DNA of 64,000 nucleotides from Euptelea pleiosperma (lineage: Eukaryota; Streptophyta; Magnoliopsida; Ranunculales; Eupteleaceae). Below, piece by piece: positions 1-64,000 of this stretch. The notes below the pieces were generated by a model. It saw only the letters and a list, made by a program, of their open reading frames with translations. It made no database searches and was not told where the DNA came from. Numbering within the stretch: position 1 is the first letter of the stretch; every line of letters begins with the position of its first letter. The position numbers and the translations under genes are program-made. The stretch covers positions 310,001 through 374,000 of the forward strand of contig CM068540.1 of the NCBI GenBank assembly GCA_035048495.1, written 5' to 3'.

Positions 1-381
1 TAGCTTTCTAGTTTAGTTTTTATTGCTTATTTTGATTCAAATATTGGAATAACTTTCGGATTAATGAATTAATGGAACTTGTCTTTATTTTCATGTTCTT
101 ATTGTTAGTATAAAAGTCTCTTTTTAAAAATCACAAATCATGTTTTAAAATCACACAAATCCACCACTCTCACCCTTCCACCAATATTTTCCACAATCTC
201 TAACAAAAATTCGTCATTTTATGTTCTTATTTGCGCTAATCCGACTAATCCCGAGTGCGGATCGACATCCGACACGAATCCCTATACAAATCTATCAATT
301 TTGCAGGATAATCGGATAAAAACTACAAAAATGTGTTGAAGTTAGGGTCGTTCTTTCAACGACGGAATAACCCAACTTTCA
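1..381 (+). mobile_element. 3' end of a family B LTR, cut by the window edge
   Basis: The segment matches the last part of the complete family B LTRs further right. It carries the block CCGAGTGCGGATCGACATCC followed by 'gacacgaatccctatac', the 'gcaggataatcggataaa' block and the closing 'aacgacggaataacccaactttca'. The LTR ends with CA at 381. Its start lies outside the window, so the target-site duplication cannot be tested. The next 57 bases (382-438) are unassigned spacer before a family A LTR. Confidence 0.8.
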
Positions 382-1789
382 CCATCCTACAATAGAAGTG
401 TCATTAATTTCTCTCCAATGTTTTACCCACACTACAATTGTAATACCTTGAACTTTCATTCTAGGGTATTATGGTAAATTCACCTAATAATGAAAACCTA
501 AAACTTTTTCAGACTCTTATTATTATTTTTATTGTTTAATATCATGTATGAGTGTGTGTATTTAATGTGGTTTCATTCTGACAATTTTGAAAAACCTGCT
601 ATTTTTGAAACTCGCACTTTAGGGCTAAATTCTTGCTAAAAATAATGAATCATAACTTGCAGGGGACTTTTTCTTGCCGCAACTAACATTCCAGAACTTT
701 TATAAAAAAATTATTTTTGTGGGTCCGAAATACCAAAAATATTTTTATTTTATCATTTCCAACTTACCCGAGAAATTTAGAACCTTTCTTGAAACATAAA
801 AATCTTAGCGGAAGATTTCGGGAGATTTTGACAAAAATAGAATTTTCGTAATTTTTAAACTTCCCTACAATTCTTATATTTTTAAAATTAATATTTAATT
901 ATATTTTATTTATTTAATAAGAGTGTGGGACCCGCGAATCACTTTCGGATCCTTTCGATGTCATTTGACACTTTTTCGGTGCTTTGAATATTTTTTATGA
1001 TCTTTATATATTTAGACTACTTTTTGTGATTTATGTGTGTGACATGTGTCAATACCTTATTGTATGGACTTTTAAATTATATAATATAGTTTAATTGAAT
1101 TAATGTATAATCACTTGTGTTATGATTGTTGGGTGGGCCCGTATGGCCAATTTAGAGGCCTTTAGGGTTTAATAATTATCTTAATTGAAGCCTAATTGTT
1201 GTATATGGGCCTTGGGCCCATTTCTAACCCATTAGTAGTGTAAAATATAAGTTTTTGAGGGTTGAAAAAGTCATCCCTTTGATAGTTACGATTTTCACTA
1301 ATATAGAAACCCTAATCCTTCCCTAAACCTATTTATGAAAACCCTAAAGCTTTAGAAGCTTTCACAAACCCAACTCCATTGAAGAATAGAGAAAGCTCTA
1401 TTAAACCTTCATCCGGGCACCGATCGCACTCGAGCAAGAAGGGAGAATTGATGGGGACTCCGAATAGAAGAACATACCCCGAGGAGAGGACGATCCGACT
1501 TTCAAATTTAAAGAAACTTTTAATTTTCATTAAAGTTCAAGAAACTTAAGGTAAGTGTGTTTGATCCATCCTATACTTATTTTTCTTCAAGATTTTATTT
1601 TTCTTTCATTAGATAATGGTTGATATTCATTATAAATTAATTTCAACAATATTTATTTTATTCTTATTGGGTTGATCTTTATTTAGGCCACCATGATGGG
1701 TTTGGCTATAGTTTCTTTTACACCTATAACGGATGACTATGTTCTTTATCATTTTTGTTATATTCTTATAATTTAAATATTTTTATAAT

Positions 1790-2455
1790 TATTTTTTCCA
1801 AATACCTCTATGAATCTATTTTCCAAAACCGTTTAGTTTGTATTTTTCTGATTTATATTTATTTAATTATAATTTTTCTAAGTTGTTGGATTTTACAAAA
1901 TAACCCAGAATTTTAGATTTTACACAGTCCACTTCACTTGGGATTTCGATCTATATTTTTAACCTAAATATTTTTCATGGATACCTCTATAAATCTAGTT
2001 TCTAGAACATTTGAGTTTGTATTTTTCTGATTTAAAATGATTAAGTTATGATTTTTTCAAATGTGCTGGACTTTTTTGTAAAACCCAAAATTTCAGATTC
2101 TGTCCGGCCCATTTCATTAAGGGTTTCGACCTATATTTTGAATCTGAATATTTTTCTATTTATTTTTTCTAAAAACCTCTATAAATCTAGTTTCTATAAC
2201 ATTTGAGTTTGTATTTTTCTAGTTTGTATTGATTAAGTTGTGATTTTTTAAATATGCAGGACTTTTCTGTAAAACCCAGAATCCCAGATTCTGTCTGGTT
2301 CACTTAAGTAAGGGTTTCGACCTATATTTTGAATCTGAATATTTTTCTATTTATTTTTTATAAAAACCTCTATAAATCTAGTTTTTAAATCCATTGAGTT
2401 TATATTTTTCTAATTTATATTTATTTAGTTATGATTTTTATAAGGCAGTATATTT
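1790..2455 (+). repeat. Internal tandem repeat of about 185 bp in family A LTR
   Basis: About three and a half diverged units follow each other. Each runs 'acctctataaatctagtt', then 'gagtttgtatttttct', 'gattaagttatgatttt', 'ctggacttttctgtaaaacc', 'agattctgt' and 'gggtttcgacctatatttt'. The same array exists in both other family A copies, so it belongs to the LTR and arose before the copies spread. Confidence 0.8.
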
Positions 2456-2564
2456 TTTTGTAAAAACTTATTAATTGTTAGTGGTTCGGTCATGATTATT
2501 GACTATTAAGGTTTTAGCCTTGTTGTTTGACTAAACCCTAGATGGGTTGACCTATACTTGTATG

Positions 2565-2690
2565 CATGGGGATCCCACCCATGTGTCTTGGATCCCTCAT
2601 AGGGTTCGGCCAAGTGTCTTGGATCCCTCTTTAGGATTCGACCTTGTGTCATGGATCCCTCATAGGGTTCGGCCATGGTGTGTTGGATTG
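2565..2690 (+). repeat. Short tandem repeat of about 33 bp in family A LTR
   Basis: Three to four imperfect units contain 'cttggatccctcatagggtt' followed by 'cggccaagtgt'. Short open frames over this stretch on both strands come from the repeat and are not genes. The array recurs at about 42760-42870 and, reversed, at about 56520-56620. Confidence 0.75.
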
Positions 2691-3659
2691 TCTTGTGATT
2701 TTCACTTATATTATTCATCCGTGTTGATCGTGACCTTCGGTGATCGTTACATGTTATTCATGGTTAACCCTAATTCGTTCCCATATTATTACTCTTAATG
2801 ATCATTGGTTCATTTTATATTTTTATTTAAATGTTAAATACATGTGTGTTTATGCCATGTAACCCTAGTACTATATTTTTGTCATACCATGATCATCACG
2901 TCATTTTATATAAGGGGTGCATAAGGGAACGGGGTTGAAGTATATTATATACGTTTATATTGGTTTTATCAATTAATCAGGGTTCGGTACCCCAGGGTGA
3001 AAGGCCCTAGACGTTATTATATCCTGCAGATAGGTCGATGAGACCGCTCTTAGTGCGGGAAGGAGATGAAGACCCTATGTGGTTATGGGTACTAGTTGCA
3101 TTTGCATCCCGTACTCACTTGCATTTACCCTCATATTCATGTCATCCTTATTATATGATCGAGATGCATACCTTGATTAAAAAAACTTGTATAGTATGAT
3201 ATCATACCATGCACACCGTTGTATTACTGGGTCTCAGCTCACGGTGCTACACAGATACCATTTTCAGATTTTGAGGAACCGGGTATGTGAGATGATTTTG
3301 AGGCGAAAGACTCCGGTGCATTCGAGGAGATCGGCGATGATTTGGGAGTCTACCCCATACTTTAGAAGACTTTATTTTCATTGTTTTAAAATATTATTTA
3401 TTTTCAGGGACATGTAATCCTTTGATTGAGAGCATGTTCTCACTACCTTCATCTTGCCAGATTTAGTTGATTGATTGAATTATTTGCTTTCTATATCTAG
3501 ACTTTTCTTTTTTCTTAGTGGGTTTTCGAATGAACCTTAGTAGTCTAATTGACCTAATTGGACCACTAGGGGACATTCATGGATCACCTCTGGGTTCGGG
3601 TACGGGTCAATCCAAGGATTTTCGGGTCGTATCTCGGTATCCGGATTCGGGGCGTGACA

Positions 3660-3980
3660 GAAATTACACACGCAAGCACTCTATGAATTGAATCTGCAAC
3701 AAGCTAATAGAACGAATGAGAGAAAGGGCTTATTCGGCTTTTAAAAAAATGTTTACCGAAACGTTCAATTTTTTTCAATAGGGCCTAAAAAAACGTAAAA
3801 GCTGGCTTATTGTTGTTTTTAACTTACCCAATTGCAACACTAATCCGATTGAATGCTAATTTTGCGGAATGGGAATACCTTTGATAGTTCAGATGCCATA
3901 GTGAAGATTATCTGTTTTACTCCTTAAGGAATTACGGGCATTTTTCTACAATTCTTAAAATGCCACCTCTCTAATTGTAC
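3660..3980. other. Unassigned spacer
   Basis: No gene, terminal repeat or match to another part of the window was recognised between the family A LTR and the hAT-like element. Confidence 0.5.
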
Positions 3981-4843
3981 TAGGACTGCAACTCGGGCGG
4001 GTTGGGCCAGTTTGGGAGTCAACCCGGGCCCAACCCAATCTTTAAAACGTCCAGTCCGAGCCCGAGCCCGAGCCCAACCCGAGGTCGGGTTTGACATGAT
4101 CAGCCCGAGCCCAACCCAATCGGGCTGGGCGGGTTCATCGGGTTGGTTGGGTTGACACTGTTTTGAGGGTTTCCATGTTGGGTTCTCCACACCAAACCTC
4201 TCTTTTTCTTTTTTAGATTCATCAATACCTAAAAAATCTCAATCCTTAAACAAATGATCCAAGGAGCAAGAAACAAGCATAAACGAAACCCTAGCAATCT
4301 CTCAAAACTGAAAAACAAAGTTTGAAACAGATGAAAGTGTGTGAGGTGCGACCACTCAAGCTTTCATCTCTGAAGAGCATAAGTCCCGCTTGTAGTTTTC
4401 CTTAATTTCAGCCAAATCATGAAATATGCTAGAGTGTGAAGGCGATACGAAGAAGAGTATGAAAGAGAGAAAGAGGTACTCTTAAGGACATGGCGGATTC
4501 CGGTGGTCTTCCTCCATAAAGGCAATTTGGAGAGGGTGATGCTGCCTCCATAAAGGGATCGAGCATAATGGGAAACACATGCTTATTGAAGGGGAGAGAA
4601 GGGAGGGAACAGAGTGAGAGAGAGGCATTGTTAGGGTTTTGGGAAAGGAGGATTGAAGGTGGGGATATAAAAAGAGTATATATAGATCGGGCTCGGGTTA
4701 GGTCGGGTTACTTTAGGCCTCAGCCCAAGCCCAACCCGAGTTCTATCGGGCTTCAAAAAATATGCCCGAGCCCGAGTACTAGTGAACCAAGCCCAACCCT
4801 AAGTCGGGTTTAGCCCGTTGGGCCCGCCCAAGTTGCAGCCCTA
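3981..4843. mobile_element. hAT-like non-autonomous element with CCCGAGCCC-rich ends
   Basis: The ends are inverted copies: TAGGACTGCAACTCGGGCGGG on the left and the complement of TAGGGCTGCAACTTGGGCGGG on the right. The flanking 8-mers AATTGTAC and AGTTGTAC differ at one base, which fits an 8-bp hAT target duplication. The two terminal 130-180 bp are rich in GAGCCCAACCCGA-type repeats in opposite orientation. The middle is unique and has no transposase, so this is a 863-bp non-autonomous element. Open frames over it are products of the GC-rich repeats. Confidence 0.8.
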
Positions 4844-5058
4844 AGTTGTACTTACTCATGGTTGTTATTAAAGAATTTTTAGACACTTCACCATGTGAAT
4901 GCATCCACACGTAAACGAAAAATGCTCCTATCCCCTTCTTTAAACGACAGCCCTATAGTCCTCACGTGTCGTCCCCTCGTTGAGTTAATAAGAGAAATGT
5001 CCAAAAGGTTATGCCCGTTGAGATTAGATACATTAGGATTTTGAAGGTTAGTTACTCA

Positions 5059-5422
5059 TAGGGGTGTCAACGGGTCGATTCCTAAGGTGACCAGAACCTG
5101 AACTAACGGTTTCGGTTCTTATCGGTTCCGGTCCTTAACGGTTCTGGAACCGATTATGTATTTTATGTTGGTTCCAGTTCCGGATTTGGGTATCTTGGGT
5201 CCAATCTTGATAATATGAGAATTTTAACACTATAATATATTGGTTCCGGTTCTTATCTGTTCGGTTCCATATTAAACTACCCAGAACCAGAACCATTATT
5301 TTCGGTTCTGTTCCGATTCCGGTTCAATTTTAATCGGTTCTCAAAAATGTGGAACCAGAACCGGTGTTTTCGGTTCCAGTTCCGATTCAATTCCGGTTAA
5401 ATGGGTAAAATTGACACCCCTA
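5059..5422. mobile_element. Small hAT-like MITE (364 bp)
   Basis: The ends are TAGGGGTGTCAAC and the complement TTGACACCCCTA. Flanking 8-mers GTTACTCA and ATTACTCA match at seven of eight positions. Inside, GGTTCCGGTTC / GGAACCAGAACC words repeat in both directions. There is no coding capacity. Confidence 0.82.
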
Positions 5423-5703
5423 ATTACTCACCCGATGGAAAATATTCTGAAAGGTGATAAGTCGAGGTACGACCCCTTCTTTTTTTCTTTTTTTTTTAAG
5501 TCACCAACGTGGGAGGGCCCCACGGATGGATCATGGGAAGTCATAGATATTTGTCATTTGTCATATTGGGGGCAAGAGTTGCATGAAACGCACAAGCTAT
5601 AAAGTCTCTTCAACCTAAGGTGAAAAAGACCGTTCAATTTTGTTGAAATATTTAACAAGGTCTAATTTAATTGCATGCCATGATTCCTATTTGACCTTTT
5701 TTT
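5423..5703. other. Unassigned spacer
   Basis: The stretch is A/T-rich and has no recognised gene or repeat. It ends in a T-run in which the next element is inserted. Confidence 0.4.
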
Positions 5704-6103
5704 CATGGTTTTAAAAACGGCCGATTAAACCTGGGTTTTAACGGCCGTTTAAACGGTATCGCCCCAAGCCCATTTCAGTTTAAACTCGTTTTAACACTTT
5801 TGATTTTAACGGTCATTTTTTTTTTTTTTAACGGCGTTAAAATCTTTTAAACATCCGTTAAATTCTGAAAATTTTTGCGAAAAAAAACAGCCATTAAATC
5901 TGTTAAATTTTCGTTAAATTTCTTCTTTTTTTTAATTTTCAAAATTTGAATTTCAGCGCCATTTTTTTCCGTTAAATTGTTAAAATCCGTTTAATTCTGT
6001 TAAATTCTATTTTTTCCCATTTTTACCCCTGGCCATTTCAAACCGTTTAAACGGTAACGCCCCCAGTCTGTTTAACCGTTAAAACGGCCTCCTTTAAACC
6101 TTA
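5704..6103. mobile_element. Foldback MITE family D, copy 1
   Basis: The element starts CATGGTTTTAAAAACGGCC and ends with the near-complement GGCCTCCTTTAAACCTTA. It is full of AACGGCCGTT / GTTTAAAC palindromic words. A related element lies at 15009-15418. The flanks CTTTTTTT and CTTTTTTT agree with an 8-bp duplication, but low complexity makes this copy's ends weaker evidence than copy 2. Confidence 0.72.
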
Positions 6104-6199
6104 CTTTTTTTTTCTTTGGCATGGTATAGAAAAGTTTGTGGACAATAAGGATGTTATAGTCCAATAAGTGGTGGGCAAATCATTCATGTTCTCGATCAG

Positions 6200-6565
6200 T
6201 GGCCCCAAAGAACGAGTAAAACTTCTGTCACAACGACCGACAATACAAGCCACGTGGCACACTATTAGAGGGGGCTGTCCGTATGGATGTTTGACCAGTC
6301 CCTCGGTTGACCTGCGAACCAAAAATCAGCCTGATTAGGGATTTAAAACCTTTGGATCTTTGCACCCAAATAATGCTCAAACTCCTACAGTTAAAATCAA
6401 CCCATGAAAATAACTTCAATCCAACCCTTAGAAATCACTAAGCAGGCTGATTTTTGGTTTACAGGTCCACCGAGGGACTGGTCAAACATCCATACGGTCA
6501 GTACCCTCTAATAGTGTGTCACGTGGCTCATATTGGGACAGATGTTTTACTCCCAAAGAGCTAGT
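6200..6565. mobile_element. Long-inverted-repeat MITE family E, copy 1
   Basis: Two arms of about 150-180 bp are imperfect inverted copies. The left arm reads 'agtaaaacttctgtc', 'aagccacgtggcacac', 'ccgtatggatgtttg', 'ccaaaaatcagcctgatta'. The right arm carries their complements in reverse order. The pattern recurs about seven times between 6200 and 10985. The long arms and absence of a coding frame suggest a MULE-type MITE, but the class is an inference. Confidence 0.7.
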
Positions 6566-6814
6566 AACTTTATAACTAACTAGGGAACACCACGTGTGAT
6601 CATGCACGTGCACCTTACACATGGGATACCCGTAGAGATCACAGACCATATCGATGTTTGCCCATCCCATGGACTATTGGAGTCGTTTTCGTGGGTTGAT
6701 TCAAGACGCAGAACTACCCCTATGATGTCGTGTTTGTTTGGAAGTCTATCTACAGAACTGCCACGTGCGTTGGCAGCTGCACAACGACCTCTCCAATATT
6801 AAATTAGAACTTTC

Positions 6815-7320
6815 CTGACCGGCACAAAGTTGTTGACCGACGACAATATAAGCCACATGGCACATTTTTAGAGGACGCTGACCGTATGAATATTTGGCCA
6901 ATCCCTAATGGTCAATAATGCTCAAATTTCACGGTTAAAAATCAACCCATAAAAAAGACTCCAATCCCACACTTATAAATCACTAATCAGACTAATTTGT
7001 TGTCTGTATGTCCATCCATAGTTGGGCCAAACGCATAGTTCAAAGTCTCGGGATCGGAGGCTGGATCGGTCGGATCGGCCAACTCGCCCCAAGACTCTGT
7101 GAAAATCCTTAAAAAAATAGAGAACTCGGCGAGACAGACATGGTTTGGATCGGATCAGTGGGCTCTGATCCCGATCCAGATCGACCGGGATCGGCCAAGA
7201 CTTTGAACTATGGCCAAATATCCATACATCCATACGGTCAGAAATCTCTACGAATGTGTCCCGTGGCTCATATTATAGTCGGCAGGTCGATCGGTCAACA
7301 AAGCTCTACTCCCAAATTCA
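6815..7320. mobile_element. Family E MITE, copy 2, split by a family F MITE
   Basis: The left arm runs from about 6815 ('gacaatataagccacatggc') to 7033. The right arm resumes at 7212 ('ccatacggtcag', 'cccgtggctcatattatag'). The break falls inside the conserved word 'ggccaaacatccatacgg', where another inverted-repeat element (7034-7211) is inserted. Confidence 0.65.
7034..7211. mobile_element. Family F MITE nested in a family E MITE
   Basis: The ends are CATAGTTCAAAGTCTCGGGATCGG-like and its complement (...CCAAGACTTTGAACTAT), with GGATCGG-type words throughout. The flanks GGCCAAACG and GGCCAAATA match at seven of nine positions, which suggests a 9-bp duplication of the Mutator type. A longer relative lies at 8328-8956. 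Confidence 0.65.
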
Positions 7321-7329
7321 ATCCTTGAT

Positions 7330-7690
7330 GAGCGACGACTGTAGAGTCAAAATTCTCGACGGACTACCATACGAGCCACGTGGTACACTCTTAGAGACCA
7401 TTAACTGGATGGATGTTTGTCGCTTTGGCCCATCTCTAGGTTGAGATACAGACCCAAAAATCAGTCATTGGTAATTTTTAACCTTCGTATGTTAGTACTC
7501 CAAATATTATTCTAATCCCACGGTTAAAAATCAACTCATGAAAAAATTATAATTTAATGGTTAAAAATCACTAATCAGGTTATTTTTGGTCTGTACGTTG
7601 ACCTCGGGGTGGGCCATGCATTCATATGGTCAATGGTCTTTAAGAGTATAGTGGGCTCATACTGTGGTCCGGGAACTTTGATGATAGGGC
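7330..7690. mobile_element. Family E MITE, copy 3
   Basis: Inverted arms carry 'acgagccacgtggtacactc' at the left and 'gggctcatactgtggtcc' at the right, with the family's central 'cggttaaaaatcaact' core. More diverged than copies 1, 4 and 6. Confidence 0.6.
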
Positions 7691-7694
7691 TTGT

Positions 7695-8040
7695 AATGAC
7701 CGGGCACAATATGAGCCACGTGGTAGACTCTTAGAGGATCTCTGACCATAAGGATGTTTTTCCAATCCCTGGGTGGAACTACAAACCAAAAATTAGCTTG
7801 ATTAGTGATTTCAAACCTTTGGATCTTTATACCTCAAAAACTGGTCAATAATGCTCAAATTCCAACTGTTAAAATCAACCCATGAAAGTAATTCCAATCC
7901 AACGCCTAGAAATCACTAATCGGGAAGATATTTGGTTTGTAGGTCCACCTAAGGATTGGACAAGCATCCATACGGTCCCTCTAAGAGTTTGCCACGTGGC
8001 TCATATTGCACCCTGTTATCAAACTTTTACTCAATTTTTT
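7695..8040. mobile_element. Family E MITE, copy 4
   Basis: The left arm has 'caatatgagccacgtgg', 'gactcttagagg' and 'accaaaaattagcttgatta'. The right arm has 'aatcactaatcgg', 'catccatacggtc', 'gccacgtggctcatattg'. The arms pair over most of their length. It is noncoding. Confidence 0.65.
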
Positions 8041-8069
8041 TAGTGTAGGATGTCTGAGCGAATCTTCGA

Positions 8070-8985
8070 TTACGGATGTTGACCACGGACTACAATATGA
8101 AACACGTTGCGCATTCTTAGAGACCATTGACCTTACGATTTTTCTCATTCCTAAATGGACCGAAATACCAAAAATCGTCATGAATAATTATTTCTAACCT
8201 TTAAATCTGAGTACCCGCAAATAATGATTGAATCCACGGTTAAAATTCAACCCGTGAACTCTACTCAACAAACGAGGGTGATTTTTCCCGGTCCACGTAG
8301 ACCAAACATCAGTGGTACACAAGGATCAAAGTTTCGGGATCGGCCGTTGGATCGGACCCCTCCGATCCCGAGTTAGATCGCCTGGATCGATTGGATTGGT
8401 CCGATCCACTGTGATCCTGAGACGAAAAAAAAATTCCCAAAAAATACAAAAAATTGCAGAAAAAATTCAAAAAATTGCAGAAAAATCAGAAAAAATCACA
8501 AGAATGTAGATCTATGTGTTTCCCCCAAAACTCGTCAGATTTCCCCCAAAACTCATCGGATTTTCAACCTAACTCGAAGAAATTTGAACCAAAACCTTCG
8601 ATCTTCATGGATTTATGTGTTTCGAAGGTAGATCTATCATTTTCAAGCTATTTTTAGGTTCTAAAAAGGGTTGGGAGAGGAAAGGGGAGAGGAAAACGAG
8701 TAAAAGGATGAAAAAAAATGAAAAAAATCGAGTTTTTATAACATCATTGCCGCTGGTTCAACTCGCCGAGTTGGATCGGTTAACTCGTTTGGATCGGGCG
8801 ATCCAACCGATCCAAAGGGCGATCCAACCAATCCAGAGAGTTGGATCGGACGATCCACTGCGATTCGAGACAAACATTGGATTTTTGTCTCGGATGCCTC
8901 CGATCCCGGTCTGGATCACCCGATCCAACTCGGGATCGCCCGAGACTTCGAACCATGGTGATACAAAATGCCACGTGAGTACGAT
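8070..8985. mobile_element. Family E MITE, copy 5, split by a second family F element
   Basis: The left arm ('ctacaatatgaaacacg', 'gcattcttagagacc') runs to about 8325. A remnant of the right arm ('gatacaaaatgccacgtgag') resumes at about 8958. Between them lies a family F relative (8328-8956), so the same E-then-F nesting occurs twice in 2 kb. Confidence 0.5.
8328..8956. mobile_element. Family F element, long version
   Basis: The ends 'aaagtttcgggatcggcc' and 'gggatcgcccgagacttcgaacc' are inverted. Interior GGATCGG / CCGATCC words recur on both strands, especially at 8755-8960. An A-rich middle (8425-8720) contains the repeated word 'aaaaaattgcagaaaaa'. The open frames spanning it are low-complexity products. 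No transposase is visible. Confidence 0.6.
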
Positions 8986-8989
8986 TTCG

Positions 8990-9415
8990 AAGGAGGTTAT
9001 TTGCTCGGGAGTAAACATTCGCTCACACTTGTGTGTGAACAAAGCCGATCACACATCACAATATGAGCCACAGGGCACACTCGTAGACTGTATGGATGTT
9101 TGGCTAGTCCCTCGGTGTACTTGTAAACCAAAAATTAGCTTGATTAGTGATTTCTAAGCGTTGGATTGGAGTTATTTGTATGGGTTGATTTTAACAGTAA
9201 ATTTAATGCATTATTGACCATTATTTGAGGTGCTAGATCCAAAGGTCTAACATAACTAATCAGGCTGATTTTTGGTTGCAGATCCAACAAGGGACTGGCC
9301 AAACATCCATACGGTCATCGTACTCTAAACGTGTGCCACGTGGCTCATATTGTAGTGCGTGATCGGCTTTGCTCACACACATGCTAGCGAAGGTTTACTC
9401 TTTGCTCGGTTTGTG
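8990..9415. mobile_element. Family E MITE, copy 6, with extended inverted ends
   Basis: The inverted arms extend outward from the common core: 'gctcgggagtaaacattcgc', 'aaagccgatcaca', 'caatatgagccac' at the left and the complements 'gtggctcatattgtag', 'gtgatcggctttg', 'gcgaaggtttactctttgc' at the right. This copy best shows the full length of the family (about 420 bp). Confidence 0.7.
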
Positions 9416-9715
9416 ACGGGAATGTGATTCCGCACGGCAGTTAGTACAGCACGTCAACTTTCAAACTTTTGATATTCCACTTCTACCAAATATTTTATTT
9501 CAAATTAGACAAAGTCAAGTACGGTGGCGATCCACACGAATCCATCTCCGTACTATATTCCAAAAGTCCAAAGTAACCCCGCACGTGGTAAACTTATGAG
9601 GTAAATGTGCAATTGCCTTCATGTTTCCATCAAAATATCTAAAATACCCTGGAAGGCATTCTAGAAATGACAATATCATCCTTATGAATTTATGGAAGGC
9701 ATTCTGGAAATTTTT
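9416..9715. other. Unassigned spacer
   Basis: No gene or repeat was recognised. A direct repeat 'tatggaaggcattctggaaa' / 'tggaaggcattctagaaatg' occurs at 9650-9715. Confidence 0.35.
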
Positions 9716-9812
9716 GAAGCAGTGGCCAATCACATGGCGCCAATTGGCGCCACAATCCGCTGTTCAAAAGCATTAGCGGATTGTGGCGCCATATAATTGG
9801 CCACTGCTTAGT
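9716..9812. repeat. Near-perfect inverted repeat around TTGGCGCCAC
   Basis: The arm 'aagcagtggccaat' ... 'atggcgcc' ... 'ccacaatccgct' pairs with 'agcggattgtggcgcca' ... 'attggccactgctt', with a loop of about 12 bases. Such a compact foldback is most likely a degenerate MITE or a Foldback-type end. Confidence 0.65.
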
Positions 9813-10272
9813 TGCTTCAAAAATCCGCTGCTTCAAAAATTTTCTCTATAACGTATTAACGATAGTGAAAAAAAAAATGTTTCTCAAAAAATAAAAAGTG
9901 AGAGAAAACAAAAATAAAGAATTTTGACATCAACGATATTGAAAAATATGGAGGTTTTAACTATAAGTAATGGTGTTGTATTATGTTTCTCTAGCGTATC
10001 CAAGGATTAGGCTGTCAATGGGTACTTGCTTAAAAATATCTATGCTCGATGGAAACAGGTTCAGATTATCCCTGTTTCAAGACTAGTTATTTTCAAGAGA
10101 CCCAAAAAAAGATCCATAACCTATATAGGACCTAGAATCGAAGTATATAATAGGTTTTGGTTCTTGGTACACAAGTACATAGACAGAACCGAAACCATAA
10201 TTGATAGGCCCTGAAGTCAATGTATATTGTAAAGCTAAAAGATGTTAAATATTTTTTAGGGTTGGGATTGAG
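9813..10272. other. Unassigned, with a possible hAT-like end fragment
   Basis: No gene was seen. At about 10010-10030 'attaggctgtcaatgggta' resembles the end of the MITE at 5059, but no matching second end was found. Confidence 0.3.
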
Positions 10273-10464
10273 GGACCAACTTTCTAGACCAATGCCCTGA
10301 GATGTCTGCTCTCGGGCGTCGATTTCGAGAGTCCAACAGTAGTTGTTATGTTGAGCTGGCATTCACTGGATTCACTTTTTTTCCAAAGCACAATCACCGC
10401 TGGATTCTCAAAATCGACGCCCGAGAGCAAACATCTTGGGCGTTGGTCCAAAAAGTTGGTCCCC
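10273..10464. mobile_element. Foldback MITE (about 190 bp)
   Basis: Left arm: 'gggaccaactttctagacca', 'gagatgtctgctctcgggcg', 'tcgatttcgagagtcc'. Right arm: 'ggattctcaaaatcgacgcc', 'cgagagcaaacatcttgggc', 'gttggtcc', 'aagttggtccc'. The arms of about 65 bp pair almost throughout, with a 60-bp unpaired centre. Opposing open frames over it simply mirror the inverted repeat. Confidence 0.75.
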
Positions 10465-10624
10465 CTGATCATGTTCCAATTTTTTAATATTTTAATATAA
10501 AATGGTACCCAGACCAAAACTAACATGTTCACATCTCTACCTTGAAAGTTTTTTCCAATCCAATCAAGGATACCTAAATAGAGTGAATAGGTATTTTAAA
10601 ATTTATCTAACAATTAAACACCCT

Positions 10625-10985
10625 ATTCATAGCACCTTACACGTAGCACACTCTTACAGATCACTGACGGTATCGATGTTTGGCCCATCCTTAGGTGGAC
10701 CTAGATGCAAAAAAATCAGCATGATTAGTGATTTTTAAGGATTTGATTGGAGTCGGTTTCATGGGTTGATTTTAAATCGTAGATTTCGAGCATCATTTAG
10801 GGTACTCAGATCCATAGATTTTAAATCACTAATCATCATAATATTTGGTATATAGGTCTACCTAGGGATGGGATAAACATCTATACAATCAGTGGCCTCT
10901 AAGAGTGTGCCACATGGCTTATACTATGGTCCCTGGCGTGCTGGACAACCTAAACTGTGAAGGGTGTACTCCAACTCAAGTTTTG
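10625..10985. mobile_element. Family E MITE, copy 7
   Basis: The arms carry 'acgtagcacactcttacag' / 'gtatcgatgtttggccc' at the left and 'aacatctatac' / 'ctctaagagtgtgccac' / 'atggcttatactatgg' at the right. It is the most distant member of the cluster. Confidence 0.6.
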
Positions 10986-11084
10986 TTTTTAGAATAAAGA
11001 TACATTTAATGTGGGAAGGTTTTGCCTTTTGAGGCCTTTAATTGTCACATGGGTGGCAACCCTGGCTCTGTGTGGAAATGAAAT

Positions 11085-11565
11085 AATAAATCTAACACAT
11101 GCGAGTTTTTTTATGTGGAAACTTTTCTCAATGAAATACACTTGACCACGTCCAGATGTCAAAGTATCACTAACGAAAAGTTAACAAAACAGAAGTTATT
11201 CACGCAACACCCGTTACTTACATTGTACAACTCAAGTCCATCCCTTGAGCCAACGGCCGATGCATCCACGCCCTTTACCTTTCACACACTAGTCCACGAA
11301 TGCCCTTCTACTAAGATCCCCTCAACAATGTTCAGTTTGGTCTATCTCTAAACCTGTCATTAGATCGGTCCAACCCCGATTTTCTTCTCACAATCCGATC
11401 CAGTCCTGAAAAGTAATGGATTCGGTACAGCCTTAATTTCACATACACAATACAACTCAAAAGAATTTTGAGTAACTCAACCCTGTGGTCTCTCTAACAT
11501 CTAGGTTTTAGATATGGAAGTGAATCCTAGATGTAGATTGATCAAGTTTGGAAGAAAACTGTCAT
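11085..11565 (-). mobile_element. Copia-type LTR fragment related to family C
   Basis: The order 'tatgtggaaact', 'gaccacgtccag', 'aagtatcactaac', 'gttaacaaaac', 'gatgcatccacg', 'gattcggtacagcc' is the one seen in the family C LTRs at 21751, 24895 and 33967, but strongly diverged. Both ends are missing. The fragment stops where another LTR terminus begins. Confidence 0.55.
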
Positions 11566-11775
11566 GCCCCGAATCCGGGCACTTGGATCAAATCCGAATG
11601 CCTGAAAAATGACCCGTTTACCCAAGATCCAAGTGTGATAAAAATAAAAAAAATAAAGTGCTCAAAAATAAATTTTTTAAAATGAACATAATCTATATAA
11701 CAAAATAGGACTTTTGTCCTGGCCTCATAAAGAGTGGCTGAGATCTTCTAAGCCCATTCCTCCCCCGGACGGTTG
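11566..11775 (-). mobile_element. Truncated LTR terminus (TGTCATGCCCCGAATCC)
   Basis: The stretch opens with TGTCATGCCCCGAATCCGGG, closely like the reverse-strand end of family A (TGTCACGCCCCGAATCCGG at 55522). Similarity fades after about 200 bp and no partner end was found, so it is a fragment of a related LTR family. Confidence 0.5.
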
Positions 11776-11973
11776 GGGTTTCTTTAATAAAAAGAAAATT
11801 ACAGCATTTTGGGGGTTACGTGACCGCACTCCTCTCTGTCGGAAACCCACTCCCCTCTGAAGAAGAATAAGAGAACCCACTCATCGTCTTCGTCTCTATC
11901 TCACCGTCTCTGCCTCCTGCCGCTATCATACCTCTTCACCCACACCTGCAATTTCATCTCTCGTCTCAGGTAG

Positions 11974-12062
<89 letters not shown>

Positions 12063-13984
12063 CTGCTCTTTGGGTTGAGGATGGTTTAGATTTTTAGGGT
12101 TCTAATTTTTGTGTTGCTCTTTTTCTTGGAGATCTCTCCTAACCGCCGCTATGACTCCTCCTTGCCGCTGCAACCATTCTCCAAATATCCTCTCTCTCTC
12201 TCTCTCTCTCTTTCTATTTCTTAATTAATTGTTTAGTAAGTTCTACCTGTTGATTTTTATTCTTTTTGTGCTGCTGATTGGGTTTGTGATTACTGTTTGT
12301 TTTGAAGCTAATTCAGTAACTTGATTTGGGGTATATATCTACTCTGTGCTTGAGTAATGAGTAGCCTCCAAGGTGATGACGACGTCAAACGGAGGAAAAA
12401 ACTCATTTTGTGGGGCTGGAGGAAATAGAGGAACTCACAAACTTGCCACCTGAACCAGATGTGTGTACGATTATGAACTATTTTGAGTTCCTTTTCTTTT
12501 TATGCAGCAAGTATGGATGAGAAAGTTAAGTGATGTACACATTTTTAAGCTTTAAATGTTTTTTTTGTCTTTGTTTAGGGAAGAGAGGAGAGATTTTGGG
12601 TTCATGGAGCCTTCATCATGAATGGACCCAATCCTTCAAACCCCTGCCACAAGCAGCTCCAATCCACAAGAACTCAACGCTTGGATGATCCTAATCTTCC
12701 GACAATTGATTTTTTTTTGGTAGGCAAGAGGGTTATTGGTTAGTATAGTCAGGCTCTCCACATTGTTTTTTTGTAACAGTGTTTGATTTTTAGACAAAAG
12801 GGGGACCTGCCTTCTCTTTTGGATTTTTGGTGAGCCTCTCTTTCTCTCTCTAAACTCTCAATTTTGTTGTTTCAATTTCTGTTGTTTCAGATTATGGATG
12901 GGCATGGACGCATGGTAATGGAATCCTAACATGGAAATGGAATCCTTTCCCATTTGATAGTAAGGGTATAAGTGGACAATGTTGGAAGTACAGAAAGTAC
13001 TTGAGTTGTCTATTATCCTATAGGTTTTATCCTTTCATCAATGGCACCTTAATAATTGAAGTTTCAGAACAGATCTTTCTTGGGGTTGCGAAGGGACTCC
13101 ATGTAAGCCTCCATGTTTATATTGACCTTTCTAACACCAAGCTCTATGCATTCCTGCTCAAAATTCAAATAGATTCATTTTGGAGATGCTAATAAAGCAT
13201 CAAAGCAACTCAATATTTTTTCTCTCCTCAGCTTTTAGGAGTTATGGAGAATTAAATCTATGGGCCAGATGCATGTGGACATAACATTTGGTGAGTACCA
13301 CTATTGCAGTTTTTACATAATTTGTTTCCACAATAATGTTACTGCAAGTAATCAGCTTTTTCACATGGAAATTGTGGAAATGTATAGATGCACATTCTAG
13401 CATAACAAAGTCGCATGATTTTACCAAACAAAAGAACTGGGTTTTGTGCAACTTTTCATTCTAAAAAATATAGTTGGTCTTTCCTCGAGGTTAGTCATAG
13501 AGAGTTAATCTGGATTGTTAGCATACCAATTTTTCAGAGAAATCTATATAACTGGCCAAAGAAAAAGAAAAATCTATATATGTTGGGATACATGTTGAGA
13601 GTAATTATGTCAATAAATGGAATCGCATAAACATGGATCACATGTAGTGAGTTGGGGCACACCATTGATCAATAAGCCTTTTCTCCATTTAAAGTTTTAG
13701 AGATAAAGCCTCCTACCCGGTTGCGCTATAGTTTAAAGCACTAAGTGGTTGCTAATACATTGGAAGATGGTCGGATCCAAGGGACATACGTTGTTAGAGG
13801 ATCAAACTTCGGTTCAAATTTTATCAAGTTTCCGAGCAGTACTAAAGCAGTCTATTACTGGGAACAAAGGAGTCACGTCAAACTACAAAGTAAGTTTTCG
13901 CTTCATCGATCATATAGGTTGTTGACACTCTTTATTGGTAACAACAACATATAGGTGTTGTTGACTCTTTATTATGTGTTGTAG
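11776..13984 (+). other. Gene-like but unassigned stretch upstream of the TOPLESS-like fragment
   Basis: A C/T-rich leader ('cgtcttcgtctctatctcac'), a splice-donor-like site and a CT tract resemble a plant 5' untranslated region. The rest has only short, broken frames. I could not assign any protein family, and nothing proves it belongs to the fragment that follows. Confidence 0.35.
11967..12058 (+). repeat. (CT)n microsatellite of about 90 bp
   Basis: An uninterrupted run of CT dinucleotides directly follows a likely 5' splice site (CTCAGGTAGGTCC) in a C/T-rich leader. A shorter CT run recurs at 12190-12215. Such tracts are common in plant 5' untranslated exons and first introns. Confidence 0.9.
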
Positions 13985-14525
13985 ATTGATGCTCATATTG
14001 GTGGTGTTAATGATACTATATTGTCACATGTGGTGCTCATGTTGATTAAGGTTAAGGTATCAACCTTGAGGATGATATAACAAAAACTGGGGGTGCTCAT
14101 GTTGCTCTTTATATAACAGGTTTGGGATGCTGTAGCTGGACACAAATATATAATATATATTTGACGGCCACGAAGCTCCTGTACATTCTATCTGTCCTCA
14201 TGATAATGAGGATGTCTAGGTACCTATCATTTAAAGTTGATTTGCTAGGAGTTTGGTTCTTCTTCTTCCTTAGCAAGTTAGCATTTTCTCATCTTTAGCT
14301 AATGGACGTACAGTATTCAAGAAGGCTTAGAGGCCTCATTTTCCATTATTTTCACTTTTATTAGAATCCAACTCAATTTAGCATCATGTGCAGTTTATTT
14401 TCTCTACTACTATTGAGGGGAAAATTAAAGGCTAGATCTATGATTGCTTGGGATCTAGAGTGGATTATGATGCTCTGGACTTTGGTGCACCACACTGGGA
14501 TATAGTGCAGAATTTTGGAACTTCT
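13985..14525 (+). pseudogene. Exon remnants of a TOPLESS-type WD40 corepressor
   Basis: Three consecutive pieces read like the first WD40 repeats of plant TOPLESS/TPR corepressors, nuclear proteins recruited by repressors that carry an EAR motif. At 13985, after a good acceptor (TTGTAG), the frame gives IDAHIGGVND. At 14120, after ATAACAG, it gives VWDAVAGHKY and then, in a shifted frame, DGHEAPVHSICPH. At 14393, after GTGCAG, it gives FIFSTTIEGKIKG, a stop (TAG where Trp is expected), then IYDCLGSRVDYDA. Stops and a frameshift rule out function. The LisH/CTLH N-terminal part is absent. Introns remain between the pieces, so this is a gene-fragment copy and not a retrocopy. The family call is from recognition of these motifs and was not searched. 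Confidence 0.7.
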
Positions 14526-15000
14526 TCTTCTAGAAGCCCAAGTTTTGTAGGAGCAATATGAGGCAACAAGGAGTATGGAGCATGATGTGTACTATGTTAA
14601 CGTTGCAAGTGTGTTTTGTAGCTCTACTACTACCATTGAGTGCTTCACCTATACACCAAACAGACAAAAAATAACCTGACCCAAGTTAACTAAACCGACC
14701 TGAGTTGACTATGGCTTTTTATTGCGTACGTGGCGTGTTTTTATTCGACCCACAAGACCACAATGAGACACCTACAGCAAAATATGTCACCTTCAATTCT
14801 AATAGAGATCGAACTGACCACTTTGTCATGTTAGCGCAATTCTTTTTAATTGGTTTCTATTTTTATCTAAAATTAGGAATTGGGTTTGAGTGCAGAAGGC
14901 ACCTGATGTTTGCAAACGCTTTGTCTGGGAGTGTCGTGGGCACGGGTGATTTACTAGTTCATAATATATTAAAATAAAAATCTTTTGTAAAGACGTTTTA
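14526..15000. other. Unassigned stretch
   Basis: No domain is recognisable in the short plus-strand frame at 14705-14977 (90 codons). It has no homology that I can name and no supporting context, so I do not call it a gene. Confidence 0.3.
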
Positions 15001-15008
15001 GTTAAAAC

Positions 15009-15418
15009 CATGGTTTTAAAAATGGTCGTTTAAACGGTAACGCCCTAAGCCCGTTTCCGTTTAAACCCGTTTTATCAGTTTTGAAATAAACGGCCATTTT
15101 TTAGTTTTAACGGCCGTTAAAATCGTTTAAACAGCCGTTTAATTTTGAAAAATTTTGTGAAAAAAACGGCCGTTAAAACCGTTTAACTCCGTTAAATTTT
15201 GTTTTTTTTTTAATTTTCAAATTTCAAAATTTGAATTTCAACGCCACTTTTTCCGTTAAAATCCTTTAAAATCGTTAAAACTGTTGAAATCCATTTAATT
15301 TTGTTTTTTGCCATTTTTGCCCCTGACCGTTTCAATCCGTTTTAACAGCCGTTTAAACGGTTTAAATGGTAACGTCCCCAGTCCGTTTAACCGTTAAAAC
15401 GGCCTCTTTTAAACCTTG
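15009..15418. mobile_element. Foldback MITE family D, copy 2
   Basis: The element runs CATGGTTTTAAAAATGG ... TTTTAAACCTTG and is flanked by identical 8-mers GTTAAAAC (15001-15008 and 15419-15426), as expected for a hAT-type transposase. It shares the CCGTTTAAACGG / AACGGCCGTTAAAA words of copy 1 at 5704. It is noncoding. Confidence 0.8.
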
Positions 15419-15648
15419 GTTAAAACTTCTGTTTGATAGGCTTTTTAAATTAACTTTTCAAAATTTAAGCGGACAAACGTAAAAAATTTCAAAGGCTTTA
15501 AAACCTAATGAGAGTAGAGAGAGAATGAGGATGAAGATTTAAAGAGAGGAGAGAGAAATTATTACAAAAATAAAGAGAAAATACTAGCAAAGGGTCTTGA
15601 ACCCTGGTCTTTGACTTGGTCTTCCGCATGCTTTACAACTAAGCAAGT

Positions 15649-18487
15649 TGATATTCGCTTAAAAGTGCGTATTTTCACTGTTATCTTCTAAGCGTTTTCA
15701 CACTCTCTACGTTAAAATGCTCTATTTATCTACTTTTCTACGTAAGAGTCTCTTCTGTTGCGTAGAACACACTTTTCTGGACGAAATGGTATATTTGCAT
15801 GCATTAAACACATTTTCGGAAGTCTAGACATTGAGTCGTTCTGATAAAGTCTCATTACGCGCTTCTTCTGTCGCAGGAAACCTCGATGGGACAATTCTCG
15901 AGACTTGCGAGCCCACATCGATCAGGAAAGCCCATTATCAAAGCTTAAAGAGCCCACATGCTATGACTAGAAGATATGGGCCAAATATGGGCTGAATAAG
16001 AGGACTACAAAGCCGGCCCAAAGAACAAAGAGAGCAGGAGAGCCAATGACCAAGAGACGGACCAAAGCATTTAAATCCACATGAGTCAGCAAGGAATGAT
16101 AGTCTACTCTACTGTTGGATCTTCCACCGGACCGTTGGATCTCTCTTGATCCGTCGATCTACCAATCTGGGTCCCAATCAAGTCACCATCCATCCGATCG
16201 CCATCAGATTGTCTGTCACATCATCTTGTGAGACGATGGACATCATCAATCCATGTGGGCCAGTAGCCGGGCCTGTCATCATCGACCCGCTGTCCGACCA
16301 TTTAGTGGACCCTGTGAATTTCAAAATAATTTAAATTAAATTTTAAAAAAAGGGGGGGTCCACCAAATGGGGAAATTTTCCAAAGAAAAGTAAGGTTTTA
16401 CTTGAAAAAAAAAAAATTTAATATTTTTTATTTCCTAAAATTCCTAATTTCCATTAATGGAAATTAGAGCTTATATAAAGGGAGAAGGAGGGGGACGAAC
16501 CCTAATTTTCCTAACCCCATCTCCTCCTCTCCTTCCCCCCTCTCCTCCTCTCTTCCCCCTTTTCGTTCTCCTTTATTCCCCCTCCTTAATCTCTTCCTCT
16601 CCTCCTTGTTTTCTTCTTATGCTTCTTCGTCACTTTCTCACCGGAGTTGCAGCCTGCAACTCCAGCCTACCACGAGCTGTTGTAGACCTCCACACTCTCC
16701 TGCTGTCGCCTCCTTCCATGGCCGGAGCACCACCACACCGCACGAACCACCACCATCGTCTTCTTCACGGGCTGCCACCACACCAAGCATGCATCTCCAC
16801 CACCGTCATCCTCCTCCTGGCATTCTTCACCGGCTGTAACCAGTCCACCACCACCATGAATGCCTGCAACGGCGCTCCTTTGAGCGATCATCGCCCCCCC
16901 ATCTTCCCCATTCTTTTTTTTTTCTTCTTCTTCTTCTTCTTCTTCTTCGTTTTCTCCATCTTTGACCGGAGTTGCAGGTCTGCAACTCCGGCCAGCAGCA
17001 ACTTGTCCACCCGTCTGGTGCTCCTCTAGCCATGGCTACTCCTCATTCTTCATGTTGCTCCGCTGCCTGCACACCACTTTGCCTCTTCTACGCTCTGCTG
17101 CTGCCTCCAACACAGCGCCTCCAACAAGCCAGCAACACCACGGGCTGTCATCTTTCATCACCGTTGCACAGAGGTGCAACACCATCTTGCAGTCCACCAT
17201 CTTCTCCATCCGCCAGCTCCACTACTGCCACAACAACATGTAGGTCCGTCACTTCCTCCCACGGGTAGCGCACCAACCATCCCTCCTTCACCTGCAATGG
17301 TTAGCAACACCACGTGCACCCTCTCAACGTTGCTGCTCTGTCTCCACTTAGCAACCATACTGTGTTGCATGCCATTAACGCCGGAGTTGCAAACCTGCAA
17401 CTTCGGACCTCCTCCGGACCGTGGACTCGAAGGAGAGCACCTGCATCACCATTCCAGGGTCTCTTATCCCAAACAACACCAGCAAGCAATCCTCTCCATG
17501 GTGTCCTTTCTGTGCACCATCTCCTTATGTGCACTCACCATCCCATGGCCTTTTGCACCTCTTCATCCATGGCCGAACCAGTAGCCCTCTGCTACAACCC
17601 GTGGCTCTTCAAGCCATCACTTCACATAGCTACAGCCACGAGGTCATCATGCATCCAACGTACTCTCATTCCTCCACGTGCGGGGTTGCCCTCCAACTAT
17701 GACCGATTGGGTCATCTCCCTTGTTCATGGCCGATTGGGCTATTGCTCCACCTAAGCTATCACACCACAAGCTCCGGCCACCACTTGGCCTACATGCTTG
17801 GCCGATCCAATCCCGATCCCCTTGGAGCCTTCATGTGGCTGTTCTATCCAAAATCACCAAGCTGACCCGACCACATTCTAGTAACTCACTACAAGGTCAG
17901 TTTCTCTCTCTAGAAACATGTTCTCTCTCTAGGGTTAATAACTTTATCTCTCTAGATTCTATCTTTAGAATCCCCAGGCTGATCGCCTTTTTGCACCCCG
18001 ACTCCGTTCGGTGAATGCAAGAGGGTGAGTTTTTCTCTCACCTCTACCTTGTCGGCCGGTAAACGACCGAGGTGTGAAAAATCTCTCTCTACCTTCTTCC
18101 TCTCTCTCTAAAATCTCTTTTTACATGCTTTCTTACATGCTTTCTAGAATAGATTTACCGCTTTATTTATTTCTGTCATTTATTTCATGTAAGCAACAGT
18201 TTGATTAATGCAATTTGATTTCGAAGAATTAAGTATTTTCTGGATCTCACTTAGATGCATTTTTAATCTCGACTCACCATTCTCATCCTTCCATGTTTCT
18301 CTTGTATATTATCTGTCATTTTATGTTCTTATTCGCGCTAATCCGACTAATCCCGGGTGCGGATCGACATCCGACACAAACCACTGTACAAAATTACTCA
18401 TTCTACAGGTTAAAAGTCTCGGATTAATTAAAAATGTGTTGAAGTTAGGGTTTCCGTAACCAACAACGTGGAAAAATCCTAGTTTCA
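15649..18487 (+). mobile_element. Family B solo LTR, copy 1
   Basis: TGATATTCGCTTAAAAG ... TCCTAGTTTCA, 2,839 bp, flanked by identical CAAGT on both sides (15644-15648, 18488-18492). The parts are in family order: terminal block, 'accgttggatctctcttgatc' block, 24-bp palindrome (16444-16467), TATA box TTATATAAAG at 16471, a long C/T-rich transcribed region with GGAGTTGCA hairpins, a splice-donor-like AAGGTCAG near 17894, and the U5 block with GCGGATCGACATCCGAC. No internal domain or second LTR is present. Proline-, serine- and histidine-rich open frames (for example 16457-17029 and 17314-17865) arise from the C/T bias and are not conserved in the other copies. Confidence 0.9.
16471..16480 (+). 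promoter_or_regulatory. LTR TATA box next to a palindrome
   Basis: TTATATAAAG follows directly on the palindrome CTAATTTCCATTAATGGAAATTAG-type (16444-16467). The same pair is found in the other B LTRs (for example TTATAAG at 29124 after the palindrome at 29094-29119), so it is the core promoter of family B. Confidence 0.7.
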
Positions 18488-18945
18488 CAAGTCATCATCT
18501 TGTGTTAGTTGATACGCTTTAATCTCCTTAGTCTCTTCTTTGAGGGCATGTCTCTCCTTCTCTTTTGGTCGTCTCTCGATTCTTTCAATCCTCCAGTTCT
18601 TCCCGTCTTTGGCCTACATCTTCTTGTCTAAGTCTACTAGCTCTCTATGCTTTGATCGAAGGCTCTGGTAGTTAGTTGTGGGCCCGTATTCCATCAAAAT
18701 TGTCGGATAGTGCTCCTGTGATAGAAAAATCGCGTAATGAGAATTCTACAAAACGGCTTCGCATGTGGGTCAAATAAATGCATATGAATGCATACGAATA
18801 TACCATTTTGACCAGAAAAGTGTGTTCTATGCAATGGGAGAAACTCTTATATAGAAATATTGATAAATAGGACAGTTTTACATAGGAGAGTGTGATAACG
18901 CTAAAAGGATTATTGCTTAAAATAAGCACTTTTGAGCGAATATTA

Positions 18946-20692
18946 ACAGATATAATGGAATGGCTTTTGATGTGTTCCCTGCACATTCTACCAACAATAC
19001 ATACCATGTAATATCATCGGCAATCAATGAATCATTAAAATGCAGTGAGTTAATTATACACATCACAAGTAGAGAAATTAGAAAAAATAATACAAAATTT
19101 TTCTCCCTCTAAATTTCTCTCCCCTTATCTCATGCATTAGCTTATTTTTACCGCTATGATTTTCTCTCCCCCTTTTTGTCACAGATTGATAAAGGTACAG
19201 AAATATAAGCAAATAACAAACATACAATGAATATCATCATGAAGAACAAGTACATAGAGATAACAAGTATAAAGACTAAAAGATAAGCATGACGCATAGT
19301 ATAAATACATCAATGGTTTAAATTTCGATAAAAATATTTAACCAATCATAAATCTTTTTCAAATAAATTTTAAATTTTTTAAATCATCTCTGAAAGATTT
19401 ACAACTCACAGAACTCAAATCAGATCAATCCGAAAAAGGTCAAATCTGAAGTATGCTAAAATTTATGAAAAGTCAAGTTAAAATCAATGCATAATATATT
19501 TCAATGTGATTGGCACTAACAAATATCAAACATATGATTTTAGACTTAACTACTCAGTTTAATCTTGAATAGTTCAAATGCAGTCAATCTAGGCCATTTA
19601 TCAGAGCCAGTCAGTCAAACTAGTACACTTTAGTTGAATTTTCAATTTCTTTCACTAGGGTGTACTGTAATTTGACTTTCCACTTCCTAGGGTACAAGAC
19701 AGATATTAGTAAAATTCTAAATATCTACTCAAAATCTGGAGGTATCCTGTATCCAATCATGAAATCCTCATTAGAGCTAATAGGTTCTCACTTAACTCTT
19801 TATTTTCAAGTGTATTTGACAATGTGATTTCATATTACTTTTGTAGCAAACATGGCTATTTCTCACTCACTTATTTAATTAGAATTTCATTTTTTAAGTT
19901 CTCATCTTTTGAAACTTGGTCGGTTTAGTAGCTTTCACACTCAGTCGGTATGGTATCATCTACAGCATTAAGTAATTAGATTTTTATATAGATCGGGGCC
20001 ATACAGATTTTACCACATCTACTTGAGGTAGCTCTTTCCATGGAGAACTATCACACATGGAGGCCAACAGTCGATTATATTGTAATTTCAAAATCAACTA
20101 AAAGCAGGAACATAACTAATTTGAAGTCATGAAAAGTAAAAGTTTATTCCTGATTCCCATAGAGTACTAGATTTGTTACCTCTATCAAATCCAGTCCTAA
20201 CCAGTGTCAGTCAATGTGCATGTGAATAACAAGTTAAAGCTTATGAACATCTACTAACTAAGAATTAGTAAAATAGACTAATCTTCAAAATATTCTAGAG
20301 TTTTCTACAATGATCTAGTCTCAATTTACCTTGTGTCAAGTCTTGGTTCTAGAATTTTTTAGAGTTAATTCCCATCATATTAAAAATACTTATGCAATGC
20401 ACAACTCTAAAACAAAATCCTAAACATGACACAAAATAATTTTTGATTTTCAAATTTTCTATTTTGTTTTTGAATACATGAATTCAAAACAATGCAAATA
20501 AGCAAAGATCTAAAATAAATAGAAAACTATGAAGAAAACAAAAACCTAAAACAAAACTACACACCCAACTCACAAAACATATACAATCATAGAATAAAGA
20601 AGAATGTAAAAAACAACATTTATTCAATCAATGGGACAAGTGCCACTAGACTTCATAAGGAATTCATTTCAAATAGAATCTAGATTTATTGG
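18946..20692 (-). mobile_element. 3' internal part of a copia element, pol missing
   Basis: On the minus strand this lies downstream of the gag frame. It is A/T-rich without a coding frame. Near 19160-19185 the minus strand reads 'gacaaaaagggggagag', the purine-rich tract typical of the region before the 3' LTR in SIRE/Maximus-type copia elements. The reverse transcriptase, integrase and 3' LTR were not found; the element stops at the B2 LTR remnant. Confidence 0.5.
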
Positions 20693-21664
20693 TCATTCAT
20701 TTCTCACCCATATGGTATTATATCTTTTAGGTGGGTTTTTTTTCTTCGTCATTTGTTTAGGCGGTGAATGAGGATTGACATTTCTCTTTTTATTTGTCCT
20801 CTTATTCTGAGCCCTTCGAGTTTGGGTGCCATTGAGTTTCATAAGGTTTGCAATCTCTCTTCTCAAGGCATCCGACTTTTGATGCAAGGCTGTCATTTTA
20901 TTGAGTAGAACTCCTTGGTTCCCATATGATTTTCTCTTGAGGGAAAATATGGTATTTCTCTTCTTTTGAAAGCAATTCTTACTCAAGTGACCTCTACCCC
21001 TACAGTAATTACATACAGGCACATATATAACTGGTCTAGGTCTAAGTTGATCAACCTGAGGTGTGGAAGGAACTTTAGCTTTTACAAATTTAGTTCCTGA
21101 AGACGATGGAGTATTAGCAGTATCAACATATCCAAGTCCCCGTTTGTCTCCACATCTTTGTCCCACACTAAGAATCTCATTTAATTTCTCAGTGCTTTGA
21201 GAAATATAAGACAAGTCTTTTTTCAGTTGTGCTAGATGAAGCTCAAGAGACTTCCTCTTCTCCATACAATCATGACATTCAGATTCAATGAATTTAACTT
21301 TGTCTTGGAGACTAGCTTTCTCTTCTTCAAGCTGTCTAAAAATAATTTCATATTTTTCATGCTCACTTTCAAAAGATATTTTAGCATCCGTACAAGTTTG
21401 GAACTCGCATTCCAAGACCTTGTTTCTTTCTTGAAGAGATTTCTTCTCTTCTCTAAGCTGACCAACTAGCACAGATAATTCATTATTGTCTAGTTTACAA
21501 GTAGAATTTTCAGAGTTAAGAAATTCAACTCTATTTGTCAATTTTTTATTTGCTTTGGTAAGTCTAAAGCTTTCTTTATATAGATAAGCAGTATAAAGAT
21601 CGCCTTGATCTTCACTGTCTGAGTCACTATGGCTATTGACAGTGAACCCTTCTTTAGGCTTCTT
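20693..21664 (-). pseudogene. gag: Copia gag fragment with coiled coil and zinc knuckle
   Basis: An open frame of about 320 codons encodes the capsid/nucleocapsid part of a Ty1/copia polyprotein. The first two thirds are heptad-like and rich in Glu, Lys and Leu (for example QLREEKKSLQER), predicting a long coiled coil. A CCHC zinc knuckle, CNYCRGRGHLSKNC, follows at roughly residue 215. After it comes a basic tail ending KRYNTIWVRNE, which resembles the spacer before protease in SIRE/Maximus-type elements. No ATG opens the frame: a TAA lies just upstream at 21665-21667, so the true N-terminus is lost. Protease, integrase and reverse transcriptase do not follow. The PBS and 5' LTR lie just upstream on the same strand. 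The protein would bind genomic RNA and form particles in an intact element; here it is a remnant. Confidence 0.82.
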
Positions 21665-21737
21665 TTAAATGAAAAGAATGAACTAGTGTTTGCAGGAATC
21701 AAAATTCAGTTGATTAAACCTTTTATATAATAACCCG

Positions 21738-21749
21738 CTCTGATACCAA
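21738..21749 (-). other. Primer binding site for initiator tRNA-Met
   Basis: The minus strand reads TGGTATCAGAGC, complementary to the 3' end of plant initiator tRNA-Met, one base inside the LTR end (…GAATTTCA|G). It marks 21751 as the inner end of the 5' LTR and sets the element's direction. Confidence 0.9.
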
Positions 21750-21750
21750 C

Positions 21751-23290
21751 TGAAATTCCATCGGTCCGTTCTCTTTAACTCAATATACTTAGAAGGGGGG
21801 TTGATTAGGTATTTAAAATTATTTATACCTATACAATTTTACTAGTCTATGGTAAGGGAATAAAATCGCATGCCTTAGTTGTTTGATAAAAGATTATCTC
21901 AACTAACTCAAATTGAATATACCTCCGTGATATATTTTCTTTTCGTCATTTGATCTAATCAGAATATATTGCAAAATACAAACAAACAATCACACAATAC
22001 AATAGATTTTTACGTGGAAACCTTAGCCAAGAAAAAATCACGGGACCACGTCCAGACGAAAGTATCACTAACTGAAAAATTAACCGAAACAAAGGTTACC
22101 TAAGTAGCACCGTTGCAAATACAGCTTCCAACCTTAACCAAGGCCTACTGCTGATGCGTCCACATCCTCTGAATCAATGTTACGAATCCACGCGCGCCCA
22201 AACCTACCGTCGATCGGCTCCTCCGAACTTAATTCTCAACACTCTCGCCTTTGCAGAAGGTGAAGGATTCAGTACACCCTGAAGCCTAAGTTGCTCAAAT
22301 GGTGTTGAGTCACACTGGTACACTCAGGCTACTAGGTCAAATATAGAAGTGGAAGAACTAAGCTGAGGAAATGATCAAGTACTTAGCTTTGATCAAGAAG
22401 AGAACAAGCTCACAAGATATGAATGGAAAATAAGTTTCTTGCTCTTTGAATTGACACTCTAATAAATAAAATATTTTCTTCTCTCTTCAAGATTGAGTCA
22501 CTCTGTGTCTATGTGTGTATTTAGAGAAGGCATAGAAGGGTTGTATTTATAGATTTTCATGACCCTGAGTTGTGCAGAACATGGGATAATGGAACCAAGA
22601 ATTTTGGATCTGATAAGGACCAATTCTGTGCATGGTCCAATCAATTGTACACTGGGTCCAATCGATTGGGCTCAATAAGATTCCTATTCCGAAGGCTCCA
22701 ATCAATTACACAGAGGTCTCCAATCGATTTGACTCAAATAAGTTTTTATCCCAAAGGCTCCAATCGATTTCATAGAGTCTCCAATCGATTTGACTCACAT
22801 AAGTTTCTATCCCGAAGACTCCACAGAGTCTCCAATCGATTTGACAGAAATAAATTTATGCCTCGTAGCTTCCAATCGATTACACAGAGTCCTCCAATCG
22901 ATTGGATTATGTCCAATCAATTGGGAATAAGTGTCCAATCAATTGGACTATTCTATTAGTCAATTTTATTGACTTAGACTCGGGTCAGTCCAATGACTAA
23001 ATTTAACCATAATATTTTGTTCATTTTAACCAATTCCTATGGCCACTAAGTCACTTACCTTCCTAATCGAGCATACACGATCGTTAACTGACAAATCGAC
23101 AGTTACTCAGATGACTCCTGTCGTCAACCGTCTGATTCTTGCTGTCTCTATCTTTTAGTCTTCACGTAGTTGGCAAAGTATGCGTACCACGACATCTCCA
23201 CACTACACTTGTGGTCGTAAGAATAGTTACAATAATGTTTTTATGTCAAACGGAATATTTGTCAAATTGAATATAAAAATATTCCTTACA
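21751..23290 (-). mobile_element. Family C copia 5' LTR
   Basis: On the minus strand it starts TGTAAGGAATATTTTTATA (at 23290) and ends ...GGAATTTCA at 21751, next to the PBS; length about 1,540 bp. The outer end is set by comparison with the solo copy 33967-38411, which has the duplication ATTAT. The central part has about eleven CCAATCGATTGG-type palindromes. Conserved words are CCACGGGACCACGTCCAG-like and AAGTATCACTAAC. It belongs with the gag frame 20693-21664. Confidence 0.82.
22627..22960. repeat. Array of CCAATCGATTGG palindromes in the copia LTR
   Basis: About eleven copies of CCAATCGATT or CCAATCAATT, several completing the 12-bp palindrome CCAATCGATTGG, are spaced 20-45 bp apart. 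A similar array of about twelve is at 37790-38075 in the other family C LTR. Confidence 0.85.
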
Positions 23291-23334
23291 TCTTCTGCAT
23301 GGGTCTAGGGTCTTTCACCCGAACTAACACTTCA

Positions 23335-24169
23335 ATATTATGCCAAATCACCTTTTTTTCTAGCACACCGATCCTTCTGATAAAATCCGAATCACAATAA
23401 TTTCATAACATAATCAATTAAGTACATACATATAACATGATTAATAAAGTAAAATAAGGGAGGTTATTTATTAAAATATATAGATGTACCTACATTGTCC
23501 ATTGATCTTCATCCGAACTTGAATTAATGGTAAAAAAGTAACTGCGGGTGTCTTTACCGATTGTCGTTGGATGAAACTAAGATTCGAGTATGTCGAACGT
23601 CTTGATAGCATGAACATTTTTGTCTAAAGAAATGGTCTCAAAGGGTGAGATGTTATGGTGTTTCTAAGGCTCTCAAAGCTCTCAACGATTTATAATGAAG
23701 AGCTCTCTCTAATGGTGAAAGGTGAAAATGTGTAATTTTTGGGAGATTCTTCTATTTTTAATAGTTGATCAAAAGAGAATGGTAAGTATTTCTTTATTTA
23801 TGTGTGTTATTAATTATCATTGATTATTTATTTGAATTCAAAAGTTGCTTTCATTTGTTAAAAATAAAGAATATTATTATCTTATCTTTTATTTATTTAT
23901 ATCAAAATAAATTTTTATATGTGAGAATGGATATTTAAATAGTTTTTTTATTTTTTAAAGTTCAAGTCTTTGATTATGGAAAGATTTTTCTTATTTTCAA
24001 AAGACTGAAAGTTATGAAAAATTTTAATTAAGGCAAAATTAAGGCCATTAAGGTATAACTCAATGATATTAATTATTTTATTAAATATTTTAATTTTATC
24101 GTTTGTCAAAAATTCCCTTCTAAATGTGAATTACTTTAATACCCCTAGATAAAAGTTCATGGTATTACA
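23335..24169 (-). mobile_element. Diverged LTR fragment ending like family A
   Basis: The stretch ends 'aaaagttcatggtattaca', the counterpart of the family A terminus 'gttcagggtattaca' at 58780, and is A/T-rich and noncoding as in family A. The other terminus (TGTCACGCCCC) is missing, and similarity inside is low. Confidence 0.4.
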
Positions 24170-24174
24170 AAAAC

Positions 24175-24890
24175 CAATGAACTAATGTTCTCAAGCTTTG
24201 ATCATATAGGATAAAAATCTAAAAGAATTAGAATAAAATTACTTAGGGGTTTCTCATTTGAACCATAGTGGTACTTATGCTCTTGATGATCTAATTGAAT
24301 GCTTCAATTACTTTCTTTGAGCTATCTTGCTTTAGTTGATTCTTCTTGAGTTAGGTTTTACAACCCTTAAGCATCAATTTATAATAAGAGCAACAAAGCT
24401 TTTAGAACTCTTTCAGGATTTAGAAGACCATTCCCACACAAGTTTGGCTGCCTCAAAATAATTTTTGTTCTTTCTGAAATAGTCTGATCGATTGGGCACT
24501 CCGTATTCAATATTTTATGCCCTCAAGACCTTGAAATAGATTCTACTACTTAATTGACTTAGTTCTAAGTGAATTTGATAATTTTATCACATATCTCTAG
24601 GGTCTCTAAGTTACTTACTATCCTATAAGTGTGGATATGGACAAAACAGACAAAATTATGAGTTTTCAGATAAATCAGTCTTCAATCTTTTGAGTCTTCA
24701 AGCTTCATCATTGTAATCTGTAGGCAATGCAAGAAGGATGCAACCACTAACACACTCTCAGCCTAACTAGCACACTATAAGATTGGTTATATTTGTGTTT
24801 ATCGTGCGGAATTTAACCAATACAATGTCATATTCCTTACATACCCAATTTGACATCAAATAGAATACAAATGCTTATTGTCTAATCGTG
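24175..24890 (-). mobile_element. Diverged copia-LTR-like sequence
   Basis: The word order 'tgacttagttctaagtg', 'gtctctaagttacttactat', 'ataagtgtgg', 'catattccttaca' parallels the outer half of the family C LTR ('ccactaagtcacttacc', 'gagcatacac', 'attccttaca'). It is too diverged to set ends. Confidence 0.4.
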
Positions 24891-24894
24891 TTTG

Positions 24895-25690
24895 AAAAAT
24901 AGTCGGTCCGTTCTCTTTAGTTAGAAATACCTAGAAGGGAAGGGTGATTAGGTATTCAAAAATTAATATAACCTATTACAAGTTTACTGGTCAAGGTAGG
25001 GTGATAAAATCGCATGTCTTAATTGATTGATAAAATGATTATCACAACCGACTCAAATCAAATATACCTCCATGGTATATTATCTTTTTGACCTTTGATC
25101 TAATCAATACAATTAGTGAAACAATAATCAAACATCCACAAGACAGAGTTTTACGTGAAAAGCTTAGCCAATGAAAACCACGGGACCACGTCCAGGCAGA
25201 AAGTATCACTAACTGGAAAGTTAAATGAAACAAAGGTTACTTACGCAGCACCGTTGCAAATGCAGCTTCTAACCTTTGCCAAGGCCTACTATCGATGCGT
25301 CCACGTCCTTTGAATCAATGCTACAAATCCACACGAGCCCTCCCAACCAAGAAGCCCTGTCCGCTTGTTTAGTTTGGTACTCCCCAAACCTACCTTCCAT
25401 CAACCACTCCAATCTTAATTATCAACTCTCCATCCTTTGTTGAAAGTGAAAGATTCAATATACCCTGAACCCTAAGTTGCTCAAATAGTATTGAGACGCA
25501 CTAGTACTCTTAGGCTTCTAGGTCAAGTTTCTATGTGAAAGACCTAAGCTGAGTAAAGGATCAAGCTTTTGGCTTTGATCAATAAGAGAAAAAGCTAACA
25601 AGATATTAATGATAACTAAAGGCTTTTTGCACTTCGAATGGACACTCTTGATAAATAAAAACTTTCTGCTCTGTATTTCAATGTGTATTT
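24895..25690 (-). mobile_element. Family C LTR, inner half, truncated
   Basis: It begins 'gtcggtccgttctctttag' and runs through 'cacgggaccacgtccag', 'aagtatcactaact', 'gcagcaccgttgcaaatgc' and 'aataaataaaaactttctgc' in the same order as the inner half of the LTR at 21751. The half with the CCAATCGATTGG array is missing. It joins the gypsy LTR at about 25695. Confidence 0.75.
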
Positions 25691-25694
25691 ATTA

Positions 25695-26251
25695 ACTCCA
25701 AAGAGAAAAAAAAAGTAAAATAAATAAATAAAAATCGACATCTCTGCCTTCCCTTCTCCATCGAATGACTCCATCATCTTCTTCTCAACACAGGTCCAAG
25801 AACCATGGTTTGATCTCCTCTTCTCCTTCTCTATCTCTTTCTCTCTCTAATATCTTCTTTGATTGTTTTATAGTTAAGTTTTTATTTGCTTTATTTCTTT
25901 AAGCATTTTTTTAAACATTGTAAGTTATATTTTTTTTTAATAAATGAAGTTTATTTTGGCATTTTATTTTCTGTTATTGCATATTTATTTTCTTTTATTA
26001 ATGTTGTAGATAATTCTCCTCCTATAAAAAAAAAATGTTTTAAAAATCATTTTCCGACATTCTCATCTCTCCACCATTTTCACCATTTATTTGATTGCTT
26101 TCTTTAATGTTATTTATCTCACCCGGGTGCGAATTTGACATCTGACTTACCCTGTTCGATCAAGAAAGAATTTTTTGCAAGATTAAAGAATCGAAAAAAT
26201 AATGTTGATTTAAGGGCTATCCGTACCAACGACCAGAAAAACCTTGTTTCA
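25695..26251 (+). mobile_element. 3' part of the 5' LTR of a gypsy-type element
   Basis: A pyrimidine-rich leader with a possible splice site is followed by 'acccgggtgcgaatttgaca' and 'ccgtaccaacgaccagaaaa', 'accttgtttca', a diverged version of the family B LTR end (GAGTGCGGATCGACATCC ... CCGTAACCAACGACGCGG ... TAGTTTCA). It ends in CA at 26251, two bases before a primer binding site. Its left part is missing where it meets the copia LTR fragment. Confidence 0.65.
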
Positions 26252-26253
26252 AA

Positions 26254-26267
26254 TGGCGTCGTTGCCG
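26254..26267 (+). other. Gypsy-type primer binding site
   Basis: TGGCGTCGTTGCCG differs at one base from TGGCGCCGTTGCCG, a motif found just inside the 5' LTR of many plant Ty3/gypsy elements of the Athila/Tat group. Its position right after an LTR end supports the reading. Confidence 0.7.
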
Positions 26268-27925
26268 CTCAAGAATGCGGGAAATACAAAGAAATACAAA
26301 AGCATTCTTTTGAAGTGCTAAAAAAATTTGAGACAACAATACTTTTTTTTTTACATATTTTTTTTATGCCTCGAAAAGTCGAGTGCAACTTGTAACACTT
26401 TTGAACTTATCATTATTGATTAGATGTATGTTCAAGAGTTTAGCAACCCTTGACTAACTGTAAAAAAAAAAAAAAAAAACAACAACTACCTTTTTTTTTT
26501 AGGGACAATAGTACTTTTTTTACGTATTTTTTTAAGCCTCGGATGGCCAGGTTCAACTTGTAATAACTTAGGACATTTCTTTTTTTTTTTGAATATTTAC
26601 TGCTAGATCACCCTAGATTGAATGAAAATATAAAAAAAATCAAAATTCAAAAAAAATAAAAAAAAAATAGGATTTATATTCTCTGCACATTTTTTATATC
26701 ACAAAATCGGGCATTTTAAGTATTTTGGACAATTTCCAAATTTTACAAAATTAGGGTTTCCAAGTTTTGAAGATTCTAGTTTTAGAGAATTTCTTTCTTT
26801 AGAGATTCCTTAAAATTGGAAACTCTTGAAAAAGAAATAACCCAAATTTAGCAAAATTTTAATTTTGGGAAATTTTCAATTTAATTAAACGCGATTTCGA
26901 AATCTAATTTTTTTTGAAAGGTTTCTAAAATATGAATAATTCAAACTTAGTAATTTCTGAATCTTAATTCGGGAATTTCTAAATTTGAATTTAAACCCTA
27001 ACTTGGAAATTAATTAAATAACCCGCCTTAATCTATTGCATGTTGTTTGAAACCCTAAAGGCGGGTAACCTTCCAATTAAATCCCAGAACCTAGACCGTG
27101 AGATCTAACTTTTCTGCAACGTACGATCTAAGAGTGGGTAGGAAGCGAAAGCTCAAAGAGGTGGAGTCGGGCCCAAGCCCATTTGGATACCCCTCCCTAT
27201 CCCACATAGGTGACCCTGTGGCGTGGCCCACGTGAGGTAAGTCCATTTCCTCGCCTTGAATGCAATACTGTACAATTGGGTGATTAAAGTGCCGCATGTC
27301 TATTTATTTTTTGCATAAACTTATTCGCACTGCATGGATGACCGCTAATTAATGAACCCTAATTGAGCAAACCCAGCTCGGCCAGCTCCTCTTAAAACTA
27401 GTGGGATTTCATCACCCAACTCATCACTCCAGCTGAGTTTGATCCCCAAGATCCTCTAAATTAAAAAGAATCAAGAGTTATGACCAAGCTAGATCGGTGT
27501 TCTAGGGCACCCCTCCACTTAGTCATTTTATCAATCCCAGGTCGAATAAGTCCATGAGCGCGGGTCCCTATTGTCTAACACACCCATAGTTTCCTACTAC
27601 TCAAGTATACCGAGCTCGCCAGTGGCTTCCCTGGTGCTTTGTTGGTCTACTAATTGTTGGGTTAAGAACACAAACCAACCCTAGCTTATATTGTGGGAAA
27701 ACTCATCTCCATTGCTTGATAAATCCGGTAAGTATGGGGCGTATTTAAGACAGCTGATGTGCCACACGTCTATCTAGGCTTCGGATTATCTTGCGATCAA
27801 TTTGAGTTAGTATTAGAGCATTTGCTTTGAAGAGTGTATCCTTGTGAGAACCCAAGAGCGATACAGTTAGTCCAACGGGTAAAAAAAAAAAACAGTGGTC
27901 TGCCCACTGTTATAATCTAGCCTAC
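26268..27925 (+). mobile_element. Leader region of the gypsy-type element
   Basis: A/T-rich untranslated sequence with homopolymer runs and only broken frames. It continues on the right side of a nested LTR block: the duplicated CCTAC (27921-27925) resumes at 33404. No host gene was seen; minus-strand frames such as 27091-27297 have no recognisable domain. Confidence 0.5.
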
Positions 27926-28076
27926 TGATATTCGCTTAAAAGTGTGTATTTTTCACTGTTATCTTCTAAGCGTTATCACACTCTTCTACGTTAAACTGGT
28001 CTAATTATCCACTTTTCTACGTAAGAGTCTTTTTCATTGTGTAGAACACACTTTTCTTGACGAAATGGTATATTTG

Positions 28077-29040
28077 TGATATTCGCTCAAAAGTGCTTAT
28101 TTTAAGCACTTATCCTGTTAGCGTTATCGCACTCTCTTACGTAAAACTGCTCTAATTATCCACTTTTCTACGTAAGAGTCTATCTCATTGCGTAGAACAC
28201 ACTTTTCTGGACGAAATGGTATATTTGCATGCATTAAACACATTTTCGGAAGTCTAGATATGAAGTCATTCTGATAGAGTCTCATTACGCGCTTCTTCTG
28301 TCGCAGGAAACCCCGATGGGACGATTCTCGAGACTTGTGGGCCCAAATCGATCATGAAAGCCCATTATCAAAGCTTAAAGAGCCCACATGCTATGACTAG
28401 AAGATATGGGCCAAATATGGGCTGAATAAGAGGACCAAAAAGCCGGCCCAAAGAACGAAGAGAGTAGGAGAGCCAATGACCAAGAGACGGACCAAAGCGT
28501 TTAAAGCCACATGAGTCAGCAAGGAATGATAGTCGACTCTACTGGAGAAGCGTGAGGATGGTCACGGTGAAGACCAGGGTTCCAGACCCTCCGCCAGTGC
28601 TTTTTTCCATTTTTTTGATACTTTTTCTCTCATCTCTTCTTATTCTCTCTCTCTCTTCATCTCTCGATCCTCGAATCTACTGACCTAACCCCAGAACTCC
28701 TACCCTTCGGCTCTATCTCATCTCCCTTAGCTTTCTGACCGTTGGATCTTCCATCGGACCGTTGGATCTTCAATCGGACCGTTGGATCTCTCTAGATCCG
28801 TCGATCTACCAATCTGGGTCCCAATCAAGTCACCATCCATCCGATCGCCATCAGAATGTCTGTCACATCATCTTGTGAGACGATGGACATCATCAGTCCA
28901 TGTGGGCCAATAGCCGGGCCCATCATCATCGACCCGCTGTCCGACCAGTTAGTGGACCCCGTGAATTTCAAAATAATTGTAATTAAAAAATGGGGGGTCC
29001 ACTAATTGGGGAGATTCGCCATAATAAAGTAGGTTTTTAC

Positions 29041-29071
<31 letters not shown>

Positions 29072-30508
29072 TATTTTTTATTTTCAAAAAATACCCTATT
29101 TCCATTAATGGAAATAGGGAGCTTTATAAGAGGAGGGAGAAGGGTTCGTTCGAACCCTAATCCCCCTCTTTTCTTCTCCTCTCCTTCCCCTTTACTCTCC
29201 CCCTCGTTTTGGCCCCATCTCCCTCTTCTTTTTCTTCTTTTCGTTCCACCTTCTTCTTCATCTTCTCCACCATTTTCCACCGGAGTTGCAGCCTGCAACT
29301 CCGGCCACCACCTGCTCCTCCAAGAATAGCGTCTACAACTCTCCCCCGGACGTTGCTCATCTTCATTTCTATCCCAAGGACTGCAAGGTCGATCTCCCAA
29401 GCCGTCTCACCACCCTTGCAATAAATCTTCCACCACAGCACCGCGTTGTGCGTCCTCCATTGCTGGCCGAAACTGCAAGTCCGGCGAGATTTGCTGCTTC
29501 CATCTTCTCCGTTAGTACCTGCAACTCTGGTTTCAACCCACAGCAAACCAACAGTCACCTCTTCCTCTAAGGAACGACCAACACCACCTACAAGAGGATT
29601 GAAACCCCTTCATCTGTTCTCTTCTTTCACCGTTCTTGCTGCTTCTAGGAGAAAGAAAGACCAACGCTGCAGGCTGTCGTATTCCACCTCGAACCAGCAG
29701 CAACGTGTGTTGCACACCTTGCAACACCGGTCACCACGTGCATCCACTTAGGACCAAGCACCTGCAACTCACGGTGCTTGCAGCTCCTACAAGACCGTTG
29801 CAATATCCTTTACGTGACTCAGTTGAGACATCATCAGTTGCAGCAACGTGTTGCTGTCCTCAACTCCTTTCCTCCAAGGTGAGAACAGGGTGCTTCTCAC
29901 GTGTACCCACTCATCAACCACTCTCAACCCTCCTCCCTGCAAATTTCGGTCAAATCTTCTTCCACCACCACATGGTGCACTCAAGTCTTCAAGGTTAGTG
30001 TCCTTCTCTGTCTACTTTCCTCATTAAGTGATTTTCGCTCTCTAGTTAATCTATGTTTCTACTTCTAGAAATCCTTAGTTTGTCTTTCTCTCTCTAAAAA
30101 GTTAACTTTCTCTCTCTCTTAATTCCTCTAGTATTTTATTGTTTTCTAGTAACTTTTAGTGATTTATGCAAGGTATATTGTAAGCACTTGATTCAATAAA
30201 TTTTATTCAATTAACATTATAGTGTTCTCCATTTTTGTTATTAGTTCTTTTTTATTAATGATAAGAAATTCTCTCTCTAAAATCAGCTAAACAGGTTTTA
30301 AAATCGATCATACACCATTCGCACCTTTCCACTCATTTCTAGTAGATTTCTGTTATTATTGTTCTTATTTGCCCTAACCCCGAGTGCGGACGATACCCGA
30401 CACGAATCCCTATACAAATCTATCAATTTTGCAGGATAATCGGATAAAAATTACAAAATGTGTTGATTCTAGGGTCGTTCTCTCAACGACAGAAAAACCC
30501 TATTTTCA
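28077..30508 (+). mobile_element. Family B solo LTR (inner), nested in another B LTR
   Basis: TGATATTCGCTCAAAAG ... CCCTATTTTCA, 2,432 bp, flanked by identical ATTTG (28072-28076 and 30509-30513). It sits 151 bp inside a sister LTR. It carries the perfect palindrome at 29094-29119, TATA box TTATAAG at 29124, an (AT)n run at 29053-29073 and a hairpin at 29280-29303. The C/T-rich part yields long but unconserved open frames on both strands. Confidence 0.92.
29094..29119. promoter_or_regulatory. Perfect 26-bp palindrome at the LTR core promoter
   Basis: CCCTATTTCCATT is followed at once by its exact complement AATGGAAATAGGG, with a TATA box five bases later. Counterparts are at 16444-16467, 35681-35705, 51720-51745, 52151-52176 and 60041-60066. 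It could be a dimer-binding site in U3 or form a cruciform. Confidence 0.75.
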
Positions 30509-33403
30509 ATTTGCATGCATTAAACACATTTTTGGAAGTCTAGATATAAAGTCATTCTGATTGAGACTCATTACGTGCTTTCATTGTTACAGGAAACCAG
30601 ATCGGACAAACCTTGAGATATTCAGGCCAACAATCGACTACAAAAGCTCATTAGCTTAAAGAGCCAGCAAGAAGATGTGGACCAAGTACAAGTCGAGCTG
30701 GAGAATCACATAGTCGGACCAAGAATCAAGAGAGTGGAAGAGCAGAAAACTAAAAGAATTGACCTGGGTGCGGACCGAGTTGGCAGAAATAGTGGGACCT
30801 TGATCATGGACCACAAGTTATATAATACAATTGATTGGACCACTAATGAAGTTGTTGGACCATTATCGAGCCAAGATAGGGCCATGGTGTGGACTTCAAG
30901 AAACAAGTTGATCAACTGTGTAAGCAATATGATGATATTTGAATGGCAAAGACATATTGGCACATAAGGCCTAGAGGTGTGGACCAAGAAAATTATCCAC
31001 GTTGTGGACCTTGGTGATAGACAAACATGCATGCAAACCATTACATTGGGACACGTTGAAGAGGCTAAGTTAACGAGCCACGCGGGTCGTAACAATCCTT
31101 GGCGGTTGATAAGTTTCCATCAAAGAGTTTTCAACTAGACAAAATAAACGGCTAGCATTTACAAAAGTATGCATGAGGAATGCACTGAATATGAATGATC
31201 CCGATCATATGTTTGATGGTTGTAGTTTACTTGAGTGGTAGCCGCTAAAAGGTGGCTAAATTATGAAGGTTTCACAACAAGAAAATATGGGACCCATGCA
31301 TGTGGGTCCGAAGTGGGGGATATGTATACGTAGCCAGACGTACTGAATTGTGAGTCGGGTGTGCACATACACAGTTGCTACACTACATGCAAGGATGAGG
31401 TGGCAAGTGCTTAATGGTGGAATGGGGTAGATAGTTGCACATCTTGGCTGACTTGGCAAAGTACTTGAAAGAAGAGTGTTTGGAAGGTGGATGATTGCTA
31501 ACTTTCCATGTTAGGAATGTGCTAATAGTGATTACTTGACAAAGTTGATTTGGTTTTTCAAATGGATGGCCATAGCAAAATAATGATAGACGGTTGGAAA
31601 AACAAGATGCTGGATGGTGGGACCTTTGAAGCAAAGAAAGGAAGGGCTTTGACTATATGACAAAAGAGGATGGGTTGAAAAGCATGGGATAACTTCCCAA
31701 TGTATAATGATCTAGCCAAAAGAGAGGTGGGCCCCATGCTAGGTATCATCATGGAATTAGGTGGGGTCCACAAGCTAGATGGAAGGCTACCATACATTCC
31801 AACCTCCTCCCCAAACCCTTATAAACAGCACTATATAAAGAAAAGAAAGGGAGGAGGACGGGCTCGGAGGACCTCTCCCACTTTTTCCACAACAGCTCTC
31901 TTCACCGTCTCCCCCATCGACTCAACCCTAGCCGCCCCTCCATCTCTCCATTCATTCCGAACCTCTCTTCTTCTCCACTCTCTCTCACACCCAACCGTGA
32001 TCCTTTACCAAAACCACCGCCTGTTTCGCGATTTCCACCATCAAAGCCAGCAAAATCTGCCTCCTTCCATTGCTGCCACGGTCTCACTCGGAGCGTTCTA
32101 CCATAGCAAGTCGTCTGCCACCACCTTCAACGATTTTGCAAACCTCTGCAACTCCTGGCAACAACCCCTCTTCTTCATTTTTTTCTTTTCTAGCTAACGC
32201 ACCTGCTGGTGGCCCCAAACCCGCAAACCTTTGGCACAACTCACGGTTTGTTTACCGTGAGTGCTTGCTGCCTCGTCTAACAGATCAGTGCGCTATCTCC
32301 AACATTAAACCGGCGACTTGCAGGTACGCCTGGTGAATGGACAGCAACTCCATACCGCCCCACGTTTCCCTCTCTTATCTCAAGATGTAACAGATAGCTG
32401 CTAGCCTGTAACATGTTCATCAAACCCATCACCATGCAGCAGTACCTATGGTAGCTAGTCTGTCCTCCCAAATCCAGTGTGTTCCCCATGTGGCCTGCAC
32501 TTAGAGCGTCTTGCTCTCCTCTAAGGGCGAAACCTGCTGGCCCTCTCAATCGCTCCTTCGCCCCAAACCACCCTTCTCTCTATCACTTTCTCCAAAGAGA
32601 AACAAACAAAAAAGGAAAAGAAAAGAAAAAAAAAAGAAGTAGAAGAAGAAGAATAAGAATGAGAAGGATAGCCCCTACCTGCTACTGTCCCATTAGGCTG
32701 AACCACATCCTCCCCCTTGCAAGCTCGGCTTCCACCATCCCCCTATCGGGTGTCACTAAGGTCTCCTTGCAGCCCGTAGCACCATCCCATGGCCAGCAAC
32801 CATCACTTGGCCGGACATGTTCATGATCCATCTCGTGGTAAGTGGTGAGTTATCTTTCTCTCTCCTCCTCTTTAGACTCTCTTTCTATCTTCTCTCTCTA
32901 GGAATACTTCTTCTCCTAAGTTTCTCTCTTTAGGTTATTTTAGCATTTTCTCTCTCTACCCTACTTTCTCTCTCTCTTGTTTGACCCTCTTTAAATGCTT
33001 TATAGATTAGATGTTTTAGGTTTGTTTTTTTTCATTGTAAGCTACTTCGGAAGTTGATTTAATACAATCGGTTCTTATTGAATTTGTTTGAGTTCTTCTA
33101 TTTTTATGTTTTATTTTTCGTTATTACTGCATTTGTTAATGGATAAAAATCTCCCAAGAATAAATGTTTTAATGCTCGACCCCATCTTTCTCACCCTTCC
33201 ATTATCTTTAGCATCAATTTCTGGCAAAACTCTATCATTTCATGTCCTTGATTGCGCTAACTAATCCCGAGTTCGGATCGACATCCGACATGAGCCACTG
33301 TGCAAAATTGCTCATTTTATAGGTTAAATGTCTCGAATAAATTAAAAAAATGTGTTGAAATCAGGGTTTCCGTAACCAACGATGCGGAAAAACCCTAGTT
33401 TCA

Positions 33404-33639
33404 CCTACCCCCTATACTAACAAGATAAATCCTCAAACATATCCTGATTTGATTAGAAATAGGATTATCTTTGCTCTATATGCATCATTAGGATCTCTAA
33501 TCCAGTGTCTCATTGTGGCAACTTTTGCCAAGTCTAGGGCTTGCTTTTTCAAGTAGAAGTCCAGTTGGACCTGTCTGAACCTTTAACTAATTCGATCTAA
33601 GAGTCAGTCCACCGCACCCCTATTTCTCACTTTTAACCT
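33404..33639 (+). mobile_element. Gypsy-type leader, right part
   Basis: The leader continues after the nested B LTR block. No frame or motif was recognised before the ATG at 33640. Confidence 0.5.
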
Positions 33640-33966
33640 ATGGCAGAGGAACGACCTCTTTACGAGACCTACCACAACTTCTATGAAGGTCTAGGCACTA
33701 AAAGAGATCTTGAATATAATTCTCTCCTTCAAGAACTAAAAAAATCTATCTCGATCCTTAATATTACTGTCCAGCACCCTGTGCACAATTCCCAGTCTGT
33801 AGGATATTACCCTCCTATCCAACAAGATGTCTGTACTTCCAGTACATTTTAATCTCCAATGCAGACCTCCTATGACAACACTTATTATCCGGACACTAGG
33901 AGTAACCATAACTTTGATTGAAAACAGCAGTCTTCTCTCCAGCAGCCACTACCGCAGGATCATTAT

Positions 33967-35606
33967 TGAAATAACCACCGGTCCGTTCTCTTTAATCAAA
34001 AATACCTAGAAGGGGAGTTGATAAGGTATTTAAAATTAAGTATACCTAAACAGTTTTACTGGTCTATGGTAGGTGAGAAAATCGCATGCCTTAGTTATTT
34101 GAAAAAGGATTATCACAACCGATTCAAATCGAATATACCTCCGTGGTATATTTTCTTTTCATCGTTTGTTCTAATCAATATGAATAGCGGAATACAAACA
34201 AACAATCACATAAGACAAGAGATTTTTACGTGAAAACCTTATCCAAGGAAAAACCACAGGACCACGTCTAGACAAAAAGTATCACTAATTGGAAAGTTAA
34301 ATGAAACAAAGGTTACCCACGCAGCACCGTTGCAAATACAGCTTCCAACATTAGTCAATACCTACTGCCGATGCGTCCACGTCCTCTAAATCAATGCTAT
34401 GAATCCACGCGCGCCCTTCCAGCCAAGAAGCCTTGTCCGCTTGTTCAATTTGGTACACCCCAAACCCACCGTCGATCTGCCACTCCGATCTTAATTCTTA
34501 ACACTCCAGCCTTTGTCGAAGGTGAAGGATTCAATACACCCTGAACCCTAGATTGCTCAAAGGTGTTGAGTCACACTGGTACACTTAGGCTACTAGGTCG
34601 AATATCAATGTGGGAAACCTAAGCTGAGTAAAGGATCAAGCATGATATTCGCTCAAAAGTGCTTATTTTAAGCAATTATCCTTTTAGCGTTATTGCATTC
34701 TCCTACGTAAAATACTCTATTTACCTACTTTTCTACGTAAGAGTCTCTTCTGTTGCGTAGAACACACTTTTCTGGACGAAATGGTATATTTGCATGCATT
34801 AAACACATTTTCGGAAGTCTAAATATTAAGCCGTTCTGATAAAGTCTCATTACGCGCTTCTTCTGTCGCAGGAAACCCCGATGGGACGATTCTCGAGACT
34901 TGTGGGCCCAAATCGATCATGAAAGCCCATTATCAAAGCTTAACAAGCCCACATGCTATGACTAGAAGATATGGGCCAAATATGGGCTGAATAAGAGGAC
35001 CAAAAAGCCGGCCCAAAGAACGAAGAGAGTAGGAGAGCCAATGACCAAGAGACGGACCAAAGCGTTTAAAGCCACATGAGTCAGCAAAGAATGATGGTCG
35101 ACTCTACTGGAGAAGCGTGAGGATGGTCACAGTGAAGACCAGGGTTCCAGACCCTCCGCCAGTGCTTTTCTCTCTATTTTCTGATACTTTCTCTCTCATC
35201 TCTCCTTATTCTCTCTCTCTCTTCATCTCTCGATCCTCGAATCTACTGACCTAACCCCAGAACTCCTGCCCATCGGCTCTATCTCATCTCCCTTAGCTTT
35301 CTGACCGTTGGATCTTCCATCGGACCGTTGGATCTTCAATCGGACCGTTGGATCTCTCTAGATCCGTCGATCTACCAATCTGAGTCCCAATCAAGTCACC
35401 ATCCATCCGATCGCCATCAGACTGTCTGTCACATCATCTTGTGAGACGATGGACATCATCAATCCATGAGGGCCAATAGCCGGGCCCATCTTCATCGACC
35501 CGCTGTCCGACCAGTTAGTGGACCCCGCGAATTTCAAAATAATTTTAATTAAATGGGGGGTCCACTAATTGGGGAGATTCCCCATAGAAAAGTAGGTTTT
35601 TACTTA

Positions 35607-35654
<48 letters not shown>

Positions 35655-38411
35655 TCTTATTTTTTTATTTTCAAAAATCCCCTATTTCCATTAAAGGAAA
35701 TAGGGAAGCTTTAAAAGGAGAAGGATAGGGGTTCGTTCGAACCCTAATCCCTCTCCCCTCTCCTCCTCTCCTTCCCCAAAACCTTCCCCGAATCTTCTCC
35801 CACGTTTTCCCTTCTTTCTTCTTCTTCTTCTTCTCTTTTCTTCTTCGTCTTCTTCACCATTCTTCGCCGGAGTTGCAGGTTTGCAACTCCGGCCGTCCTT
35901 CTTCCTTCTTCTCTTCTCTTTCTTCTCTTCCTTCTCTTCGTCCCTCTTCCTCTCTTCCCTTTCTTCTTTCTTCTTCTCCTTCTCGTCTTCTTCTTCTTCT
36001 TCTTCTTTTCTTCTTCTTTTTTTTTTTCTTCGTCCGGTCGGAGTTGCAGAACTCCGGCCGTCTCCGCCTTCTTCTTCTTCCTTTCTTCTTCTCTTTTTTT
36101 TTCTTCTCTCTTTGCTGCTGCACGACCGCCAGCCTCCAGCTGCACCTCCACTTGCGCCTGCAACCAGCAGGCGAGTTTTTAAACTCCTCCGGCGGACTGG
36201 TTCACGTTAACCAGTCCACCTCCACCGCCTGAACCTGCTGCAGCACCATCTCCCGCCTGCCGCCACTGCATTCATCCTTCTCTGGTCGTCTTCTTCTCCT
36301 CCTCCTTCTTCTTCTTCTTCTTCTTATCCTTCTTCTCATCTCTTTTATTTTCTTTTTTTGTTTTCTTCATCTTTTTACTCCCGTTTTATACCGGAGTTGC
36401 AGCCTGCAACTCCGGCCGGCAACGCCCCCCAACCAGTCCAGTCCGCCTCTCTCTCCTCTCTCTCCCGCCGCCGTCTTCATCCTCTCTCAAGCAATAAAGA
36501 AAACCAAAAAAAAAAAGAAAAAAAAAAAAAAGAAGAAAGAAAAGAAAAAGAGAAGAAAAGGAAAAAGGAGGAGGTTGTTTCCTCCACCCGAACCAGCAAG
36601 GAGCCACCACGTTCTGCTCTTACCGTAGCCAGCAACGCTCTTGTCCTACCACCTCCTGCTGCACCCCATCGTGAAGATCTCTCTCCAAATAGGCAAGCCC
36701 ATTCATCATTGCAAACGGGGTTGCAACCTGCCACTTTCGAGTTGCTGTACCAGCAACACCACAACGCTTCCCTCCTCTGCCATCACCAGCTTCACCTCCT
36801 TCACAGGTTGGTAGTACACACCACGCACCACCAAGCAAGGCCGTGACCCACCAATCTCTTCCCCTAGAGCACAGACGGTGCACTCTTCTAGATCTCCAGC
36901 TACACGGTCATCACTTGGCCGATCCATCATTGCCTTTCCATGGCCCAAGGCACGGGGCAGCATATCACTCGCTCACGGTTGGCATTCTTCAGGCATGCAT
37001 CAAGCGTGCATCTTCACCATCATCCACTTGGTAGGTCAAGGTAACTTCTTCTCTCACTAGATTTTTCATCTAGTTCTCTTCTTTTCATTTTCTCTCTCTA
37101 TTTCCTAGTTCCCCTCTCTCTCTACATTATTTTCTCTCTCTAGTCTTTAGCATATTCTCGTTCTCTCTTTATACCTTCCATTTTCTATCTCTAAAATGCC
37201 TCCTCTCTCATTTTCTCTTTCTACCTATTCTCCTTATATTTTTCTCTCTCTAGAATGTTTTTTTTTTTAGTCTGGTTTTGACTATTGCTAATTCAAATAT
37301 TGTAAGGACATTTTGATTAATGAATGATGAAGTTTGTTTTTATCTATTATTTCTTGTGATGATCCGTCAGTTTTTGTTCTTATTCGCGCTAATCCGACTA
37401 ATCCCGAGTGCGGATCGACATCCGACACGAATCCCTATACAAATCTATCAATTTTGCAGGATAATCGGATAAAATTACAAATCTTGTTGATTCTAGGGTT
37501 TCCGTAACCAACGACGCGGAAAAAAACCTACTTTCAAAGCACTTGGCTTTGATCAAGAAGAGGAGCAAGCTCACAAGATGTGAATGAGATAACTATGCTT
37601 ATGTCTCTTCGAATGAACACTCTAATAAATCAACATTTTCTTCTCTCTCTTGAAGTGTATAAAGTGTTAATGTGTATTTTGAGAAGGTATAGAAGGGTTG
37701 TATTTATAGAATTCGTAACCCTGAGCCTTGTAGAACGTGGGATCGTGGGAACTAAAATTTTGGATCTGAAATAGACTCAATCTGTGTCAAGTCCAATCGA
37801 TTGTACTCTGGGTCCAATCAATTGAGCAAGGTCAAATCGATTGGGTATTGGGTCCAATCGATTGGACTTGTACGGATTGTACAGATGTGTCCAATCGATT
37901 GGGCTTTGACCATGTTCTGTCTCATAGTCTCCAATCGATTTTATAGAGGTGTCCAATCAATTGGAATTTGATCATGTTCTGCCTCGTAGCCTCCAATTAA
38001 TTTTACAGAGTCCTCCAATCGATTGGGCTATGTCTAATCGATTGGAACCTGTCAAATCGATCGGACTCTCCCAGAAGTCAATAACTTTGACTAAGACTTG
38101 GGTCTGTCCAATGACTAGGTTTTACCATTATATTTTATTCATTTTAAAACTTATTCCTATGGCCACTAAGTCACTTACCTTCTAAGTGAGCGTACACGAT
38201 CTATAACCAACGAATGAGCAGTTACTCAAATGACTCCTGTCGTCAACCGTCTGATTCTTGTTGTCTCTGTCTTCTAGTCTTCATGTAGTCGACAAAGTAT
38301 GCGTACCACGACATCTTCACACTACAATGGTGCTCGTAGGAACGGTTACAAGAATATTTTTTTATGTCATACGGAATCTTTGCCAAATTGAATATGAAAA
38401 TGTTCCTTATA
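33967..38411 (-). mobile_element. Family C copia solo LTR, split by a B solo LTR
   Basis: On the minus strand it begins TATAAGGAACATTTTCATA at 38411 (first base pair mutated from TG) and ends ...CGGTGGTTATTTCA at 33967. Identical ATTAT flanks it (33962-33966, 38412-38416). Without the nested B LTR it is about 1,546 bp, like the copia LTR at 21751 (1,540 bp). The B LTR entered at AAGCA. The array of about twelve CCAATCGATTGG-type motifs lies at 37790-38075. Confidence 0.88.
34643..37536 (+). mobile_element. Family B solo LTR nested in the family C solo LTR
   Basis: TGATATTCGCTCAAAAG ... CCTACTTTCA, 2,894 bp, flanked by identical AAGCA (34638-34642, 37537-37541). Order: terminal block, tRNA-like module near 35100-35160, ATCCGTCGATC block, (TA)n run at 35610-35651, palindrome at 35681-35705, C/T-rich region with hairpins at 35867-35892 and 36391-36415, splice-donor-like AAGGTAACTT at 37038, and U5 end. 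Long Arg/Glu/Lys-rich or Phe/Ser-rich open frames at 35744-36846 are readings of (CTT)n tracts. Confidence 0.93.
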
Positions 38412-38520
38412 ATTATCATTCCGGGTTTCATCAACCCAATGGGTCATACGGAATCTTTGCCAAATTGAATATGAAAATATTCCTTATAATTATCCTTCTG
38501 GGTTTCATCAACCCAATGGA
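38367..38520 (+). repeat. 77-bp tandem duplication across an LTR/flank junction
   Basis: The unit starting 'tcatacggaatctttgcc' and ending 'caacccaatgg' occurs at 38367-38443 and again at 38444-38520 with a few mismatches. It spans the end of the family C LTR, the ATTAT duplication and 27 bases of gag, so it arose after the LTR insertion. Confidence 0.9.
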
Positions 38521-39207
38521 GAGTATGATTGGCATTACTCGCAGTCGTAGTACCCGTCAAATCCACAGAATAACTATTCTGATCAACAATAGCCCCCTCA
38601 GGATCCCCAGAACCAGTAGATGGTCCCAGATTCGATTCTGTCCTACCATTGTCATACTCAGTCGGACTACAATCAAGAGTTGGTACCTCAACTTCATTTA
38701 GCTGAACCGCCACAATCGGCTACTAAACCTAGTCTAGAGGTAAACCAGCAACAACATTATTTGCAACAACAACAGCAACAACACTCTATGAAGAGCTTGG
38801 ATCACCAACTAGGTCAGTTAGACTCTGAGAGAGAGGAAGTCAACTTCCCTAGCCAACCGATAGCCTATCCAGAGGAGACTGACATGGCCACTGTCTATGA
38901 TGAAGAGTCGCACAATTGTACCCAGTACCAAACTTTCGAGAAGAAACAGTAGTTGTTACCACCACTAGTTCGGGCCAAAATATTGACAAGCAAGTCTCCA
39001 TTGTTGGTGACTTCACAAGCACCAAATCCTGAACCTAACTCTGAGAAATCTATTTCTCCATCTACCTCTGCTATTTCTCTCCCAGACCCTAAAGAAGCTA
39101 TTCATGACACTGAGCTGTGTCTCGATCATAGGCTCCCTAGTGGCCCAAACCTAACATTACTCAAACCCAATGGAGTGTGCGCCAATAGTGATCAACCCGT
39201 GTCTTAA

Positions 39208-41053
39208 TCTTTTGTGCCCTTAAAAGCACCAACTTCTTAACCGAAAATAGAGGAGCCCAGTTCTGTATCTATCTCTGATGCTTCTAACTCTGCCCTGGCT
39301 GTAGCCATTCATACTACTGAACTGTGTCTAGAAAATAGGACTTTAACTGTCCTGGCCCCACTATTCCTTACCATCACTGATGCACCCATCGGGTGTGGAA
39401 CCGAGGACATGTTGATGGCATTTAAAAACCTCAAGGAAGAGGTAAACCGTTTCCAATAGCCACCACACGTCGATATTTTCGATCACCTGTGTGTCGTAGA
39501 GAGTCCAATTCATGACTCTCCAGAGGAAAAATTCTCCCAGTGTCAAGAACACTTTGAGCCTGATTTCATCTCGGAGTCAAACAATTATGGATTTACTGAT
39601 CTGCTGGAGTCCACTCCATTCAGATACTTTTCCGCTAAACTCAATAGGTTTGCGACTCTGCTAACTATGGCCAGAGAACCTACTAATGTCATCCTCTCAG
39701 TTTTTACTGAGAAGCTTCAATCCTTCCCCGCTAAACTACATGTTTTTGCGGGGCTGCTTAGAGCACTTATTGTCATTCTCTCAGTCTACACTAAGAAAGA
39801 CATCTTCTACACAGGTATACCTAGACAATGGATAGGATAGCTGTCTCCGTTCCACCTTAGGTGTAGGGAAGACTGCAGATTCACTCAGTCTCCATGAGTT
39901 TTAACCTGGTTAGGGGTACTTAATATACCCCCGTCATGTCTGGCTGAAGACGTAAAACTTAGCACTTTCAGAAAGGTAATTTCGGTATTCTTAGAGTACA
40001 CGAGTATCATGCATTTGTTATTACTGTTCTCTAGACATGCAGGTACATTCATTTTAAGATCATCAGGTACCGCGCCAGGTCCAATTTACGCTGAATTGGT
40101 AAAACCCTTCCTAACCCCTTACATCCTCATTGCCGATTTTTCATCATTTTATGTCCCGGTTATGAGCACCGAAGATGGTGCTATATTTTGGTTGGGGTGG
40201 GTATTTACCAAAACTCATGTCTTCGATTTGATAAAAAAAAAGCAAAAAATAAAAAAAAGCCTAGTGATTTTGGATGGTTTCCGATGATTTTCAAAGTTTT
40301 CTAGAACTTCCATAGTAGTTTTTTGAAAATGCCCTTACCTATGTTTAGCTTAAACTTCTGTTTAGTCTTTTTCTAAAGGATGTCATCTTTTAAAGTGTTA
40401 CATGTTAGCTTGAGTTCAATTCAAGTCAGCAGTACTACATTGATTTTAGACACTTAGAAAAACTCAGATTCAGCACAAATTGTACACTATCAATATTAGA
40501 GTCATCCTAAGTTTAGATTCTCTAGAGATCCTATAAGAATTTTGTGGAGACTTTACCCAGTAAGCTTTTAAGCATTTCATCATTTTTTAGGGTTATAAAA
40601 TCATTCTGAGTCACAAGATGACTCACTAATTCTTCATGTCCCCACTTATTTCGTTGCCAGATCTCATTAATTTTTGCCTTGATCATAAAACTTGGAACGA
40701 CATCAAAGATCGGATTATTACGAAAGAACTTTCACAATATCCATTCAAGGCATAACACATGAGAGTGCAAACCCTAGAAAATGATTTAGGCCATTTTTCT
40801 ATACATCTCAGACTTTTCAGCTTACCTAAATTATCACCATTAGAAACCTCTTTGAGCATTTTATGAAAACCTTTCCTTGGCAGCCCATTTACAGAAAACC
40901 AAACCTGAGCAAGAAATACATTACCCTACTTCTGTGGAGGATATAGAAAGTGATTGGTATGGGTACACCCTAAAAGGAAAATCAGAGGAAAGAAGGAAAA
41001 CAAGTAGAGCTCAAGCTAAAAGGAAAATACAAGCTGAAAAGAAAGCAAAAAAT
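39208..41053 (+). mobile_element. Gypsy-type internal region, decayed
   Basis: Broken frames continue from gag (for example a Phe/Leu-rich stretch near 39540-39830). At about 39930-39980 'gtctggctgaagacgtaaaa', 'cttagcactttcagaaagg' resembles the GGCTGACGACGTTAAAC...GCGCTTC box that follows pol in Athila-type elements. A Lys/Arg-rich frame at 40877-41053 runs into the family A insertion. Reverse transcriptase motifs (YXDD) were not found. Confidence 0.45.
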
Positions 41054-44000
41054 TGTAATACCTTAAACTTTTTCAGAGGTATTTTTGACTTTTTATGAGA
41101 TTCGACCAAGGTTGACTTGTTTAGTTGACCTTATAGATGATTAATTAAAACCCTAATAAACTCTTATACCTAATTGGTTTAGGACACTAGAGTCATCTAG
41201 GCCCCGGTATAGCTTATTTTTGACTTTTATCGTATTTAGGGCATTTCGGATATTTTGCTTGTTTCTTACATTGTATGTGTTTGAACTATTAGCCATATTC
41301 TAGTCAACCCTAGGAGAGGTCCACCAAGTTATGGAACCTAACTCTAAGTGTAGGTTAAGTTATAGACCATTTAGTGAGTTAGGTGCCCAAATCCTAATTG
41401 GGGTGAACACTGACTGATAGATGTATGTGGTGAGGCCTTATTATTAAGCTACATAGATTATATTATATTAATAATTATGTACATAATGTTTTGTAATATT
41501 TCTTTTATGTTTTAGAGACTTTTCGGGCTTATAAATAATTTTAAATGAGGCCTCGTTGATATATACATTTGGGCCTTGGGCCCATTTTTAAACCATAATT
41601 AGCCTAAAATATAAGTTTTAGATGGTTTAAAAAGTCAACCCTATGAGAGTTATGAAAATCACTTAACCCTAATCCTTATGAAACCTAATTCTTCATGACC
41701 TTCTATTTTATTTAAGCTCTCTCCCTCCATTATTCTCTACACTTAATCTTTAACCTAAAACTCAAGCCTTCATCTACACTCTTCCACCATTAGCACCATA
41801 TCTTCTCTCCAATTATCACCAAACCCTAGGATAGTGTTCATCTCCCTTCTCTCATAAACATATATCACTTTGAGAGCAAAAAATCAACAAATGAAGGACT
41901 TTTCAAGCCATTCAAGAATTCTTCATTAAAGTTCAAGAAACCTTAAGATAAGTGTGTTAGATCCATCATATACTTGTTTTTCTTCAAGATTTTATTTCTC
42001 TTTCATTAGGTAATGGTTGATATTTATTATAAATTAATTTTAATAATATTTACTTTATTCTTATTTGGTTGATTTTTATTTTGTGCCACCATGATGGGTT
42101 TCGCCATGGTTTCTTTCGCACCTATAACGGATGACTATGTTCTTTATCATTTTTATTGTATTTTTATGATTTAAATATTTTTATAATTATTTTTCCTAAA
42201 CACTTCTATGAATCTATTTTCCAAAACTATTTAGTTTATATTTTTTAAATTTATATTTATTTAATTATAATTTTTCTAAGTTGTTGGACTTTACAAAAAA
42301 AACTAGAATTTCAGATTCTGTATAGTCCACTTCACTTGGGATTTCTATCCATATTTTTAACCTAAATATTTTTCTAGTTATTTTTCAAAGATAGCTCTAT
42401 CAATCTAGTTTCTATAACCATTAAGTTTATATTTTTCTGATTTATATTGATTAAGTCATGATTTTTCAAATGTGCTGGACTTTTCTGTAAAACTTAGAAT
42501 TCCAGATTCAATTCTGCCCACTTCATTAAGGGTTTCGACCTATATTTTGAATCTGAATATTTTTTTTATTTTTTTTTTCTAAAAACCTCTGTGAATTTAG
42601 TTTTTAAATCCATTGGGTTTATATTTTTCTAATTTATATTTATTTAGTTATGATTTTTACAAAGTAATTTTTTTGTAAAAACTTATTAATTATTAGTGGT
42701 TCGGTCATGATTATTAACTATTAAAGTTTTAACCTTGTTGTTTGACTTAGACTTGTATGCATGGGGATTCCACCCATGTGTCTTGGGTCCCTCATAGGGT
42801 TCGGCCAAGTGTCTTGGATTCATCTTTAGTGTTCGACCTTATGTCATGGATCCCTCATAGGGTTCGACCATGGAGTGTTGGATTCTCTTGTGGTTCCCAC
42901 TAGTATTGTTCATCCGTGTTAGTCGTGATATTTGATGATTGTTTACATGTTATTCATGTTATTTAATTTTAGTTCTTTCTATATTATTACTTTTGATGTT
43001 AATGTGTTCATTTTTTTATTCTTATTAAATGTTAAATATATATGTTGTTTATGCTATGTAACCCTAGTGTTATATTGTTGTCATACTATGATCATCATGT
43101 CATTTCATATAAGAGGTGCATAAAGGAATGGGGTTGAAGTATATTATATACGTTTATATTGGTTTTATTAATTAATCAGGGTTCGGTACCCTAAGGTGAA
43201 AGGCCCCAGACATTATTATATCCTGCAGATAGGTCGATGAGACCGCTCCCAATGCGAGAAGGAGATGAAGACCCCATGTGGTTATGGGTACTAGTTGCAT
43301 GTGCATCCTGCATTCACCTTGTATTTACCTTCATTTTTATGACATCCTTATTATATGATTGAGATGCATGCCTTGATTAAAATCGTGTATAGTATGACAT
43401 CATACCATACACACTATTGTATCACTGGGCATCGGCTCACGGTGTTACACCGATATCATTTCAGATTTTGAGGAGCCATGTATGTGGGAGGATTTTGAGA
43501 CGGAAGACTCCGGTATACTCGAGGAGACCGGCGAGGATTTGGGAGTCGATCCCACACTTTGAAAGACTTTATTGATTATTTTAACATTTTAGTTATTTAT
43601 TTTTTGGGCATGTATGCTTTTGATTGAGAGTATGTTCTCACCCCCTTCTTTCCATACTTAGTTGATTTAATTGTTCATTTTCTACAATGGATATGCTTAT
43701 TACTGATTTTAATACCTCAAGTAGAATTGTGGTTAACCTTAGGACACCCGGTCGATCAATTCAACTTTCTTTTGATTCTCTTGACTTAATTGACCTAGTT
43801 TGACTCTGCGGATTTCTTGATCTGTGTTGATCCTTTTTTACTTAACCTTAGTGGATTCATTAACTTGATCATGATTACATAATTGGACAAAGGTAAATAC
43901 AACTATATTGCTTAATTGAATCAATCGAACATGATTTGACAATTAGATAATATACTTAAATATACCCTTATAACTGAATCTTGCATAGGATTGTTTTAGG

Positions 44001-44151
44001 GCCGTTAACGCTTGAACACCGATTTGTTTCCTGTTTGTGGAGTGAGCCTTGATGGTCTAACTATATCATGTGGACCATTAGGGATCATTCATAGATCACT
44101 CCAAACTCAAGTTACGGGTCGAATCTGGATACCCAGGTTCGGCGCAGGACA
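41054..44151 (+). mobile_element. Family A solo LTR, copy 2
   Basis: TGTAATACCTTAAAC ... GGCGCAGGACA, 3,098 bp, flanked by identical AAAAT (41049-41053, 44152-44156). It has the same internal 185-bp and 33-bp tandem arrays and the block 'gttcggtaccctaaggtgaa' / 'atcctgcagataggtcgatg' as copies 1 and 3. It interrupts the basic frame of the gypsy-type element. More diverged from the other two copies than they are from each other. Confidence 0.92.
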
Positions 44152-44904
44152 AAAATGTATTGAGTTGTCTCAAAAATATCAGAAAAAGAGAAAAATAGAA
44201 AAGAGGAAAAGAAAAATGGTGCTACACCCTCAAGACAAGTTGCAAAGAAAAAAGTTGAGATATCCTCTCAGAATTTTGAATCCTTGTGCATTCTTATTTT
44301 TCTAAACATATCCCAAGCCTCAACACAACCTAGTAATGCCCTATTTAATTCTAGGCTAACACAATCATAGAATGTGGAGAATGGAGAAAAGAAAAACTAT
44401 AGAGTTTGATCCGAAGTTACCAAGCGAAATGATATTCTATTCATGAGATCTTCTGAATTCCTAATATCATCCCTTCAAAACAAAATATGTGAGATATTTG
44501 TCTATTCTTCTCAACTTATCTCCTCACATATCACTTGAGAGAAAAACAGTTTAACCATTTCAGAGTGATTTATTTCTGAGTGACACATAAGTGAGTTTTG
44601 AAGTCGAGGCATAAAATCTTAGAGGAGAATATAAAAATCTTCACTACGGGATGATGATATTGTCGAGCACACAAACACGTTGAGTCTGATTATTCTGGGT
44701 CCTGCTTATCAATCTATAGTCTTGTTAGAATCTTTCGACTATTTACTAGCTTGTAACTATTTTTATGCATCCTTCAAATGAATTTGACAAAATTGAGTTT
44801 TTCCCTAAGCTAATGAGAAAAGTGTGCAGCAAGTGCCTAGCTCTTTTACGCTCATTTTTTTCGCACTAATTGCCAAGGATTGATAATATGCTTGTTGGGG
44901 GTTA
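44152..44904 (+). mobile_element. Last internal part of the gypsy-type element with polypurine tract
   Basis: After a Lys-rich frame remnant the sequence is noncoding up to 'tgcttgttgggggtta' at 44889-44904, directly before an LTR start (TGATATTC at 44905). A G-rich tract abutting the LTR is the expected polypurine primer for plus-strand synthesis. Confidence 0.55.
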
Positions 44905-45980
44905 TGATATTCACCCAAAATTATTTATTTTAAGCAATTATCCTTTTAGCATTATCACACTCTCCTACGTAAAACTGCACTATTTATCCACTTTTCTACG
45001 TAAGAGTCTCTTCCATTGTGTAGAACACACTTTTTTGGATAAAATGGGCTATTTGAATGAATTAAACACATTCTCGGAAGTCTAGATATTAAGTCATTTT
45101 GATTAAGTCTCATTACGTGTTTTTTCTATCCCAGGAAACCAAATCGGACGATTATATAGATTGCAGGCCAACAAATAAATGCTAGAGTCTAGGACCCAAG
45201 CTCAAGAGCCAACAGGATGAGGATAAGAAGATACATGCTAAATGCTGGGATAGCCAGAGAGTTGGAAAACCTTAGAGAAGATCAAGAGAGAAGAGAGTCA
45301 AGCACTCCGAGAAGAGACTAGAAGATTAAAGGTTAATCAACTAACACAAGACAAAGGCTTGCTTAGTTGGAAAAGCTTGCAGTATACCAAATCAAAGACC
45401 AGGGTTCAAGACCCTCTGCTAGCATTTTCTCTTTAATTTTATAATATTTTCTCTCTCCTCTCTCTAGATCTTCATTCTCTCTTTACCCTAAAATCTCAAC
45501 CACTCGATCCTCTCCTTTCACAATCTCTCCTTCCATGATCACTCGATCCTACGACCTACCTTGGTCGACCTCCACTGGCCGATAATCCATCCGATCATCG
45601 CCACCCCAGTCTACCGTCTGATCGCCAGTAGATCATCTATCTTATCATCACCCATCTCAAAATCCAACGGTCATCTTTTTCTTCTTCTAGATCCTATGGT
45701 CACGACTTGACCTATGTGATTATGACCCCTACAGAGATGGACAGCCCATATTAAAGATTGACTTATTTTTACGAAAATGGAAAGGTTCTTTCAAGAAAAG
45801 GGCAAATCGAGTTTTAGAAAGTTTTGAAAATCAAAATTTTTTATTTTATTTTCAAAACTTATGAAAGATTTCTTAATGAGGTGGCATTAAAGGGGATTTC
45901 ATGGGATTCTTATAAAGGGCAAGTTTTATTTTTAAAAATAAGAATATATGAGTTTCTAAAACCTTGAAACCGTGAGTTTC
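44905..45980 (+). mobile_element. 3' LTR (family B2) of the gypsy-type element, interrupted
   Basis: TGATATTCACCCAAAATTA and the following 250 bp match the start of family B. The middle resembles the reverse copy around 15427-18945, not the common B copies, hence 'B2'. It contains a tRNA-like module at 45359-45413. At 45981 a reverse B LTR begins ('tgaaagtagggtttttcc'), so the rest of this LTR lies beyond the window. Its position directly after a polypurine tract links family B to the gypsy-type element whose PBS is at 26254. Confidence 0.65.
45351..45428 (+). other. tRNA-like module inside the LTR
   Basis: GCTTAGTTGGAAAAGC can form a canonical D arm (4-bp stem, loop AGTTGGAA). TTGCTTAGTTGG fits an A box, and GGTTCAAGACC, 44 bases later, fits a B box, the exact spacing in tRNA genes. 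The T arm CAGGGTTCAAGACCCTC pairs at four of five positions. The acceptor and anticodon stems do not pair, so it is a tRNA-derived relic, not a tRNA gene. The same module with equal spacing occurs in other B LTRs (for example 35100-35160 and 59465-59535). Confidence 0.5.
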
Positions 45981-47218
45981 TGAAAGTAGGGTTTTTCCAC
46001 GTCGTTGGTTACGAAAACCCTAATCTCAACACATTTATAATTTTTATCCAATTTTTCCTACAAAATGATAACTTGCATAGTGGTACGTATGTCGAATCCG
46101 CACTAGGGATTAGTTGGATTAGCACGATTCAGAGCATGAAATAATGGATTTTTCACAAAAATTGCTACCAAAGAAAAATGGAGATGTGAGAATGTTGATC
46201 AATTTAAAACATTTGTTGGTGATTTTTAGAGAGAGAAAATGCTACAATCAACTAAAACATAATTATCAAACTGCTTTTATAAATTGATCAAAATTCTTAC
46301 AAACTTGAATAAAACATTAAAAACTAACTAGAAAACAAATCTTACTCAAGCTACAAAGCATATAAAAGAACTTAGAGAGAAATCTTACTCAAGCTACAAA
46401 GCATATAAAAGAACTTAGAGAGAGAAAGTGGAGAGAACTAACCTAGAGAGAGAAAGTGGAGAGAACTAACCTAGAGAGAGAAAGCTATAGATAGATAATG
46501 GAGAATGATCTTTATTATATGAACCATACCTAAGGAGATCTGCTTGCTAGACAAGGAGAGATGTAGATGAAAGGGGACATGTAGAGTCCAATGGAGAGGG
46601 CTGCAAAGCTTGCGATAAGACATGTGATGATTGGTGGTGTGTGTCAAGAGTTGGCCCATGTGAGGGGGACGTTGGGCAGCACTTTGCAGCCTCCAATGGC
46701 TCGTGAGGAGCAGATGGTGGGTGCGGTTCTGCAACCAACAATGGAGAAGCTCGAAGGAGACCCCTGGTACAGCCCAAAGTGGAGTGAACCACGTATTGGT
46801 GGTTGTTGGCGATGAGATGCACAGTGGTGCACGTCTTGCACTTACAAGTAGAGGAGTGAATGATTGTCCAATAGCTTCAACAGTGGTGAAGGGTGTGGAC
46901 GAACAGCAGGTTGCTGGTGAAGGCAATGGAGAGACGATGGACTTGCAGGTGGATTTTTTTGGACAGGACCACCGGAGTTGCAGTCTGTGGTGGTGCGTAG
47001 AGTGATGAGCCGGTGGTGCTTGGTCCTGCAAAATGAGTTGCAAGGCAGACCTACAACAGTGGTTATTCGTGGGTGGTTCACATGACAGCGTGGTGCTCAC
47101 TGAGATGAAGAGAGGATCGTGTGATGCATGTTGGTGATGCTCCAATGGAGAAGAAGATAGCTTTGGAGAAACGGTGGAGATCGTGGAGGAGTTGGTTTGC
47201 TACCAACGGCTTCCTCCT
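45981..47218 (-). mobile_element. Reverse family B LTR, left part, split by a CACTA element
   Basis: The plus strand opens with TGAAAGTAGGGTTTTTCC, the complement of the family B 3' end, followed by the U5 block and a purine-rich strand equivalent to the C/T-rich transcribed region. A 43-bp direct duplication ('cttactcaagctacaaagca...') lies at 46341-46426, followed by duplicated 'gagaaagtggagagaactaac'. At 47219 the CACTA element interrupts it. The remainder resumes at 62870. A 224-codon minus-strand frame (46471-47145) has only the His/Thr/Pro bias seen in other B LTRs and is not called a gene. Confidence 0.82.
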
Positions 47219-47645
47219 CACTACTACAAAAGACCCTTTAGACTACGGTTAAAAGCCATAGTCTTTTGTGTTAGACAACGGTTAAAAATTACCTCTAAAA
47301 TCGTAGTCTAGACGCGTGTAGTCTAAAGTCTACACAAAAGACTACAGTTGTTAACTGTGGTCTATGAGCTCAAACGCTACGGTGTTGTCCAAAATTGTAG
47401 TTGTAAGACTACATTAAAGAAGACGCTTTTCCGAACAAATGTAGTCTCAACAGTTCTTAACCGTGGTCTATAAGAGTTAAAACAAGGTTAAACATCCGAC
47501 AAAGACTATGATTTTATCCAAAACCGTACTCATAAGTCTATACAAAAGACTACGGTTTCCAAGAAACTGTATTCTTTAATTCAAACATTTCATTTCTTAA
47601 CGACTACGATTTTGCCCAAAACCGTAGTCTTTTTTGTTAATTCTA
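47219..47645. repeat. Left CACTA terminus and subterminal repeats
   Basis: After CACTACTACAAAAG, words such as 'gactacggtta', 'aaaaccgtagtc' and 'gactacatt' recur more than ten times in both directions. They are the expected binding sites for the element's own DNA-binding protein. Confidence 0.85.
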
Positions 47646-47804
47646 AAAAAAAAATTACAGAATCACTATTATGACTAAAAAAAAAAGCTAAAAATTCAAA
47701 AATAATCAAAATACTGTTGAAAATACAAAAAACTTAATCATTATAGGTACCATATGATGCATACACAGTTCTATAATCATAAAATAAAAAACCATCCCCT
47801 TCAT

Positions 47805-47960
47805 CTCAAGCGGGAAGTAAGTTGGTTGCTTCAGTTTCCCATCATTAATGCATGGCCTCGAGTAAGAAGTCAGTTAGTCACTTTAGGTTTTCATCATTAC
47901 TGCATGACCTCGAGTGTGAAGTAAGATGATCACTTCAGCTTCTCATCATTAATGCATGGC
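47805..47960 (+). repeat. Three 52-bp tandem repeats inside the CACTA element
   Basis: Units start at 47805, 47857 and 47909 with 'ctcragygngaagtmag' and end 'catcattaatgcatgrc'. They are noncoding. Confidence 0.85.
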
Positions 47961-48369
47961 AGCTCTGTAGAAATGAAAGTAAGAATAGAATATTCAGATT
48001 TTAAATTAAAAAATGAACCGAGACTGTAAAGTTGCAAAATCTCATAATCCCTCCTCTATGTCCTTGTAACCAAACACCCTGAAACTTTTTCCTAACATTA
48101 CTAGTTACAACTTGCAACTACTTGAGCCCATTACTCCATTGGTTGAAATTCTATCATGCAACCATGAGGTCTTGAGCTATAACACATTCTAAGTACCAAA
48201 AATTTAAGAGTGAACAAAGCTTCATCGATCCTACATTACAATTTGAGCTCAAAATGATTTTATACAACAAAGAGAAGTTGGACATATTCTGAAAGAAGCA
48301 TAAGTGATGGTTGTAGTGTTACTTTTGCAAGCAAATGATGTTTTAGGGTGCAGAACCAACCTGAGAATG

Positions 48370-48463
48370 AGGTCTGATATCATCATAGTCATCGTCTGAA
48401 GCAACGATCTGAGATTGATCGTGTGAGGTTTGCTTTTTGTATATAACTCCCTCTTCTTGTGTC
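48370..48463 (-). pseudogene. Unidentified captured exon with acidic stretch
   Basis: After an acceptor-like TTTGTAG, the minus strand has an open stretch TQEEGVIYKKQTSHDQSQ followed by IVASDDDYDDIRPHSQ, then a donor-like CAG|GTTGGT. The splice signals and acidic DDDYDD run suggest a genuine exon from a host gene, but I do not recognise the family. It lies in line with the other captured exons on this strand. Confidence 0.4.
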
Positions 48464-48987
48464 TACAAACCAACATTATCAATCACCGAAACTCATATCA
48501 AACACTTGATGTTGACAAAAGAACTAAGTTATAACAACCCTTCTATCGAAAGCAAGACTGTACCATAAAAAAAATAAAAATAGATGATTAGCAAAGTTTG
48601 ACCATGTTCACCAGTGGTTTACACCAAGAGCAGACAAGGCCTTCTAGTTTCCCACCTACCTATGATCTGAGCAGCTACAAGTTTGAATGTACCTGCTCGA
48701 ATGCAAATTTGGCTATTTTGAAATAATAAGGGAACTACCACTTTATTTCAAAATACCCCAAAAATAACAGTTATATCTAGTTAGGAAGTAGTAGCTTTGT
48801 CCTTCAAGTCTTAGTTTGTTGATTAATCCTTCTCTAAGATTGTAAGATGCCTTGCATACAACGAAGATTATTGATCCTTCATATTTTCAAACTTCAAAGA
48901 CAATGACAACTTTGAGGGTACCTCAAGTGGGACACATTTAAGTCATAGTATGAAGGCACCATACTAATTAAGTGTGTCAATGGGCAC

Positions 48988-49122
48988 CTGATTAACCAAC
49001 ACACATATGTATCTTCCTTCCACTTTGAGCTTCTCTAGCAGTAGTGCCTCAGCAACATCCTGGACATCTACTATCTCAGATACTCTGCTTTCCACTGTAT
49101 CAAGTCCATCTATTTTTGGTAA
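48988..49122 (-). pseudogene. Captured exon fragment of a cinnamoyl-CoA-reductase-like enzyme
   Basis: The frame reads DTVESR, then IVDVQDVAEALLL and GRYIC, close to the (F/I)VDVRDVAEALLLVYEKPEAEGRYIC region shared by plant cinnamoyl-CoA-reductase-like and tetraketide-reductase-like short-chain dehydrogenases. These NADPH enzymes reduce CoA esters or polyketides. Here only about 44 codons survive, without the Rossmann glycine motif or the catalytic YxxxK. A short deletion has removed the Tyr/Glu-Pro bases between ALLL and EGRYIC. The frame then runs to a stop. The piece is a passenger of the CACTA element and cannot be active. The call is from motif recognition. Confidence 0.6.
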
Positions 49123-49728
49123 TGTCAGACGAAAATGTAACACAGATATGAGAAATGTTTAACCTTCAAAACTAACACCCCATAAACCAGTCAGACCCAT
49201 GGCCACCAATCATCATAGACCCAGCCATGAAGTATACTCAAGCTTCACACCTTGCCAAGCAAGATGAAATTCGACTGACTCGACTCTATTTTTAGGCTCT
49301 AAGTATTGAGTTCAAATTCTAATTTTACAAAGTCATGGAGGGGGTTTCTGGACAATGGTTTTAAATACTATGAAGATGATGTGCATTGAGAAAGACGGAC
49401 ACATAAAGCATCATAATGCAGTGGTATGAAGTCATATAGTACCATGTATTTTGACTTTCAGGACTGAGTTATCAACTTGCCACATCACATAATGCATGTA
49501 TATGTATATGTACAACCTTGCATGTATGAACACATAGATACACACACCCACACGCAGCATGTACGTAAGAAGATGGATAGCTATGGTATAATGACATACC
49601 TTTCAAAATTTTGATGAGAAGCAAGCTACTAGCATTGATTGTGGGTTGCAGCATCAGTCCACTAACAAAGCAAGAATGTTCCCTCTTCTGTGCAACAGTG
49701 GTGAAAATCACAGCCAACCTTTTGTGCC

Positions 49729-50041
49729 TTTATAAACTGTATTTCATCTTGCAGCTGCTTTGCTGCTTCATCACTTCTTTGTTTTTTGCTTTAGAAGTTG
49801 AACATGACTTTCTTGTTTCTTCTTAAGATCCAAAATCTGAATTGTAAAACCGAGGCAGATATTAAAATTTTAAAAGATCAAGATAACATTATGAACACCT
49901 CAGAGAAATTGTATTGTCACCTGTGTTTCAAGTGTCTTTAATTTGTGTGCATGAATATCTTACATTTTCTATGTTTGCCCATCAAAAGTAGCAGCAAGAC
50001 TTTCAACTTCAGCCAACAACCGGTCCCTCTCTTGATGTAGC
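49729..50041 (-). pseudogene. Captured kinesin-4 (FRA1-type) coiled-coil exons
   Basis: Two minus-strand exons with an intron between them resemble the stalk of plant kinesin-4 (FRA1 / KIN-4), a motor that affects cortical microtubules and wall deposition. Exon one (50041-49921) reads HQERDRLLAEVESLAA, then stop-containing KM*DIHAHKLKTLETQ. The intron runs from GTGACAATAC to TTTTACAATTCAG. Exon two (49835-49730) reads DLKKKQESHVQLLKQK, a frameshift, then KQLQDEIQFIKAQK. Two stops and one frameshift make it dead. The motor domain is absent. A B LTR inserted at GTAGC (50042-53186) separates the first exon from its upstream part at 53192. Introns show it came from genomic DNA, not mRNA. Confidence 0.78.
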
Positions 50042-53000
50042 TGAAAATAGGTTTTTCCCGCGTCGTTGGTTACGGAAACCCTAATTCCAACAAGATTTGT
50101 AATTTCGATCTGAGATTTCCTGCAAAATTAAGCTATGCTTTGCATGGTGGAAGTATGTCGGATGTCGATCCGCACTCGGGTTTAGTTAACGCAATCAAGA
50201 ACATAAAATGACGGATTTTTACCAGAAAAATGCCAAAAATTTATGGAGTGATGAGAGTGGTGGATTTGTGATTTTTTTTTTTTTTTTTTTTTAAAACATG
50301 ATTTTGGGAATTTTCTAGAGAGAGGATTTATCAAAACTGTAAACTAAATCAACAAACATGCCAAAATCAATTTTTATTCATCAAACAAAATAAAGTCTAC
50401 AATGCCTGGATCCCATTACTGAAGCAAATAAAAACAAATTAATCTAGAAAAAGATTGAACTAAGAGAGAGAAATTAGAGAGAGAAAGGGAGAGTGAGATA
50501 GAGAGAGAGAGAGAGAGAGATTGAGATGAAGAAACAGAAAATCTTACCAACAGCCGTCGGTGGTGCTTCGGCAAAGAGAATGGAGGATCCGGTTGCATGC
50601 CCGAAAAGGAAGGTCGTGGAGTCGTGAGGGCAACAACTTGGAAAGTTGTTGACCTGCAACTCAGATGGCCGACCAAGATGATGGTGGTTGCAGCTGTCCA
50701 ACCATGGAAAAGAAGATCCAGGACGATCGATTCGTGGAGAAAATAATGGTGGTGTCGACCGTCATGCACTGTGATTGGAGGGTAGGCCAGCAACTGTATG
50801 TTGCTGGTCGTGATGAGAAGATGATGGCCAAGGCGGTGCTGGTAGAGGTGGATGGCGGTGCTAGACAGACGGTGGTGCACAACAAGTTTGTGGGGGCGGT
50901 AGCAGATGGCTATGGTGAAGAATGGAGGGAGCAACAACGTGGGTGTTGTCCTGCAATAGAAGACAACCAGCAATGTGCTAACGACCTGCTGGTGTTGCAA
51001 TGGAAAGCCGGTGGAGAAACAGTCCAGCGTGGAACAAAGCACGACCTCCAAAGCCGTGGTGTTGGGTTGCAGGCAGCAAGTCCTTCACGTGGAGAAGATG
51101 GTGGTTTCTTTGGGAGGCAGAACTGACCACTGGTGAGAGAGCTCGAAGCTCGCCGATTTTAATGGCGAGACGAAGGTTGTGGGCGGTGATGTTCAGCCAG
51201 CTAGAGTTGTTGCAGCGGTGGAGAACGGCATGGCAGTTAGGTAGAGCAGCAAGGGAGGATTTAGCGTCTTTGAAGGAGTTGCCGGCCGGTGTTGCAGGGT
51301 GCAACACCGACAAGGATACTTGCTAGTGAAGACGCTAATCGAGGTGGAGAGGACGAGATGGAGTGCTGACCTCCTTCTCTACTTCTTCTTCTTCTTCTTC
51401 TTTTCTTTTTTTTTTTTTTTTTTTTGAGAACGTGGTAAAGAGTGGGAGATATCCCTCCAAAAATTTGGAACGTGGGTAGAGAGTTGGAGAAGAGAGCGAA
51501 CCTGGTTTTTGGGCTCGCCGGAGTTGCAGGTTGTGGCCGGAGTTGCAGGCTGCAACTCCGGTGGAAAAATGGTGAAGAAGATGACGAAGGTGGAGGAGAA
51601 GTGGAGGAAAACAGCGGCCAAGAGAGGGGGAAAAGGGGCAAGAGAGTTTTTGGGAGAGAATGGAAGAGATTGGAGGGGGATTAGGGTTCGAACGAACCCT
51701 TCTCCCTCCTCTTATAAAGCTCCCTATTTCCTTTAATGGAAATAGGGTATTTTTAAAAATAAAAAAATATTTTTTTTTTATTTATTTATTTATTTATTTA
51801 TTGTTTTTTTAAGTAAAAATCTACTTTTCTATGGGGAATCTCCTCAATTAGTGGACCCCCCATTTTTTTGAAATTTAATTAAAATTCTTTGGAAATTCAC
51901 GGGGTCCACTAACTGGTCGGACAGCGGGTCGATGATGATGGGCCCGGCTACTGGCCCACATGGATTTATGATGTCCATTGTCTCACAAGATGATGTGACA
52001 GACGGTCTGATGGCGATCAGATGGATGGTGACTTGATGGTGACAGCGGCCAAGAGAGGGGGAAAAGGGGCAAGAGAGTTTTTGGGAGAGAATGGAAGAGA
52101 TTGGAGGGGGATTAGGGTTCGAACGAACCCTTCTCCCTCCTCTTATAAAGCTCCCTATTTCCTTTAATGGAAATAGGGTATTTTTGAACATAAAAAAATA
52201 TTTTTTTTTTTAAAGTAAAAATCTACTTTTCTATGGGGAATCTCCTCAATTAGTGGACCCCCCATTTTTTTGAAATTTAATTAAAATTCTTTGGAAATTC
52301 ACGGGTCCACTAACTGGACGGACAGCGGGTCGATGATGATGGGCCCGACTACTGGCCCACATGGATTTATGATGTCCATTATCTCACAAGATGATGTGAC
52401 AGACGGTCTGATGGCGATCGGATGGATGGTGACTTGATTGGGACCCAGATTGGTAGATCGACGGATCTAGAGAGATCCAACGGTCCGATTGAAGATCCAA
52501 TGGTCCGATGGAAGATCCAACGGTCAGAAAGCTAAGGGAGATGAGATAGAGCCGAAGGGTAGGAGTTCTGGGGTTAGGTCAGTAGATTCGAGGATCGAGA
52601 GATGAAGAGAGAGAGAGAATAAGAAGAGATGAGAGAGAAAGTATCAAAAAAATGGAGAAAAGTATTGGCAGAGGGTCTGGAACCCTGGTCTTCACTGTGA
52701 CCATCCTCACGCTTCTCCAGTAGAGTAGACTATCATTCCTTACTGACTCATGTGGCTTTAAACGCTTTGGTCCGTCTCTTGGTCATTGGCTCTCCTGTTC
52801 TTTTCGTTTTTCTGGGCCGGCTTTTTGGTCCTCCTATTCAGCCCATAGTTGGCCCATATCTTTTAGTCATAGCATGTGGGCTCTTTAAGCTTTGATAATG
52901 GGCTTTCCTGATCGATGTGGGCTCGCAAGTCTCGAGAATTGTCCCATCGGGGTTTCTTGCGACAGAAGAAGCGCGTAATGAGACTTTATCAGAATGACTA

Positions 53001-53186
53001 TATGTCTAGACTTCCGAAAATGTGTTTAATGCATGCAAATATACCATTTCGTCCAGAAAAGTGTGTTCTACGTAACACAAGAGACTCTTACGTAGAAAAG
53101 TAGATAAATAGAGTATTTTAACGTAGGAGAATGCAATAACGCTAAAAGGATAATTGCTTAAAATAAGCACTTTTGAGCGAATATCA
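50042..53186 (-). mobile_element. Family B solo LTR with a duplicated promoter, inside the CACTA element
   Basis: On the plus strand it runs TGAAAATAGGTTTTTCC ... GAGCGAATATCA, 3,145 bp, with identical GTAGC on both sides (50037-50041, 53187-53191). It is longer than its sisters because of a 431-bp tandem duplication (51611-52041 and 52042 to about 52450). This repeats the TATA box (complement of TTTATAAG at 51711 and 52142), the palindrome and the block with ACAGCGGGTCGATGATG. An A/G-rich hairpin GCCGGAGTTGCAGGCTGC-type lies at 51537-51561. It interrupts a captured kinesin-4 exon. Confidence 0.92.
51611..52450 (-). repeat. 431-bp tandem duplication of the LTR core promoter
   Basis: ACAGCGGCCAAGAGAGGGGG occurs at 51611 and again at 52042, and everything after it, including the palindrome and TATA box, is repeated. 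The first unit breaks at 'gacttgatggtga' where the normal LTR continues 'gacttgattgggaccc'. The first unit has a longer (TTTA)n run. Confidence 0.9.
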
Positions 53187-53191
53187 GTAGC

Positions 53192-53755
53192 AGTTGTGGG
53201 GAGGCTTTGTCAATGATCAACACATAAACAGAACCATTCTTCATTGTTCCCATTCACTACAATTCCTTTAGAATTGATTCTTTCATCCTCACTAAATAAA
53301 CAGAACCATAGGCTAGCACCCCATACATAAGATCCTTGACATAGTTAAGGAAAATTTATTGTTATTTGTCTTTTCAATATAAATTTTTCAGAAATAAACA
53401 CTAAGTCCTGCTCCCATTTTATAGAGTATACATAGCATATACGTACATTCATGTGCTTATTTTATCTCTGCAGTTCATGCTATATACACAAACGTACCAC
53501 GAGTGCACATGTACATGGACAGATGTAGAAATGAATATAAACACATGCCTATGCATGTGAGTATCTATTTTCTCTGCATACACATGTATGAGTGGTAAAT
53601 GAACATTGCAAGTTTGATAGAAAACATGACACTTGAAACACAATAAGTTAAGCTAAGTAGCCAAATAAATTTCAGCAGATCCCCCTATTTTAGGTCTGCC
53701 TTAACTTTTAACTTGCTGAAAGAAAGATTCTTGCACAAACCCTCATGAAATGGAT
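53192..53755 (-). other. CACTA interior between kinesin-4 and kinase fragments
   Basis: It holds the continuation of the kinesin-4 piece (the minus strand reads '...ccccacaact|gctac', joining the exon across the LTR insertion) and intron-like A/T-rich sequence. No further exon was recognised with confidence. Confidence 0.35.
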
Positions 53756-54388
53756 TTATCCATCCATCATAGGGAGTGGAGAAAGGATAAGTCTTCTAAG
53801 AGAACCCAAATCACAAGTATTACCAGATTCTTTTGATATTTTGGCATGACATTTAACATGTATCAGGGGTTGACACCACAAGCAATGCCATGTAGGATAA
53901 GCATCAAGAAAAGGAATACCACATGGTTCATTGCAGTGATAACAAAAATTAGACATCTCAGGGTTCTCATCCAATTTAGTCCATTTACACACTTGCAATC
54001 TTTTGTTGCATACTGGGAACAATATAAATGAGCTGCTACACCACAAACAAAGCAACGATGGAGAGGAAAATGTGATGCTGACTTTGCACCAATAGATTCT
54101 TGGCACACCAGGGAAGTTAAACAGACGCAACATGTGGACGACTGCCCACCATAAGCAATTTCCTATCCATGTATGATGTGATAAAGGAACTAATTTCTTC
54201 CAGACTTTCTTTTCGCTATAGTAGCATCTTTAACCCAATTCGGTGATGCCTTTCACTGCCAATTTAAGGAATGCATATATAATAGCTAGAAATCCAAATG
54301 ATCCAATGACCAGCCATCCAAAAACATAAGGACCATAACCATCTAATTTGGTTAGAATTCTCAAAGGTAAAATAAGCCAATCTATCAT
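53756..54388 (-). pseudogene. Captured N-terminal exon of a plant diacylglycerol kinase (DGK1/DGK2 type)
   Basis: From ATG 54388 the minus strand encodes MIDWLILPLR, then a membrane segment FGWLVIGSFGFLAIIYAF, then stops at 54230. Read in shifting frames the same exon continues KKVWKKL.PLSHHTW, CCVCLTSL, the first C1-type zinc domain HRCFVCGVAAHLYCS...DCKC, and the second FCYHCNEPCGIPFL...WHCLWCQPLIHVKCH, then CDLGSLRRLILSPL. This order, one membrane anchor plus two cysteine-rich C1 domains, is that of cluster I plant diacylglycerol kinases, which phosphorylate diacylglycerol to phosphatidic acid at membranes. At least three frameshifts separate the blocks, and the catalytic domain is absent. 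It is a dead capture. It lies between MAP65 and kinesin-4 pieces on the same strand. Confidence 0.85.
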
Positions 54389-54985
54389 TATTAAACTACT
54401 TTACTTTTCTCTAGTCTCAATTTTCTATTACAGTCTACGCATTCAATAATAGCCAGCACCAAACGGACTTTGCAAACAAAACCTGAAACAATAAAAGAAA
54501 AATATCATCCATGATAAACAAGCAGAGTCAGCACAGGTAAATGAATTCCAGTTATTCTAGCACAAGGTAAAGAAGAGTCAAAACAATTTAATTAATTTCT
54601 TGCTTATGATTACCTATAAAAAGTGTATATTCAGAACTTCCTAAATTTCTCCACCACTTATTGAGACATAACCTTGAGGTTGGAGTAATTTGTAGAAGAT
54701 CAAGAGCTAGCGTGGAAGAGCTGAATGGTGATGCCTATAGAATTCAGACAAGAAAGAAGTTAAAAGAATAAAAAATAAAAAGAAAGAAAAAGAAATTATC
54801 AAAGTATAGAGAACACCCCCCTCGATACAAAAAGAAAAATTTCCAGATAAGCTGAACATTCATCATAAATATCTAACGCTCACAAATCAAGTCCTGTATA
54901 GAGACTTTAAACGACAAATTTCAAATCTGAAAGATAGATTAAAACTTATGTGATATAAAAATTTTGAATACGGGGCCAAGTAAAC
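54389..54985 (-). other. CACTA interior between the kinase and MAP65 fragments
   Basis: A/T-rich, intron-like sequence with no recognised exon. The junction between the two captured genes must lie here. Confidence 0.35.
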
Positions 54986-55521
54986 CAAGCAATCATCTGT
55001 CAAGACCAAATTTGGGTATGAGCCACCCTTTTTCGTTTGATTGATTCTTGCTTCCGAACTTCTTCGATGTCGGAAGTTTCTATCCATGTTTTCTTTTCGA
55101 TTCAAAACTTCATCTTTTGATTTTGTTATATGTGCTTCAATATTGGCCAGAAGTTCACAAGACCCACGAGACCTGGACAAGAACATTTACAATGAAATAT
55201 GAACCTTAATAATTAGCACTACTTTTCAGTTGAAGCATAGATATCATACCAGAGTCTATATCAATGCATCAGATTTCTCAGGGGCGGTGCTCATACAGGC
55301 TCAATATGTGCTTTTCTACATACTTCCTCCAACCCTACCCTCTTTTTCATAACTAGTTCTTTCATTCTGCTGGATTTCAGTTTAGTCAGGCTCTCAACCT
55401 CTACAGTTGCCTGTCAAAGACAAAATGGAGATCTAAGGATCTATCTTTCAATTATTAGCAGAAGTTGAAGTGGTATCCAACCACCATACCTATTCAATAA
55501 TCTCTAATGAATGACCAGATT

Positions 55522-58500
55522 TGTCACGCCCCGAATCCGGATACCCAAATACGATCCGAAAATCCGTGAATCGACCCGTATCCAAACCTAAATGTGATCC
55601 ATGAATGTCCCCTAGTGGTCCAATTAGGTCAATTAGACTACTAAGGTTCATTCGAAAACCCACTAAATAAAAAAAAAAAAAGTCTAGATGTAGAAAACAA
55701 ATAATTAAAATAATTCAATCAATCAACTAAATGTGAAGAGAAGGAGGTGAGAACATGCTCTCAATCAAAGGCTTACATGCCCGTGAAAATAAATAAATAA
55801 TATTTTAAAATAATCAAAATAAAGTCTTCTAAAATGTGGGATCGACTCCCAAATCCTCGCCGATCTCCTCGAATGCACCAGATTCTTTCGCCTCAAAATC
55901 ATCTCACGTACCCGACTCCTCAAAATCTGAAAATGGTATCGGTGGAGCACTGTGAGCCGAGGCCTAGTAATACAACAGTGTGCATGGTATGATATCATAC
56001 TATACAAGTTTTTTAATCAAGGTATGCATCTCAATCGTATAATAAGGATGACATGAATATGAGGGTGAATGCAAGTGAGTACGGGATGTAAATGCAACTA
56101 GTACCCATAACCACATAAGGTCTCCATCTCCTTCCCGCACCAGGAGCGGTCTCAACGACCCATCTGCAGGATATAATAACGTCTGGGGCCTTTCACCCTA
56201 GGGTACCGAACCCTGATTAATTGATAAAACTAATATAAACGTATATAATATACTTCAACCTCGTTCTCTTATGCACCCCTTATGTGAAATGACGTGATGA
56301 TCATGGTATGACAACAAGATAATACTAGGGCTACATGGTATAAGCACACATGTATTTAACATTTAAATAATAATATAAAATGAAACATGATCATCAAAAG
56401 TGATAACATGGGAACGAATTAGGGTTAAACATGAATAACATGTAACAATCACCGAAAGTCATGATCAACACGGATAAAACAATATAAGTGCAAATCGCAA
56501 GAGAATCTAACACACCATTGCCAAACTCTATGAGGGATCCATGACACAAGGTCGAACCCTAAAGAGGGATCCAAGACACTTGGCTGAACCCTATGAGAGA
56601 TCCAAGACACATGGGTGGGATCCCCATGTATACAAGTATAGGTCAAACCATCTAGGTTTAATAGTCAATAAGTCATGACCGAACCACTAAGGGTTCCCAA
56701 AGCCATTAATCATTCAAAATCCAAGAAATAGGTAGTTCACAGAAAATATAGTTTCTTGTAAAAATCATAACTAAATAAATATAAATTAAAAAAATATAAA
56801 CTTAATAGATTTAAAAACTAGATTCACAGAGGTTTTAGGAAAAGTAAATAGAAAAACATTCAGATTCAAAATATAGGTCGAAACCCTTAACAAAGTGGGC
56901 CGGACAGAATCTAAAATTTTGGGTTTTAAAAAAAAGTCTCGCATATTTGAAAAATCATACCTTAATCAATACAAATCAGAAAAATACAAACTTAAAGGTT
57001 CTAGAAACTAGATTGATAGAGGTATCTATAAAAAATAATTAGAAAAATATTTAGATTAAAAATATAGATCGAAATCACAAGTGAAGTGGACTGTGTAAAA
57101 TCTAGAATTCTGGTTTTTTTGGTAAAGTCCAACAACTTAGAAAAATTATAACTTAATCAATATAAATTGGAAAAATAAAACTCAAAGGTTCTAGAAACTA
57201 GATTGATATAGGTATCTATGAAAAATAATTAAAAAAATATTTAAATTAAAAATATAGATCGAAATCCCAAGTGAAGTGAACCATGTAAAATCTGGAATTC
57301 TGGATTTTTTGTTAAAGTCCAACAACTTAGAAAAATCATAACTTAACCAATATAAATTAGAAAAATATAAACTAAACGGTTTTGGAAAATAGATTTATAG
57401 AAGTCTTTAGGAAAAATAATTATAAAAATATTTAAATTATAAAAGTATAACAAAAATGATAAAGAACATAGTCATCCGTTATAGGTGTAAAAGAAATAAT
57501 GGCCAAACCCATCATGGTGGCCCAAAATAAAGATCAACCCAATAAGGATAAAATAAATATTGTTGAAATTAATTTATAATGAGTATCAACCATTATCTTA
57601 TGAAAGAGAAACAAAATCTTGAAGAAAAATAAGTATAGGATGGATCAAACACACTTACCTCAATGTTTCTTGAATTTTAATGAAAATTAAAAGTTTCTTC
57701 AAATTTGAAAGTCGTCGGATCGTCCTCTCTCTCCTCGGAGTATGTTCTTCTAATCGGAGTCTCCGTCAATTCTCCCTTTTTGCTCGAGTGTGATCGGTGC
57801 CCGGATGAAGGTTTAATGGAGCTTTCTCTATTCTTCAATGGAGTTGGGTTTGTGAAAGCTTCTAAAGCTTTAGGGTTTTCATAAATAGGTTTAGGGAAGG
57901 ATTAGGGTTTCTATTTTAGTGGAATTCGTAACTATCAAAGGGATGACTTTTTCAACCCTCAAAAACTTATATTTTACATTACTAATGGGTTAGAAATGGA
58001 CCCAAGGCACATATATAACAACTAGGCTCATTGAAGATTATTATTAAGCCTAAAAGGTATCTAGATTGGCCATATGGGCCCACCCAACAATAATAACACA
58101 AATAATTATTTATTAATTCAATTAAACTATATTATATATTTTAAAAGTTCATACATCAAAGTATTGACACATGTCACGCACATAAATCACATAAAATAGT
58201 CTAAATACACAAAAATAACAAAAAAGTTCAAAGCCCCGGAAAAGTGTTAAGCTGATATCGGAATGACCCGAAAAGTGATTTGTAGGTCCCACACTCCTAT
58301 TAAATAAATAAAATCTAATTAAATATTAATTTTAAAAAAATATAAGAATGGTAAGAAAGTTTAAAAAATTACGAAAAATACTATTTTGTCAAAATCTCTC
58401 AAAATCTTCGACTAGAGTTTTCATGTCTCAAGAAAGGTTCCAAATTTCACAAGTAAGTTGGTAAGGATAAAATAGGAATATTTTTGGTATCTTGGGCCCA

Positions 58501-58780
58501 CAAAATATTTTTTTTATAAAAGTTCTGGACTGCTAGCTAGGAAAATAAAAAGTCCCCTACAAGTTATGATTTATTATTTTTAGCAAGAATTTAACCCTAA
58601 AGAGTGAGTTTCAAAAATAGCAGGTTTTTCAAAGTTGTCAAAATGAAACCAAATTAAATACACATACTCAAGCATGATATTAAACTATAAAAACAATAAT
58701 AAAAGTATGAAAAAAGTTTAGATTTTCATTATTAGGTGAATTTACCATAATACCCTAGAACGAAAGTTCAGGGTATTACA
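55522..58780 (-). mobile_element. Family A solo LTR, copy 3, inside the captured MAP65 exon
   Basis: On the plus strand it runs TGTCACGCCCCGAATCCGG ... AGGGTATTACA, 3,259 bp, with identical AGATT on both sides (55517-55521, 58781-58785). It is colinear in reverse with copy 1 (439-3659), including the 185-bp array (about 56740-57400) and the TATA-like CATAAATA complement at 57880. Removing it and one AGATT restores the reading VIES|GHSLEIIE across the MAP65 exon, independent proof of the ends. Confidence 0.95.
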
Positions 58781-59010
58781 AGATTCAATAACTTCTGGTA
58801 CTGCTGACCCAAGGACGAGAGCAATCTTTCCAAAATGAATCTTTTCCTCTACAGGTGAATCCATCAAGTTCCAAAGTTCAAACAATGATGCCACGATAGA
58901 TTTCAACTACAGTTCGAAACAGGGTTTTACTTACATGATAGAGACCAAATGAAGTCAACAATGAAAATCTATTATACCTTTTGAATGTGGGTTTTACTTA
59001 CATGACATAG

Positions 59011-61907
59011 TGATATTCGCTTAAAAGTACGTATTTTCCACTATTATCTTCTAAGCGTTATCACACTCTTCTATGTAAAACTGCTCTAATTATCTACTTT
59101 TCTACGTAAGAGTCTCTTTCATTGCGTAGAACACATTTTTCTGGACGAAATGGTATATTTGCATGCATTAAACGCATTTCTGGAAGTCTAGATATGAAGA
59201 CGTTTTGATCAAGTCTCATTATGTGTTCTTCTCTTGCAGAAAACTCAATCGGGCTATTCTCGAGACTTGCGGGCCCACGATCAACCACAGAAGCCTAATA
59301 TCAAAACTTAAAAAGCCAACATGCTATGACTAGAAGATACAGGCCAAGTACGGGTCAAGTCAGAGGATCATGGAGCCGGTCCAAAGAACCAAGAGAGATG
59401 GAGAGCCAATGACCTAGAAACGGACCAAAGCAGTCGAAGCCACATGAAATGAGGAGAAAATGATAATCTGCTCTGATGGCGAAGCCCGAGAAGAGAACAT
59501 ATTGAAAATTAGGGTTCTAGACCCTCCGCCAGTAGTTATCTCTGTAGTCTGTAGAGTTTTCTCTCTCATATCTTTTATTTCTCTCTCATCTCTCTTCATT
59601 TCCTTATACATCACCACCTGATCCTCAGATCTACTGACCTAACCTTAGAATTCTTGCCCATTGGCTCTGTCTCATCTCCCTTAGCTTTCTGACCGTTGAT
59701 CTTCCATCGGAATGTTGGATCTTCCACCGGACCGTTGGATCTCTCTAGATCCGACGATCTACCAATCTGGGTCCCAATCTAGTCACCATCCATCCGATCG
59801 TCATCAAATTGTCTGTCACATCATCTTGTGAGACGATGGACACCATCAATCCATGTGGGCCAGTAGCCGGGCCCATCATCATCGACCCGTGGCCCAACCA
59901 TTTAGTGGACCCCGAGATTTTAAAATGCTTTAAATCAATATTTAAAAATAAAAATAGGGGGTCCACTAAATGGGGAAATCCCCCAAAGAAAGGATTTAAA
60001 AAAAATTATTTTTTTTTCTTATTTTTTATTTTTGAAAAATCCCCTATTTCCATTAAAGGAAATAGGAAAGCTTTTGAAGGAGAAAAGAAGGGTTTGTTCG
60101 AACCCTCATCCCTCTCCTTTCTTCTCCTCTCTTTCCCCCAAAAACCCTTCCCCCTTCTCCTCCTTCTTCTCTCCCCCCTCTTCTCCCTTTTCTTCTTCCT
60201 TCATCTTCCTCCTTTCTTCTCCGGCAACTCCGGCAGGTGGCGCTCCTCCTCCTCCTCCTCCTCTTCTTCTTCTTCTTCTTCTTCTTCTTCTTCTTCTTCT
60301 TCTTCTTCTTCTTCTTCTTCTTCTTCTTCTTCTTCTTCTTCTTCTTTTGTGGTTCCGCCATTAGAACAAAGCAACGGTCTGCAAGAAAGCAGACCGTCAC
60401 TACCACATCCAATGATAAGTCCAACCACCATTGGAGGTGGTCCGCCTCTTTCCATAGCTGCCCACCACCATCCACCATTAACACCGGCAAGATCTTCCCA
60501 AGTTAAGGTTTCTTCTCTTTTCTCCTTCTTCTTTCCCTCCTCCTTCTTCTTCTTCTTTTTCTCCTCTCGTGGTTCTTCTTGCTACTGCGCCTGTGAGCAG
60601 CACCACAACCTACCGCCCCTGTCTTCTTCTCGCTGGAGTTGCAGACCTGCAACTCCGGCCGCCGATTGCATAATCCACACTCTGGACCGCCCCTCTCTTT
60701 TTTCCTAAACCCCTCTCCCCAGTCGATGTTTCTTTCTTCTTTCCCTCCTTCTTCTTCTTCTTCTTCTTCTTCTTTTCTTCTTCTTCTTCTTCTTCTTCTT
60801 CTTCTTCATCATCTCTTTTGCTCACCGGAGTTGCAGGTCTGCAACTCCGGCCGCCTACAACTCCGGTTGTTGCTCGGGTTCTCTCCGCCTCTCTTTTCAA
60901 CCGCCTGAGCAAACCTGCTACCACCTCAACTCGCCACCACCTATTTGCAGGGCCACAGCCCTTTCTATCGTCTTCACCATCGCCTCCCCTCACCGGAGTT
61001 GCACACCTGCAACTCCGACGACCCACTTAAAGTCAGTCAGATCTCCCTTGGCTTATCTCACTAGGACTGGTTCACTCCACCTCCTTCAATCACCGACATA
61101 CAGGTGTGCGCCTTCACACCAGGCTAGATCCCCTCCATCTTCTCAAATCGTCCAACCACCACGTGCTCCACAAGAGGGACGCCCCCCTCTTCCTTCAAAG
61201 TCTCCTTGAAGAACTGCTACCTGCTATTTCCTCCATCCTTAGTTTGCTGTGTGTTGCACCCATTGCAACACCAGCAACAACATCATCAAACCAACTCTAT
61301 CTTCACTTCACGTGAGCACCTCACCAATTCCTTCATCAAGCAAATCACCACCACTCTTGCCCAGAGCACCATGCCTTAACTTTGGGTCGAATCACTAGCT
61401 GAACCTCATATCCATCATGCACACTCCGGGTAGGTCTTCATTGGTAAGGTTTATCTCCCTTCATTCTCTTCTTTCTCTCTCTAAAATTCCCTCTTCTCTT
61501 TCTCTCTCACCTTTTATCTCTCTAGAGACATCTTTCTCTCTCTTCTTTTCATTCATTTTCTCTCTAGGAATCTTCCTATCTATCTATTTTTCCATTTTTC
61601 AATCTCTAAAAATTTATATTTTAATCATGCTTTCTAGATTAATTTTTTTTTTGTTTGATTTTTTATTGTAAGAACATATTCGATTGAATGAAGTTGATTT
61701 GAATAAAGTTGCGTGCATTCTCTGTAAGTTTTTTCATCATTTTATCTGTTCTTTATTGTGCTAATCCGGCTAATCCCGAGTGCGGATTGACATCCCACAC
61801 AAATCCCTATATAGAATCTCTGAATTTTATGGGATAATCGGATAAAATTACAAATGTGTTGGAATTAGGGTTTTCGTAACCAACGACGCGGAAAAACACT
61901 AGTTTCA
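59011..61907 (+). mobile_element. Family B solo LTR inside the captured MAP65 exon
   Basis: TGATATTCGCTTAAAAG ... CACTAGTTTCA, 2,897 bp, with identical CATAG on both sides (59006-59010, 61908-61912). It carries the tRNA-like module (about 59465-59535), the palindrome (60041-60066), a (CTT)n tract of about 95 bp at 60256-60350, hairpins at 60633-60658, 60824-60849 and 60993-61017, and the U5 end. A 299-codon Ser-rich plus-strand frame (59809-60708) and its poly-Glu/Lys mirrors are readings of the (CTT)n tract. Confidence 0.95.
60256..60350 (+). repeat. (CTT)n microsatellite
   Basis: About 30 uninterrupted TTC units lie in the transcribed part of the B LTR. A second tract is at 60748-60806. 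Confidence 0.95.
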
Positions 61908-62289
61908 CATAGACCTTCCAATGTATTGTTGCTGATGTTTGTGGCTTGTTCTAATCCCGTCTCATGCATGCTTGTATGCACTTCACTCACGATCTTCCCA
62001 AAATCAAGTCCAAGAATGCCACATAAAGAATGAACTTTGTTTACATATTTTGGAATCTTATGAAGGCGGTTAGACTACAAGCAGAAAATAATATGGTGAT
62101 CCAGGAGCGCTACCATCAAAAGTTTTGTAGGAAAGAAACAGAGAGAGGGATTAGGGTTTGTTTCGCTACCCTAAGAATGAGAGATTAAGGTTTGTTCCTC
62201 CTCAAGAGAGGGATTAGGGGTTGTTCCTCCCGAGAACTAGAGAGTCGGGATTAGGGTTTGATAAAGGAGAACGAGAAAGAGAGATGGAA

Positions 62290-62494
62290 ACAGACCTGAG
62301 AGACGCAACCCTAGTAGCTGTTGTGGTAGCAGCGGTGGTACCGGGCAGTAGTAGTAGGCAGAAATGAGACAATGATGAGTATTGAGTTGTTGCTCGTGGA
62401 AGAGAAAATGAAGAGACTGAGAGGCTTGGGAAAGAGAACGAAGAGATAATTGAGAGACGGATCGAGAATGGGTCGGGGGTATCTATAAATTATA
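62290..62494 (-). promoter_or_regulatory. Possible promoter and first exon of the Pack-CACTA transcript
   Basis: On the minus strand a TATA-like TATAATTTATA (62494-62484) is followed by a C/T-rich leader ('cgatccgtctctcaatt', 'cccaagcctctcagtctc', 'gctactagggttgcgtctc') and a donor-like CTCTCAG|GTCTG at 62296/62295. The layout is that of a plant 5' untranslated exon, just inside the subterminal repeats and upstream of all captured exons in the same direction. Transcription has not been shown. Confidence 0.4.
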
Positions 62495-62869
62495 CTACTA
62501 CAGTTTTAGCAAACGACGTAGCCTACACTCTAGAAAGGCTGAAGACTATGGTGTTTACAAAAATCGTGGTCAGTTTAGCCAAATAGTAGGCTACAAATTT
62601 GACAAACACCATAGTCATTTGTCTGTATAATTATATAGTCCTAAGCCATAGTTTTTGTTAAAACCTTAGCTTAACGGTTTCAGACTACTGTTGTAGTAAA
62701 AATGGTGGCCATTTTGAAGTCCTTTAGGCGACGTTTTTTCGGAACATAGTAGTCTTTTGTTTTTTTAAATTAATTTTTTTTAAATTAGACATTTCGACTT
62801 CGGTTTTTAATAAAATCGTAGTCTATCTATTTTTTAACAGTGTTGTCTAAACTATATTATGTAGTAGTG
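62495..62869. repeat. Right CACTA terminus and subterminal repeats
   Basis: Repeats such as 'aagactatgg', 'aaaaatcgtggtc' and 'ttttaataaaatcgtagtc' lead to the terminal GTAGTAGTG at 62861-62869, followed by CCT. Confidence 0.85.
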
Positions 62870-64000
62870 CCTCCTCTCTCCTTCATTCCCCTCTTCTTCC
62901 CTCTTCTTGTTCTGGGTTTCCTTGCTGGAGGAAGGAGAAAAACGGTAAGGGCAGGTGGGCTGACGGTTGTGGAGAGAATGGAGGAAAACGGTCAAGAGAG
63001 TGGTAGCTTGGAGAAAGAGAATGAGAGAGATCCCTTGCACTAGGGTTCGGCCAAGGTTTTAAAACGTGGGAGAATGTGGTCCCCCCTTTCTTTGGAAATA
63101 AGCCACATTAGCCTCTTTTGATGGAGATTTAATTTCTTCCCCTTTTTTACCCCAATATGCTTCCTTCTTAACAGCTATTTTTCTCCTTAATTTCCACCGC
63201 CCAACACACATCCAACAACTTTTCTATCTTTGTGCACCATATGACTCCTTGCGTGAGATCTGGACCATTCATTTGATTCATCTTATGTTTATTTAATGGT
63301 TCGCCTTCTAAACAAGATCTTTCCTTTGACAATCCAACGTATCGATCGGCATAGATTTAAAATGTCTATCCACCTTTCTTTTGGTATGCCACCAGATCTT
63401 CTTGATCCCACCTTCATCCATATGCCAAACCGTCTCTCTTTCTTGTTTGATAAAACTACTACACTTTTAAAACTAGCAATCACATCTTTCTTCTTTAACA
63501 TGGACCAACACTTTTATGAACATGTCCCATTTTGGATTGCCACCTCATATACGCTAAAAACCACCATTTCTTAGAACAACAACTTTTTTAACACATCTGG
63601 CCCCACCAACTATTTTGACTTTTCATCCACTATTTGATAACCAGTAACTGTTGGATGCTCCTATCGAACTCACGTCAATTTCTTTTTGTTTTGCAACCGT
63701 TTATCATTGTTTCTTAATCACTTGATAGCCATCGTATTGGGTTGTGATCTCATGGTTCTTTCTATCTTTTGGTGATCAACCATTCAACAATAATTCTTGG
63801 TTCACCTTTGTTGGTGTTTCATCTTGACAAGTAAATTATCATGTAGCCACTATTCAGCCCATGCGATGGTCCATATGCTTGGTTTCACCTTGTCTGTCAG
63901 CTTAGTCTGAGGCCCAGAAGCTTGCAAACATCTCATGTTGGCATACTACTCTTCTTGTTCGAGATACTCACAGTTGACCGTGGATTGATCGATCGGATCT
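62870..64000 (-). mobile_element. Reverse family B LTR, right part, runs off the window
   Basis: The sequence continues the LTR cut at 47218 (the CCT duplication, then purine/pyrimidine-biased leader, 'cactagggttcggccaagg', and U3-like sequence to the window end). U3 differs from the common B copies and is closer in style to the outer copy at 27926-33403. No gene was seen. The short plus-strand frames at 63296-63574 and 62840-63043 lack recognisable domains. Confidence 0.6.

Follow-up and report, generated by a model that had tools for sequence, protein, structure and literature searches.

A CACTA transposon of Euptelea pleiosperma with interior DNA traced to eight unlinked loci

The window, a 64,000-nucleotide stretch of the Euptelea pleiosperma genome, contains a CACTA transposon at positions 47219-62869, surrounded by retroelements. 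The element starts with CACTACTACA at 47219, and the reverse complement of this sequence ends at 62869, which gives 10-bp inverted ends flanked by the duplication CCT. When CACTA starts and TAGTG ends spaced 0.2-20 kb apart were paired over the whole window, these ends were the sole perfect 10-bp pair with a matching 3-bp duplication. With up to three mismatches allowed, the subterminal repeat AGACTACGGTTT occurs 16 times within the leftmost 432 bp and 12 times within the rightmost 380 bp, against means of 0.91 and 0.63 in shuffled controls (200 shuffles each, maxima 4), and short subterminal repeats are present in both orientations at the ends. Scan and shuffles thus bear out the CACTA termini, CCT duplication and subterminal repeats noted in an earlier sequence-only reading. 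The features are as follows.

47216..47218 (left) and 62870-62872 (right), unstranded: target-site duplication CCT
47219..47988, plus: CACTA family left end, with inverted terminal repeat, subterminal repeats and 52-bp tandem repeat, common to other copies
48018..48929, unstranded: source A, locus without gene name (C1:21147871-21149917, three blocks, 79-94%)
48999..49674, minus: source B, CCR-like reductase exon and flanking intron sequence
49704..53197, minus: source C, KIN-4A (FRA1-type) exons and intron (residues 548-627 of P0124)
50042-53186, minus: nested solo-LTR-like insertion, TG..CA ends, 5-bp duplication GTAGC
53296..53671, minus: source D, beside and between pyruvate kinase exons (C5:42.87 Mb, 76-90%, three blocks)
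53668..53766, minus: source E, second half, COP1/SPA-type gene (C6:15.646 Mb, 93%)
53755..54543, minus: source F, part of the first coding exon of DGK2 (residues 1-225 of P0001)
54581..54995, minus: source G, locus without gene name (C4:3.964 Mb, 85-97%, four blocks)
55007..55076, minus: source E, first half, COP1/SPA-type gene (C6:15.6456 Mb, 83%)
55079..62138, minus: source H, MAP65-6/7-type, parts of four exons and introns (residues 182-390 of P0037)
55522-58780, unstranded: nested solo-LTR-like insertion of a second family, TG..CA ends, 5-bp duplication AGATT
59011-61907, plus: nested solo-LTR-like insertion, TG..CA ends, 5-bp duplication CATAG
62141..62869, minus: CACTA family right end, with subterminal repeats, then a TATA-like site and CT-rich leader

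The insertions at 50042-53186 and 59011-61907 belong to one family and lie in opposite orientations; without the three LTR insertions, the element measures 6335 bp. As for its ends, they recur across the genome. The left 301 bp gave at least 44 matches at no fewer than 39 other places (40 of 151 candidates scored), and the right 957 bp at least 42 at a minimum of 38 places, its own locus and the MAP65 donor excluded (40 of 171 scored), so that nearly forty other places for each end is a lower bound. This recurrence argues against a coincidental pairing of inverted repeats and duplication, a possibility that the earlier reading had raised. The element hence combines the features of CACTA (En/Spm) transposons, namely CACTA inverted repeats, a 3-bp duplication, subterminal repeats and other genomic copies. 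A Pfam scan of 10 exon pieces and 20 selected stop-free ORFs, a subset of the frames, gave no transposase above cut-off; one exon piece, in source A, has a sub-threshold rve_3 match (E 0.031). A plus-strand ORF matched Endonuc-PvuII below cut-off (E 0.0013) and was set aside as chance. Matching the joined flanks to the rest of the window yielded no empty site, the left flank resembling the end of the local LTR family and the right flank giving no alignment. The TATA-like site and CT-rich leader of the right end, which by eye look like a putative promoter, read leftwards into the captured DNA.

A search of the 613-Mb host genome traced the captured DNA to eight unlinked loci, with a donor match for 4267 of 4836 interior bases (~88%). 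Six are identified genes (MAP65, DGK2, a COP1/SPA-type gene, pyruvate kinase, KIN-4A and a CCR-like cluster), while two have no gene name. The earlier reading had proposed at least four unrelated sources and had asked whether the donor genes are adjacent. The multiplicity stands, the genome search raises the count to at least eight by adding the pyruvate kinase and COP1/SPA-type genes and the locus at C4:3.96 Mb, and the donors are unlinked in the host genome, spread over six contigs and ~40 Mb apart where two share one. The MAP65, DGK1/2-type and kinesin-4 (FRA1) pieces were identified through protein search and confirmed by their donors, in which KIN-4A, DGK2 and MAP65 are recognizable over several exons; the CCR assignment gains support from its genomic relative. 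Searched against the PDB, the MAP65 and KIN-4A pieces had no relevant match. The proposal of retained introns and capture from genomic DNA also proved right, and several captured exons keep splice-site-like borders.

Source C comes from C13:9.34 Mb (94-95%) and is interrupted by a solo LTR. Source F, from C3:14.018 Mb (86% with gaps, 93% without), takes in DGK2 coding sequence from the start codon onwards as well as ~155 bp of upstream sequence. Source H, from C4:43.716 Mb (88% with gaps, 91% without), is interrupted by two solo LTRs. At the donor of source D, a pyruvate kinase barrel domain was recognized, and the piece is apparently intronic. The donor of source E shows similarity to the COP1 family (E 6e-31); we presume the "SPA" in its name, the computed similarity being to COP1. 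For source B, the nearest relatives lie in tandem at C3:57.18-57.28 Mb, where four long stretches match at 72-77%. Alone, source B has weak CCR similarity and matches no Pfam reductase family (a reversed control was also run), but its nearest genomic relative, 64% identical over 42 residues, matches CCR-type reductases with E down to 5e-16. Since source B is just 77% identical to this relative (82% without gaps), the true CCR donor may be lost.

Source A contains what had been reported as one unidentified exon. The 34-residue candidate looks clean in the element and has its match at C1:21.15 Mb, but in the relative at that site the second half is absent and the frame is shifted. Since the open frame is not conserved there, it may not be an exon, nor the locus a gene, and we do not count source A as an identified gene; beyond the rve_3 match, searches with the candidate found no relatives. 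In source G, positions 54922-54995 match two further loci at 86%, and a DUF5917 match (E 0.0089) was below cut-off and cannot serve to identify it. The matches of sources A, D and G come in short blocks, at 76-97%.

The junctions show how the pieces are joined. Ten junctions separate the sources: at two of them the neighboring pieces overlap, at six they leave 11-98 bases without assignment, and at the other two the gap is 2 bases. Sources F and G divide the COP1/SPA piece into two halves, between which ~400 donor bases are absent. At the E/F junction there is a 10-bp overlap, both donors carrying TTTATCCATC; 10 or more matching bases occurred at random breakpoints between the two donor loci with a frequency of 2e-5. 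The AATT overlap at the D/E junction is weak evidence of microhomology (four or more matching bases had a frequency of 0.02 in the control). Together, the split and the 10-bp overlap argue that gaps inside the element were filled step by step, with template switching.

We therefore read the element, with a probability of about 0.85, as a non-autonomous Pack-CACTA in which genomic DNA copied from eight or more unlinked loci makes up a mosaic interior. From what can be read directly, namely the ends, the source loci, some junctions, the COP1/SPA split and the donor-element differences, we infer the repair steps. Repeatedly, and interleaved with transposition, breaks or stalled forks inside the element would have been repaired from ectopic templates, with microhomology guiding the switches between them. 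Afterwards, the element would have been methylated and silenced, and three retrotransposons would have inserted and been reduced to solo LTRs.

An unlikely alternative is that neighboring CACTA copies fused, with close insertions moving jointly with the DNA between them. This tandem-insertion model was proposed for Arabidopsis Pack-CACTA and, in the part of the paper available, is backed by rice and maize clusters (PMC8903248); copies of the present family are indeed abundant. However, eight unlinked sources would need many rounds, and the interior at 47651-62489 (14839 bp with LTRs) has one subterminal-repeat match, against 12 and 4 in the ends at up to two mismatches, which gives no sign of remnant ends. 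Internal gap filling also accounts better for the divided COP1/SPA piece and its 10-bp overlap.

Helitrons move as rolling circles and have neither inverted terminal repeats nor a target-site duplication. That one with gene fragments became trapped in a CACTA element is very improbable, even though maize Helitrons, as far as the available text describes them, likewise took up several fragments of genes on different chromosomes, one step at a time (PMC3288121). No hairpin plus CTRR end was found on either strand of the LTR-free element within our script's stem, loop and distance limits, and the MAP65 block ends at most 2 bases from the family right-end sequence. Least credible of all, to the point of near exclusion, is that the pieces are remnants of real neighboring genes between coincidental CACTA ends. 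While the splice-site-like borders would fit, the scatter of the donors, the uniqueness of the end pair in the window and the recurrence of each end elsewhere speak against it.

A related element on C13 has the left end, source A and a longer KIN-4A stretch, and shares the left part only; sources D-H were not found in the 20 kb examined around it, nor was its right end. We considered that it might be an intermediate lacking CCR. Since source A and KIN-4A in the window element extend past its breakpoint and match their donors there, it looks more like a deletion derivative than a clean intermediate.

Compared with their donors, the captured pieces have damaged reading frames and a surplus of C-to-T changes. 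In each of the five blocks counted, changes from C/G to T/A are more frequent than the opposite ones (11:1, 23:10, 41:13, 4:0 and 40:27), a polarity that presupposes unchanged donors. Decay of this kind suggests that the element is methylated and silent.

Consistent with the earlier description of a Pack-type CACTA with co-oriented fragments, the identified genes are sense on the minus strand in 6/6 cases. The two-sided chance of this is ~0.03, which is not compelling alone. The sense orientation would allow the exons to be spliced in any transcript that might start at the right-end leader, like the Tgm-Express1 fragments. It is conceivable, if doubtful, that capture or survival in this CACTA lineage is directional, only fragments sense from this leader being kept; the element would then be a growing exon cassette that yields spliced chimeric transcripts, with new pieces placed inside old ones by template switching. 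Nothing beyond coincidence supports the functional link once suggested between MAP65 and kinesin-4, the remaining sources being unrelated.

The closest precedent in the literature available is Tgm-Express1 of the soybean wp allele, a 5.7-kb CACTA element with five unrelated gene fragments, introns included, which enter the host transcript as alternatively spliced exons (PMC1947982). In the part of that report at hand, splicing suggests a common fragment direction, although FPK-derived frames are described as minus. Both elements are similar in length and carry several unrelated gene fragments with introns, which tempers the earlier view that many sources in one CACTA are unusual. However, the present element has eight donors located in the host genome, a split fragment and three nested solo LTRs, and it lies among retroelements and is known from sequence alone, whereas Tgm-Express1 is a transcribed element within the intron of a gene. 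Like Pack-CACTA and other Pack-TYPE elements of Arabidopsis, rice and maize, it is non-autonomous, with family ends around coding DNA from several loci; that study, as available, favors fusion of neighboring insertions, whereas the split fragment here favors internal gap filling (PMC8903248). Animal Pack-TIRs, mostly single copy and formed via gap filling, also have captured DNA inside and microhomology at breakpoints, but the available account describes one captured piece per element, versus many here (PMC8277862).

Among elements of a known kind, this one is thus unusually rich and unusually well documented. Whether plant transposons collect exons from many genes by fusion of neighboring insertions or by gap repair is disputed. 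Since a single genome here shows the donors, part of the junctions, a fragment split in two and a relative that shares part of the element, the order of capture is testable, and the element provides a specific instance in which to ask whether exons, once captured, stay in the sense direction.

The element at 47219-62869 is bounded as the sequence-only reading had it. CACTACTACA starts at 47219, its reverse complement ends at 62869, and CCT is duplicated on both sides. When all CACTA starts (75) and TAGTG ends (49) in the window were considered, no other perfect 10-bp pair at a distance of 0.2-20 kb was flanked by a matching 3-bp duplication. A AGACTACGGTTT-like repeat occurs in both orientations, with 16 matches in one end and 12 in the other (≤3 mismatches), whereas shuffled controls averaged fewer than 1 and never exceeded 4. 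In the 613-Mb host genome (247 contigs; the window is C1:310001-374000), the left 301 bp are found in at least 39 other places (44 rows; 40 of 151 candidates scored) and the right 957 bp in at least 38 places besides the element and the MAP65 donor (42 rows; 40 of 171 candidates scored). Since the ends of both sides recur genome-wide, they belong to a real CACTA family, which rules against a coincidental pairing of inverted repeat and target-site duplication. Family sequence makes up the right 729 bp, of which the outer portion is widely common and the inner leader present in fewer places; the innermost part (62141-62259) has one match among those listed, at C5:10.31 Mb. In this end a TATA-like site and a leader rich in CT are oriented towards the captured exons, with a putative promoter role. 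In the left end, a 52-bp tandem repeat (47829-47960) is matched in the related elements L046 and L056, and two loci, L003 (C11:35.34 Mb) and L006 (C11:34.74 Mb), each carry three copies of its outermost 158 bp, spaced ~210 bp apart.

Three insertions are nested in the element:

Nested insertion 1: 3145 bp, TG start, CA end, perfect 5-bp duplication GTAGC
Nested insertion 2: 3259 bp, TG start, CA end, perfect 5-bp duplication AGATT
Nested insertion 3: 2897 bp, TG start, CA end, perfect 5-bp duplication CATAG

They are younger than the CACTA element and most economically read as solo LTRs, two of them being of one family in opposite orientations. More copies or parts of this twice-nested family, with ends TGATATTCGC, lie in both orientations at 15649-16667, 27926-29321, 34643-36009, 44905-46147 and other places, and the second nested family (55522-58780) has a full-length copy, 87% identical, at 439-3659 on the minus strand. 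The minus strand at 20693-21541 carries a 282-aa frame, which we take to resemble a retroelement zinc-knuckle protein.

The best explanation of the element is a Pack-CACTA whose interior is a mosaic copied from at least eight unlinked loci (probability about 0.85). The source blocks, with limits drawn by local alignment, are as follows:

A: 48018-48929, donor at C1:21.15 Mb
B: 48999-49674, CCR cluster, C3:57.2 Mb
C: 49704-53197, KIN-4A, C13:9.34 Mb
D: 53296-53671, sequence next to and between exons of pyruvate kinase, C5:42.87 Mb
E: 53668-53766 and 55007-55076, COP1/SPA-type gene, C6:15.65 Mb
F: 53755-54543, DGK2, C3:14.02 Mb
G: 54581-54995, donor at C4:3.96 Mb
H: 55079-62138, MAP65, C4:43.72 Mb

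Donors account for 4267 of the 4836 interior bases (88%), and small extra matches (53196-53230 and 53238-53305) point elsewhere in the genome and may be minor additional sources. Loci for the four source genes proposed earlier (MAP65, a DGK1/2-type kinase, kinesin-4 and a CCR-like reductase) are all among these, CCR by its nearest relatives, and the sources number more than four. The donors do not stand side by side in the host genome: the two on C3 are ~40 Mb apart, as are the two on C4. The KIN-4A, DGK2 and MAP65 donor genes are recognisable across several exons. Against the whole genome, positions 47970-50041 (19 of 19 candidates scored) and 53187-55521 (13 of 13) were searched, the latter yielding no second place with the D-H block. 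At C3:57.18-57.28 Mb, CCR-like genes or gene pieces stand in tandem (14 matches, about ten places, ~100 kb).

Comparison of exon peptides with 5.8 billion proteins bore out the identities of the DGK2, MAP65 and KIN-4A pieces. In a joint query, the best 120 of 666 proteins listed included diacylglycerol kinases of the DGK2 type (best E 9.6e-71, Nelumbo) as well as proteins of the MAP65-6/7 type (best E 6.3e-59). The kinesin query matched KIN-4A kinesins (best E 1.5e-26; best 120 of 634 proteins listed); its listed rows bear kinesin-type domains or names and carry no information on CCR. Alone, the CCR piece had a CCR-type reductase as its best hit, weakly (E 0.01), and hit no reductase family in Pfam; the reversed control gave only ubiquitin (E 4.7). 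The piece is 64% identical over 42 residues to the corresponding frame in its closest relative in the genome. That frame itself matches kavalactone reductase (E 5e-16) and cinnamoyl-CoA reductases (E 7e-11 and 1e-9) and settles the predicted CCR-like identity of block B. As had been proposed, the pieces share one direction: all six identified genes (CCR, KIN-4A, pyruvate kinase, COP1/SPA, DGK2 and MAP65) are sense on the window's minus strand, the donor-gene strand and the strand of the match agreeing for each (two-sided chance ~0.03 under equal odds; A left out). G would be a seventh, if its open frames are real.

The COP1/SPA fragment is split: F and G separate its two halves, which keep the order of the donor, and ~400 donor bases are absent. 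TTTATCCATC at the E/F junction and AATT at the D/E junction are common to both donors, and the E-H join carries two extra bases. When breakpoints in the COP1/SPA locus and the DGK2 locus were paired at random 200,000 times, at least 10 matching bases occurred at a frequency of 2e-5 and at least 4 at 0.02, so the E/F overlap is telling and the D/E overlap is not. The split fragment with its overlap favours copying from ectopic templates, which would have taken place at a break inside a fragment captured earlier. Of ten between-source junctions, two show an overlap, another two leave 2 bases unassigned and the remaining six leave 11-98; these six, and a D/E overlap within chance, slightly reduce our confidence in the mosaic.

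On C13 lies a related element with the left end, in which block A, up to 48651, is joined to KIN-4A from 49799; its KIN-4A stretch extends further than that of the window element. Neither D-H (20 kb examined) nor a right end was found there. On our reading of these alignments, a common ancestor would have held A, B and C, the C13 copy would later have undergone a deletion, and KIN-4A in the window copy would have been truncated upon addition of the D-H part.

Changes from donor to captured piece run mostly towards loss of C. C/G-to-T/A changes stand to the reverse as 11:1 in KIN-4A (9 in CpG or CHG context), 23:10 in DGK2 (15), 41:13 in MAP65 (27), 4:0 in the larger COP1/SPA piece (2) and 40:27 in CCR (24), counts that are confined to these five pieces and presume unchanged donors. 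This bias, with in-frame stops and frame shifts in the MAP65, DGK2 and KIN-4A pieces, points to a probably methylated, silent element whose fragments would encode no working protein.

The element is genuine, has clear limits and is more complex than first read, yet of a known kind. Soybean Tgm-Express1 is a 5.7-kb CACTA that, like ours, holds pieces of several unrelated genes, in that case exons and introns of five, which become spliced exons in a host transcript (PMC1947982). Splicing suggests a common direction there, but the same paper terms the FPK-derived frames minus frames, so we do not claim it. In other systems, animal Pack-TIRs are described as filling gaps with microhomology (PMC8277862) and maize Helitrons as capturing stepwise (PMC3288121). 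A limited literature search met no CACTA with more located sources, though one may exist in print. The chief interest of the element lies in the number of its sources, in nested capture, and in common direction as a possible rule.
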